From positions 1 to 40,083 of IMG/VR virus record IMGVR_UViG_3300037246_001259: a stretch of DNA of 40,083 bases. One strand, 5' to 3'. Shown here in pieces: positions 1 to 40,083 of the stretch. The notes below the pieces were generated by a model that saw nothing but the letters and a program-made list of their open reading frames with translations, searched no databases and was not told the DNA's origin. Positions within the stretch are counted from its first letter, which is position 1. The number at the start of each line of letters is the position of its first letter. The position numbers and the translations under genes were made by a program. The stretch is from a virus.

Positions 1-282
1 TATACTCAAACTTCTCCTTACTATTATACTCCTATCTTTGGTAGGTTCCAAGCCTATTACATTCATAGGACAGTATCCCCAAATAGACTGGATACTACGA
101 TCCTGTTATCAAATGAAAGGTATAACCAACGCCCTGACAACCTAGCACAGGATCTTTATGGAGACTCAGAGTTGTTCTGGGTTATTCCGTTGAGGAACGG
201 GTTAGAAGATCCAATTTATGATTTAACATTGGACAGGAGATATATTATACCACATCCATCATTCGTTAGGAGTTTGATATAA
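1..282 (+). CDS. gp53: Baseplate wedge protein, gp53-like (5' partial)
   Basis: Frame 1 is open from the window edge to the TAA at 280-282, giving 93 C-terminal residues; the start lies outside the window. The segment LAQDLYGDSELFWVIPLRNG resembles the T4 gp53 segment built around ELANAIYGNPQLYWVL, a LysM-like core motif of this small baseplate wedge subunit. It ends with RYIIPHPSFVRSLI. In T4, gp53 joins neighbouring wedges around the hub, which fits the hub and spike genes that follow. The stop overlaps the next start (TAATG at 280-284), so the two genes are translationally coupled. Identity rests on one motif plus context. Confidence 0.6.
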   Translation, partial: YTQTSPYYYTPIFGRFQAYYIHRTVSPNRLDTTILLSNERYNQRPDNLAQDLYGDSELFWVIPLRNGLEDPIYDLTLDRRYIIPHPSFVRSLI

Positions 283-3182
283 TGCCAGGAGTGCCAAGGA
301 TCAAGTTGGGTCCGAAAGATAGAGTAGAAGATTGTGATAAAAAAATACTTCCGGGAGAAAATCTTAGGGATGCCCTCATATTCTCCCCAGCTACTCGTGA
401 GGCCATTGCACAGAGTCAAGAATCTTCTCTCGAAAGAAGTATCCGTCGAGGTATCAACGATGCTGTATCTTTAAAATTTCCTAGAGTTAGGAGTGGAGAT
501 TTTCTTGGTGTAACTTCTGCTTTTAGAACCGAGAATGTTGAGCGTGTATGCCGACAAACCAGAACAAAGCGGGTGTGTGATTTTATTCCTTCAAGAGTGC
601 GAGAGGCAATTGCGCCAGAGGCCGAAAGTCCTAATTGTCGAAACAGCCGTGCAGGATCTCTTAAAGGAAAACAAACCAGTCTTTCCAAAAGAAACGATCT
701 TGATAATTGTAATAATGCAAATCCTACCAAGAATGTAAATGCAAATATATTCAAGGTAAATCCTAGAGCGGAATTCAAATCTTTTGTGAATGGTGGTGGT
801 GATTTCATACCTGAAAATTCTTTGAATGGGTTTATTAATCTTCAATATCATGTGGTATTTTCTGCTTTACCGGCATCAGTTATCCCCAAAATGCAAAGAA
901 TTCTTCCCCTGGCTCCTACAACAAGAAAGGGTGAAGGGAATATAGATGAATTATTGAGAAATATAAAAAGAGAGAACGAATCGGCAGTAGTGATTGCTTC
1001 TACTGGTGATGTTTTTAGAAATGAGACTGCTAGAACCATAGAAAGCCCAGAAGAACAGTTTGCGACTTTGGAAGCCAATCTAGAAAGCACAGAACCTATC
1101 GAGGCACTGGATAGGGATTTTTCGGGAAGAAATTATTTCAATATTCAGTCTTTGGAGATCCAAAATATAATGGCCCCAATGCCTGGAAGCCCATTCCAAT
1201 CATTTTTAACTACAGCAAAGATGACATTGGTAGAACCGCATGGTTTCGATTTTCCAGAAAATATAAGAACAATTGCAGATCAAATAGGGTATCGAGGGAT
1301 TCATTGGAACAGAATGATATACAGATTGGATATATTTTTCTCTGGATATAATACCAATACTGGAGATTGGGATTCTCAGATAGATTTAAGTTCTGCTATA
1401 GGACAAAGTATCAACAAGATCTCTTACTATTTCATGATAGCTCAAATGCCCGCCAAGTTGGAGCATACGGGAACAACTTATGAGATAGGTCTTGTTCCTT
1501 ACGGACATATTGCTTGGAGACCGGAAGAGGTTATTGTGGATGCTGGAGCGGTGTTTTCTGATAAAGATATCACTTTTGGAAAGTTCTTGGACAAATTGCA
1601 GGAATCGTTGGAGACTGCCAAGGACGAAAGAACGCAAGGAAACCAGAAAAGGAAATACAGATTCTATGCTCCAGATCAATTAAGACAAGCCACATTCTAT
1701 TCACAAGAATTTGCAAACAAGCACGGATTTATTGGTGAGGGACCAGAAGACGGAAACGTAGTTACTACCGGTAGCGGAATAGAAGTTATGTCAGTACTTG
1801 AGGCAGCGATGAAGGATCTGGAACTGGTTTGGAATAGTTTTCTTAATACAGAAGATGAAGGATATAAAGAACCTAGAATTCATTGGGGTATCCGGTTTAA
1901 TGTTATCTATGATAACAATGTGAGGGCGAATCCAAATATCAACGATTTGGACGAGATAACTCTTGAATATATCATAGAGCCTTTTGCAACATATAAAAAG
2001 GCAACTATTACGGATAAGAAATCGGCTGAAAAGATTACTGCGGCTGCTGCGCAAGCTGCAAGAATCCAACGGATGGCTGAGTTGGGAATGATAAACAGAA
2101 TCTATGACTATATCCATACAGCAGAGAATACAGAGGTTATGGATTTTAATGTAAACTTTCAAGCATTCTATTACCATTTGTTAACGACACAGGTAGATAG
2201 TGCCGCTTTTGCTGGCGATATGACGCAATCAGCACCAGCCAATGTTGATATCAAAAGGGCCAATGTGTTTATAGATAACGTATCGATTGGAACTATAGGA
2301 AAACAATCAGCATCAACACAGGAACGAATAGAAGCAGACAGTAGAGTGATCAGACAGAAAAGGGCTGTTATAGATTCTACTTTGCAGTCTATATTTGGTA
2401 GAGGGATAGATAATCCTGAACCATTTTGTCAGGCAATAGGGAGAACGCCCGACGTGTTTACTATTTTGGGTGGGGGATTTAATGATTCTCCAAGAACTTC
2501 TTATTTTGGTTCTGGTGGAAGTGATGCACAAGAACTTAGAAACAAGTACCAACTAAACCTAGATGATTATCTCAGAAATGATCTTTTGTCTCTTGAAAGT
2601 CTCAAGGTTAGGGGAGATCCAATTTGGTTGCTTTCTCCATATGCATCAGCATCGGTTGACACCATAGAGGATCCTACTTTGAATTCTGTTTCTGGTAATG
2701 TACAAGGCAGACCTGGAATAGTTAGAGGGCAAGCAGGACGATATATTTTCTTACGATTCTTTGCTCCCAGACAGGATGATATGATGAATCCGAATAGGCA
2801 GAGTGCTACAACTAGTTGTTCCATTCTTGGTGGATTCTATGAGGTATATTCAGTAACCAGTGTGTTTGAAGGCGGGAAGTTTATTCAGACCATAACTGGA
2901 GGAAAGGCGAATCACCTAAATTATGCGGAGAGTTTGATAACAATGGATGATGTTACTAGTGCTGTTTCTCCTGCCGCAGAAAGCGAGAGTGCTCAAACTC
3001 AAAACTGTACACGAAAAGTTCCGAATAATGCTGGTAATGTTACTCCGACTTCTGGGATAGACGAATTTAATACAAAAGGGCAATTAGGACTTGCTGAAAT
3101 TCAGGCAGGATTTGCAGCAGTCCCACTTCCGGGAGATCGTATTATTGGTAGGGTGACATCTGAGGACGAGGGGCAGGGATAA
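282..3182 (+). CDS. Probable baseplate hub protein (gp27-like role), 966 aa
   Basis: The ATG at 282 overlaps the preceding stop and has an AGGAG at 267-271. The first 170 residues or so are charged, Cys/Arg/Asn-rich and look low-complexity or adapter-like. The ordered body begins near residue 170. Around residue 315 is TLVEPHGFDFPENIRTIADQ, and around 608-634 is IYDYIHTAENTEVMDFNVNF. I associate both patterns with the tube-like domains of phage hub/tube proteins, where a Y-D-Y-I-x-T-x-x-N-T/D-V segment is followed by alternating beta strands. The gene directly downstream is the gp5-like spike, the partner of gp27 in T4. At 966 aa it is more than twice the length of T4 gp27 (391 aa). The structural role is fairly safe; the hub assignment is inference. 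Confidence 0.5.
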   Translation: MPGVPRIKLGPKDRVEDCDKKILPGENLRDALIFSPATREAIAQSQESSLERSIRRGINDAVSLKFPRVRSGDFLGVTSAFRTENVERVCRQTRTKRVCDFIPSRVREAIAPEAESPNCRNSRAGSLKGKQTSLSKRNDLDNCNNANPTKNVNANIFKVNPRAEFKSFVNGGGDFIPENSLNGFINLQYHVVFSALPASVIPKMQRILPLAPTTRKGEGNIDELLRNIKRENESAVVIASTGDVFRNETARTIESPEEQFATLEANLESTEPIEALDRDFSGRNYFNIQSLEIQNIMAPMPGSPFQSFLTTAKMTLVEPHGFDFPENIRTIADQIGYRGIHWNRMIYRLDIFFSGYNTNTGDWDSQIDLSSAIGQSINKISYYFMIAQMPAKLEHTGTTYEIGLVPYGHIAWRPEEVIVDAGAVFSDKDITFGKFLDKLQESLETAKDERTQGNQKRKYRFYAPDQLRQATFYSQEFANKHGFIGEGPEDGNVVTTGSGIEVMSVLEAAMKDLELVWNSFLNTEDEGYKEPRIHWGIRFNVIYDNNVRANPNINDLDEITLEYIIEPFATYKKATITDKKSAEKITAAAAQAARIQRMAELGMINRIYDYIHTAENTEVMDFNVNFQAFYYHLLTTQVDSAAFAGDMTQSAPANVDIKRANVFIDNVSIGTIGKQSASTQERIEADSRVIRQKRAVIDSTLQSIFGRGIDNPEPFCQAIGRTPDVFTILGGGFNDSPRTSYFGSGGSDAQELRNKYQLNLDDYLRNDLLSLESLKVRGDPIWLLSPYASASVDTIEDPTLNSVSGNVQGRPGIVRGQAGRYIFLRFFAPRQDDMMNPNRQSATTSCSILGGFYEVYSVTSVFEGGKFIQTITGGKANHLNYAESLITMDDVTSAVSPAAESESAQTQNCTRKVPNNAGNVTPTSGIDEFNTKGQLGLAEIQAGFAAVPLPGDRIIGRVTSEDEGQG

Positions 3183-3188
3183 TAACAC

Positions 3189-5804
3189 ATGGATATAGGA
3201 AAGAGCATACGAGCAGAATGGGCTAGCGGAAGAGATGTCCCTAACCCACAGCAACAAATGTCGATGTTTTATATCGGGATGGTAATGGACGATGTTGATG
3301 AACAGCGTCTCGGAAGGATATGGGTTAAAATCAATTCTCAGTCTTCTCCTATATTTCAAAATAAAGGCGATAGGAAGAATTCACCAACCTATGGTGGAAC
3401 TACACCAGATAGACTCAATGAAACCAGAAGTCTGGAATGGAAGCAGCAGTTACGGCAAGGATGGATACATTGTACTCCTATGTTTCCGGTATTCGGAGGC
3501 GACAGCTACAGAACACAAGCATCTACTGATGGAGATAACAGAAACTCGCAAGATGGTGATGTCCAGTCTTATGGATTTTGGGCACAACCCAGGATAGGAG
3601 ATTCTGTAGGTATTCTTTTTGCTGATGCAGATCCAAATAAAGCCTATTGGATTGGATGTGCCCCCAAGTTTGATTCGAACTTTATGGTTCCGGGAGTTGC
3701 CGGAAGACCGAAACAAGATCTCAATTCGAAACAGTTGAATGGGCAACCCATCCACCCGGTTACTAAAAGTTTTAAAGATTCTGCTCCAGATGATGCATTG
3801 ATTCCTGCATTGGATAAGACTCGTAAGCTATCGACTAATCCATCTAATACTGCTCCTGCCGGAATAGAGAACCAGGATGCTAGAACGGTTCAGATAGAGA
3901 AAGAATTGCAGGAAGTTTTAATTCATAGAGAGTTTTCCGAAAATCTGAGAGAGGCGGGACTTTTGTGTGATCCGGTCAGGGGGGCAGGAAACTCTAGTAG
4001 TAGGAGAGAAAGTCCATCTTATGTATCTGGACTTAAAACGCCAGGATGGACGTACAGTAGTGAAAAGAACAACATAAATGCTACTTCTGGTAAACGGTTT
4101 TGCGATGATACTGTTACATCAGGAGCGAGAAGTAAATTCGATAGTGTTAATGCTATTGGGCACCAACTTGTTATGGATGACCATCCAGATTTTCAAGGAG
4201 TTCGTCTTAGAACGTCTGCCGGTTCTCAGATCTATATGAACGATTCATGCGACCAGCCGTATATCTACATAAGCACAGCCAGAGGTAAGGTGTGGATTGA
4301 GTTGGTAGACGATAAAGGTGATATCAATGTGTTTGGCGAAGGGTCATTTTCTCTCCATGCTAAACAGGATATCAATCTAGTAACCGATAGGGATTTGAAT
4401 ATAGATGTTCAGAGAGATCTGAATGTCTTAGTAAGAAGAAATTCTGATATCAGACTAAAAGGCAGTGTAGACGTAGAATTAAACAAGAACGATGTTCAAC
4501 CACAGGATTTGAATTACGATCCTAATCCTACTTGGGGTATTGGAGGACCTTTGATAGGTGGAAATACTACAATTCAAAATTTTGGTAATTTGGACTTAAA
4601 GATTGGTGATATACTCAAACCTACTAGCTCCCTCAAGATAGATGTGGCAAAGGATATAGATATTCTGTCCGGTGGAGAGATCCACATACAATCATTACTG
4701 GACACCAACATACTCGCTCTAGGAGGGTTCTTTGCCACTGGCACGACCGGTGCTAATTTTAGCGCTCTTGGAGGTGCTACAAATATTACATCTGCTGGAG
4801 GATACAATCTATTTGTCACTGGAAACTATAGTTTGAATGCCGCATTGGTATTGATAAACTCTGGTGTTCCAACCCCATCTATTCCTGCACTTCCAGCAGC
4901 GGCAGCATCGTCGGTTTCTCCACTAACTCTTTCCCCGGTGCCTCGTGTTCCTACGGATACAGAGAAACAGCAATGTACGAATCCTCCATCCGAGTTTGAT
5001 ACTATATCTGGATCTGTTGTTCCTCAACATCAACCATGGCCGAATAGATGTCAGCAAACAATCGGATTAGGTGGGTTCGTATCGGCCTCTACAGAAGAGC
5101 AATCTAGATTTGGAGCTACAACACTGGCTGCGTTGTCTCCCATAAGTCTTTTGGGTTCTCCAAATCCTGGAGATCTGCCAGGGTTGTATCAGGCTGTTCC
5201 TTATTCTGGAAATTCTGTAGCAGAAGCTCCCCAATACATAAAGATACGAGATCCCCTGCCGGGAGAGATAGACGACTGTAGTAATTTTACTTCATCTGAT
5301 GGATTGGTTCAGTTCTTGAAACAGCATGAAGCTGTTAGGAATAATGGATATCTTGACGCCGGAGGAAAACCCACGATTGGAGTAGGGCACTTGATTATTC
5401 CTGGTGACGTAATCTTTGGAGACACCATTTCGGGAACGGTTACTAGAGAAGATATAAAACAACTTACGAGAAACAGAGTGAATCTTAGAATTTCTGATGA
5501 AGAGGTTGATAGGTTGTTCCGTCTTGATCTTGTACGATTCGAAAAGGGAGTTTGTCAGACAATAACAGCCCCCATCACTCAGAACCAGTTTGATGGAATG
5601 GTTTCTCTTTCTTTCAATATAGGAAATGGAGCATTTGCGAGAAGTTCAGTAGCTAGTGCAGTCAATACCAGCCAGCTTAATAATATCCCGCAAGCGTGGA
5701 TGCGATGGATCACTGTGAGTGGAGTCAATAATCAAGGATTGGTTAATAGAAGAAGAGCGGAATTGTCTACCTTTTGGGATTCTAGTAATCTGTTGGTTGC
5801 TTAA
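3189..5804 (+). CDS. gp5: gp5-like baseplate spike with C-terminal T4-type lysozyme domain
   Basis: 871 aa. Residues 26-165 look like the gp5/VgrG OB-fold: FYIGMVMDDVDEQRLGRIWV, GWIHCTPMFPVFGGD, then GFWAQPRIGDSVGILF. Residues about 325-440 resemble the VgrG/gp5 C-terminal beta-helix: HQLVMDDHPDFQGVRLRTSAG, then short D-I-N-L/D-L-N-I repeats. A Pro/Ala/Ser-rich linker lies at about 560-600. Residues 704-865 are a GH24 lysozyme. Glu714 (KQHEA), Asp723 (YLDAG) and Thr729 (KPTIGVGH) reproduce the spacing of T4 lysozyme Glu11-Asp20-Thr26 exactly. The protein should pierce the outer membrane and cut peptidoglycan during injection. In T4 gp5 the lysozyme lies between the OB-fold and the beta-helix; here it comes after the helix. 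An AGGGA precedes the ATG by about 10 bases. Confidence 0.88.
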   Translation: MDIGKSIRAEWASGRDVPNPQQQMSMFYIGMVMDDVDEQRLGRIWVKINSQSSPIFQNKGDRKNSPTYGGTTPDRLNETRSLEWKQQLRQGWIHCTPMFPVFGGDSYRTQASTDGDNRNSQDGDVQSYGFWAQPRIGDSVGILFADADPNKAYWIGCAPKFDSNFMVPGVAGRPKQDLNSKQLNGQPIHPVTKSFKDSAPDDALIPALDKTRKLSTNPSNTAPAGIENQDARTVQIEKELQEVLIHREFSENLREAGLLCDPVRGAGNSSSRRESPSYVSGLKTPGWTYSSEKNNINATSGKRFCDDTVTSGARSKFDSVNAIGHQLVMDDHPDFQGVRLRTSAGSQIYMNDSCDQPYIYISTARGKVWIELVDDKGDINVFGEGSFSLHAKQDINLVTDRDLNIDVQRDLNVLVRRNSDIRLKGSVDVELNKNDVQPQDLNYDPNPTWGIGGPLIGGNTTIQNFGNLDLKIGDILKPTSSLKIDVAKDIDILSGGEIHIQSLLDTNILALGGFFATGTTGANFSALGGATNITSAGGYNLFVTGNYSLNAALVLINSGVPTPSIPALPAAAASSVSPLTLSPVPRVPTDTEKQQCTNPPSEFDTISGSVVPQHQPWPNRCQQTIGLGGFVSASTEEQSRFGATTLAALSPISLLGSPNPGDLPGLYQAVPYSGNSVAEAPQYIKIRDPLPGEIDDCSNFTSSDGLVQFLKQHEAVRNNGYLDAGGKPTIGVGHLIIPGDVIFGDTISGTVTREDIKQLTRNRVNLRISDEEVDRLFRLDLVRFEKGVCQTITAPITQNQFDGMVSLSFNIGNGAFARSSVASAVNTSQLNNIPQAWMRWITVSGVNNQGLVNRRRAELSTFWDSSNLLVA

Positions 5805-5809
5805 GAAAA

Positions 5810-5848
5810 TATGCGAATACCAACATACTAGATGCTGATATCCGCATA
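5810..5848 (-). terminator. Hairpin terminator between convergent genes, mainly for the sigma-factor gene
   Basis: TATGCGAATA (5810-5819) pairs with TATCCGCATA (5839-5848) with one mismatch. The inner arms CAACAT (5821-5826) and ATGCTG (5832-5837) extend the stem, again with one mismatch, leaving a 5-base loop. On the - strand the stem is followed directly by TTTTC, a typical intrinsic terminator tail. On the + strand it is followed by CCCCTCGTTT, a weak tail, so read-through of gp5 transcripts is possible. Confidence 0.65.
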
Positions 5849-5856
5849 CCCCTCGT

Positions 5857-6762
5857 TTATATGATGTAAAAGTCGGTCGGGTCAATACCCATTACATTGA
5901 CGACTTGAATAATTTCCTTTTCTATTTTGCTTCTAGCATGATTCCGAAGCTGTCTTACTCGTTCCTTGGAAATAGAAAATTCCTTTCCTAGTGCTTCCAA
6001 GGTCGGTTGTTCTGGCTTGTTGAGAAGAAGTTTCTGCTCAAAGATTCTCTTTTCTCGGTCGGTGAGAACTTTTTCCATTGCATCCGTAATCAATTTCCTT
6101 TGGAACGTTAAAACGCTATAGTCAATGACGATATCCTCGGATTGAGGGGTCTTGTCTCCTATAGTGTCGCCCTTCGTGATTTTTTCTCCATCACTTCGGT
6201 CGAAATTACCGATGGGTTCCGAAAACATGTCATATGGCTTTTTGATCATGTCATACATCATCTGAATTTCAGTTGTTGTGGTAGAGTATTCTTCGGCCAA
6301 CTTGTTAGCGAGAGCGCCCGTAAGGCGGAATGACCCGTGATTTTTTAGCTCGATAGCTATAATCTTTCTGAGTCCGAAGAATAGGTTCTTCCGATTGTGG
6401 CTCGTGCAGACATGGACCATGAAATAGTTTTTTGTAATGTGACTATACATCATCCCCTTTACCCACCATTTGGCATAAGTGGAAAACCTAAAACCTCGCT
6501 CCAAGTCGAACCTTCTTGAGGCTTCTAGGAGGGCGGTAACTCCTTCGGATAGAAGTTCCTCCTTCTCCATCTTGTAGCTGGAAAGGTCTTTTACAGCCCT
6601 TCGTATGATTGGTGAATAGTGGCTTACTATCTTCTCGGTTAGTTTTTTCTTGACGATTGGATCTTCTGTTGATTGTAATTCTTCAAAAAGACTGTACTCC
6701 TGTTCTTTGGTTAGTGGCTGTGTGTAGGACTTCACGAAAACGTGAGAATCTTTTATTTGCAT
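5857..6762 (-). CDS. RpoH-like (sigma-32 type) RNA polymerase sigma factor
   Basis: 301 aa with region 2 and region 4 intact. Residues 84-115 hold the region 2.1-2.4 signature, with FDLERGFRFSTYAKWWVKGM. Residues 123-135 (NRKNLFFGLRKII) resemble the RpoH box QRKLFFNLRK of sigma-32, with one extra residue. Residues 231-285 are region 4, with PTLEALGKEFSISKERVRQL as the -35 helix-turn-helix. It should redirect host RNA polymerase to phage promoters. An ATG six bases upstream (6768) is in frame, but the G-rich ribosome site (CCCCCC at 6770-6775 on the + strand) lies 1 base from it and 7 bases from the ATG at 6762, so I chose 6762. The gene is the only - strand gene among the left-hand baseplate genes and is divergent from the gp25 operon. 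It differs from T4 gp55, which lacks region 4. Confidence 0.88.
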   Translation of the reverse strand: MQIKDSHVFVKSYTQPLTKEQEYSLFEELQSTEDPIVKKKLTEKIVSHYSPIIRRAVKDLSSYKMEKEELLSEGVTALLEASRRFDLERGFRFSTYAKWWVKGMMYSHITKNYFMVHVCTSHNRKNLFFGLRKIIAIELKNHGSFRLTGALANKLAEEYSTTTTEIQMMYDMIKKPYDMFSEPIGNFDRSDGEKITKGDTIGDKTPQSEDIVIDYSVLTFQRKLITDAMEKVLTDREKRIFEQKLLLNKPEQPTLEALGKEFSISKERVRQLRNHARSKIEKEIIQVVNVMGIDPTDFYII

Positions 6763-6805
6763 AGGCATACCCCCCGGCCATATGTTTATGGTGACGAAAA
6801 TGATT

Positions 6806-6813
6806 GATAAATA
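6806..6813 (+). promoter_or_regulatory. Late-type promoter box GATAAATA upstream of gp25
   Basis: GATAAATA lies 50 bases before the gp25 start, in the 101-base divergent gap between the sigma-factor gene and gp25. It matches 7 of 8 positions of the T4 late promoter consensus TATAAATA. A TTG at 6804 could extend the gp25 frame upstream, but that would place coding sequence over this box. I see no clear -35 element. Confidence 0.55.
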
Positions 6814-6863
6814 CTTGGTGGTCTGAAGACCTTTTTATATATGTTTCAAAGGAAAACAAGTCA

Positions 6864-7235
6864 ATGGTTGCATCCTTATATCGTGGTTTTTCCTCCGTTG
6901 GTGTGAAAAGTGTTGATACTAGAGCCTTCAATGCTAATTTGGTCAAGAGAGATTTGTTAAACCATTTCGAGACGAAATTGGGTGATCGTAGAGGAAGACC
7001 CGATTTTGGTTCTATTATACACGATTTGCTGTTTGATATCATGGATTCCCGAACTGAGAATTTAGTGATAGCTGATGCGCAAAGAATACTCAGTGAAGAT
7101 CCTCGTGTAGAACCCCTAGAAGTCGGGGTTTCTTTGGACATTGACCGGAATAGTATTACATTGAATATATCTCTGTTATTGGTTGAATTTAACATGGTTG
7201 AAAATTTTCGGGTTATTTTTGAGGAAAGAGGATAA
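6864..7235 (+). CDS. gp25: Baseplate wedge protein gp25 (GPW/gp25 family)
   Basis: 123 aa. DRRGRPDFGSIIHDLLFDIM (residues 35-54 or so) is the family hallmark: a G-x-R-P-x-F-G-S motif followed by L-L-F. T4 gp25 and P2 gpW share this core, and the sheath-initiator role is well established. It is a small wedge component that nucleates sheath assembly. I start at the ATG at 6864, with AAAGGA at 6848-6853, rather than an upstream in-frame TTG at 6804 that overlaps the late-promoter box. The stop overlaps the gp6 start (TAATG, 7233-7237). The 123-residue length is normal for the family. Confidence 0.88.
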   Translation: MVASLYRGFSSVGVKSVDTRAFNANLVKRDLLNHFETKLGDRRGRPDFGSIIHDLLFDIMDSRTENLVIADAQRILSEDPRVEPLEVGVSLDIDRNSITLNISLLLVEFNMVENFRVIFEERG

Positions 7236-10200
7236 TGGGTACTCTTCAAAGGCAAAACACTCTTTTCGTCAGTGAAGATTGGATTAGAATCTATGAGGCT
7301 ATTCAAAATGTTGAATTCCGAGCTTACGATTTTGACAATCTCACGGCTGCGATATTTGACCATTTGAGAGACGTATTTCCAGAGGAATTCAACGACTGGA
7401 TTGCCAGTAGTGAATTCGTCATGAAAGTTGAAGTGCTTGCTTGGCTTTCTCAAAATATCAGTTTCCGTATTGATTTAAACACCAGAGAAAATTTCCTTTC
7501 TACCGCAGAAAGGAGAGACAGTCTTATTAGACTGGCAGAATTAGTATCGTTCAAAGTTAACAGAGTCAAAAGTGCTAGCGGATTCATCAGGGTTGATAAG
7601 ATTCGAACCAACCAACCTTTATTCGATTCCAATAATGTCCCACTACAAAATAGGGACATTCTATGGAACGACCCTGCAAACGAGGATTGGTTCGAACAGT
7701 TTATTATCGTAATGAATTCTGCATTCACGGTGAGATCCCAATTCGGCAGACCATTGGCTCGATTCCAAGACGCTTCTGATAGAACGGATTTGTATAGATT
7801 CAATTCTTCTGGCCCCCCTGGTGGCGTATTTCCATTCAGTACATCCGTGAATGGAGTATTTCTTCCGTTTGAAGTGACAAATTCTGTTCTTGATGAAAGT
7901 ACTGGAATTACTGAAGAACTTCCTCCAAACCCTGTAAACGCTTCTCATATCTTCTTCAAACAAGATGGCAGAGGTTTAGCATCTGCCAATACTGGCTTCT
8001 TTTTTGAACTTAAGCAAGGTACTTTATCATTTGAGGACCGAGATTTCAATACCCCAGAGGTTGTTCGAATAGAAACCATCGATGTACAGAACATAAATCG
8101 TGACGATTTCTATATACAGCAGATAGACGAACAAGGAGATGTTATTGCTGATTGGGATCAAGTTGATACCATATTTGGCGAAGGCGTATCATTTACTACG
8201 GAACCGACTGCAACTTCCAGAGACGTATATGAATTGGATACTTTGGAAAATGATAGGGTACGAGTAAGATTCGGAGATGGCAAATTTGGAGCCATACCTG
8301 TTGGTCGTTTTAGGTTTTGGTATAGAACAGCAAATCCGCAACCACAAATTGTACGGCCAAGCGATTTGGCTAGTCAGACAGTCACTGTTCCCTATGTGGT
8401 AGATGATACCATTTTTCTTTTGCAGATGGATCTGTCTTTAAAAAGCTCTCTTGTAAATGCAGCTACTACTGATACTAATTTTGATATACGAACTAGAGCA
8501 AATCAGGTTTACTTTACTCAGAACCGAATGATCACTGGTCAGGATTACAATCAGTTCTATCTCAAAGACAATTCGATTAGAAAGGTCAAATCTGTCAATA
8601 GGACATATGCTGGACATTCTAGGTTTGCCAAACTAAATGATCCAACCGGATTGTACCAGAACGTGAAAGCTGTTGCTGAAGATGGTCGGTACTACAAGAG
8701 GGATACGTTGGGTATCACTTTCAAATCCGCTGACCTTGCGGTGGTAGGAGTAGACGAACTAATAGACCAATGTATTAAACCATTGTTTCTAAAGTCTGAT
8801 AAAAGTCTTCTATATTACAATGAATATCCCGAAAAATTCTTTTCTATTGAGTACCTTTGGAGCGAAACATCCATTGTGTCGGATATGTCTAGAGGAAATC
8901 TTACACAAAACGGGACTATAGTAAAAGTTGGAGATAATGCAACCGGAACTGATTTGAATTTTGTAGATACAGATTCTCTACTACGAATCGATTCGATTGA
9001 AGGTAGAACAGTACAAGTAGAGAGAATCATTGATGACGGAGATATCTCTGATGGCATTATTCTGGAGAGAGTGATTGAGAATGGGGTTACAATTGTATCA
9101 GTATTTCCGGCATTTAGAGATAAACTGACTCAGGACGAAGTTGTAGCTATACAGGACCAAATCAATCTGAAGCACGATTTTGGAATATCATGGAATCAGG
9201 ATTTGCAGGTATATCAGATAATCACATTTGACAACTTGAATAAGAACCTGGACTTTAGTTTATTGTTCCAAGGAGACACTACCGGATTAAATTTAGATGC
9301 ATCGTGGATGGTATTCTTAGAGTTTATACCGGGTGGAATAGATGAAGATCAGTGGAAAATAGTAGATAGAGGGTTTGGAATGTTCTTTGAAAGTGCGAGG
9401 GAGAATGATTTCTTCTTTGCGAACAACGAACCAGTTATAGATCAGGAAACGGGAGAGGCATTTAATGATGAAATCGTTCTTTTGGAATGCAACGAATCAA
9501 GGGATAGTTTACGTAGGAGAGACGTATCTAATATTGACGGGCTCGCTTGTCCTCTTAGGTGTTTTGGCTTTGTTGGAGATGGTGTAAAAACTGATTTTCA
9601 GACTGACGAATCTCCGCTAGACCCAACAGCACTTATTACGATTAACGATATTCTTCAGATTAGAAATATCGACTATGTAATAATCTCTGATGTATCTGGT
9701 GATATCATACGGTTTACTTTTGCTCCGGCAGACGGTTCAGGTATCGAAGTATGTATATCCGAACAGTTGACATCCATTCAAACATCTGTCGTTTTTGATG
9801 AAGGGGATGGTACGACAAATGAGTATGATCTTGGAGTCAGAGTGTCTGTTGTAAACAATTCATTTACGTTTTTGGATGGCGTCTTGCAGGCTCCATCTCT
9901 GGACTTTACCTTCGGTTCTATAGGAGACAATGCAAGTGTAGTTCATGATGCAATTTTGTCTTCTGGTGTTGGAAGTACTGTTTATCAGCTTGCAGGAATA
10001 GATGGAGCAGTATGGAAAACTTTCAATTTTGTTGGCGACGGACTATTGACGGATTATTTGGTCTCTGCCAGAGATCAAACAGACAATACTATATTGGTCG
10101 CCATAGATGGGTCTATTCAAGCACTTGGAGATGATTATTCTGTGGCTCAGACTAGCCCAGGTGTTGCTACCATTACATTTACAGTTGCCCCTCCTGCATT

Positions 10201-11614
10201 AACAGCAATAAGAATCACCTCTGCATTTAATCCTCAATTCGTAAAAAGCGAAATGTTCGTTTTTGATACAAATGGTATACAAACTCAATTTCCCTTGGCT
10301 GGTGTTACCGCCATCGATGATGAAGGGGTGATAGTAGCTTTTGATGGTATTATGCAGGAAGGCCCTTGGTCCAATTCCCCCGAATGGTCAATTGTTACGA
10401 ACAATATTGTATTCTCAGTTGCACCAGCAGCAGGGTTTAAGTTGGTTATATTTCTAATAGCGGGTGCGGCAGGTACTGTATGTGATATCGAAGGTGTTTT
10501 TGAAGATCAGCCAGCATTTGATTTAGGGCCGCTGGCTGTTAGTTCCTGTACTGTGAACTTCATTGGTGAAGAAGTGTTCTTTTTCATAGAAGACACTCTT
10601 AAAACTGTAGATGGTTATGTGAATCCCAATGGTTTGGAAGTAGTACCAGCAGACAAAGATCGTTCCGGGTTCTTTGACAATCCGTTTGTGTTTAGAGATT
10701 TAGTTGTTCAGGACGGAATTACTGATCTGGTTCTTTGGAGGAAAATTGAAGAATTCGGATTCACAGTGAACGATCCTATCAACAGATTGACTAGTCCGAA
10801 GGGAACTTATGGGCTTTCTGCACAAGGAGACATTGCTGAAGGAGATCCAACGGACGAAACTGTGGCCAATGGTGACATACACCTTGATCTAACACCCAAT
10901 ACATGGCTTATTGCGAACACTATAACCTCAATTTGGGAAGTTGCTCCTGATCAGTCGGATTTTATTTCGGCTATTGGTCGAGATCACTTAAAGTTCATAT
11001 GGAAGCACTTTTCGCCAGATGCGTTTAGAATCGACCCAAGTGTTTCGAATATCATTGATTCTCACCTTTTGACGACTACGTATGATGATGCGTTTAGAAC
11101 CGCACTATTCAATAATGTTGATGCTGATGATTTGCCGCAACCCCCGACGCCGGAAGAACTTAGATTACAGTTTTCCGATTTTGAAAATTTCAATTCTATT
11201 TCTGATTCGATAGTATTCAGACCGGCGAGATATAAAGTATTGTTTGGAAGGCAAGCAGAGCCGGAGTTACAGGCCATATTCAAAATAATCCAAACTACAG
11301 GTTCTGTCATAAGTGAAAATGATTTGAAAACCAGAGTATTGACCGCAATTGACGTTTTCTTTGCGTTGGATAATTTCGATTTCGGTGAAACGTTCTATAT
11401 GACGGAATTGATAGCGTTTATCCATAGGGAATTGGCACCGGATTTACAAACGGTGGTCGCTGTTCCTGTATTTGGGAGCCAGACGTTCGGAAGGCTATTT
11501 CAGATTAGATCGGAACCAGACGAACTATTCATCTCCGCTGCAAGCAGCGAAGATGTGGAAGTTGTCCAGTCCCTATCGGATGAAGAGTTGAGAATAGGTA
11601 CTCTTGTCGTCTGA
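7235..11614 (+). CDS. gp6: Baseplate wedge protein gp6 (baseplate J-like), enlarged
   Basis: 1459 aa, more than twice T4 gp6 (660 aa). The wedge core includes VRVRFGDGKFGAIPVGRFRF near residue 342, followed by VYFTQNRMITGQDYNQFY and the KVKSVNRTYAGHSRF segment, all typical of T4-like gp6. The C-terminal part (about 1100-1459) includes PARYKVLFGRQAEPELQAIF and ends in an acidic tail. Between them, residues about 773-1090 hold four related beta-sandwich repeats absent from T4 gp6. The strong site GAGGAAAGAGGA precedes the ATG, which overlaps the gp25 stop. gp6 forms the inner ring of the baseplate and, with gp25, gp53 and gp7, controls sheath contraction. The next gene is convergent with no gap. 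Confidence 0.85.
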   Translation: MGTLQRQNTLFVSEDWIRIYEAIQNVEFRAYDFDNLTAAIFDHLRDVFPEEFNDWIASSEFVMKVEVLAWLSQNISFRIDLNTRENFLSTAERRDSLIRLAELVSFKVNRVKSASGFIRVDKIRTNQPLFDSNNVPLQNRDILWNDPANEDWFEQFIIVMNSAFTVRSQFGRPLARFQDASDRTDLYRFNSSGPPGGVFPFSTSVNGVFLPFEVTNSVLDESTGITEELPPNPVNASHIFFKQDGRGLASANTGFFFELKQGTLSFEDRDFNTPEVVRIETIDVQNINRDDFYIQQIDEQGDVIADWDQVDTIFGEGVSFTTEPTATSRDVYELDTLENDRVRVRFGDGKFGAIPVGRFRFWYRTANPQPQIVRPSDLASQTVTVPYVVDDTIFLLQMDLSLKSSLVNAATTDTNFDIRTRANQVYFTQNRMITGQDYNQFYLKDNSIRKVKSVNRTYAGHSRFAKLNDPTGLYQNVKAVAEDGRYYKRDTLGITFKSADLAVVGVDELIDQCIKPLFLKSDKSLLYYNEYPEKFFSIEYLWSETSIVSDMSRGNLTQNGTIVKVGDNATGTDLNFVDTDSLLRIDSIEGRTVQVERIIDDGDISDGIILERVIENGVTIVSVFPAFRDKLTQDEVVAIQDQINLKHDFGISWNQDLQVYQIITFDNLNKNLDFSLLFQGDTTGLNLDASWMVFLEFIPGGIDEDQWKIVDRGFGMFFESARENDFFFANNEPVIDQETGEAFNDEIVLLECNESRDSLRRRDVSNIDGLACPLRCFGFVGDGVKTDFQTDESPLDPTALITINDILQIRNIDYVIISDVSGDIIRFTFAPADGSGIEVCISEQLTSIQTSVVFDEGDGTTNEYDLGVRVSVVNNSFTFLDGVLQAPSLDFTFGSIGDNASVVHDAILSSGVGSTVYQLAGIDGAVWKTFNFVGDGLLTDYLVSARDQTDNTILVAIDGSIQALGDDYSVAQTSPGVATITFTVAPPALTAIRITSAFNPQFVKSEMFVFDTNGIQTQFPLAGVTAIDDEGVIVAFDGIMQEGPWSNSPEWSIVTNNIVFSVAPAAGFKLVIFLIAGAAGTVCDIEGVFEDQPAFDLGPLAVSSCTVNFIGEEVFFFIEDTLKTVDGYVNPNGLEVVPADKDRSGFFDNPFVFRDLVVQDGITDLVLWRKIEEFGFTVNDPINRLTSPKGTYGLSAQGDIAEGDPTDETVANGDIHLDLTPNTWLIANTITSIWEVAPDQSDFISAIGRDHLKFIWKHFSPDAFRIDPSVSNIIDSHLLTTTYDDAFRTALFNNVDADDLPQPPTPEELRLQFSDFENFNSISDSIVFRPARYKVLFGRQAEPELQAIFKIIQTTGSVISENDLKTRVLTAIDVFFALDNFDFGETFYMTELIAFIHRELAPDLQTVVAVPVFGSQTFGRLFQIRSEPDELFISAASSEDVEVVQSLSDEELRIGTLVV
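9550..10500 (+). repeat. Four tandem beta-sandwich repeats inside gp6
   Basis: Protein-level repeats begin near residues 773 (FVGDGVKTDFQ), 850 (FDEGDGTTNEYDL), 929 (FVGDGLLTDYLV) and 1006 (FDTNGIQTQFPL). Each follows the pattern G-D-G-x-x-T-x-F/Y, about 20 residues, a V-x-x-D-G-x-x-Q hairpin, a D-Y-x-V turn, then I-x-F-x-x-A-P and a hydrophobic strand. The same unit recurs in the giant gene and in the 24875-26485 fibre gene. Boundaries are approximate. Confidence 0.7.
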
Positions 11615-12064
11615 TTACCAATCCATTATGTTGTTGTGCTTGACCATCGGCTGATAGAAGGAGCCGTCTGGACCAATCACCATCCCACCGGATACGTTCC
11701 ATCCTTTGGAGTTTTGCTCGTCCACTGCTGCTGCAAGCTCTGATGCACCGGAAGCAGTTACGAGTTGGTAATCCATAGGACGTTGTTCTCCACCGATGGC
11801 GATTCCGTTTTCATCGTTATGTAGAGCATTGTGTAGGTTGCCCACCAAATCATCAATTTTTTCCGAAAGACTGTAGGTAACTTCTTGAGCTTCTTCCAGA
11901 ATTGCTAGGGCTTCTTTTGGATCGGTCTTCAAAAGATCCTCGGTTTCTGATAAGAGCCCTTGTAGCGACAGCGAGTCTGCTACGGGACGGTTCATTCGGA
12001 TTAGTTTCGTGTAATCAACCTTTTCAGATTCATCCACGGCAATATCTACTGCTGTTTCAGTCAT
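11615..12064 (-). CDS. Small phage protein with a DUF1737-like C-terminus
   Basis: 149 aa. Residues 1-90 are acidic and helical, with a coiled-coil-like stretch LLSETEDLLKTDPKEALAIL. Residues about 97-142, including YQLVTASGASELAAAVDEQN and then GWNVSGGMVIGPDG, match the pattern of DUF1737: a short module with a Tyr-x-hydrophobic-Val strand, a helix, a G-W turn and a final strand. Its function is unknown. AGGGAG lies 8 bases before the ATG at 12064. It is the second gene of a two-gene - strand unit, its start 45 bases downstream of the first gene's stop. It ends exactly where gp6 ends. A non-structural or early role is inferred from strand and promoter type. Confidence 0.72.
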   Translation of the reverse strand: MTETAVDIAVDESEKVDYTKLIRMNRPVADSLSLQGLLSETEDLLKTDPKEALAILEEAQEVTYSLSEKIDDLVGNLHNALHNDENGIAIGGEQRPMDYQLVTASGASELAAAVDEQNSKGWNVSGGMVIGPDGSFYQPMVKHNNIMDW

Positions 12065-12109
12065 TGGGTATTCTCCCTAGTTTTGGTTTAAAAAATGGTT
12101 TTTAGGAAA

Positions 12110-12388
12110 TCAGATATCCAGAATTTCGCCTTTCTCAAACGAAAAGATGTGAACTTCCTGTTCCTCAGAAATGCGCGAATCGGTTAGCGCCATGTATCTG
12201 AGGGTAAGAAGAGACTTGAATGCCTGATATGTTCCAAACTGCCCTTCCGTCAGAAGAACACATTTGAGACCTGGACGGTCTTCGATGATAACGGCGACCT
12301 TGCTGCCGGTGGTCATCTTCGATTTCTCTACGTGACCAATGGCGACAGCTTCGTCGTTTTGATCCTTTGTCACAAAGTAATAATCCAC
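12110..12388 (-). CDS. Hypothetical small protein, 92 aa
   Basis: Not recognised. The GTG start at 12388 is supported by AGGAGA (12396-12401 on the + strand as TCTCCT), 7 bases upstream. No better ATG exists near it. The sequence begins MDYYFVTKDQNDEAVAIGHV and alternates short beta strands with one helical segment (QFGTYQAFKSLLTLRYMAL). There is no signal peptide or membrane segment. It is the first gene of a leftward unit directly downstream of a strong sigma-70-like promoter, which argues for early, host-polymerase expression. Confidence 0.7.
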   Translation of the reverse strand: MDYYFVTKDQNDEAVAIGHVEKSKMTTGSKVAVIIEDRPGLKCVLLTEGQFGTYQAFKSLLTLRYMALTDSRISEEQEVHIFSFEKGEILDI

Positions 12389-12429
12389 GTAATTGTCTCC
12401 TGTCTGATAGGTATAATGGGATTTTCGTC

Positions 12430-12459
12430 ATTATAGAATACCTTGGCACTTGAAGTCAA
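12430..12459 (-). promoter_or_regulatory. Sigma-70-type promoter for the two small leftward genes
   Basis: On the - strand TTGACT (12454-12459) and TATAAT (12430-12435) are separated by 18 bases. This is close to the consensus, with a perfect -10 and a 5/6 -35. The predicted start is near 12423, about 35 bases before the GTG at 12388. It differs in type from the ATAAATA boxes that precede the structural genes. Confidence 0.75.
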
Positions 12460-12504
12460 CCCCTGATTTCATATATTTCCTTCAGAAAAACATGGTATCT
12501 AATT

Positions 12505-12512
12505 GATAAATA
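12505..12512 (+). promoter_or_regulatory. Late-type promoter box GATAAATA upstream of the giant gene
   Basis: The octamer is identical to the box upstream of gp25, lying 30 bases before the ATG at 12542. The flanks share ATTGATAAATA. It lies in the 153-base divergent gap (12389-12541) that also holds the leftward sigma-70-type promoter. No other element is evident in this gap. Confidence 0.55.
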
Positions 12513-12541
12513 ATCCCATACTACAGTGGGTCAGAAAAAAT

Positions 12542-15500
12542 ATGGCGAAACAACGGAGAGTTTTTAATTCTTATCCTCAGAATCAGCAAACACCGCAGAA
12601 CGATAGAGAGACGTTTGTGGCGGATGATCCCCTATTTGAACCAGAGGAAGCCGGATTCCTCAATGGTTATATCGGTGATTTGAATGATTTGACGGCAGAA
12701 GATTTAGAACGTACCCCACCAGTTGTCGAAATGACTCCCGAGCGGCAGAAATATCAGCTATCGGTTGGTGCTACTTTTATTGACCCAGAATCCCAGATTA
12801 GAATTTCCTCCGCATTTTATACTGACTTGGTACAGAATATCGAGTCCAATGGAGGCATTGTGGATGATCCAAATAGGATTTTTAGTTCTAGATTCTATAC
12901 GTGGTCCCCTCCTGTTGATTTCGACAAGCATATCAACTTCAGTCGCTATCGATGGACCGGAGACGGAACAGCCGATGTAAACGGAGAGTATATCACGAAG
13001 GAGGCTTCTCATAGCAAGACGACCCTTTACGAATTAACCGATTTATCTGCTTCCACACTAGAAAAAAGAGATGTAACCATAGTCAATGGTCTTCCGGCTG
13101 TAGGTCCAGAAGGGACTCTTGTAGAGGATGCTAGTACCGTAGATCGTTCTATGTATCGTTCCGATGGTGCTGCGTGGGTCTTGCTTTTCTTTCGTACCAT
13201 ACCAAATATCACGACCCCAGATCTTGGCCCCAATCCGATGGTGGGAGATTTCTACTATATCACCAGAACTGGACTAGAATTTAATCGCCCGTTGGTGTGG
13301 CTTTACAGAGACGATGCCGATAGATGGTTACCTCAACCAATTGTTGTCGATTTTGCAACCCCGGATAGACCAAGAGAGAACATGGTATGGGAAGATGCGA
13401 GACTGTTTCCAAAGAGGATTCTTAAAATCTTCAGGAACGGAGTGTTTGTGGATTTGGTGTACACCCCAGCAGACGGTCCTCCGGGAGCGGCGGGAACTGA
13501 TGGAGAGTACTTGTACGATACCCGAAACTATGTCGATATAACTGATGGTTGGGTGTCGAATAACTGGTGGAGACATTTTGAAGATCTTTCTCCGGCTGAT
13601 AGAGATGAACGAGATAATCAGGATCAAGCAGTTCGTGCTATTGTAGAATTTTGGAATGGAATTGAGCCAGTAGCTGGAGATGTGCGAGACTTTAGGAGTG
13701 ATTTGCCGATATTTAAGAAGTTCTCATATGATGCCGGTGTGGACGAAATCACTGATACTGGAGAGACCACAACAATTTATCAGTATCAAGTAGGACTTGG
13801 AGAAGATGATTTTGTTTTAGGGTTCCCTATTGTTCTAAATCAAACAGGAGAATCTGTATTTGAACTTACATTAGAAGCGGATACTTCGGCATTTCTAGGG
13901 TATAAATATTTCAAAGATACCAATACTAACCTTACTCATTCTGTATGGCAGAAAGCAGATGAATTCACGATGCAAGAGCAGGATGCAAATGGGTTGTATG
14001 AGATTCCTCTAGGAGTTGAGTCGAACCCGGATCATGGAATATTGGAAGTGTTCTCTCGTTCTAGAATTCTTACACACATGAGTTCGGTGATATCTGCTCA
14101 AGAAACATTTTCTGGGGATTCCCTTGGACTGAATTCGTATAGGTGGACAAAGAAGGATACCACTTTGGGAGCTACTTTGGTAGATGGTGAACAGACTCAG
14201 TTACGAGCTTTAGCCCTTCTCCAGTCCCCAAGAACGGATATGTCAGATGCTATAAGAAAGATGGCAAAGGAATACAATAAGACTCTTTCTAGATTCGTGA
14301 ACAAACTGAACATGTTTTGGGAAGAGGCTCTTTTTAATACTCCAGAAGGTATGCTAACAATTTTGCCTTCCGAAGCAGCAGACGCAGTTTTGACAAGTCT
14401 GTTTGTAGGAAGAACCGAAGATTTTCCGTTCTTTCTATCCGATATGGGAACGTATATAACAACTACAGTAGTTGGTGGGGTTGCCAATCCCGTAGATCCT
14501 AGTAATCCTAGACCCATATTCATAGCTCCTTCCGCCCCCCGTGTGGGTGCATCCCCGTGTTTTGTTCCAGAAGCATTTACCGATATCGATGGAGACAAAC
14601 TAAGAGGGCACGAAGGGACAATACTACCGTCTTTTGGTGATGATCGAGATTTGGTGTGGTTGGATTTGCAGAGTAGATTTTTTGACGTAATTCCGGTTGA
14701 GTATTGTATAGAAACCGCAGGATTTTCGTCCAGATTTTCAGAATCCAATTTTCAACTAGATGACTTTTTTGGTAATTTGGTACCTATAACAAGTATCGAA
14801 CCAGTGGATGATGTGGTTGAGGACTTTAATGCCATTCCTGCTCCTGCTACAGGATTAAGAGTGTTCTCTACGATACAAGGTGTGTTTGCTAATTTTGATG
14901 GCCAAACATGGCTTACCAGACAAGCATCAGTAGATGATGTTTTTGAAAATCTAAGTGATGGCGAATTTTATATATTCAATGGTATAGGAACTTTTGTTAT
15001 CCAACGGTTCAATCGTCCCTTTTCTTTCGATTATACGGATAACGAATTTCGAGTAATTACACGAAGAGATTTCGAGAGATTTATTGTTTTCAGAGAACAA
15101 GACTTTTCTGAAAATACTATTTTCGATATTAACAATCCGTTTACTTGGAACTATCGATCTGCTGGTGTTGAAGGGCATTACAAAGGAATTTACAGAAGAG
15201 TTTACAATACCGCAAGACCACATTCCCATCCATGGGAAGTTATGGGATACAAAGTAGAACCAGATTGGTGGAGAGCCCAATATGTTCCAGATTCTACGGC
15301 TCCAGATGGAACCCCTCGATACGGAAACGCACATTCTATGTGGGTGGATTTTGCTCTTGGTTTTGTTGACAATCCTGTAGCACCATTTCAGAGAGATGAT
15401 CTTATTTTGACTGGACCTATTCCAGTAGATGTTTCTGGAGAACTGTTGGATCCTATTGCATCTGGTGTTGTAATAGAAGACAGCCTCGATAAGCAGCGAA

Positions 15501-18500
15501 TTGATGATTTTTGGATTTATGGTGATGGTGCTCCTGTTGAACAAGACTTTTTGGATTCATCGTTCTTCTCGTTTTCTATAGCGTTGAATGGATACTTGAT
15601 GAAGAACGGATTGTGGTTGGATACTCTTTGGACAGAAGTTTACATCAATATTGGTGATAATGGAGCATGTCCTATTGCAACAGCCCCTCATGTGGTGCAT
15701 AGGGACACTTTGACCAGACCTAGTATTTCCGAAATTCTACTCCATCTAGAAATAGACCAAAACGGAAACAAAACGCAAGAACTTGGCGTCAATGCCTGGG
15801 TTGCTGAGAAAATCAATATCGACGGAGGGGATCCATCTACAGATTTCGGTCAAGTGATTAGGAATACACAGCCTGCTCTCGGATGGAAGACTTCTGGATT
15901 CATAAGCAACGCCAGAACAGACATATTCACTCTATCCAACGAACAAATACCATTCGAAGATGTTCATGTACTACTGTATCAATCTCAACCTATAGAACAG
16001 AAATTCTGTTCTGGTGTGATAATAGCAAGAGAATCCCCAGAAGGATACAGGGTTTTTGGAACAGATCCGTTTGACCCGTTCTTTACAACAGAACGACCAG
16101 CAGTTCCTATTGTTGGCGGACAAGTAGAATTGCGTCAAGAATTCACGGTAGAGTTTATAGACGAAGATGCTAATAATGTTACCGGTGGATCGGTGTTTCC
16201 TGATTCTAAAGTGACTAGAGAATTCCAAGTAACAGAGTTCAATATTCCTAGTAACAAGCTCAATAATGATACTGCAAAATTAGCAGTGTTGGTTAATGGT
16301 CTCAGGATGAAACCACAACATATCACCATAACGAATACAAACTCAGTGATAATTGAGAATTTAGTGGAATTGGAGCCTGGAGACATTGTTTCCGTGAATG
16401 TCCTTACCACGCAATCTTCTGCTAGTACTAGATTGAAGCAATTTTTCATTGATGGTGTTTCGTTCCCTTATTTTTCCGAAGGAACCGGAGAATTTGATAG
16501 AATTGAATACGGACGATTTTTTGCCAGTTCTACAGAAGTGATTAACTTCCTTATTGGTTATGGTAGATTCCTCAAAAAGGACGGATGGATATTTGATAGT
16601 CTTTCGGAAGGAAATGAAGCAAGAGACTGGCTTTTGGGGGCTAGAAGGTTTGCCAAATGGGTCTTGGATGTAGAGAGTCCCTGGAATAGGAACAGGCAAG
16701 TCGATATTTTGGATGAAGGCTTCTTTTTGTACAGCCCGATAGAGAACATCGTCAATTTTTCTTCAGAATTTGGACAAACTTCTAGCGTAGAAAGTATCAT
16801 GAATGGCGCTTTTGGGGTGCTGAATCAACGTTCGGAACCAATTCCCGTTGAAGAGACTTTTGTATCCAGAATAGATGGCCAACTTACCATAGAAAGGGTT
16901 GATCAGACGAATGATGATACAAGAATCTTCGGGAGTCGGGTTAACATAACAGAGAATGAGCATGTAGTCATCTTTTCCAATATTACTAAGTTCAATGACA
17001 TAATTTATGATCCCATTTTGGGACTTTTCCATGAGACGTTGAGAGTGGATACATTGAGAACGTTGAACTGGAAAGGAAGGATCGAGGCTAACGGGTTTTT
17101 GATACAGGGAGGAACATTACTTCCTAACTTCGAAAAACAAGCAAAGGATTTGACTAGATTATATGATAGATTCGATCCTGTTGATGATCCTCTGAAAAGG
17201 AGTCTGGCTAGAAATTTAGTCGGATATTCTCCCCCTAATCCAACAAGATTTCGATCACTACAAGATAGTGAAAAGTTCGATGGGCGAACAACGTTTGATA
17301 ATCTCAACTTCTTAATACCTGTTGGCGCAGACGACAGAACTAGGTTTGATTATTTTCGTGGTATGATTCAGACGAAAGGAACAATTAGACCAATTTTCGC
17401 ATTCAGTCGAGGAACCACTTTAGGAACTGAAAATACGGACATCTTTGAAGAGTGGGCATGGAAGATACAGCAATTTGGCGATCCACGAAGGGATATAATT
17501 CAGTTCAGGGTGGATAAGAATGATTTCGTTGATGAAACCCAAATCGTTGCATTCCAGGAGGTAGATGATCCTTCGGATAGGACAATCTCTGTCGCCGCAT
17601 TCAGCAGAAGTAATCCAGATGCCAATCCGAGATGGATAAGGCCACCAGTACTAGGAAAGAATTTGGTATGCAACGTTAAGTTCCCTACAGATTTGGATAA
17701 TCTTCCAGATGTTGAAAACTACGAATTTCTAACCAAGCTGTTCGATGAAGAAACTGGACTCACCGTGCTTACGCACACGAATTTTGATCCAGAGGTTGGA
17801 AAAGTTGATAGTCTTGGTGATTGTGTACTCGATTTGGAACAAGAGATAGATCCTGCTAGGTATAATACTGGTCCCGATGCTGTGTTCTCTGATGAATTGT
17901 GTTGGGCGGAAAAGCAAGTAGGTACGTACTGGTGGAACACCGCACGTCGAAAATATGTGGATTACAGAAGTAGGATTTCCAGTGGTCCCTTAGCACCTAA
18001 TAGTGAATATGAAGATGCTTCAAGATTTTGGGGAGATCTTCTATTCTTTAAGACGATTATTACTAGGGTTGATGAAATTGTTACCATTACGACTCTTGAT
18101 TCGTTCGGGTCTGGTGCAATAGTTCCGCACGGAATTCCTATTGGAGAAACTGTACCTATCAATATATTTGGTGCAGAACAAGAAAATTACAATACTTTGC
18201 AGCAATTAGTAACTGCAACTACGACTACTCAGCTAGAATATGAAATCGATTCTCAGCCTGCTAGCCCTGCTACAGGCGATCCGCAGATTCAAGTTGGGTT
18301 TATCGATATATTGGAATGGGTAGAATCTCCCGTAGCTCCTGCTGATTGGGAAGAGTTCATTTCGAATTTGGAAGGAGAGGACGCACCAACAGGTGCTGTT
18401 TTCAATGAAGACGATCCTTCTTATACTGTAATTACCACAACTGGTCCTACTGCACTTTCGAAAACGAGTTATTTTTTCTGGATTGTTAACAATGAAGGAA

Positions 18501-21500
18501 CAAACTCGAAAAAGAGTCTTACAGCAGACCAAGTTTCTAACAGGATTGCTGATCCTACTGCTCAAGGAATTTCCTGGTTCGCCATCGTAGACGATAATCA
18601 TATGATCATTTTTACTGATGGTGAGAAAGTAGAGAATGGGTACGCTATTGAGGTAATAACTGATCAACGGGAGCTTGAAACGCATGTCGCATGGCAGTTG
18701 GTCTCGGAGAAGGACAACTTCATTTCTGTTCCGCAACCAATCGTTGACAAACTTATCGATTCTATGTCCCAGATTGATCAGCAGGGTAGTGTTGTTCCGT
18801 CTCCTACTCTTTCGGAATCAGAGAAGTTCGGTTCTTGTTTCTTCCCCCCTCAAACGGTTTTCCGAGATATTGATTCGGCGGTTAGGGTCTATATCGAAGC
18901 GATAAATCTTGTCTTTAGAAGAAAGAACTTGTCGCTAAGTGATTCCCCGTTTCTTGACATTTTCGATCTATCTGATGAATTGAGCGATTCTAATCCTACA
19001 GGGTATTGGCAAAGAACAGCGTTCATAGAGGATGAATTTGCCAACAAGGTAGTATTCGATACTGTGCCTACTATAGCAGATAGAGATTTTAGAGCATTAG
19101 CGGGATTCTATGTAGAAGGAGATTTAGTAAAGGTCAATGAGTCTGGTGAGACCGATCCGTGGACAGGATTAGAAACTCCAGCTACGTATGTACTTTTGGA
19201 TGAATCTACATTAGCTTTTGGGTTAATTGGAATCGATAGTGATACTGTTTCTATCAATACCAACATAACTCTTGATACAACAAACTTCAGAAGGGTCTAT
19301 TTTGACACGTATGACGAGTTTGAAAAGATAGAACAAAACAATATTGTGTTCTCTTTAATTCACGAAATGAATGTCCAGAGCATAAATCAGGATTGGATGA
19401 TCAAGACTTCATATATCAATGGTCATTTCAGGGTCTCTACGAATCAATCCCCGTTTGTACGACCAAATGAAGTTCAAGCGATCATTGATAATATACAAGA
19501 GGTTAAGCCGTTCAGGACGAAACTGAGAGGACACAATCTCACATTGGATATTGGTGAAGTTGAACCATTTACGACTCAGCTTATTGAATTCCCAGACAAG
19601 AAAATCAGTCTATTTTTTGACAGGCTTTCATGTTCCGCCTTTGAGGATGGTGGATGGGAGTCGTTTCCATGGGATTCACAAGAAGTTCCGGGTATTGGTT
19701 GGGACAGGCCGTTTTGGGAATTTGAAGATCTTGGACGACAAGAATTTTACACAGTAGCTAGTTTTGTTGGTGATGGTGTAACAACACAATATGTAGCCGA
19801 TGCTTTCTTCACTCCTATTCAGTATAATACCAGAGTTGTTGTATCGATTAATGGTGACGTAGTAGATCTTGATGAAGTTGGTGTGAACTTTACGATAGAA
19901 GAAACGACTACTCAAATTATTGTCACGTTCTTAAATGCAGTTTTTGGTCCCACCACAACTATTGAAATCCAACAAGCACAGGGATTCTTTGATGGCCCAG
20001 AACCAACACTTGGACCAGATTTAGCGAACACTATATTCCAACCTGCTCCCGGCACGTATGAACATGCTATTGCAAGGATTTTGGATATTGGAGTAGAACA
20101 ACCGTTTGATGTGAGTACAGTAATGGCTGGCTGTGATATCGATTCTTTGGGTGGAGCACCCGAAGAACGACTAAACAATGAAGTGTGTGATAGTGTTAAC
20201 ATCTGTGTTATAACTGACCACACGCCTGCATATGCAGGGTGGGACGCACAACCATGGGATTCCACTCCTTGGGATTCTACTCCAGCCGACATTGGTAGAA
20301 GGATTTTCATCATTAGTGCAGGGAAGCAAGAAATATGTCCTCCTGGTGTTCAGTTTTTCAACACCAGTGACGATGTTCGTATTGGTGGCGAGTTACTTGT
20401 TTTCAATGACATTAATGGAGACGTTATTGGGACTCCATCTGCTAGTCAGACTATTCTTCGATATATGTCACCTCGTGAAGCCATTATTAGGGCAGGATTC
20501 ACGGGTTCCGCAGCATCAAGTGACGTGGCTCCAACCGCAGATACTGTATATGAGATTAGAGTCAACGGAGTTACTATCGGAGAGGTAGAATTTTTGGCTG
20601 CTTCTAATGTTGGAAATTACACTGATGTTATTGTTGGGGATCATGCTATACAGTTTGGCGACGTTTTTGAAATAGTGGCTCCTGGAGGCCCAGATGCAAC
20701 ACATGCGAACATTTCATTCACTATTCCGTTTTGGAATCTTGGGCTTACAACATTTTCCACCTCGGTTATCGGCACTTCTCCGTCTTTTGTTATTGATCAT
20801 ATCGAAGTGCAGACAAACAGTGTGGGCGCATTTGTCATTCAAACGGAAGGAATTGAATATGAGCAAGGTGCGCTACCGCATATTCTAGAATTCAATACGC
20901 CGGATATTATTTGCATTACTGCCGATGGAATCACGACAAGTTATGATACACAATCTCCAACATGCATTTTGAATGTATGGGTGGAGGGAACATTAATGGC
21001 TGAAGGAGTTGATTTCAATTTTGCTGACCCACCCAACAATACGATAATCAACTTCGTTCAGCCGCCTCCTACTGTTGTGGATAATTTTAATACTCCTAGT
21101 TCCTCAAGTACTATTGGTGATGGAGTGACCACTGATTTTGAAATGAGTCTTGATCGTAGTGCGTTAACAGAAGAAAATGTGTTTGTCTTTCTTAACGGGG
21201 ACTTGCAAGACATTTCGACCTATATCTCTGGCTCCCCCGTTGATGATGTTACCTTTACGTCAGGATCTAAGATTGTATCTATTACAGATATTGGAGGTGA
21301 TGTAGCTAGAGTGGTAACAACGTTTCCACACGGAGTGATTGTAACAGATTCTGTTGAGATACGTGGAGTTAATACTGGAACCCCAGGACAAGATGAATTC
21401 GCGGGAACAAAGATCGTAACTGCTGTTCCTAGCGCAACCGAGTTTGAGTATGCAATCGTCAGCGCGATAGCAGATCCAGCCGCTGTTCCGTTTGTTTCTA

Positions 21501-23500
21501 TGTATTTTGATTTCACAGCTATAGATCCGTCTCCTGCTATTGGAACAAAGATCTTGCTGCATGGGTATGGAAATTCTCCTGACAGATCAAAAGATTCGAT
21601 TTTTGATGTTCAGACCTTTACTGCCGTCGCCTTACAGACAGTGTTTAATACTGGACAAGTGATCGGAGATGGCAATAGAACCTTTGTGTTTGTTGACGGA
21701 AGGTATCAAGTGTTAACCACGGATTATATTGTAGCCGCAGGAGTGGTGACTTTTGGTGCTCCGTTGGTCGGTGGAGAGATTGTGGAGATCAGAATTCTTA
21801 CTCCTTTGGTGGCCGATATAGAGCACATTCAATTTACTACTAGTGGAACATCGACCGATGTTATTCCAGGGCTGGATGATGCAGACAACACCCTCTTTTA
21901 TATGGTGTTCCGTGGGGATTCTTTACAGGATGGCTATACGACATTAGGAATCCCAGATTTCTCCATTATTAACACCAATCCAGATTCGATTGCTTGGACA
22001 GATTTGTCTGAATCAACATTGTTTGATTACACCGCAATTACTGGAGCCTCCTTGCCGACTGGTGCAGTTCCAGCAGCATGGTTTGATGTATCTTCAACAA
22101 CGGCAACTTACAGATTCTGGTTTGATGATGGCTCTACCGTTGTTCCACCGGCTGGTGGCAACGTTTTGACTGCTATCGCGTTTATCGGAACAGAGACAAA
22201 CCAAGGAATTTCTGATTTAGTAGAAGCTGCATTTATAGCTGCTGATGCGGACTTTGCTGTTGCTTCAAATAATACTCCGCTTATCGATTTGACATTGGCA
22301 ACCGTTGGGTCTGTTCCTGATTCTATAGACGGATTTGTTCCTACCGGAGCCATTATTGCTACAATTGTTGATGGTGATGGAACATTTGCTGAAGCCTCGA
22401 AATTCAACTTCACTGACATTACCGGTGCAACTCTACCAACCGGTGTAGTTCCAGCGGCACTGATTGAGGTGTCATCTACTACAGACACTTATAGATTTTG
22501 GTTTGATGATGGTTCTACTATTGCGCCAACTTTCACATTTCAGGTTTTGGTAGCAGTTCCATTCACTGGTGCAGATACAGACCAAGATATCTCTGATGCT
22601 GTCGTAACTGCATTAATAGGCGCAGATGCCGATTTTATAGGTGCTTCTAATGGCACACCTGTTGTTGATCTAACTTTGGTAACGACAGGTTCTGTTCCAG
22701 ATGCAGTTGATGGTGCTGTTTCTACAGGAGCCGCTATTACAGTTCTTGTGCAAGGCGTTGATACACCAGGAATCGGAGAAAATATCTCTGTTAGATATAT
22801 AAGAGAAGCGTTGGTAAGTCAGACTATATTTGTGATAGTGTTCCCTGAAGTCGATGATGAAATTAAGGCAGAACCAGTTCCGTATGTTCAACCTAATGAC
22901 GTGGTTAGATTCAGATACAATGGATGGCCAGTAGGACCAGAGGGAGGATTCCGGTATAACGGTGCTATTCCTTCGCCTGCTACAACATATGACACTATCG
23001 GGGGGATAATATCGTTTGATGTTCTTCCCGACCCGTTATCCCTGTTTGTTCTTGAATTCACAACCGAAAGGGTTGGTGATGTTCCTAGATCCATTCTTGT
23101 CAGAATGCCAATAATCGTGAATGACATTTTGCCAGATCATACGGTATATGACGAACCAACAGGATTCAACACATTTAGGACAGTTGGGACAATTATCGTT
23201 AATACCACATCGGAAAGGTATTTTGAGTGGGATGGTTCGGTCTGGAACGATACAGGTGGAGTAAATCCTGGAGATCAATTTTTCGTCACGAGAAAACAGC
23301 AAATATGGGAATTCACCGGGGTATTCACGAAGCTATTTGATGTGGGAGACAGCTTCACAATGCCTCCGATTATAGAATTGGAAAAATTCGGATTGGGAAT
23401 CACTTATGGAATGTATTCTCTCGGACAATTACCGAATGCAGAAGTGAGCTACCCATCTTCGTATCAAATCATGCAGCATCCGGGAGACTGCCCCGCATAA
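12542..23500 (+). CDS. Giant virion structural protein, 3652 aa, in the gp7 wedge position
   Basis: I chose the ATG at 12542 because an in-frame TTG at 12503 would overlap the promoter box; the ribosome site is weak. The N-terminal 150 residues (SSAFYTDLVQNIESNGGIVD, then VDFDKHINFSRYRWTG) resemble the start of large gp7-like wedge proteins of T4-related phages. The place right after gp6 is that of gp7 in T4. The protein is over three times T4 gp7 (1032 aa). Visible modules: a Trp-rich turn segment at about 2370-2389 (GGWESFPWDS) and a second at 2567-2582 (WDAQPWDSTPWDSTP); G-D-G-x-T-T beta repeats near 2405, 2853 and 3023; a T-P-G-Q-D module at about 2908-2992; and a tandem duplicated module at 3150-3407. 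No enzyme motif is seen. It probably combines a wedge role with appendage domains; the gp7 assignment is inference. Confidence 0.7.
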   Translation: MAKQRRVFNSYPQNQQTPQNDRETFVADDPLFEPEEAGFLNGYIGDLNDLTAEDLERTPPVVEMTPERQKYQLSVGATFIDPESQIRISSAFYTDLVQNIESNGGIVDDPNRIFSSRFYTWSPPVDFDKHINFSRYRWTGDGTADVNGEYITKEASHSKTTLYELTDLSASTLEKRDVTIVNGLPAVGPEGTLVEDASTVDRSMYRSDGAAWVLLFFRTIPNITTPDLGPNPMVGDFYYITRTGLEFNRPLVWLYRDDADRWLPQPIVVDFATPDRPRENMVWEDARLFPKRILKIFRNGVFVDLVYTPADGPPGAAGTDGEYLYDTRNYVDITDGWVSNNWWRHFEDLSPADRDERDNQDQAVRAIVEFWNGIEPVAGDVRDFRSDLPIFKKFSYDAGVDEITDTGETTTIYQYQVGLGEDDFVLGFPIVLNQTGESVFELTLEADTSAFLGYKYFKDTNTNLTHSVWQKADEFTMQEQDANGLYEIPLGVESNPDHGILEVFSRSRILTHMSSVISAQETFSGDSLGLNSYRWTKKDTTLGATLVDGEQTQLRALALLQSPRTDMSDAIRKMAKEYNKTLSRFVNKLNMFWEEALFNTPEGMLTILPSEAADAVLTSLFVGRTEDFPFFLSDMGTYITTTVVGGVANPVDPSNPRPIFIAPSAPRVGASPCFVPEAFTDIDGDKLRGHEGTILPSFGDDRDLVWLDLQSRFFDVIPVEYCIETAGFSSRFSESNFQLDDFFGNLVPITSIEPVDDVVEDFNAIPAPATGLRVFSTIQGVFANFDGQTWLTRQASVDDVFENLSDGEFYIFNGIGTFVIQRFNRPFSFDYTDNEFRVITRRDFERFIVFREQDFSENTIFDINNPFTWNYRSAGVEGHYKGIYRRVYNTARPHSHPWEVMGYKVEPDWWRAQYVPDSTAPDGTPRYGNAHSMWVDFALGFVDNPVAPFQRDDLILTGPIPVDVSGELLDPIASGVVIEDSLDKQRIDDFWIYGDGAPVEQDFLDSSFFSFSIALNGYLMKNGLWLDTLWTEVYINIGDNGACPIATAPHVVHRDTLTRPSISEILLHLEIDQNGNKTQELGVNAWVAEKINIDGGDPSTDFGQVIRNTQPALGWKTSGFISNARTDIFTLSNEQIPFEDVHVLLYQSQPIEQKFCSGVIIARESPEGYRVFGTDPFDPFFTTERPAVPIVGGQVELRQEFTVEFIDEDANNVTGGSVFPDSKVTREFQVTEFNIPSNKLNNDTAKLAVLVNGLRMKPQHITITNTNSVIIENLVELEPGDIVSVNVLTTQSSASTRLKQFFIDGVSFPYFSEGTGEFDRIEYGRFFASSTEVINFLIGYGRFLKKDGWIFDSLSEGNEARDWLLGARRFAKWVLDVESPWNRNRQVDILDEGFFLYSPIENIVNFSSEFGQTSSVESIMNGAFGVLNQRSEPIPVEETFVSRIDGQLTIERVDQTNDDTRIFGSRVNITENEHVVIFSNITKFNDIIYDPILGLFHETLRVDTLRTLNWKGRIEANGFLIQGGTLLPNFEKQAKDLTRLYDRFDPVDDPLKRSLARNLVGYSPPNPTRFRSLQDSEKFDGRTTFDNLNFLIPVGADDRTRFDYFRGMIQTKGTIRPIFAFSRGTTLGTENTDIFEEWAWKIQQFGDPRRDIIQFRVDKNDFVDETQIVAFQEVDDPSDRTISVAAFSRSNPDANPRWIRPPVLGKNLVCNVKFPTDLDNLPDVENYEFLTKLFDEETGLTVLTHTNFDPEVGKVDSLGDCVLDLEQEIDPARYNTGPDAVFSDELCWAEKQVGTYWWNTARRKYVDYRSRISSGPLAPNSEYEDASRFWGDLLFFKTIITRVDEIVTITTLDSFGSGAIVPHGIPIGETVPINIFGAEQENYNTLQQLVTATTTTQLEYEIDSQPASPATGDPQIQVGFIDILEWVESPVAPADWEEFISNLEGEDAPTGAVFNEDDPSYTVITTTGPTALSKTSYFFWIVNNEGTNSKKSLTADQVSNRIADPTAQGISWFAIVDDNHMIIFTDGEKVENGYAIEVITDQRELETHVAWQLVSEKDNFISVPQPIVDKLIDSMSQIDQQGSVVPSPTLSESEKFGSCFFPPQTVFRDIDSAVRVYIEAINLVFRRKNLSLSDSPFLDIFDLSDELSDSNPTGYWQRTAFIEDEFANKVVFDTVPTIADRDFRALAGFYVEGDLVKVNESGETDPWTGLETPATYVLLDESTLAFGLIGIDSDTVSINTNITLDTTNFRRVYFDTYDEFEKIEQNNIVFSLIHEMNVQSINQDWMIKTSYINGHFRVSTNQSPFVRPNEVQAIIDNIQEVKPFRTKLRGHNLTLDIGEVEPFTTQLIEFPDKKISLFFDRLSCSAFEDGGWESFPWDSQEVPGIGWDRPFWEFEDLGRQEFYTVASFVGDGVTTQYVADAFFTPIQYNTRVVVSINGDVVDLDEVGVNFTIEETTTQIIVTFLNAVFGPTTTIEIQQAQGFFDGPEPTLGPDLANTIFQPAPGTYEHAIARILDIGVEQPFDVSTVMAGCDIDSLGGAPEERLNNEVCDSVNICVITDHTPAYAGWDAQPWDSTPWDSTPADIGRRIFIISAGKQEICPPGVQFFNTSDDVRIGGELLVFNDINGDVIGTPSASQTILRYMSPREAIIRAGFTGSAASSDVAPTADTVYEIRVNGVTIGEVEFLAASNVGNYTDVIVGDHAIQFGDVFEIVAPGGPDATHANISFTIPFWNLGLTTFSTSVIGTSPSFVIDHIEVQTNSVGAFVIQTEGIEYEQGALPHILEFNTPDIICITADGITTSYDTQSPTCILNVWVEGTLMAEGVDFNFADPPNNTIINFVQPPPTVVDNFNTPSSSSTIGDGVTTDFEMSLDRSALTEENVFVFLNGDLQDISTYISGSPVDDVTFTSGSKIVSITDIGGDVARVVTTFPHGVIVTDSVEIRGVNTGTPGQDEFAGTKIVTAVPSATEFEYAIVSAIADPAAVPFVSMYFDFTAIDPSPAIGTKILLHGYGNSPDRSKDSIFDVQTFTAVALQTVFNTGQVIGDGNRTFVFVDGRYQVLTTDYIVAAGVVTFGAPLVGGEIVEIRILTPLVADIEHIQFTTSGTSTDVIPGLDDADNTLFYMVFRGDSLQDGYTTLGIPDFSIINTNPDSIAWTDLSESTLFDYTAITGASLPTGAVPAAWFDVSSTTATYRFWFDDGSTVVPPAGGNVLTAIAFIGTETNQGISDLVEAAFIAADADFAVASNNTPLIDLTLATVGSVPDSIDGFVPTGAIIATIVDGDGTFAEASKFNFTDITGATLPTGVVPAALIEVSSTTDTYRFWFDDGSTIAPTFTFQVLVAVPFTGADTDQDISDAVVTALIGADADFIGASNGTPVVDLTLVTTGSVPDAVDGAVSTGAAITVLVQGVDTPGIGENISVRYIREALVSQTIFVIVFPEVDDEIKAEPVPYVQPNDVVRFRYNGWPVGPEGGFRYNGAIPSPATTYDTIGGIISFDVLPDPLSLFVLEFTTERVGDVPRSILVRMPIIVNDILPDHTVYDEPTGFNTFRTVGTIIVNTTSERYFEWDGSVWNDTGGVNPGDQFFVTRKQQIWEFTGVFTKLFDVGDSFTMPPIIELEKFGLGITYGMYSLGQLPNAEVSYPSSYQIMQHPGDCPA
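21265..21515 (+). repeat. TPGQD beta module, copy 1 (giant gene)
   Basis: Encodes KIVSITDIGGDVARVVTTFP ... GVNTGTPGQDEFAG ... ATEFEYAIVSAIAD. It is closely related in protein sequence to 25675-25925 in the fibre gene. A diverged relative, including IVTITTLDSFGSGAIVPHGI, lies at about 18050-18300 in the same giant gene. The conserved core is S-I-T-D-x-G followed by G-x-x-T-x-T-P-G-Q-D-x-F-A-G and E-F-E-Y-A-I-V-S-A. Confidence 0.75.
21991..22763 (+). repeat. Tandem duplicated ~125-residue module in the giant gene
   Basis: Two consecutive copies (about 21991-22380 and 22392-22763). Both carry G-A-S/T-L-P-T-G-x-V-P-A-A, S-S-T-T-x-T-Y-R-F-W-F-D-D-G-S-T, then F-x-G-x-x-T-x-Q-x-I-S-D and S-V-P-D-x-x-D-G. 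The DNA of the two copies has diverged, so the duplication is not recent. A third copy lies in the 27148-28548 gene. Confidence 0.8.
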
Positions 23501-23533
23501 TGAGTAAATATGAATGGATAAGAGAGACAAGAG

Positions 23534-24142
23534 ATGAATGATTTATCTGATACTTTCGTAACTAGAATTCAGGGACACTTGAAGATTAATCAATATGTTG
23601 ACCACGAATCTATGATGGATGGCGACATAGAGAGGGTTTGGGTCGATAAGAGGAATGCAATCCACAAGGAGAATGCATCAATTCTTATCGCACGGGCTAT
23701 ATCAGACCGAGAATTTGGTTCAATACATACTATGCACTTTGGAACTGGAGGGGCCACAATCGACCCTATTGGAAACATAGTGTTTGCGACTCCGAATACG
23801 AGCGGAGCGGCTGATTTGAATACTCCGGTCTATTTCGAGGTTGTAAATGACAACAATGGTGCTCCCGAGGGAAACCAGATGGCTGTCAGACATATCAACG
23901 GAACATTGTTTTCTGATGTTGAGATTCGTTGTGTAATAGACAAGAACGAGCCTTTCGGACAAGCAGCATTTGATAATGTCGGAACAAAGAATATCAATAC
24001 TTCAAACTTTGTTTTTGACGAAATCGGTTTGAAAACGGAAGACGAACTTTTAGTAACTCATGTGGTTTTTTCGCCAGTAGAGAAATCAGCAAACAGGATA
24101 ATTGAAGTTGTCTATACCTTACGAGTCTCCATTTGTGACTAA
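23534..24142 (+). CDS. Conserved phage tail/baseplate structural protein, 202 aa
   Basis: Probably a virion protein; the exact role is unknown. The motifs WVDKRNAIHKENASILIARA (about residues 34-53) and MHFGTGGATIDPIGNIVFAT (about 65-84) are of a type I recognise in structural proteins next to baseplate genes of marine and T4-like phages. The C-terminal half is beta-rich (EVVYTLRVSICD). It follows the giant gene by 33 bases. The ribosome site AAGAGAGACAAGAG is weak and purine-rich. No enzyme motif, signal peptide or membrane segment is seen. It may occupy the gp8-like slot, but I see no specific sequence match to gp8. Confidence 0.6.
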   Translation: MNDLSDTFVTRIQGHLKINQYVDHESMMDGDIERVWVDKRNAIHKENASILIARAISDREFGSIHTMHFGTGGATIDPIGNIVFATPNTSGAADLNTPVYFEVVNDNNGAPEGNQMAVRHINGTLFSDVEIRCVIDKNEPFGQAAFDNVGTKNINTSNFVFDEIGLKTEDELLVTHVVFSPVEKSANRIIEVVYTLRVSICD

Positions 24143-24155
24143 TAGGGTGGACAGT

Positions 24156-24163
24156 AATAAATA
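24156..24163 (+). promoter_or_regulatory. Late-type promoter box AATAAATA upstream of the fibre genes
   Basis: TAATAAATACT at 24155-24165 is the third ATAAATA box placed just upstream of a structural gene. It lies 22-29 bases before the ATG at 24185, with AGGAG (24174-24178) in between. The short leader fits a late-type start about 10-12 bases downstream of the box. Confidence 0.5.
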
Positions 24164-24184
24164 CTGAGATAACAGGAGAGTAAG

Positions 24185-24859
24185 ATGGCAGGCCAATATA
24201 CAGTACTCAATAGTCGTGGAACAGCGGTAGCGACGATTAACCCTAATCAAACAACGGGTAACAATTTTTCTGTTGAGTTGTTGGGGCAAGCGATTACGCC
24301 CTATAAGCAGATTATTTCTGATACGCAATACCATTTGCTCGAAAACTTTGCTAACTCGCTGGAGCCTACAAATGCGGTAGAGGGACAGTTTTTTTACAAG
24401 GTCTTCACTGATGGAGTGGATGGCCAACCTCATTTCTATAATGGCACCAAATTCCTACCAATGATGGGTGCTGGAACTTCATATGCTGGGAAGTTTGAGA
24501 TGCTTCCTACTGCGACGGCAGTTGATTTTGCAACTGTGGGAATAACAGCAATTTTTACTGCTCCTAACAACGGAACAACGTTCCATCCGACTGGTTTGAT
24601 ATTAATTCCGAATACGTTGACAGCGGTCGTGAGCCCGCCGAACCCACAGTTCAATTTGTTTGTAGGAGCTTCAGAAGATGTATTCTCTACGACAACAGTT
24701 ATTGGGCCAGACGTTGATAAATCTGCATTCTTCTCTATTGGTGGCAACAGACGATTTGTTAAGAACGCAGAAACTCTCAATCTTGAGATAACGTCCGCTG
24801 GTTCTGCGGGAGTCATGACGTATGATGCCGTCTTGCTTGGTTTCAATGACGTAGTATAA
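24185..24859 (+). CDS. Tail-fibre/appendage structural protein, 224 aa
   Basis: AGGAG lies 6 bases before the ATG. Residues about 33-72 (YKQIISDTQYHLLENFANSL, then NAVEGQFFYK ... HFYNGTKF) match a recurring phage tail-fibre segment: a helix ending L-L-E-N-F-A followed by N-x-x-E-G-Q-x-x-Y, normally continuing to a D/N-G-T-x-W/F turn. The rest (about 95-224) is Thr/Val-rich beta structure ending MTYDAVLLGFNDVV. It is first in a run of four appendage genes behind an ATAAATA box, so it may attach fibres to the baseplate. The receptor and the exact position in the virion are unknown. Confidence 0.65.
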   Translation: MAGQYTVLNSRGTAVATINPNQTTGNNFSVELLGQAITPYKQIISDTQYHLLENFANSLEPTNAVEGQFFYKVFTDGVDGQPHFYNGTKFLPMMGAGTSYAGKFEMLPTATAVDFATVGITAIFTAPNNGTTFHPTGLILIPNTLTAVVSPPNPQFNLFVGASEDVFSTTTVIGPDVDKSAFFSIGGNRRFVKNAETLNLEITSAGSAGVMTYDAVLLGFNDVV

Positions 24860-24874
24860 TAGGAATAAAAAAGA

Positions 24875-26485
24875 ATGGCTATTAAAATGATACCCTACGG
24901 TCTTTTGGAGTCTGGTGAACTTAATGTTCTCATAGACGAAGTTACTGGTGTTCCAGAGGCTGCGGTGGTAGAAGTTTTTCAGGCACTTCCTGCCGTTAGT
25001 GTTCCTGAAAATTTTGATGGTCGTTTAATATTTGAGACAGATTCTCAGATATTGTATGTATTCACAAACAAAACAGTATCGCCTCCAGGAGCATGGCTTC
25101 CTCTTGAAGGCATTCCGGCCACAATTGGTGTTTGCACCGATTTGTCAGATCCTGCTCAGCCTAAACCGCCTTCGTCACCGATTCCTGCCCCAGGAGAACT
25201 ATTTTATTGTACCGATACTCAAGTAGTATTTGTTTGGGATGGAGTTCAATGGGTTCCAGTTGGTGGAAGGTTTGCTGCTCAATATTTTGAAACTACGCAT
25301 ACTGGAGATGGCCTGACAACATTGTTTTCTTTGGGTGTCGGTGTTTCTTCTTCTCCTGGCAGTACGAATGAGGTGGAAGTATTTTATGATGGAGTACGTC
25401 AGGTTGGTGGAGTAGATTACCAATTGGTGGGACTGAATATAGATACCACTATTGGTGTTGCTCCAGGGTTTGGTGTAGTTATTTTTATACGAACTACTGT
25501 TTCACAAGCGGTGGTCCAGAATGTTCAGACAATTGATTCTACATTCCCTAGTGTTGCCGGTGGATTGACCACGTTTGATGCTGGAGCAGCCGGATTAGAT
25601 TCTGCTGGTATTTTTGTATACAAGGACGGATTGCTTCTTGCTGGTGGTGGAGTTGATTATGTTCATGTAGCCGCTGATACATCCATACTTTCTATTACAG
25701 ACCTTGGTACAAATACTGCCAGAGCGGTTACAACAGTAGCCCATAATGCTGCTCCTGGTGATATTGTTGATATTCAAGGTATTGATACTTCTACTCCCGG
25801 TCAGGACGCATTTGCTGGGTCCAAGACTATAACGGCTACTCCTGGTGTAACTGAATTTGAATATGCTATTGTTAGTGCCACAGCGGATGCATTTGCAATA
25901 GGAGATCCAGTAGTATTCTGGACACCATCATTTGTTAATGATGATATCGTTTTAAATGTCCCAACAGCGGGAACCGAAGATATTGTTATTCGTTCTATCA
26001 AGAGCGCAGTTACTGCTCCAGCTTCTGGAGAGGCGAATACTGCATCTAATCTTGGAGCAGGATTCGGAGTGTTTTCGACAAAATCTGGCGTGGATCTTAG
26101 ATTCAAATCTCTTACGGAAGGCCCAGGCGTTACTATTACTGATTTAGGTACCGAGCTTCAGGTTACAGCAGATACTGGAGTTCTTTTTGAAGCTAGACAG
26201 GGAATCAATACATCCACCCATACTTTGGGTTCTGATGAAAGTTATATTGGTGTTAGAAATACCTCCTTCTCGGTTACCATTGATGTTTCTTCTGTTCCTG
26301 GCGGAACCTCTGGTTCTGGACGAAGAGTTACAATAAAGGACGAATCTGGTGGGGCTACTATCAATAACATAAATATTGTACATGCGGCGAGAACGTTTGA
26401 TGGAGCAGCATCGCCTCTAGTGATTAATACAAATTTCGGTTCCGTGACCATTGTGTTCGATGGCACCAACTGGTTCCTAGTATGA
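24875..26485 (+). CDS. Mosaic tail-fibre protein, 536 aa
   Basis: AGGA lies 9 bases before the ATG. The N-terminus has two short D-G/W turns (PGAWLPLEG, VVFVWDGVQWVPVGG) typical of fibre adaptors. Residues about 136-212 are a G-D-G-x-T-T beta repeat (HTGDGLTTLF ... VEVFYDGVRQ), and 216-268 a diverged second one (IFVYKDGLLLAGGGVDYV). Residues about 268-350 hold the TPGQD module shared with the giant gene. The C-terminal 100 residues (GRRVTIKDESGGATINNINI ... FGSVTIVFDGTNWFLV) are a recognisable phage fibre-tip type domain ending in G-x-N-W-F. It is likely a trimeric appendage exposed to the host surface. Confidence 0.68.
   Translation: MAIKMIPYGLLESGELNVLIDEVTGVPEAAVVEVFQALPAVSVPENFDGRLIFETDSQILYVFTNKTVSPPGAWLPLEGIPATIGVCTDLSDPAQPKPPSSPIPAPGELFYCTDTQVVFVWDGVQWVPVGGRFAAQYFETTHTGDGLTTLFSLGVGVSSSPGSTNEVEVFYDGVRQVGGVDYQLVGLNIDTTIGVAPGFGVVIFIRTTVSQAVVQNVQTIDSTFPSVAGGLTTFDAGAAGLDSAGIFVYKDGLLLAGGGVDYVHVAADTSILSITDLGTNTARAVTTVAHNAAPGDIVDIQGIDTSTPGQDAFAGSKTITATPGVTEFEYAIVSATADAFAIGDPVVFWTPSFVNDDIVLNVPTAGTEDIVIRSIKSAVTAPASGEANTASNLGAGFGVFSTKSGVDLRFKSLTEGPGVTITDLGTELQVTADTGVLFEARQGINTSTHTLGSDESYIGVRNTSFSVTIDVSSVPGGTSGSGRRVTIKDESGGATINNINIVHAARTFDGAASPLVINTNFGSVTIVFDGTNWFLV
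25675..25925 (+). repeat. TPGQD beta module, copy 2 (fibre gene)
   Basis: Encodes SILSITDLGTNTARAVTTVA ... GIDTSTPGQDAFAG ... VTEFEYAIVSATAD. This is the same module as 21265-21515 in the giant gene, with clear residue-by-residue correspondence over about 80 residues. The two genes belong to different parts of the virion, so the module has moved or been copied between them. Confidence 0.75.
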
Positions 26486-26495
26486 GGACATAATA

Positions 26496-27146
26496 ATGAC
26501 AACTAAGGCAACAAGAGACGTTATTAATCTGGGATCATCAACTGACCGTCCCATTATAGACGGAGTTAATATCGACGGAGATAACGGACCCAATTTTACA
26601 ATAGATGGAACTACTATAGGAGCCGGTTTGCCCGGTTCCGCTACTTTTTCCATTGCTACCATCGCGGCTGGTGGGACCCTGACATTCGGTGCAGGTTCCA
26701 GCATGATCATAACAGATACTCCGCTTACGGTCGTTGGCACCTTAAATGCCAATTATGCTGATTTGGCTGAATATTACGAATCTGACGAACAGTACGAACC
26801 AGGAACAGTGGTTAGTATTAATGTGAATGGAGATTCTGAAATTACAGCATCTAAGGGCGATTTAGATAATGATGTTCTTGGTGTTGTTTCAACAAATCCT
26901 GCCTATGTCTTGAATGCTGGGAGCGACGGACTATATTTGCCAATAGCACAGATAGGAAGAGTTCCTTGCTTGGTCCACGGACCAGTGAAGAAAGGAGATC
27001 GAATCGTTCCTTGCTGTGTGGGACATGCTCAAGCGGTCAGTAATAGCGTATCTTCCCGAGATAAGATGATTATCGGAAGAGCACTAGAATCTAATGATGC
27101 CCAAGGCGTGAAGTTGGTTGAAATCACAATAAACACTTTAAAGTAA
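26496..27146 (+). CDS. Tail-fibre protein with GVVSTNPAY-type C-terminal domain
   Basis: 216 aa. The N-terminal half is Gly/Thr-rich with repeated short strands (NLGSSTDRPIIDGVNIDGDN). From about residue 85, YADLAEYYESDEQYEPGTVV is followed by DVLGVVSTNPAYVLN and IGRVPCLVHGPVKKGDRIVP. This domain is frequent at the C-terminus of marine and T4-like phage fibre proteins and resembles peptidase G2-type fibre-tip or chaperone domains. I cannot confirm autoproteolysis. GAGGA precedes the ATG by about 8 bases, and the next gene begins 1 base after the stop. It is likely a fibre tip or a short fibre. Confidence 0.68.
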   Translation: MTTKATRDVINLGSSTDRPIIDGVNIDGDNGPNFTIDGTTIGAGLPGSATFSIATIAAGGTLTFGAGSSMIITDTPLTVVGTLNANYADLAEYYESDEQYEPGTVVSINVNGDSEITASKGDLDNDVLGVVSTNPAYVLNAGSDGLYLPIAQIGRVPCLVHGPVKKGDRIVPCCVGHAQAVSNSVSSRDKMIIGRALESNDAQGVKLVEITINTLK

Positions 27147-27147
27147 T

Positions 27148-28548
27148 ATGGCATATAATGTAGGTGGCTTAATAGAAGCGTCGGATTATAACGGCTTTCA
27201 GTCGGACACCGATGATGTATTCGGGATTGGGTTCTCAGACTTCGGACCCGCTCCCCCCCGTAAGTTCTTTGGCTATGGCCAGACCATGGTTCCAGTAGAA
27301 GCCGCTCCGTTAGTCTCTGTGGCTGTCGATCAGATTATTTCTGCTGCTGAGTGGAGAGTTCTTCTAGAAGCTGTTCAGATTTGCGCAGACCATCAAGGAT
27401 TAGTAGTTGGCCTTCCCCTTTTATCCGAGATTGTAGGTTCTCCAACTTTTACTAAAATTCAATCCTACTCAGGTGTTCCTGAAAGTATGTCTCTTGATTG
27501 GACCGGAATCCCAGGTGCGAGCTTACCGACCGGGGCGACTCCGGGTGCATGGTTTGATATTACATCTACAACCACTACGTATCGTTGCTGGTTTTTTGAT
27601 ACTTCTACAACACCCCCGGCTGTTACTACAGAAACTTTGATTGCCATTCCATTCACTGGTGCTGAAACTGGCCAAGCGATTTCTGATCTTGTTGTTACAG
27701 CAATAGTTACAACAACGGGTGATGCTGATTTTGCTGGATTTGATAATGCTGGTGGTACTACTCGGCTTGTCACTGGAACATTAGTTAAAACAGGTGATGT
27801 AACCGATCCTGTTGATGGTGCCGAACCAACAGGTGCTATTATTTCAAGTACAACCCAGGGTTCTGGTCCAGTGAAAACTGGAAGTTTTCCTACTTCTGTT
27901 GCAGCTATTCGGGTGGATCCTACTGCTGTTGGTAGTGGTTCAACTAGCTTGATTTCCCCGGCACTAACAGATACTAGGGGTGCTGCTTGGTCTAATCAAC
28001 TTACCCACATATTTCAACAGTCTTTTACTAGTGGAGACGCAGCCAGACAGTGGTTTAATTCTGGTGGACAAATAAGAATTCGTGCAACTAGAACTGGTGG
28101 AGCCGGAACTACACAAGATCTTGCGTGGGATTTTGTGTTGGCTGCTATGGGAACTGTTATTTTTGATTTTGATGATACCACCAATACTGGAGCAACCTCA
28201 CTACCAACCACTCTCGGTTACTATGATATGACAACTTCTTTTCAGACAATCTTTTCGATAACCAATGCTCAGGCGGGTGGAGGTGGAGCTTATTCCGCCA
28301 ATAGAATTATTATTCAGGCGAGAAGCGTTCTAGGCCCTACGGGGCCTGATGATAAGGGATTACAGCTTGAGTTTAGAATTGATTATCAGGATATCCATGT
28401 TAGTGGCGGATTCTTTGATCAAGTTAGTGGAACATTCAGGTCTTTTGTAGATTTGAGAGAAGGAGATGTTTTCCTTACTGATCCAGATCCATCAACGTTT
28501 CGTACAGGATTACCGGTAACTACCACCTCGATAGCAACTGGTACTTGA
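27148..28548 (+). CDS. Virion structural/appendage protein, 466 aa
   Basis: The N-terminal 95 residues follow a phage structural pattern: VGGLIEASDYNGFQSDTDDV, GYGQTMVPVE, then IISAAEWRVLLEAVQICADHQG. This Y-G-Q ... I-x-A-x-E-W-x-x-L ... H-Q-G arrangement is one I associate with tail-end structural proteins of large myophages. Residues about 117-241 are a copy of the module that is duplicated in the giant gene. The remainder is Gly/Thr-rich beta structure (RTGGAGTTQDLAWDFVLAAM ... LQLEFRIDYQDIHVSGG). The ribosome site is weak; the gene is probably translated with its upstream neighbour. It is the last structural gene before the modification block. Confidence 0.65.
   Translation: MAYNVGGLIEASDYNGFQSDTDDVFGIGFSDFGPAPPRKFFGYGQTMVPVEAAPLVSVAVDQIISAAEWRVLLEAVQICADHQGLVVGLPLLSEIVGSPTFTKIQSYSGVPESMSLDWTGIPGASLPTGATPGAWFDITSTTTTYRCWFFDTSTTPPAVTTETLIAIPFTGAETGQAISDLVVTAIVTTTGDADFAGFDNAGGTTRLVTGTLVKTGDVTDPVDGAEPTGAIISSTTQGSGPVKTGSFPTSVAAIRVDPTAVGSGSTSLISPALTDTRGAAWSNQLTHIFQQSFTSGDAARQWFNSGGQIRIRATRTGGAGTTQDLAWDFVLAAMGTVIFDFDDTTNTGATSLPTTLGYYDMTTSFQTIFSITNAQAGGGGAYSANRIIIQARSVLGPTGPDDKGLQLEFRIDYQDIHVSGGFFDQVSGTFRSFVDLREGDVFLTDPDPSTFRTGLPVTTTSIATGT
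27496..27870 (+). repeat. Third copy of the GASLPTGA module (466-aa gene)
   Basis: Encodes WTGIPGASLPTGATPGAWFD, then TSTTTTYRCWF, FTGAETGQAISDLVVTAI and DPVDGAEPTGAIIS. It corresponds to the tandem copies at 21991-22763 in the giant gene, with a Cys replacing Phe in the Y-R-F-W segment and a small insertion near the G-D-A-D-F part. Confidence 0.75.
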
Positions 28549-28554
28549 TATACC

Positions 28555-28585
28555 GGCCTACTAATATATCTTTTGTATATAGGCC
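28555..28585 (+). other. Hairpin between structural genes and the modification operon
   Basis: GGCCTA (28555-28560) pairs with TAGGCC (28580-28585). After a 4-base bulge, TATA (28565-28568) pairs with TATA (28576-28579), leaving loop TCTTTTG. No T-run follows, so it is not a classical intrinsic terminator. It could be an RNA processing or stability element just upstream of the start at 28603. A TTG at 28573 lies inside the hairpin and is rejected as a start. Confidence 0.4.
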
Positions 28586-28602
28586 AAATTCAGGTATCCA
28601 TC

Positions 28603-28953
28603 ATGGAAAAAGAACGATACGAGAAACTTCTATCTATTACGAATAGATCTGCTTTCTTTTCTGCTAGCGTTCAAAATCTCAAACTAAAATTCCAATCAGA
28701 CTGCGTGTTCGCATATGATGGTCATTTTTTTACTGCCAGTATGGAATTATTGGGGTATTTGAATTTGAACGAGGAAAGGCAAAAAGCTGTTGTAATAGAT
28801 GACCATGGATTTCCTGTTCTGGTCAATCTGGGGCCATACAAGGAGTTTCCGAAAATAGCCGAAACCACATACAACGAAGCTACCTTGTCCTATTTCACAG
28901 AATATGAAAATCTCATAAAGAAAACGGAGGGGATTTTCAATGAGGATGGGTAA
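28603..28953 (+). CDS. Conserved phage hypothetical protein, 116 aa
   Basis: The ATG at 28603 has an AGG 8 bases upstream. The protein begins MEKERYEKLLSITNRSAFFS and contains FQSDCVFAYDGHFFTASMEL. This layout (helix with R/K-S-x-F, then a C-x-F-x-Y/F-x-G-H-F strand-turn) is one I associate with small proteins of T4-like marine phages. No function is known to me. It has no membrane segment. It overlaps the next gene by 14 bases and opens the long operon that follows. Confidence 0.65.
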   Translation: MEKERYEKLLSITNRSAFFSASVQNLKLKFQSDCVFAYDGHFFTASMELLGYLNLNEERQKAVVIDDHGFPVLVNLGPYKEFPKIAETTYNEATLSYFTEYENLIKKTEGIFNEDG

Positions 28954-29818
28954 GGATGCAACTAGAGCCGTTTCGATGTTCGCATTTAACAACGAACTTA
29001 TCGATTATGGCAAATTGGCAATTATGGCGGGATGGCTTGTTAGTAAGAATATGTATTGTGAAGCCTTGCAACTCTTTACTGATGAAAAAACTCTCAATAC
29101 CAATGAAGCAGTATTCAGAAAGATATTTGACAAAATAGTAATCTTGGATCCTAAACTACCGAGAGAAACCGGGACCCTGCGACCCTATTATTCGAACGGA
29201 GAATATAAACAGGCAACCTATTACAATACATACAGGACGGATATTTTTGATCTGACTGAGTTTGATGAAAACATAGTAATTGATGTGGATTATTTGGTGT
29301 TGAATGAGTCTTTGAACAGGGCGTGGAATGCCAGTCATGATCTTCTTATGAATAGAGAGTTCATCTTTGCTTTGGATTTTGAAAAAAATCTTGATAGTCC
29401 AGAACACATAAGGATTAGTGATACGTCAATTCCCATGCGATGGGCTACGGTTGTGTATTTTAAGAAGACTGATGCCACTGCACGGTTTTTTGAGATAGCT
29501 AAGGAAGTATCGGAAAAGTACAGGTACTACTCATTAGTTTATGGGTTTAGGTCTGGGCAATATCGAAATGACTATATTTTTTCTGTAGCTGATCATGTTA
29601 TGGGGGGATATTGCAGTGATGGATATTCTAGACCACTTCCAGATAAGACTATGATTATGACTAAGGAAAAACATACAATTAGTCAGGTGAATCAACAGTT
29701 GATTCATATCCATGATGATAAAAATCGATCATCTTTGTGCCCTACAAACATTCACATTATGAACAAGGAGTCTCTTCAGGACGCTGCTAGGGGGTTTACA
29801 ACAACTTATGGCGTATAA
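28940..29818 (+). CDS. Glycosyltransferase-like protein (DxD type), 292 aa
   Basis: Probable GT-A-fold transferase. The N-terminus RAVSMFAFNNELIDYGKLAI precedes a strand-helix pattern (EALQLFTDEK). FDENIVIDVDYLVLNESLNR has D115-V-D117 at the end of a hydrophobic strand, where metal-binding DxD motifs of GT8-like enzymes lie. Later segments, including MRWATVVYFKKTDATARFFE, resemble the acceptor side of such enzymes. GGAGGGG lies 7-8 bases before the ATG, and the gene overlaps the previous and next genes. The donor sugar and acceptor are unknown. It sits directly after tail-fibre genes, so virion or host-surface glycan decoration is plausible but inferred. Confidence 0.62.
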   Translation: MRMGKDATRAVSMFAFNNELIDYGKLAIMAGWLVSKNMYCEALQLFTDEKTLNTNEAVFRKIFDKIVILDPKLPRETGTLRPYYSNGEYKQATYYNTYRTDIFDLTEFDENIVIDVDYLVLNESLNRAWNASHDLLMNREFIFALDFEKNLDSPEHIRISDTSIPMRWATVVYFKKTDATARFFEIAKEVSEKYRYYSLVYGFRSGQYRNDYIFSVADHVMGGYCSDGYSRPLPDKTMIMTKEKHTISQVNQQLIHIHDDKNRSSLCPTNIHIMNKESLQDAARGFTTTYGV

Positions 29819-30749
29819 CATGAGAAGAAGAGGCTACATAACAGTAGCAGAAAATAGCAAGAGCGGCGACTATCTCAAGATGGCATACGCGCTTGCATTG
29901 AGTTTGAAAGCTACTGGACAAGATCATCCATATCTCACGGTGTGTGTCCCGGAAGGTACTGAGGTTCCAGAAAAGTATGCAACGGTGTTTGATAATGTTG
30001 TAGAAATGTATGGAATGGATAGGTCGTTCCATACTGAATGGAAGGTTTTGAACAAATGGAAGGTGTACAATCTATCTCCCTATGAAGAGACTGTTTTATT
30101 AGACGCTGATATGATATTTCCTCCTGGGGGACAAAATATAGGATATTGGTGGGATTCGATGTGTGAGATTGATATTCAGCCCTGCATGATTCCGAGAACA
30201 TATCGAAATGAACACATCGTAGTGAGCGAGTATAGAAAGAAGTTTCTTAGCAACGAATTGCCTTCGTTATACACAGCATTTTTGTATTTCAAGAAGAACG
30301 AGAGAAATAAAGAGTATTTCGATCTGATTAGGGACGTGACGGATTTTTGGTCTAGGATGAAATACCATCTAGATAACAGGCAGTATCCAATAGAAGCCAT
30401 AAGAGAGTTTGGGGAAGAATATGTGTGGTATCATTTTATGCCCGATTTGCCGGAAAGGTTGTCTGGAGATGTGGCCTTCTCGGTGGCGGCTAAATTGATG
30501 GGGTTGAGATTTCCCAAGTACTCCGTTACTCCGACATTTGTTCATATGAGATCTGGATGTCAGAATTTCGAGGATCCTACTAGGATTGTATGCGAAGATT
30601 GGACAAAATTTTTGCATATAGGATTCAACCATCAATATCTTACTATACAAAACCATCGCCAACTATGGCCGTTTCATTATCATATAAAGAGTTTCATGGA
30701 TGACGAAAAGATAGAAGTACTGGAGAAGATGTATGAGAGTGTATTATGA
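29808..30749 (+). CDS. Second glycosyltransferase-like protein (DAD motif), 313 aa
   Basis: Similar design to its upstream neighbour but only distantly related. GYITVAENSKSGDYLKMAYA at the start suits a nucleotide-sugar fold. WKVYNLSPYEETVLLDADMI carries D99-A-D101 at a strand end, a GT8/GT-A hallmark. FLYFKKNERNKEYFDLIRDV parallels the Y-F-K-K-T/N segment of the 28940-29818 protein, supporting common ancestry. His-rich C-terminus (NHRQLWPFHYHIKSF). The ATG at 29808 overlaps the previous stop; an ATG at 29820 is an equally possible start. No membrane segment is seen, so a cytoplasmic role during infection is likely. Confidence 0.62.
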   Translation: MAYNMRRRGYITVAENSKSGDYLKMAYALALSLKATGQDHPYLTVCVPEGTEVPEKYATVFDNVVEMYGMDRSFHTEWKVLNKWKVYNLSPYEETVLLDADMIFPPGGQNIGYWWDSMCEIDIQPCMIPRTYRNEHIVVSEYRKKFLSNELPSLYTAFLYFKKNERNKEYFDLIRDVTDFWSRMKYHLDNRQYPIEAIREFGEEYVWYHFMPDLPERLSGDVAFSVAAKLMGLRFPKYSVTPTFVHMRSGCQNFEDPTRIVCEDWTKFLHIGFNHQYLTIQNHRQLWPFHYHIKSFMDDEKIEVLEKMYESVL

Positions 30750-31266
30750 GTTCACCAACCTGAATAACACCGAAGCAAGGATAACCAGGATTACACCCGC
30801 GACTCGATTCGAAGGGAATTTTGTGGAAATTTCTGATGAACTTGGCAGGAAGTTTATGGAGGGAAGGGAAATTTCCTCTGATTGGAAACTAGTTTGGGAT
30901 GCTGCTTCTGAAAGAATGATAATGAAGAGAACTGGTGAAGAGACCTTCAATTCTCTCGTGTCAGCATTTATGGAGGTGGGAGAACAAGAAAATCCTGATG
31001 TGATTATAAAAGCTGTACTTCCGTCTCCAAGTGGTGGGCCTGTATTGTTTTCGGTATCTATGTATGAGCCACCAGAGGATCCTAATATGCCTCTGTATTT
31101 TTTCGTTACGAAAAAAGGGGACCCGAATGTACTTTATGCTGAGTTTATGTCACACTACTATGAAGTAGAGAACAAATTCCATTGGCATGATCCGAGAAAC
31201 GAGTTTAGTGTGTTCACAAGGGGCACCAATCTAGTCTGCTCATTGGAAATAGATAATGATGAATAG
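30733..31266 (+). CDS. Unrecognised protein in the modification operon, 177 aa
   Basis: Not recognised. It begins MRVYYEFTNLNNTEARITRI and has three visible parts: a short beta N-terminus, an acidic helical stretch (EETFNSLVSAFMEVGEQENP), then a beta-rich C-terminal half (PVLFSVSMYEPPEDPNMPLY, FHWHDPRNEFSVFTRGTNLV). The last part could be a small cupin-like or beta-sandwich domain, but no metal motif is convincing. GGAG precedes the ATG. It overlaps both neighbours (17 and 11 bases), so it is certainly co-transcribed with the transferase genes. Confidence 0.6.
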   Translation: MRVYYEFTNLNNTEARITRITPATRFEGNFVEISDELGRKFMEGREISSDWKLVWDAASERMIMKRTGEETFNSLVSAFMEVGEQENPDVIIKAVLPSPSGGPVLFSVSMYEPPEDPNMPLYFFVTKKGDPNVLYAEFMSHYYEVENKFHWHDPRNEFSVFTRGTNLVCSLEIDNDE

Positions 31267-32119
31267 ATTATCGGATTACGATGTGTTCCTTCTCAGTTAT
31301 GACGAACCCAATGCGAACGAGAATTATGCCGATCTGAAGGCCAAGTTCCCATTGGCAAAAAGGGTGCATGGAGTGAAGGGATTTGACAATGCTCACAAGG
31401 AGTGTGCTAAGCAATCCAGTACGAGGCGGTTTATAACCATTGATGGAGACAGCCGAATCAATGATGGGTTTCTTGATCAAACCATACCAGAAGAGTTGGA
31501 TAAGAGTCGAAAGGTATTATCGTGGGATGCACGAAATGTGGTAAACGGTTTGGTGTATGGTAATGGGGGTCCGAAGTGTTGGACCAAAGAATTTGCGCTA
31601 GAGATGAAAACACATGAACATGCTGAGACAGATTCTGAGAGGGTGGACTTTTGCTATGATGACGACTATAAACATATTCGTGGGGAGTGGACAACAACAT
31701 ATCCAAACGGAAGTAGAGAACAAGCATATAGAGCAGGGTTTAGAGAAGGAGTAAAAATGGCCCTCCATCAGGGGGTTAAAGTTAAACCTATAGAGAGGCC
31801 GAGTGTAATACAGTCTTCCAACAACATGAAGTTGAGTGTTTGGTGTTCTGTTGGCGCAGATGTGGAAAATGGATTTTGGTGTATGTTTGGTGCTAGGACT
31901 GGAGCATATTTGACAACAACGGACGATTTTGATTTGAGTAGTATATCGGATTTCGATTCTATGGAACTGAGATTCATGGAAGCAAATTTGTTAGAAGGAG
32001 AAATGGAAGAAACCTTTGTAGGATTGGGTAAATTACTTGAAATCAGATTGGACATCTCTGTAGCAGATCTGGATTCCAGAGGGTCACGATTGTTCAAGAA
32101 AATGATGGGGAGTAAGTGA
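31256..32119 (+). CDS. Glycosyltransferase-like protein, paralogue A, 287 aa
   Basis: FLLSYDEPNANENYADLKAK (from residue 11) and RVHGVKGFDNAHKECA are followed by RFITIDGDSRINDGFL with D63-G-D65. That is the order of a nucleotide-sugar-binding strand, conserved helix and DxD of GT-A enzymes. VVNGLVYGNGGPKCW follows. All these blocks recur in the 34485-35189 protein, so the two are paralogues. This copy has about 85 extra C-terminal residues (from about 200), acidic and beta/alpha mixed. It starts at overlapping ATGATG (31256-31261). The stop overlaps the next start (TGATG). The activity is inferred from fold signatures. Confidence 0.6.
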   Translation: MMNRLSDYDVFLLSYDEPNANENYADLKAKFPLAKRVHGVKGFDNAHKECAKQSSTRRFITIDGDSRINDGFLDQTIPEELDKSRKVLSWDARNVVNGLVYGNGGPKCWTKEFALEMKTHEHAETDSERVDFCYDDDYKHIRGEWTTTYPNGSREQAYRAGFREGVKMALHQGVKVKPIERPSVIQSSNNMKLSVWCSVGADVENGFWCMFGARTGAYLTTTDDFDLSSISDFDSMELRFMEANLLEGEMEETFVGLGKLLEIRLDISVADLDSRGSRLFKKMMGSK

Positions 32120-32226
32120 TGTTGAAGAAGTGGGTACAGAATATAGTAAAGTGGTATAAGCATCGAAAGAAGGTTCGGGCAATGAGAAAGAGGTTGGGCA
32201 ACGATGAAGATCCATTCACGTACTGA
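32119..32226 (+). CDS. Very small basic protein, 35 aa
   Basis: GGGGAG lies 6 bases before the ATG, which overlaps the previous stop. The peptide starts MLKKWVQNIVKWYKHRKKVR and ends in DPFTY. It has 13 Lys or Arg and three Trp/Tyr on one amphipathic helix. I associate small peptides of this type, Lys/Arg/Trp-rich and ending K/E-D-P-F-x-Y, with marine T4-like phages, which with the strong ribosome site argues that it is real. Function unknown; membrane or nucleic-acid binding is possible. The next gene starts 23 bases before it ends. Confidence 0.6.
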   Translation: MLKKWVQNIVKWYKHRKKVRAMRKRLGNDEDPFTY

Positions 32227-32962
32227 ATATCATGTCTATGCGGTGGGTGATTCTTTCACCTACGGAGACGAACTTGCGGAGGGGGAGGTTCGCGGTGTAT
32301 GTATTGACAATGAGTATAGATTAAAGCATGTGTACCCGACCAGGGTGGCATATCATCTTGGTGTGCCTCCAGGTAATATTATTAATGATGGCCTTGGTGC
32401 AGGTTCTAATTGCAGATGTGTTAGAAGGGCTATGAAGTTCACATCTGATTGGATGGAACGAGGGAATGATCCAACCAAGCTGTTGGTGATTATTGGATGG
32501 TCTATGCCCAGACGAACAGAATTCTACCAATCTCCAGACCGAGAAGGAATGGAGGACGAAGAGTGTTATATAAAATATTACCAAAATTTCTTCGATACAA
32601 AAGACGTTTCCGCCAAGTTCATGAGACTGTATGGGGACCATTTTGTTAGTGCTGGAGAATCGAATTCTAGATACAGCACCCATTTAGTCACGATGCAATC
32701 TTATTTGAAAGAATATGGATTTCCATATTTCTTTTTCAATTCTTGCTGGAAAGCAAGACCAGACAAAACGCAAAATTCTTCGGTGTTTAAACTGGTTGAT
32801 AGAGATAGGTTTTTCAGATTTGATGATCGTCTTGGCACCTTGTCGAATTATTTGACTTTTGAAAAGAAGTTAGAGATGCTTCCTCGTGGTCATCCAACCG
32901 AGAAGGGACATGATGTATGGGGGAAGATAATTGCGGATAAGTTTCTGGAGTTGGATCTATGA
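32204..32962 (+). CDS. SGNH-hydrolase-like protein, 252 aa
   Basis: Block I is YAVGDSFTYGDEL with candidate nucleophile Ser17. GLGAGSNCRCVRRAM matches the block II Gly/Asn region. LLVIIGWSMPRRTEF occupies block III. GHPTEKGHDVWGKIIAD near the C-terminus gives the catalytic His (H230) of block V. SGNH proteins remove or transfer acyl groups such as O-acetyl on sugars. The usual Asp before the His (D-x-x-H or D-G-H-P) appears as Arg (PRGHP), so catalysis may be altered or use a dyad. It lies between the two paralogous transferase genes and is coupled by overlap to the carbamoyltransferase (ATGA, 32959-32962). Confidence 0.68.
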   Translation: MKIHSRTEYHVYAVGDSFTYGDELAEGEVRGVCIDNEYRLKHVYPTRVAYHLGVPPGNIINDGLGAGSNCRCVRRAMKFTSDWMERGNDPTKLLVIIGWSMPRRTEFYQSPDREGMEDEECYIKYYQNFFDTKDVSAKFMRLYGDHFVSAGESNSRYSTHLVTMQSYLKEYGFPYFFFNSCWKARPDKTQNSSVFKLVDRDRFFRFDDRLGTLSNYLTFEKKLEMLPRGHPTEKGHDVWGKIIADKFLELDL

Positions 32963-34485
32963 GTAAAAAGAATGATGAAGTGATATGGGGAATCAGCGCT
33001 GGATTCCATGATGCTTCTTTGTCTGTGATTTATGATGGACACATTGTATTTGCTGGTCACTCGGAGAGATATAGTGGAGTCAAAAACGATAAATTTTTGA
33101 ACCCGGCGATAGTCAGAGACGCAGAGTTGTGTCAGAGATGGTATCACAAGCCCCCCGCTCCCGATGTTGTTGTTTATTATGAAAACCCGTTTTTGAATTG
33201 GACCAGACGATTGTACGCAGGACAACGTAGGGGGCCAAGTGTATATCAACATATTAGAGATCTGGGTCTCATGAAAGAGAATATGGGAATACAGTACTAT
33301 GAACAAAAATTAGTCACTGTAGGGCACCATGAATCCCATGCTGCTGCCGGTTTTTACACCAGTCCGTTCGAAGAGGCTGCAATTGTGGTGATTGATGCTA
33401 TAGGTGAATGGGATACTACAAGCGTTTGGATTGGTAAAGGCAATTCTATGAAGAAGATTTGGTCTGCGAAGTACCCAAACAGTATGGGGCTGTTGTATTC
33501 TGCTTTTACCCAACGATGTGGATTCAAACCAAACGAAGAAGAGCATAGTCTTATGGCGTTGTCAGCGTATGGCGTTCCGAAATATTCGGATGCTATAAAG
33601 AGGGACTTCATCGAGCTAGGAGAGGGGCCTGAATATACACTGAAGCAGAATGTTCATACGGGTATAGGAAATTGGATGCCAGCAGCAGATCCGACAGACT
33701 TAGCAGCTAGTATACAAAAAGTCTTGGAGGAATATTTAGAGCGGTTGTTTGATTGGGTAGAATATACAACCAAACAGCAGAACCTTGTTTATATGGGAGG
33801 GGTCGCACTTAATTGTGTAGCCAATTCTAATGTTTTGTTGAATGGAGTTTTCGATGATGTGTGGATTATGCCTAATCCGGGAGACGCGGGATCATCGTTG
33901 GGTGCCGCTTTAGCATATTTGGGAGAACATGTTTCCTGGGAGAGTCCGTACTTGGGAGCCGAGCCGTGGGGAGAAATAGAAGACGGTTATAAAGAGGACT
34001 CTATTCGTGAATTACTGGCCGGAAATCCTATAGCGTGGACTTGGGGAAGGGCAGAGTTTGGTCCGAGGGCTCTTGGTAATAGGTCGTTGCTTATAGATCC
34101 CAGGTTCAGAACATCTAGGCATAAGATGAACAAAATAAAACAACGACAATCGTTTCGCCCGTTTGCGGCATGTGTATTAGAGGAAAGGGCTAGCGAGTAT
34201 TTTGATATGGGTAAGAGAACATCTTTGCCATATATGCAATATGCGGTGAAGGTTAAGAAACCTAGAGAATTATCGGCGGTAGTTCATATAGATAATACCT
34301 GTCGAGTCCAAACAGTAACTCGTGACCAGAATCCCCACTTAGCTGATCTATTAGAGAGGTGGGGAGAAGCAACGGGGTGTTCAGTTTTGTTGAATACCAG
34401 TCTCAACACAAAGGGCCAGCCTCTTATCAATAATGATGACCAAGCAAAAGCGTTTGCTAAAGAACATGGAATACGACACTACTAA
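32959..34485 (+). CDS. O-carbamoyltransferase of the NodU/CmcH/TobZ family
   Basis: 508 aa with both domains. The Kae1-like N-terminal domain shows GISAGFHDAS, the metal motif VGHHESHAAAGF (H123 and H127), VVIDAIGEWDTTSVW (D146), MGGVALNCVANSNVLL and PNPGDAGSSLGAAL (D309). The C-terminal YrdC-like domain shows GRAEFGPRALGNRSLLIDPR, RQSFRPFAACVL, IDNTCRVQTVT and LLNTSLNTKGQPL. These enzymes move carbamoyl from carbamoyl phosphate, via an adenylate, to a hydroxyl of a sugar or antibiotic; some phage members carbamoylate hydroxymethylcytosine in DNA. It is slightly shorter than usual at the C-terminus but keeps all the listed motifs. The acceptor here is unknown; the transferase and hydroxylase neighbours suggest a glycan or hydroxylated target. 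Confidence 0.9.
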   Translation: MSKKNDEVIWGISAGFHDASLSVIYDGHIVFAGHSERYSGVKNDKFLNPAIVRDAELCQRWYHKPPAPDVVVYYENPFLNWTRRLYAGQRRGPSVYQHIRDLGLMKENMGIQYYEQKLVTVGHHESHAAAGFYTSPFEEAAIVVIDAIGEWDTTSVWIGKGNSMKKIWSAKYPNSMGLLYSAFTQRCGFKPNEEEHSLMALSAYGVPKYSDAIKRDFIELGEGPEYTLKQNVHTGIGNWMPAADPTDLAASIQKVLEEYLERLFDWVEYTTKQQNLVYMGGVALNCVANSNVLLNGVFDDVWIMPNPGDAGSSLGAALAYLGEHVSWESPYLGAEPWGEIEDGYKEDSIRELLAGNPIAWTWGRAEFGPRALGNRSLLIDPRFRTSRHKMNKIKQRQSFRPFAACVLEERASEYFDMGKRTSLPYMQYAVKVKKPRELSAVVHIDNTCRVQTVTRDQNPHLADLLERWGEATGCSVLLNTSLNTKGQPLINNDDQAKAFAKEHGIRHY

Positions 34486-35189
34486 TGTATGATCTTGTTT
34501 TTCTAAGTTATGATGAACCAGAAGCTGACGAGAATTATGCACATCTTGTCTCACGGTTTTCTCATGCAAAGAGAATACATGGGGTGAACGGAATAGTTCA
34601 GGCTCATAAGGAAGCGGCTAAGGTATCTCTAACTGAGTATTTCTGGGTAGTAGATGGAGATAATATCATACAGGATGATTTTGATTTTTCATTCAAATGG
34701 GACAGACCGAGGGATGGTATTATTAAGGTCTGTGTGTGGGAGTCCATAAACGCGGTTAATGGGTTGCGTTATGGTAATGGGGGAGTCAAGCTGCTTCCGA
34801 AGCATTCTGTTTTGTCTTATCCCATGGAAAGGTTTGAAGCCCGTTTAGATTTTGCTACAACGCTTGGGGGAGTATTTCATTACGAGAAGACTCCTGCGTC
34901 CATAAACAGATTCAATACCAGTGAATTTCATTCTTGGCGTGCTGGGTTTCGGGAGGTGTTCAAATTGAGAACGAAGATGGATACCATGATAAGCAAGCAG
35001 GAATATAAGGATATCAGAAAATGGATTGCTGCATGGTTGACGGAAGGGAAAGAAGCGGAATATGGAACTTTTGCGATTGATGGAGCTAGCGATGCTATAG
35101 ATTGGTTCGGAAGTAACCCGAGAAATCCAGAAAGGATAAACGATTTCTCTTTTTTGAAAGAGGTGTGGGAGAAAAAGTATGGCTACTGA
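34485..35189 (+). CDS. Glycosyltransferase-like protein, paralogue B, 234 aa
   Basis: LVFLSYDEPEADENYAHL (from residue 4), KRIHGVNGIVQAHKEAAK, FWVVDGDNIIQDDFDF (D57-G-D59) and NAVNGLRYGNGGVKLLP align block by block with paralogue A (31256-32119). The C-terminal SWRAGFREVFKLRTKM also matches paralogue A's YRAGFREGVKMAL. It lacks the C-terminal extension of A. The start overlaps the carbamoyltransferase stop (TAATG). It is probably a nucleotide-sugar transferase or related nucleotidyl enzyme acting on the same pathway as A. The donor and acceptor are unknown. Confidence 0.62.
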   Translation: MYDLVFLSYDEPEADENYAHLVSRFSHAKRIHGVNGIVQAHKEAAKVSLTEYFWVVDGDNIIQDDFDFSFKWDRPRDGIIKVCVWESINAVNGLRYGNGGVKLLPKHSVLSYPMERFEARLDFATTLGGVFHYEKTPASINRFNTSEFHSWRAGFREVFKLRTKMDTMISKQEYKDIRKWIAAWLTEGKEAEYGTFAIDGASDAIDWFGSNPRNPERINDFSFLKEVWEKKYGY

Positions 35190-35778
35190 AAAGAAAACGA
35201 TTTCTATGCAAGTAGATGCGTGGTCTGATAGTCAGATAGCATCTAAAATATGGTTGTGTCAGTACTTGGAATTGCAATGTGAAGGTATTCAGTATACTAG
35301 ACACGATCATCGGATAGCGGTATATGCGGGATGGTATGGAGTTCTTCCTTTCATATTACTGACTCGTGGTAATATAAAATATGTGCAGTGGGTTCGTTCA
35401 TTGGATATTGATCCTGCCTGTGAAGCCATCGCTGATGAAATCAATTGTCATTGGGTCATGAAAGATTGGAAGTTTAAGGCAGTTACGAAAGATGTCAATG
35501 AGCAAAAATGGACTAGGCCGGGTAATGATCCTACGATTGTCATAAACACTTCTACTGAGCATTTTGACAAGCAAGATTGGTTCTTCAAGATTCCAGAAGG
35601 AGTGCTGGTGGCTCTTCAGAGTACAGATATGGAACATGAAGAGCATGTGAACACAGTAGACAGTTTGGATGAATTCAAAAATAGATATCCGTTGTCGAAG
35701 TTTGAGTATTGGGGAGAGACGAAGTTTTCATACCCAGATAAGGAATTTCGTAGATTCATGGTGATAGGAAGAAAATGA
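35179..35778 (+). CDS. SAM-dependent methyltransferase-like protein, 199 aa
   Basis: Rossmann-type pattern: strand plus glycine loop IAVYAGWYGVLPFILLTRG (motif I, about 46-64), acidic strand end WVRSLDIDPACEAIAD (about 71-86), a D-V/I-N segment (AVTKDVNEQKW), then motif IV PTIVINTSTEHFDKQDWFF (about 118-136). The motif I loop is atypical, with A-G-W-Y-G in place of G-x-G-x-G. The protein ends SYPDKEFRRFMVIGRK. GGGAG lies 7 bases before the ATG. The target is unknown; in this operon a sugar or protein hydroxyl/carboxyl is as likely as DNA. No DNA-methyltransferase motif such as N/D-P-P-Y/F is present. Confidence 0.62.
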   Translation: MATEKKTISMQVDAWSDSQIASKIWLCQYLELQCEGIQYTRHDHRIAVYAGWYGVLPFILLTRGNIKYVQWVRSLDIDPACEAIADEINCHWVMKDWKFKAVTKDVNEQKWTRPGNDPTIVINTSTEHFDKQDWFFKIPEGVLVALQSTDMEHEEHVNTVDSLDEFKNRYPLSKFEYWGETKFSYPDKEFRRFMVIGRK

Positions 35779-36434
35779 AGGATTACATAATCATCGATCT
35801 GGTTGATTCCGGGGATAGCTATATCTGGGACAAGTTTCGAGATACCCTTAGATTCATTCAGGAAGAAGACAACATCAGGAACAAAAAGAATTATGAAGGG
35901 TTGGAAGCCCTTGTAGACAAACATATCTCTTTCACAGTTCTCATGGATCCTGACACCGATGATGTTGTGGCGTTCTCTGGTCTATATGGTCAGATATATC
36001 CTGGAAATATGGCCCGTGCAGCCAACAGGGCGTACTACAAGCCCGAAATACGGTTCAAGGGTATGGTACCCACCAAAGGGACGAGAAAGCTCGACAGGGG
36101 CCTTATAGCGCGTTATATGCTACCTTTCCAAATTGAAGAAGCCAGAGCTAGAAATTTGGATACGGTGTTTGTGTCTGTAGAGTTTGCGCATAGAAGAAAA
36201 AGTCTAGAGACTATTGTCCAGTGGATGAATAAATATCATGACCATGATGGAGAATGGGAGTTACTGGATAATATGTATTTTACCTGTCCGACACAGTATT
36301 CTGGGTGTTATGAGACCAAGAATTGTTGGCAGAATGTAGCAGTTATGAATCTGACGGAAAAGCCCCTATGTTTTCCGTTAAAGGTGATGACTATGGGTCA
36401 ATGGAAGTACAAGTTTGGAGTGACAAAGAAATGA
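35775..36434 (+). CDS. GNAT-like acetyltransferase, tentative, 219 aa
   Basis: Tentative. The first 50 residues hold an acidic helix (YIWDKFRDTLRFIQEEDNIR). FTVLMDPDTDDVVAFSGLYG (about 53-72) looks like the substrate strands of a GNAT fold. IARYMLPFQIEEARARNLDT (about 111-130) could be the motif A helix and strand, followed by VFVSVEFAHRRKS. The canonical R/Q-x-x-G-x-G/A acetyl-CoA loop is not visible, so the assignment rests on layout. The C-terminus has Cys residues in CPTQYSGCYETKNCW. It overlaps the methyltransferase-like gene (ATGA) and the first oxygenase gene (ATGA at 36431-36434). Confidence 0.45.
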   Translation: MKDYIIIDLVDSGDSYIWDKFRDTLRFIQEEDNIRNKKNYEGLEALVDKHISFTVLMDPDTDDVVAFSGLYGQIYPGNMARAANRAYYKPEIRFKGMVPTKGTRKLDRGLIARYMLPFQIEEARARNLDTVFVSVEFAHRRKSLETIVQWMNKYHDHDGEWELLDNMYFTCPTQYSGCYETKNCWQNVAVMNLTEKPLCFPLKVMTMGQWKYKFGVTKK

Positions 36435-37084
36435 AGGTACCAGAGCATATCAAGGGTGATGGACCAGATAGAAAACTTCTTCCCAATTATCATAAGTTGG
36501 GAGATGTGAATGATGTCGGTTCATTTGAAGCGTTTCGAGCAAGTGTAAAACGGCAGGTGGATAATTGGCCTAATCGTAATGACATCAATAATTCGGCAAT
36601 GTATGAGATTGCTCAAACTTGTCCTCTCAAAACGTATTTTCCATCAACATATCGGCAACTTCTTTTCCAGCAAACCAATCCTACACTCGAAAGAGAGAAA
36701 ACAGAATTTGATTACATAGGATATACAGTTGAGTCTATCTACAATGAAATCGGAAAAATTCTGTATGAGCTTATACCAAACCATTTCCGAGCTAGGGTGG
36801 CTATACTTCCTCCCGGCGAAGTATTGGATTGGCATATCGATTCGAACACGAGCTATGCTTGTAGAGTGCAAATTCCTATTATTGGATCTTGTCATTGGCA
36901 AATTCGAAGAAGAAAAGAGGTAGAATCTAAGGTTTTGCAACCAGGGGAGGTTTGGTTTATGAATACTGGATTTTCTCACAGGGTAGAAAACAACGGAACC
37001 GAAGATAGGGTAGTTCTTTTAGTGGGGTGTAGATTTAATGATATCAAAGATCGATTTCCAGAAGACGTTATTTCCAGGACGTAA
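36431..37084 (+). CDS. Fe(II)/2-oxoglutarate-dependent oxygenase-like protein 1 (Asp/Asn hydroxylase type)
   Basis: 217 aa. LPPGEVLDWHIDSN gives the metal motif H135-x-D137. WFMNTGFSHRVENNGTEDRV gives the distal H183 and R193 ten residues later, the cofactor-binding Arg spacing of the aspartyl/asparaginyl beta-hydroxylase group. The jelly-roll strands between them (CRVQIPIIGSCHWQIR) fit. The reaction in known members is hydroxylation of Asp/Asn or small substrates using Fe(II), O2 and 2-oxoglutarate. I start at the ATG at 36431, which overlaps the previous stop and has GGAG 10 bases upstream. A longer in-frame ATG at 36323 would overlap the previous gene by 112 bases. Confidence 0.78.
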   Translation: MKVPEHIKGDGPDRKLLPNYHKLGDVNDVGSFEAFRASVKRQVDNWPNRNDINNSAMYEIAQTCPLKTYFPSTYRQLLFQQTNPTLEREKTEFDYIGYTVESIYNEIGKILYELIPNHFRARVAILPPGEVLDWHIDSNTSYACRVQIPIIGSCHWQIRRRKEVESKVLQPGEVWFMNTGFSHRVENNGTEDRVVLLVGCRFNDIKDRFPEDVISRT

Positions 37085-37865
37085 TCTGGAGAAAGAATGG
37101 AAATCTAGATACGGAACATATGAACTGCCTCCGCTGGTTGAATTGACCAGCAAGAGGGTGGATGCTCACGCTCTTCTCGATGAATACAATACCTACAAAG
37201 GCCGAGAGCATTCTATTTTCGAAGATGAAGTTATAGGATATGCCTTTGGTTTGAGATACTGCACGCCAGAAGAATATTGGCCAATGGTTGTACATCTTCC
37301 AAGTGACGAAGCAGTCAGGATCCAGAAGGAGAGAGACGAAGAAAGGGGGATTCCCTGGGCTGATCACCAAAGAACCCTTAGCGTGAGACAGCGACTTCGT
37401 TCGGTAATAAAATTGAATGAAGATTATGATCCTCTCATTGACGAACGCAATTATACGAAAATGCCGAAGAATCTTAGAGGCGGATATATCGAAGCCATTC
37501 TCAATATGTTCAGAGCTAATACCGTTAGAGCAAGATTTGTAAGGCTTCGACCAGGGGAAAAACTGGTTAACCATATCGACTATAATCCCAAATACTGCCT
37601 GAAGGCGCATATACCCATGACTGCACAGTCTCTGTCCTATATGAAGTTCTTTCATAAGGATCTAGGGGAAACTACGTATAGGATGAAGCCCGGTAGAATC
37701 TATGTTATAAACAGCGGTATTAGGCATGAAGCAATTAATGAGAGCTTGGTGCATGAGAGAATTCATCTAGTTATTTCATTGGACGGACAGCAAGACATAT
37801 TTTCCTATGTGGGAACAAACGGGTTCGCCTATGAGCTTCCTAGAAAACGGCAAGCATGGGAATAA
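37038..37865 (+). CDS. Fe(II)/2-oxoglutarate-dependent oxygenase-like protein 2, 275 aa
   Basis: VRLRPGEKLVNHIDYNPKYC gives H179-x-D181. VINSGIRHEAINESLVHERI gives H230 and R241 (spacing 11). This is the Asp/Asn hydroxylase arrangement, with a characteristic R-x-x-P-G-E strand before the HxD. The N-terminal 150 residues are an extra charged domain not seen in the smaller paralogues downstream (RVDAHALLDEYNTYKGREHS). The gene overlaps the end of oxygenase 1 by 47 bases; the ATG at 37038 is the only reasonable one. The substrate is unknown. It is the longest complete member of the array. Confidence 0.75.
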   Translation: MISKIDFQKTLFPGRNLEKEWKSRYGTYELPPLVELTSKRVDAHALLDEYNTYKGREHSIFEDEVIGYAFGLRYCTPEEYWPMVVHLPSDEAVRIQKERDEERGIPWADHQRTLSVRQRLRSVIKLNEDYDPLIDERNYTKMPKNLRGGYIEAILNMFRANTVRARFVRLRPGEKLVNHIDYNPKYCLKAHIPMTAQSLSYMKFFHKDLGETTYRMKPGRIYVINSGIRHEAINESLVHERIHLVISLDGQQDIFSYVGTNGFAYELPRKRQAWE

Positions 37866-37869
37866 AATA

Positions 37870-38478
37870 ATGCATTGGCTGGATCCAACATATATATGTA
37901 AACCAAAGAAGTTGCACACCCAACTCGTTCGTGGGGGTTCTCATAGCGTGGTCTCTCTTTTTTGTAATGTCGCACATGATCTTAAACCAGAGGAATACCG
38001 ACAAGGATTCAAAGTGGAAACCCCTCTTCCCAAAACATTTTGGTATAAGATATCAGAAGATGGCGAACATTTGGATGAAAGGAATTTGTACTATCATGTG
38101 CAGGAAATTATGAAAGCTAACGGAATTCCGATAGAGAACGATGAAGGGAAGTCCACTTATGCTTCATTGATTTACAAAATGGCTCCGAAAACAGCCATAA
38201 ATATCCACAAAGATTGGGTTAGAAAAACAGTAGTTCTTTTTCCTTTTTTGAACTGTGAAGAGTCCTTTCTTCATATTCATGAAACTGAAGATGGTCCACC
38301 GATCAATAGTATCCCATTTGTTAAAAATGAAACGCTCCTATTTGATAATTCAACTATATGGCATAGTGGAGAGAATAGAATTGACAAGGAGCGATATTGC
38401 TTCTGCATATCGTTTTTTGATCATGACTACGAGTTTTTGAAGGAGAGATTGAATTATGTACATCATGCCCGTTCCTGA
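37870..38478 (+). CDS. Fe(II)/2-oxoglutarate-dependent oxygenase-like protein 3, 202 aa
   Basis: INIHKDWVRKTVVLFPFLNC gives H113-x-D115. STIWHSGENRIDKERYCFCI gives H165 and R175 (spacing 10). The core is the same minimal double-stranded beta-helix as in the next two proteins. I chose the ATG at 37870 (GGGAA about 8 bases upstream, 4 bases after the previous stop). Two upstream in-frame ATGs (37807, 37831) would overlap oxygenase 2 by 59 or 35 bases. The last 23 bases overlap the following gene. The substrate is unknown. Confidence 0.72.
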   Translation: MHWLDPTYICKPKKLHTQLVRGGSHSVVSLFCNVAHDLKPEEYRQGFKVETPLPKTFWYKISEDGEHLDERNLYYHVQEIMKANGIPIENDEGKSTYASLIYKMAPKTAINIHKDWVRKTVVLFPFLNCEESFLHIHETEDGPPINSIPFVKNETLLFDNSTIWHSGENRIDKERYCFCISFFDHDYEFLKERLNYVHHARS

Positions 38479-39088
38479 ATTGCGTCTTGACGCCGATACT
38501 AAAAACACTATTCTGGAGCTTGTGAAGAACGAAGAACGCTGGTGGAGAAGGGGAGCAAGAAATGATGAAGAACAAACTATGGCTTACTGGCATTTATTAA
38601 GGCCAGATGAAAAGATCTTTCAGATGCTGAGCCCATTATTTTCTTTGGACCATAGCGAATTCTTGAATCTGAATATCACAATGGAACTTCATAGATTCCA
38701 GCCGAATAGAGAACTTGAGCCCCATAAGGATCTATGTCGTAATGCAGTGATTATATATCCCATTTTTGGACATGAAAAATCTACCTTTCATTTCTGTGAG
38801 GGTCCCAGCAACGATTACAAAAAAATGTTCTCAATCACATATAGAGACACCCCACTGTTAATGGACAGCAATAAATGGCATAGCATGGTTCATGAGGCTG
38901 ACGAAGAACGAATATCGCTAACGTTTTCATTTCATAACGAATACAATTTTGATACGGTTTCTGCATTGTATAAAGCTAAGAGACTGTTTACCTGTCAAGA
39001 AATGAATGATTATCAATTTCCTAGTGAAGAGCCAGATCCTTATGGAGAATATGATGTCAGGAAGAGTCCTTACCCGGAGAGTTTCTAA
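38456..39088 (+). CDS. Fe(II)/2-oxoglutarate-dependent oxygenase-like protein 4, 210 aa
   Basis: ELEPHKDLCRNAVIIYPIFG gives H90-x-D92. NKWHSMVHEADEERISLTFS gives H142 and R152 (spacing 10). AAGGAGAG lies 8 bases before the ATG, the strongest ribosome site in the array. It is a close relative of the next protein: both start M-Y-I-M/L-P-V/L-P-E-L and both have a C-terminal R/Q-L-F-x-x-Q-(D/E) ... F-P segment. The stop overlaps the next start (TAATG). The substrate is unknown. Confidence 0.73.
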   Translation: MYIMPVPELRLDADTKNTILELVKNEERWWRRGARNDEEQTMAYWHLLRPDEKIFQMLSPLFSLDHSEFLNLNITMELHRFQPNRELEPHKDLCRNAVIIYPIFGHEKSTFHFCEGPSNDYKKMFSITYRDTPLLMDSNKWHSMVHEADEERISLTFSFHNEYNFDTVSALYKAKRLFTCQEMNDYQFPSEEPDPYGEYDVRKSPYPESF

Positions 39089-39669
39089 TGTACATATTAC
39101 CTCTTCCAGAACTAACATTGAACCCTGAATTTGAAGAACGTTTGGTGCATAATATTTGCAATCTGCCAGATGCTGCGTGGACTACAACGCCATCAGGGCT
39201 TACTCAGGTGGCCGAAGTCCTGGGTATAGAGTTGGAAATGTTTAGAAACAAATTCACCAAGGAGGCTAATGCATTGATAGCCGGGTTTAGGTACTTCAGG
39301 ATATTTCCGAAAACAACTCTTCCTACTCACAAAGACAAGACTAGGAATTCTGTGTTGTTTTTTACTTTGAACCCGAAAATAGACCACGTATTGAATTTCA
39401 AAAACGGAAGACGCGGAGAGACTATCTTGTCTTTTAGGTATTCCAATGTTCCTACACTTGTAGATGTCAAGATGTGGCATGAAGCCGTGAATAATTCCTC
39501 TGAGTATAGGATGGCCATTATAGCGTATTCGAACTATATGGGTGGAGGGTTTGATGAAATGGAAGAACTTTACAGAAGTCAGCTATTCTTGAGTTGCCAG
39601 GATCCTTTTGATTCTGTTTACAAGTTTCCTTGGCACAACGAGGATCGTGAAGGGTATACTGATGACTGA
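39088..39669 (+). CDS. Fe(II)/2-oxoglutarate-dependent oxygenase-like protein 5, 193 aa
   Basis: KTTLPTHKDKTRNSVLFFTL gives H81-x-D83. KMWHEAVNNSSEYRMAIIAY gives H131 and R141 (spacing 10). It is the tandem paralogue of protein 4 (shared N-terminus MYILPLPELTLNPEFEERL and similar C-terminal region). GGAG precedes the ATG. It overlaps the next gene by 8 bases. All residues needed for Fe(II) and 2-oxoglutarate binding are present, so both duplicates look active, not decaying. Confidence 0.73.
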   Translation: MYILPLPELTLNPEFEERLVHNICNLPDAAWTTTPSGLTQVAEVLGIELEMFRNKFTKEANALIAGFRYFRIFPKTTLPTHKDKTRNSVLFFTLNPKIDHVLNFKNGRRGETILSFRYSNVPTLVDVKMWHEAVNNSSEYRMAIIAYSNYMGGGFDEMEELYRSQLFLSCQDPFDSVYKFPWHNEDREGYTDD

Positions 39670-40083
39670 GGAATTCATTGTTTGGAATCCTTCGGTGATA
39701 GTTGATATCAATAAGCTGCAAAAATGGTATGAGCAGTTGAAGGAAAAACGAGATTCTGTAGTTAAGACCTATGATGATAAGTTCGGAAACAGAATGTTCG
39801 AACCTGGATCTGAAGGATACGGATGGTCTCTACATCATGTAAAATTTTCTAGAGACGAAGTGCAACCGTTCGATACTTATGAGCAATTGAATGTTCCCAT
39901 TCTCAGAAATGCCGGTACGGTAGAAGAGAATGGGGTGACTAGAGCAACTGAACATTCGGATTACACGAAACGAACTGATTGTTGTTTTGGGTATGCGGAA
40001 GAGATTCTTGATTTTTTCGACAAGAGTTACAAAGGGGTTGTATGGGCGTTTAGACCTGGATATCGTGTTAAGAAGGATAATAT
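39662..40083 (+). CDS. Probable sixth oxygenase-like protein (3' partial)
   Basis: The frame is open from the ATG at 39662 to the window edge (140 complete codons) and overlaps the previous stop by 8 bases. It begins MTEEFIVWNPSVIVDINKLQ. Its last visible residues, GVVWAFRPGYRVKKDN, match the position and layout of the strand just before the HxD motif in oxygenase 2 (ARFVRLRPGEKLVNHID). The metal-binding His and Asp would lie just past the window end, so the assignment is inferred from this strand and the position in the array. Confidence 0.5.
   Translation, partial: MTEEFIVWNPSVIVDINKLQKWYEQLKEKRDSVVKTYDDKFGNRMFEPGSEGYGWSLHHVKFSRDEVQPFDTYEQLNVPILRNAGTVEENGVTRATEHSDYTKRTDCCFGYAEEILDFFDKSYKGVVWAFRPGYRVKKDN

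Follow-up and report, generated by a model that had tools for sequence, protein, structure and literature searches.

In the virus DNA analysed here (a stretch of 40,083 bases, hereafter the window, whose genes are of the large contractile-tailed phage type), sequence comparison finds two modules, each shared, with similarity above chance, by two virion genes of the genome. T, a 'TPGQD' module of about 67-80 amino acids, occurs in a giant virion protein and in the product of the gene at 24875, and S, a 'GASLPTG' module of about 120 amino acids, occurs in the giant and in the product of the gene at 27148 (Table 1). We think it probable, and hold this with good confidence, that loop-accepting carrier domains explain the whole, with T and S modules having been copied or inserted among the giant and the downstream fibre-like proteins. 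These proteins would be built on small carriers whose loops take whole extra domains, and T, as judged from alignments, empty sites and a tree, appears to have been copied within the window's lineage into a loop of a homologous carrier domain.

Gene context and shared modules

The giant ORF is placed after genes for gp25-like and gp6-like baseplate wedge proteins and is followed by smaller virion genes. We take the names gp25 and gp6 from T4, the PHROGs label being 'baseplate wedge subunit', and gene order alone, compared with that of T4, would suggest a gp7-like wedge identity for the giant. A profile of giant residues 1-1700 matched no baseplate protein in the PDB, photosystem matches of the giant in the PDB search were at chance level, and neither Pfam nor NCBIfam assigned the giant, T or S to a credible family. 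The labels 'fibre' and 'baseplate-associated' are putative ones, drawn from gene order or position and from weak domain matches.

The nearest named phages are PA5oct-like, 121Q/PBECO4-like and RaK2-like jumbo phages, at 23-27% identity among the matches listed (tblastn, giant residues 1-2499). Megablast of the window DNA against phages gave no match, hence no near relative among them, and a match sought in phages for P0006 was likewise not found. Closer relatives are metagenomic and comprise G005 (360 kb) and G007 (204 kb), with a wedge protein 55% identical, together with G002, G003 and G004. L008 is 85% identical across part of the wedge gene but its sequence ends ahead of the giant, and no very near relative with the region of the giant's T site was found. 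A scan anchored on the conserved 202-residue neighbour of the giant provided a further set of metagenomic loci (L024-L103; 80 kept of 286 confirmed), near-duplicates included (L024/L025, L027/L028, L032/L033 and L034/L038).

Table 1. Coordinates of genes, carrier domains and inserted modules in the window
Feature	Positions	Strand	Remarks
Window record	40,083 bases		Virus; genes of large contractile-tailed phage type
Hub/lysozyme	3189-5804		Window gene
gp25-like wedge	6804-7235		Window gene
gp6-like wedge protein	7235-11614		phrog_10646, E 4e-264
Giant virion protein	12542-23500	+	3652 aa from ATG 12542; ORF open from TTG 12503; phrog_10938 'virion structural protein', E 3e-207
Older internal T copy in giant	18083-18265	+	Also at the equivalent place in relatives' giants
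Giant T-carrier, first part	21101-21253	+
T in giant C-terminal carrier	21254-21496	+	Residues 2905-2985 from ATG; site empty in 6/6 relatives keeping the region
Giant T-carrier, second part	21497-21571	+
Carrier-like domain hosting S pair, first part	21869-22021	+	By pattern and alignment with G002/G004
S tandem copy 1, giant	22022-22378	+
S tandem copy 2, giant	22403-22762	+
Carrier-like domain hosting S pair, second part	22763-22816	+
Conserved neighbour protein, 202 aa	23534-24142	+	Anchor for fetching the 80 related loci
Putative fibre/adaptor protein, 536 aa	24875-26485	+	Weak Mtd_N-like match (100-124), two carriers, T, gp9/gp10/TSP4-like C-terminal domain (438-536)
First carrier of 24875 protein, without insert	25274-25504	+	Fold matches: T7-type fibre/adaptor N-terminal domains
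T in second carrier of 24875 protein	25673-25906	+	Predicted endosialidase/E1-FCCH beta-barrel fold
Putative fibre protein, 466 aa	27148-28548	+	Most relatives about 300-336 aa
S in 27148 protein	27493-27864	+	After 'HQ' motif

A self-BLAST of the window proteins matched the giant to the 24875 protein at E 6e-26 (giant residues 2806-2995 against 143-342, numbering from TTG 12503) and to the 27148 protein at E 2e-32 and 7e-30. The best scores were 106 and 125 bits, respectively, compared with maxima of 43.9 and 38.9 bits over 200 block-shuffles each. The wedge protein was the next-best window match to the giant (39.7 bits), with weakly similar stretches (BLAST E 2e-5). Threonine, glycine, alanine and valine abound in both modules, as would suit a chance or convergent likeness of low-complexity beta repeats. 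Scores far over those of the shuffles, a 5-residue insertion common to T copies and the grouping of these copies in a tree all speak against that reading, to which we assign next to no probability; chance similarity of the modules is ruled out by the shuffle scores.

An iterated profile placed three T copies in the window (two in the giant and one in the 24875 protein) and three S copies (two in the giant and one in the 27148 protein). An earlier note on this DNA had put T at 21265-21515 and 25675-25925 and S at 21991-22763, in tandem, and at 27496-27870, which fits our boundaries to about 40 nt; the third, diverged T copy inside the giant was missing from it. Its statement that the proteins are otherwise different does not stand, given that the giant and the 24875 protein also have the carrier around T in common (hhalign of the second 24875 carrier, minus T, to the giant carrier, 94.6%, E 7e-8) and that the wedge protein is weakly similar.

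Filled and empty sites of the T module

The second carrier of the 24875 protein, minus T, also matches the first carrier of the same protein (hhalign 97.6%, E 4e-12), and the wedge protein matches carriers less well (18-64%). T itself gave no hhalign match to the first 24875 carrier or to the giant carrier. The carrier strand preceding T is the 'DY' or 'TY' one in the giant as well as in the 24875 protein, and because the two carriers are homologous, this means that the same loop has been used. By these alignments, a T barrel like that of the 24875 protein is evidently placed after the 'DY' strand of the homologous giant carrier in the window's lineage. Structural matches of the carrier fold to N-terminal domains of T7 fibres and podophage fibre adaptors ranged from Z 8.7 (Carin 1) to 7.8 (7ey9 and 8dsp) over 65-70 residues, a level that possibly reflects just a common arrangement.

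Relatives of the window display the giant's C-terminal T site in its empty state. The carrier around it is uninterrupted and intact in alignments with G002 and G004, and when the 81 residues of T were excised from the window giant, the best BLAST score went up in all six relatives keeping the region: from 108 to 178 bits for G002, 114 to 178 for G004, 95 to 167 for L026, 69 to 120 for L029, 79 to 115 for L031 and 81 to 129 for L024. The giants of G005, G007 and L034 lost or never had this region and are uninformative on T there. Among the loci scanned, the C-terminal giant T was seen in the window only. Because relatives without the modules show empty sites, we read the modules as real, old insertion events.

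The other T copies are more widely distributed. A 24875-type protein bears T in 13 of the 15 closest loci (L024-L038); for L034 and L038, the profile scan found no T-bearing protein of this type. The internal T of the giant lies at about residue 1848, where relatives' giants have whole or half matches, and in L024 about 870 residues of repeats are found inside it. A single-sequence T scan of viral_contigs found nothing.

In the tree of T copies, the window's C-terminal giant T and its 24875 T form one clade (support 100/98), and the internal-giant copies form a separate group (90/95). The two window copies are 52% identical, with the next-best copy at about 34%, and among T copies in the loci examined a 5-residue insertion is exclusive to them. 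The 24875 T averages 34% identity to its orthologues (37-40% for the nearest five), which average 40% among themselves; being about as distant from them as they are mutually, it bears little sign of an outside origin. Copying from the 24875 gene to the giant is, by parsimony alone, the simplest reading of the direction. Such copying would be the outcome of infrequent intragenomic recombination, and the inserts would probably be tolerated because of their position in loops.

An old duplication with differential loss would instead start from an ancestor with S in the 27148 protein and T in the giant C-terminal carrier. That modules are gained or lost is seen from S, which several giants contain and others have at a different place. 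For T, several lineages would have had to lose the module, each leaving a clean carrier (six relatives), and the giant T would fall outside the window 24875 T, contrary to the tree; for S in the 27148 protein, loss would be needed in every other relative examined. Differential loss is already unlikely for T, and we judge the scenario as a whole to be improbable.

Third positions agree at 33-48% of identical residues, so silent sites are saturated, the copying events are old, recent exchange is ruled out and the DNA event and its mechanism are no longer readable. The same figures bear on gene conversion, in which T would have been present in both genes and one copy would have overwritten the other. 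Although such overwriting would account for the window's two T copies being closer mutually than to orthologues, relatives lack T at the giant site, which makes an older copy to overwrite improbable, and saturated silent sites indicate no recent conversion. We regard gene conversion as highly improbable and keep to copying within the lineage.

The 24875 protein model has a pLDDT of 65 overall and, taken in blocks of ten, of about 70-92 across T. Its residues 267-352 match the E1-enzyme FCCH barrel (Uba6, Z 9.4, 75 residues, 2.3 A), residues 267-353 the K1F/NF endosialidase beta-barrel (Z 9.1, 76 residues, 2.3 A) and residues 438-536 T4 gp10 and gp9 and CBA120 TSP4 (Z 9.1-12.2), where we take 5iv5_AC to be gp10. 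On this model, T has the predicted barrel fold of endosialidases and E1-FCCH domains. Pfam gave no match of the window T copies to PF16190 (E1_FCCH) or PF12195 (endosialidase beta-barrel); across 12 T sequences, each family matched one, below its curated cut-off (best E 0.013 and 0.026, respectively). The match of T to the phi92 endosialidase was marginal (E 0.06), and matches to GAPDH and LacI in the T sequence search were taken as chance. T sequences matched PHROGs annotated as tail fibre or virion structural proteins, and there were weak T matches to major tail proteins of Microbacterium phages. The barrel of K1F endosialidase has a sialic-acid site with an effect on host discrimination (PMC12632334). 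By analogy only, T could be a sugar-contact module, and, more weakly, the inserted barrels might be exposed on the baseplate and fibres and serve there as spacers or for contact with sugars.

The S module and the loop of the 27148 protein

S varies among giants in both number and place. At the place of the window's two copies, the complete giants of G002 and G004 have a single one, and the G003 giant, cut by the contig end, also has one. In the giants of G005 and G007, S lies elsewhere, within the interval that corresponds to window residues 1778 to 1788, and about 350 residues of further domains interrupt it. A profile scan of L024-L026, L029, L031 and L034-L038 found no S. The model of the giant's C-terminal part is poor (pLDDT 48) and not usable for the fold of S, and a Tnp_DNA_bind match of one S copy was discarded (E 0.046).

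The loci scanned with the S profile contain 162 ORFs with C-terminal similarity to the 27148 protein, and among the 113 that are distinct and complete, S was found in that of the window only. A 'W..L...HQ'-like motif could be placed in 84 of these 113 and not in the other 29. Spacing from the motif to the C-terminal domain was 19-45 residues in 78 of the 84 and 106-182 residues in six: the window (with S), L165, L121 and the related L142, L180 and L182. The L165 insert contains a T-like stretch (i-E 7e-6, four-sequence search). Inserts of the window, L165, L121 and L142 had no mutual BLAST similarity at E 1, and this dissimilarity implies that the 'HQ' loop took different inserts several times. 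The giant is similar in its repeated uptake of inserts, as in the L024 array. These comparisons clearly indicate that the loop of the 27148 protein occupied by S is empty in relatives, and that relatives have one S copy at the place of the giant's pair.

The kinship of the S copies is less clear-cut than that of T. Placing the three window S copies in one clade gave p-AU 0.28, and the best S tree weakly prefers the 27148 S beside the S of G002-G004 (63/82), which resemble it at a 3-residue deletion that the giant's S pair has and the 27148 S lacks. Such a tree, which does not join the 27148 S to the giant S, together with that deletion, would fit separate acquisition of both window copies from another phage with such a T (and S), and domain mosaicism between phages is described as common in tail proteins (PMC10684548). 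Against an outside donor, the T copies are sisters, no other T in the loci examined has the 5-residue insertion, and one phage giving twice into equivalent loops is less simple. S was also sought in 50,697 phage records and in genome_contigs and not found, though a donor may be missing from these collections. An outside donor is, in our assessment, unlikely, and intragenomic copying is the reading we retain for T; the 27148 S may or may not have come from the window's own giant.

Frequency, meaning and known systems

The earlier note had proposed that modules were exchanged or duplicated between the giant and separate fibre genes, which the empty sites in relatives and the sister relationship of the T copies (100/98) now support. 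It had also called for a comparison of module content across relatives. This content varies, with T missing from the giant C-terminal carrier in 6/6 relatives keeping the region, and the modules are not at identical positions in all of them, S being missing from all other relatives of the 27148 protein examined and varying in giants. Overall, of 70 loci with a largest ORF of at least 900 residues, 4 (the window included) had a match between that ORF and another at a threshold of E 1e-3, two of the four being weak; many of the ORFs in this count are truncated at the edge of their locus, and some loci nearly duplicate others. We dropped the idea of a common, ongoing process of sharing on this count (4/70 loci, two weak). 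On the evidence here, module sharing looks infrequent and old, and not like a common system that actively diversifies these proteins. The note's idea of a recombination route for altering the exposed parts of the virion stays conjectural, given the saturated silent sites and this low count.

A broader reading, which we offer tentatively and with rather low confidence, is a 'socket' architecture in these jumbo phages, in which a few fixed loops would repeatedly take whole domains and a small pool of barrels would circulate among baseplate and fibre genes. The loops meant are those after the carrier 'DY' strand and after 'HQ' in the 27148 family, and hairpins within T and S. Nesting is layered in places, S being split by domains in G005/G007 and the L024 array lying inside internal T.

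The window provides a clear filled-versus-empty-site case of phage domain copying between virion genes and marks loops that accept inserts, naming positions where inserted domains may be expected and sought. If general, this would help to explain the growth of the giant tail proteins of jumbo phages and the variability of their C-terminal parts. In titles and the starts of abstracts of open-licence literature, we found nothing that describes nested copying of this kind, involving fibre genes and a giant protein from the baseplate region.

Several known systems resemble parts of this arrangement. The endosialidase beta-barrel (PF12195; K1F/NF and phi92) has the fold predicted for T and is itself a phage tailspike domain, but it belongs to an enzyme, whereas T lies within carrier domains and matches it only marginally in sequence. 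The E1 FCCH domain (PF16190) likewise has T's barrel fold (Uba6), but T has no ubiquitin-activating context and the sequence match is again marginal. In phage domain mosaicism, tail fibre and baseplate proteins swap or share domains; that work compares different phages, and the terms 'intragenomic', 'duplication' and 'within the same genome' are absent from its main text (Smug et al. 2023, PMC10684548). In the Xanthomonas oryzae phages OP1, Xp10 and Xop411, fibre-gene domain duplications are tied to host-range change (PMC2248197), but the duplication there is within one gene, whereas that of the window is between genes, old and known from sequence alone.

Closest is Bacillus phage 0305phi8-36, for which intragenomic domain transfer between gp142 and gp209 was proposed in 2007 (PMC2147016). 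There, a domain common to the two virion genes is 41% identical and absent from the BtI1 homologue, which its authors read as an ancient intragenomic transfer; the comparison concerns one relative and one domain. The window, in contrast, has two modules, a tree with support, six relatives whose site is cleanly empty, and nesting in one and the same loop of homologous carriers. Intragenomic transfer itself had thus already been proposed, and what appears to be new here is the combination of empty sites with equivalent-loop nesting.

Nested domains in the giant proteins of relatives

Some of the metagenomic relatives compared with the window carry domains nested within modules of the giant virion protein. 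The internal TPGQD module, the older copy within the giant, is interrupted by an array of repeated domains (~870 aa) in L024/L025, and about 350 aa of further domains split a GASLPTG module in the giant of G007. The window's own giant has nothing at the position of this split module.

The putative fibre protein and its neighbour

The family of the putative fibre protein encoded at 27148-28548 is common among viral metagenome contigs, with at least 480 members confirmed; a tblastn comparison of P0006 with 50,697 phage records returned zero matches. The product of the preceding gene weakly resembles the autoproteolytic Peptidase_G2, a match slightly below the Pfam cut-off.

Other genes and paralogues in the window

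The sigma-factor gene is flanked by hub and wedge genes and lies on the opposite strand. Downstream of the virion genes, the genes for the carbamoyltransferase and the beta-hydroxylase-like protein lie in one block. Self-comparison of the window proteins revealed a paralogous gene pair at 31256-32119 and 34485-35189 (33% identical, E 2e-31). A further set of mutually related genes lies at 37807, 38456 and 39088.

Features of the window and of giant proteins in its relatives
Feature	Location	Strand	Profile	E-value
RNA polymerase sigma-factor gene	5857-6768	-	phrog_351	1e-33
Weak Peptidase_G2 match	26496-27146			2e-5
Nol-like carbamoyltransferase	32959-34485		phrog_1601	1e-100
Aspartyl/asparaginyl beta-hydroxylase-like protein	37038-37865		PF05118	4e-8
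Repeat array inside internal TPGQD module	L024 giant, ORF residues ~1065-1934			
Split GASLPTG module	G007 giant (L015), residues 1773-2263

Follow-up and report, generated by a model that had tools for sequence, protein, structure and literature searches.

The genes for glycosyltransferase-like, tailoring and hydroxylase-like enzymes that lie directly behind the tail-fibre genes of an uncultured virus raise the question of what such enzymes modify. The DNA analyzed here (the window, 40,083 nt) comes from the genome of a T4-type phage with Atu_ph07 and Phosso as relatives. The carrier is a large uncultured phage, and one relative (locus L001) sits on a contig of 376 kb.

Between position 28603 and the window end at 40083, 16 genes are located on the + strand and overlap at 13 of 15 junctions, which agrees with the about 16 same-strand, mostly overlapping genes of the initial annotation. 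ATG codons at 28603, 36431 and 37870 were the better reading of three gene starts compared to the TTG starts of the ORF list (28573, 36323 and 37807). The single operon claimed for these genes is unproven: promoter-like and terminator-like matches across the region were no more frequent than expected by chance. T4-type late promoters (TATAAATA) occurred at or below chance level and none was found inside the cluster; no terminator-like site was found between the fibre-block gene FIB4 and the following gene G1.

The fibre block and the gene preceding it were assigned as follows. A giant structural protein (phrog_10938) is encoded upstream.

23534–24142, + strand: phrog_11259 protein, encoded by the conserved first gene before the fibre block (PHROG 5e-50)
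24185–24859, + strand: fibre-block protein with FIB3-type N-terminus (phrog_14394 virion structural protein, 8e-07; FIB3 HMM 8e-14)
24875–26485, + strand: tail-fibre protein (Mtd_N 4e-05, slightly below the cut-off; phrog_9648 tail protein, 8e-4)
26496–27146, + strand: FIB3, tail-fibre protein whose C-terminal chaperone region is Peptidase_G2-like (FIB3 HMM 8e-32; phrog_22593/6427/19602)
27148–28548, + strand: FIB4, fibre-block protein and candidate acceptor (FIB4 HMM 2e-77; linkage to the transferase core)

The phrog_11259 family is also found upstream of the fibres in locus L136 and has homologues in Atu_ph07/Phosso. The product of 24875–26485 aligned with its L001 copy at 41% identity. Among the families matched by FIB3, phrog_19602 is a tail fibre protein. 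The predicted FIB4 model is mostly confident in its C-terminal domain; no solved structure was matched in a fold search against the PDB and no annotated homologue was found, so that the place of FIB4 in the fibre is inferred from its position. A collagen-like fibre substrate was considered and dropped, since the window fibres carry no Gly-X-Y runs.

The fibre block is followed by the transferase core and, after an insertion, by a further glycosyltransferase gene (GT2b).

28603–28953, + strand: G1, conserved small protein encoded between the fibre and transferase genes (G1 HMM 1.5e-25; alignment)
28940–29818, + strand: GT8a, glycosyltransferase-like, DVD motif (cluster HMM 1e-81; GT8b paralogue)
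29808–30749, + strand: GT8b, glycogenin-like glycosyltransferase, DAD motif (family profile against the PDB: glycogenin-1, E ~1e-6)
30733–31266, + strand: U200, fast-evolving core protein with no function assigned (independent HMM 3.6e-13; alignment)
31256–32119, + strand: GT2a, glycosyltransferase-like, DGD motif (GT2 HMM 1e-106; DxD invariant in the family)
34485–35189, + strand: GT2b, glycosyltransferase, GT-A fold (AlphaFold pLDDT 91.6; Foldseek)

The four glycosyltransferase-like proteins described initially were confirmed as GT-A-type, two GT8/glycogenin-like and two divergent GT2-like. GT8b was assigned to GT8 by similarity and its DxD motif, and GT8a qualifies only as its paralogue. 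GT2a and GT2b belong to a common family with an invariant DxD; the GT-A assignment rests on the predicted model for GT2b and on homology for GT2a. The top Foldseek matches of the GT2b model were sugar transferases and sugar nucleotidyltransferases, including SunS, WrtF, PBCV-1 A64R and ppGalNAc-T, at a TM score of about 0.4, which makes the fold match remote. The Pfam family Glycos_transf_2 (CAZy GT2) did not reach the cut-off (best value 0.012, in 6 of 34 family members) and the family is therefore named GT2-like; its profile had no match in the PDB. No membrane segments were predicted in the core proteins. A role of G1 as chaperone or adaptor is possible.

The remaining genes between and behind the two GT2-like genes encode the following products.

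32204–32962, + strand: SGNH-type esterase/acyltransferase (DUF6071; PF19547 5e-21; GDS and HPTxxGH motifs)
32959–34485, + strand: NodU/TobZ-type O-carbamoyltransferase (PF02543 3e-48, PF16861 3e-52; phrog_1601)
35179–35778, + strand: methyltransferase-like protein (family HMM 1.6e-60; GT2b fusion partner in L001)
35775–36434, + strand: protein without assigned family (no Pfam or PDB support)
36431–37084, + strand: OX1, 2OG-Fe(II) oxygenase of the Asp/Arg hydroxylase family, ATGA start (PF05118 1e-8; HID...H...R)
37038–37865, + strand: OX2, 2OG-Fe(II) oxygenase (PF05118 4e-8; HID...H...R)
37870–38478, + strand: OX3, 2OG-Fe(II) oxygenase-like (HKD...H...R, spacing 52; hhalign motif alignment, low probability)
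38456–39088, + strand: OX4, 2OG-Fe(II) oxygenase-like (HKD...H...R, spacing 52; hhalign motif alignment, low probability)
39088–39669, + strand: OX5, 2OG-Fe(II) oxygenase-like (HKD...H...R, spacing 50; hhalign motif alignment, low probability)
39662–40083, + strand: possible sixth oxygenase, gene open at the window end

The SGNH-like enzyme could be verified by its family match together with GDS at residue 15 and HPTEKGH near residue 233, the latter forming the C-terminal DxxH-type block. The carbamoyltransferase claim also held: both Carbam_trans domains (N and C) are present, the motifs HHxxH, FGPRALGNRS and LNTSLN are intact, and NovN, GdmN and TobZ were matched in the PDB; a scan of IMG/VR with this enzyme gave no matches. 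For the methyltransferase-like protein, Methyltransf_25 was weakly matched by the L001 fusion homologue (E 0.006), although the window protein itself had no Pfam methyltransferase match and the family profile matched nothing in the PDB. The GNAT acetyltransferase label of the product of 35775–36434 was dropped because neither Pfam nor PDB searches returned such a match. From the five or six hydroxylases proposed, five contain the complete motif (HxD, H 48–52 residues later and R about 10 beyond), but the sixth runs off the end of the window. The PF05118 cut-off was passed by OX1 and OX2, and OX3–OX5 score below it; their motif positions are lined up by hhalign at a low probability of its own (5.6%).

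The new finding of this study is that uncultured viral contigs carry FIB3-FIB4 plus G1-GT8a-GT8b-U200-GT2 as a cassette of fixed arrangement. The gene families were clustered by BLAST and given separate HMMs, because the low complexity of the fibre genes made jackhmmer labels prone to drift; for FIB4 and G1, tighter alignment subsets were scanned, the broad alignments being too variable. The same order was recovered from three seeds. G1 was located directly upstream in 44 of 45 transferase (GT2)-seeded loci, with fibre genes at most four genes away in 33 of 36, and the full core was present in all 65 FIB4-seeded (23/23 non-redundant) and all 56 G1-seeded loci (12/12 non-redundant). When all seeds were pooled and redundancy was reduced at 80% identity, G1 was found in 71/72, fibres in 61/63, U200 in 75/76 and GT2 in 76/76 loci. 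The position directly behind tail-fibre genes noticed in the window is thus fixed for the core transferases behind one fibre family, in either direction of search; of the gene order that the initial annotation had suggested searching for, the core recurs in scores of distinct uncultured phage loci.

Of 124 loci, partly redundant, 95 have a codirectional run of five genes starting at GT8a; those listed read GT8a-GT8b-U200-GT2-GT2, which indicates that the transferases alone suffice. Many copies stop at the core plus second GT2. Longer copies have further genes between and after the GT2 genes, for radical-SAM, SGNH, sugar-nucleotide, methyl- and oxygenase functions; in the window, the accessory genes likewise occupy the gap between GT2a and GT2b and the stretch behind the latter. 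FIB4 and GT8b were both present or both absent in 8 cellular/MAG assemblies (both in 3) and in 129 Bdellovibrionales assemblies (both in 1). A cellular origin, considered as the cassette was met on one Bdellovibrionales contig, was rejected with this single occurrence among the 129 assemblies. In single-representative protein searches, the core transferase, radical-SAM and FIB4 families had no match in 50,697 phage records; the system may have escaped study, its carriers being uncultured.

The fixed core order with the same fibre gene points to a chemical coating, applied by these phages to the fibres with which they grip bacteria. In our estimate, the locus is with a probability of roughly 60% a tail-fibre maturation cassette, in which the neighbouring fibre is glycosylated by the transferases, while the remaining enzymes decorate the glycan or the fibre. 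A short glycan would be assembled by the cytoplasmic transferases, two of them GT8-like and two GT2-like, on a fibre protein from the genes just before the core. FIB4 and/or FIB3 are the likeliest acceptors, and G1 and U200 would be helpers that bind fibre or enzymes. The glycan or fibre could then be acylated or deacylated (SGNH), carbamoylated, methylated and hydroxylated by the five or six 2OG oxygenases, resulting in a diversified tip meeting the host. We infer the fibre as acceptor, the reaction order, the sugars and the benefit, which may be host-range tuning, shielding from surface enzymes or receptor mimicry. The order proposed initially, hydroxylation followed by glycosylation, is not supported, since the PF05118-type oxygenase profile matched in only 6 of 55 non-redundant long loci and most relatives keep the transferases without these optional enzymes.

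Fibre glycosylation is supported by the linkage from three seeds, the minimal transferase-only forms, the FIB4/GT8b co-occurrence and the core without predicted membrane segments, and by FIB3 of locus L106, which is a tail/collar fibre according to PHROG. The fold neighbours of GT2b include the protein- or peptide-glycosylating SunS and ppGalNAc-T and a PBCV-1 capsid glycosyltransferase, and GT8b is nearest to glycogenin. Against it, fibre loci can gather host-interaction genes, which gives co-location another source, and the accessory set could act on another target. GT2-family relatives in Streptomyces and Photorhabdus, which are not located beside fibre genes, also count against it.

The statement that no phage system of this kind has been described was too strong, as two related clusters were published with other interpretations. 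The host recognition cluster of pelagimyophages and cyanomyophages is a variable island in the structural region, for which modification of the host O-chain was proposed (Zaragoza-Solas et al., 2020; PMC7029224). Like window-type loci, it combines tail fibres with radical-SAM genes and with glycosyltransferases, some of GT8 type, and the window shares the island of fibres and glycosyltransferases. That island was reported as non-syntenic, in contrast to the fixed FIB3-FIB4-G1-GT8-GT8-U200-GT2 order found here, and the GT8b and FIB4 profiles found no homologue in HTVC008M and S-CAM1. With respect to its VrlC/gp14 bounds, the window has the phrog_10938 protein upstream, and the far boundary lies beyond the window. 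The cluster of jumbo cyanophage S-SSM6a, interpreted as capsule decoration or secondary metabolite synthesis (Iyer et al., 2021; PMC7824862), likewise holds a carbamoyltransferase with 2OG oxygenases and a methylase; its halogenase and HAD phosphatases were not recognized in the window, and a fibre link is not described in the available part of that report.

Phage-encoded transferases glycosylate virion proteins in mycobacteriophages Che8 and Rita (Freeman et al., 2023, cited in PMC11256854 and PMC12619734); by these descriptions, capsid and tail tube are modified and no tailoring set is reported. Moraphages, large aquatic phages, likewise have four putative glycosyltransferase orthogroups, among their core genes, with no fibre linkage in the available description (Perez-Hernandez et al., 2025; PMC12619734). 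The virion glycosylation of giant viruses (PBCV-1 A064R and mimivirus L230/R707; PMC9614988) offers parallels: GT-A transferases fused or adjacent to a methyltransferase, a hydroxylase and glucosyltransferase acting on a virus structural protein, and a glycogenin paralogue. These viruses infect eukaryotes and are compared by analogy; the mimivirus targets are collagen-like, unlike the window fibres.

The published view of glycosyltransferases in such clusters (PMC7029224, PMC7824862) is that infected hosts have their surface glycan (O-antigen or capsule) remodelled against superinfection, which would make the fibre neighbours part of a shared host-interaction island. UGD and epimerase genes in some long relatives are consistent with this explanation, which we consider unlikely: the core has no predicted membrane protein of the kind represented by flippases, polymerases and anchored acyltransferases. 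Minimal loci hold no genes besides those for the transferases, G1 and U200, which are locked to a single fibre family, and GT8b and FIB4 come and go together. Less likely still is a patchwork in which the core serves the fibre and the carbamoyltransferase and the 36431–40083 oxygenases are separate passengers that act elsewhere, for example on ribosomal or host proteins. The oxygenases are indeed rare among relatives and PF05118 genes occur elsewhere in the L001 record, but the overlapping genes are continuous in the window and the SGNH gene adjoins the carbamoyltransferase again in marine relative L013.

Hypermodification of DNA, by glycosylation or carbamoylation of hydroxylated bases, appears very improbable. 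The proven 5hmC carbamoyltransferase is a phage enzyme of the same NodU/TobZ-type superfamily (MetaGPA; PMC8670742) and ThyX adjoins minimal cassettes on the opposite strand. That enzyme is paired with thymidylate synthase/dCMP deaminase genes, whereas the window enzyme accompanies glycosyltransferases, and a search of the 40-kb window identified neither a thymidylate synthase/dCMP hydroxymethylase-like gene nor a TET-like or dCMP deaminase one. In addition, MetaGPA reports glycosyltransferases as neighbours of carbamoyltransferases on unmodified contigs, and the core is locked to fibres. A secondary-metabolite-like pathway unrelated to virions is equally improbable: it is one option given for S-SSM6a in the available text of Iyer et al. 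(2021; PMC7824862) and the accessory genes resemble antibiotic tailoring sets, but no scaffold-building enzyme was recognized and the core is retained where the accessory genes are missing.

Extending the fibre-maturation reading, the cassette may, more tentatively, represent a phage system, widespread and dedicated to modifying the tips of tail fibres post-translationally, with a fixed fibre and four-transferase core and lineage-specific added chemistries. These chemistries would be radical SAM, 2OG oxygenation, carbamoylation, methylation and acylation. Receptor-binding proteins would then be glyco-diversified, beyond sequence diversification alone. Phage host range is commonly inferred from fibre protein sequence only. 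If many large aquatic phages glycosylate their fibre tips and tailor them further with linked enzymes, the working molecule would be missed by sequence-based host-range prediction, by receptor assays and by expressing fibres in E. coli.

The left part of the window, a virus record of 40,083 bases, contains a T4-type tail module. Its gp6-like baseplate wedge (approximately 33–34% identity to Sinorhizobium phage Phosso, Agrobacterium phage Atu_ph07 and other jumbo phages) is followed by a 3,665-aa structural protein (phrog_10938) and the fibre genes, an order common to Atu_ph07 and Phosso. Downstream of the fibre genes, 16 same-strand genes extend to the window end, with overlaps at 13 of the 15 junctions. 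GC skew was about 0.2–0.33 across the genes 29808 to 35778, compared to about 0.05–0.15 in the fibre, baseplate and oxygenase genes. The following assignments, by gene start, were obtained for this run:

28603, G1, small protein; no Pfam or PHROG match for G1 or U200 where tested
28940, GT8a, paralogue of 29808
29808, GT8b, GT8-like; a profile of 38 relatives matches glycogenin-1 in PDB (E about 1e-6)
30733, U200, core protein; recognised at 3.6e-13 by a profile built without it
31256 and 34485, GT2a and GT2b, one divergent GT2-like family; DxD invariant, Pfam matches weak
32204, DUF6071 with SGNH motifs
32959, full-length NodU/TobZ-type carbamoyltransferase
35179, weakly methyltransferase-like
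35775, unassigned; no Pfam or PDB support
five 2OG-Fe(II) oxygenases, HxD, H 48–52 residues on and R ~10 further; two pass PF05118
39662, truncated gene at the window end

The predicted model of 34485 (pLDDT 91.6) best matched GT-A glycosyltransferases (SunS/ThuS, WrtF, RmlT, PBCV-1 A64R and polypeptide GalNAc-transferases), all remote with a TM of about 0.4.

The alignment-based scan with the GT2 family yielded at least 589 relatives, of which the best 80 loci were kept. In these, G1 immediately preceded 44 of the 45 GT8-GT8 pairs for which upstream sequence was available, and the fibre genes FIB3/FIB4 were at most four genes away in 33 of 36. For the reverse test, scans were seeded with FIB4 and, separately, G1. 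G1, GT8a, GT8b, U200 and GT2 were found downstream in 65 of 65 evaluable loci (FIB4 seed) and the full core in 56 of 56 (G1 seed), each from the best 80 and biased toward cassettes, as cassette members had served to define both families. BFVD also has a few FIB4-like proteins whose genomic context is unknown. After merging all seeds and clustering GT8b at 80% identity, the non-redundant loci contained G1 (71/72), fibre genes (61/63), U200 (75/76) and GT2 (76/76); limited to the best 80 loci per scan, these frequencies apply to relatives at close and middle distance. The same cassette order is present in the window. FIB4 and GT8b were present together or absent together within the assemblies searched. 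In a 376 kb IMG/VR contig (L001), the window gene order is kept behind homologous fibre genes, with the homologues of 34485 and 35179 fused.

Among 124 loci (partly redundant), 95 have a codirectional run of exactly five genes counted from GT8a, those listed being GT8a-GT8b-U200-GT2-GT2. Longer loci carry extra genes between GT2a and GT2b and also after GT2b. Among 55 non-redundant long loci, twitch-family radical-SAM genes occur in 40, methyltransferase-like genes in 18 and PF05118 oxygenases in six; several SGNH families, GT-like proteins, a UDP-glucose dehydrogenase and an epimerase were also found. The window matches this plan: SGNH and carbamoyltransferase genes separate its two GT2 genes, and 35179 to 39662 follow GT2b. 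None of its genes was recognised as radical-SAM. Accessory genes of the cassette are dominated by the twitch-type family, with 165 proteins in 65 loci, and a representative of it (family including L067 15454–16794) had no tblastn match among 50,697 phage records. In the lineage of L181 (14176–18685) and L207, ThyX (Thy1 4e-43) and a DUF2201/VWA gene paired with a MoxR-like ATPase lie after the minimal cassettes, on the other strand; an AAA and DUF2201 pair in L001 resembles the latter pair.

GT8b and FIB4 homologues were absent from Atu_ph07 and Phosso. Phage-collection searches with single representatives gave no match to the core transferase, radical-SAM or FIB4 families; by profile, phage C48C1 gave one weak GT8b relative. 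Directly behind the homologous tail-fibre gene, Phosso (13272–21015 of its locus) and Atu_ph07 (16909–23647) carry three or more radical-SAM genes and unknown proteins, and these radical-SAM genes occupy the slot of the window cluster. Of the carbamoyltransferases found in the phage collection, the closest (42.5% identity; Marine virus AG-345-D19, 3906–7953) is preceded by two SGNH-like genes and followed by a radical-SAM-like gene, echoing the SGNH-carbamoyltransferase pair of the window.

A Bdellovibrionales MAG contig (JABGUH010000022.1, 7061–19513) contains FIB4-G1-GT8a-GT8b-U200-GT2 and radical-SAM genes adjoining genes resembling pheT, trmD and RNase HII. The contig is apparently cellular, and no phage structural genes were recognised near the cassette, which was found in one of 129 Bdellovibrionales assemblies and represents either domestication or misassembly. 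GT2-family relatives also occur in Photorhabdus and many Streptomyces (L263-L264, L266, L270-L283), where inspected beside other transferase-like genes and not fibres; they may represent a cellular source or a second function of the family.

The initial annotation knew of no described phage system with this combination of genes. This kind of island is already known, since pelagimyophage host-recognition clusters likewise mix fibres and glycosyltransferases, together with radical-SAM genes (PMC7029224), and S-SSM6a has carbamoyltransferases alongside 2OG enzymes and methylases (PMC7824862). In mycobacteriophages, virion glycosylation by phage-encoded enzymes is known from the capsid and tail tube, as cited in PMC11256854 and PMC12619734, whereas the candidate target here is a fibre. 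For moraphages, four core transferase orthogroups are described, with no stated link to fibres (PMC12619734). A fixed fibre-plus-transferase core was not found described in the open-access literature searched.

Modification of the host surface instead of the fibre is the main alternative, since that is how comparable islands have been interpreted in the literature. None of the core proteins is predicted to contain a membrane segment, in minimal loci the core is accompanied by fibre genes, G1, U200 and nothing else, and FIB4 co-occurs with GT8b in the assemblies searched, which argues for the fibre as acceptor. FIB4 itself matched no solved fold in a structure search; its C-terminal domain (about 245–440; gene 27148–28548) is modelled with mostly high confidence and common to only a few BFVD phage proteins. 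In the simplest reading, we infer from genomic position that the fibre would be the acceptor of the core transferases, and that the accessory enzymes may decorate the glycan or the fibre.
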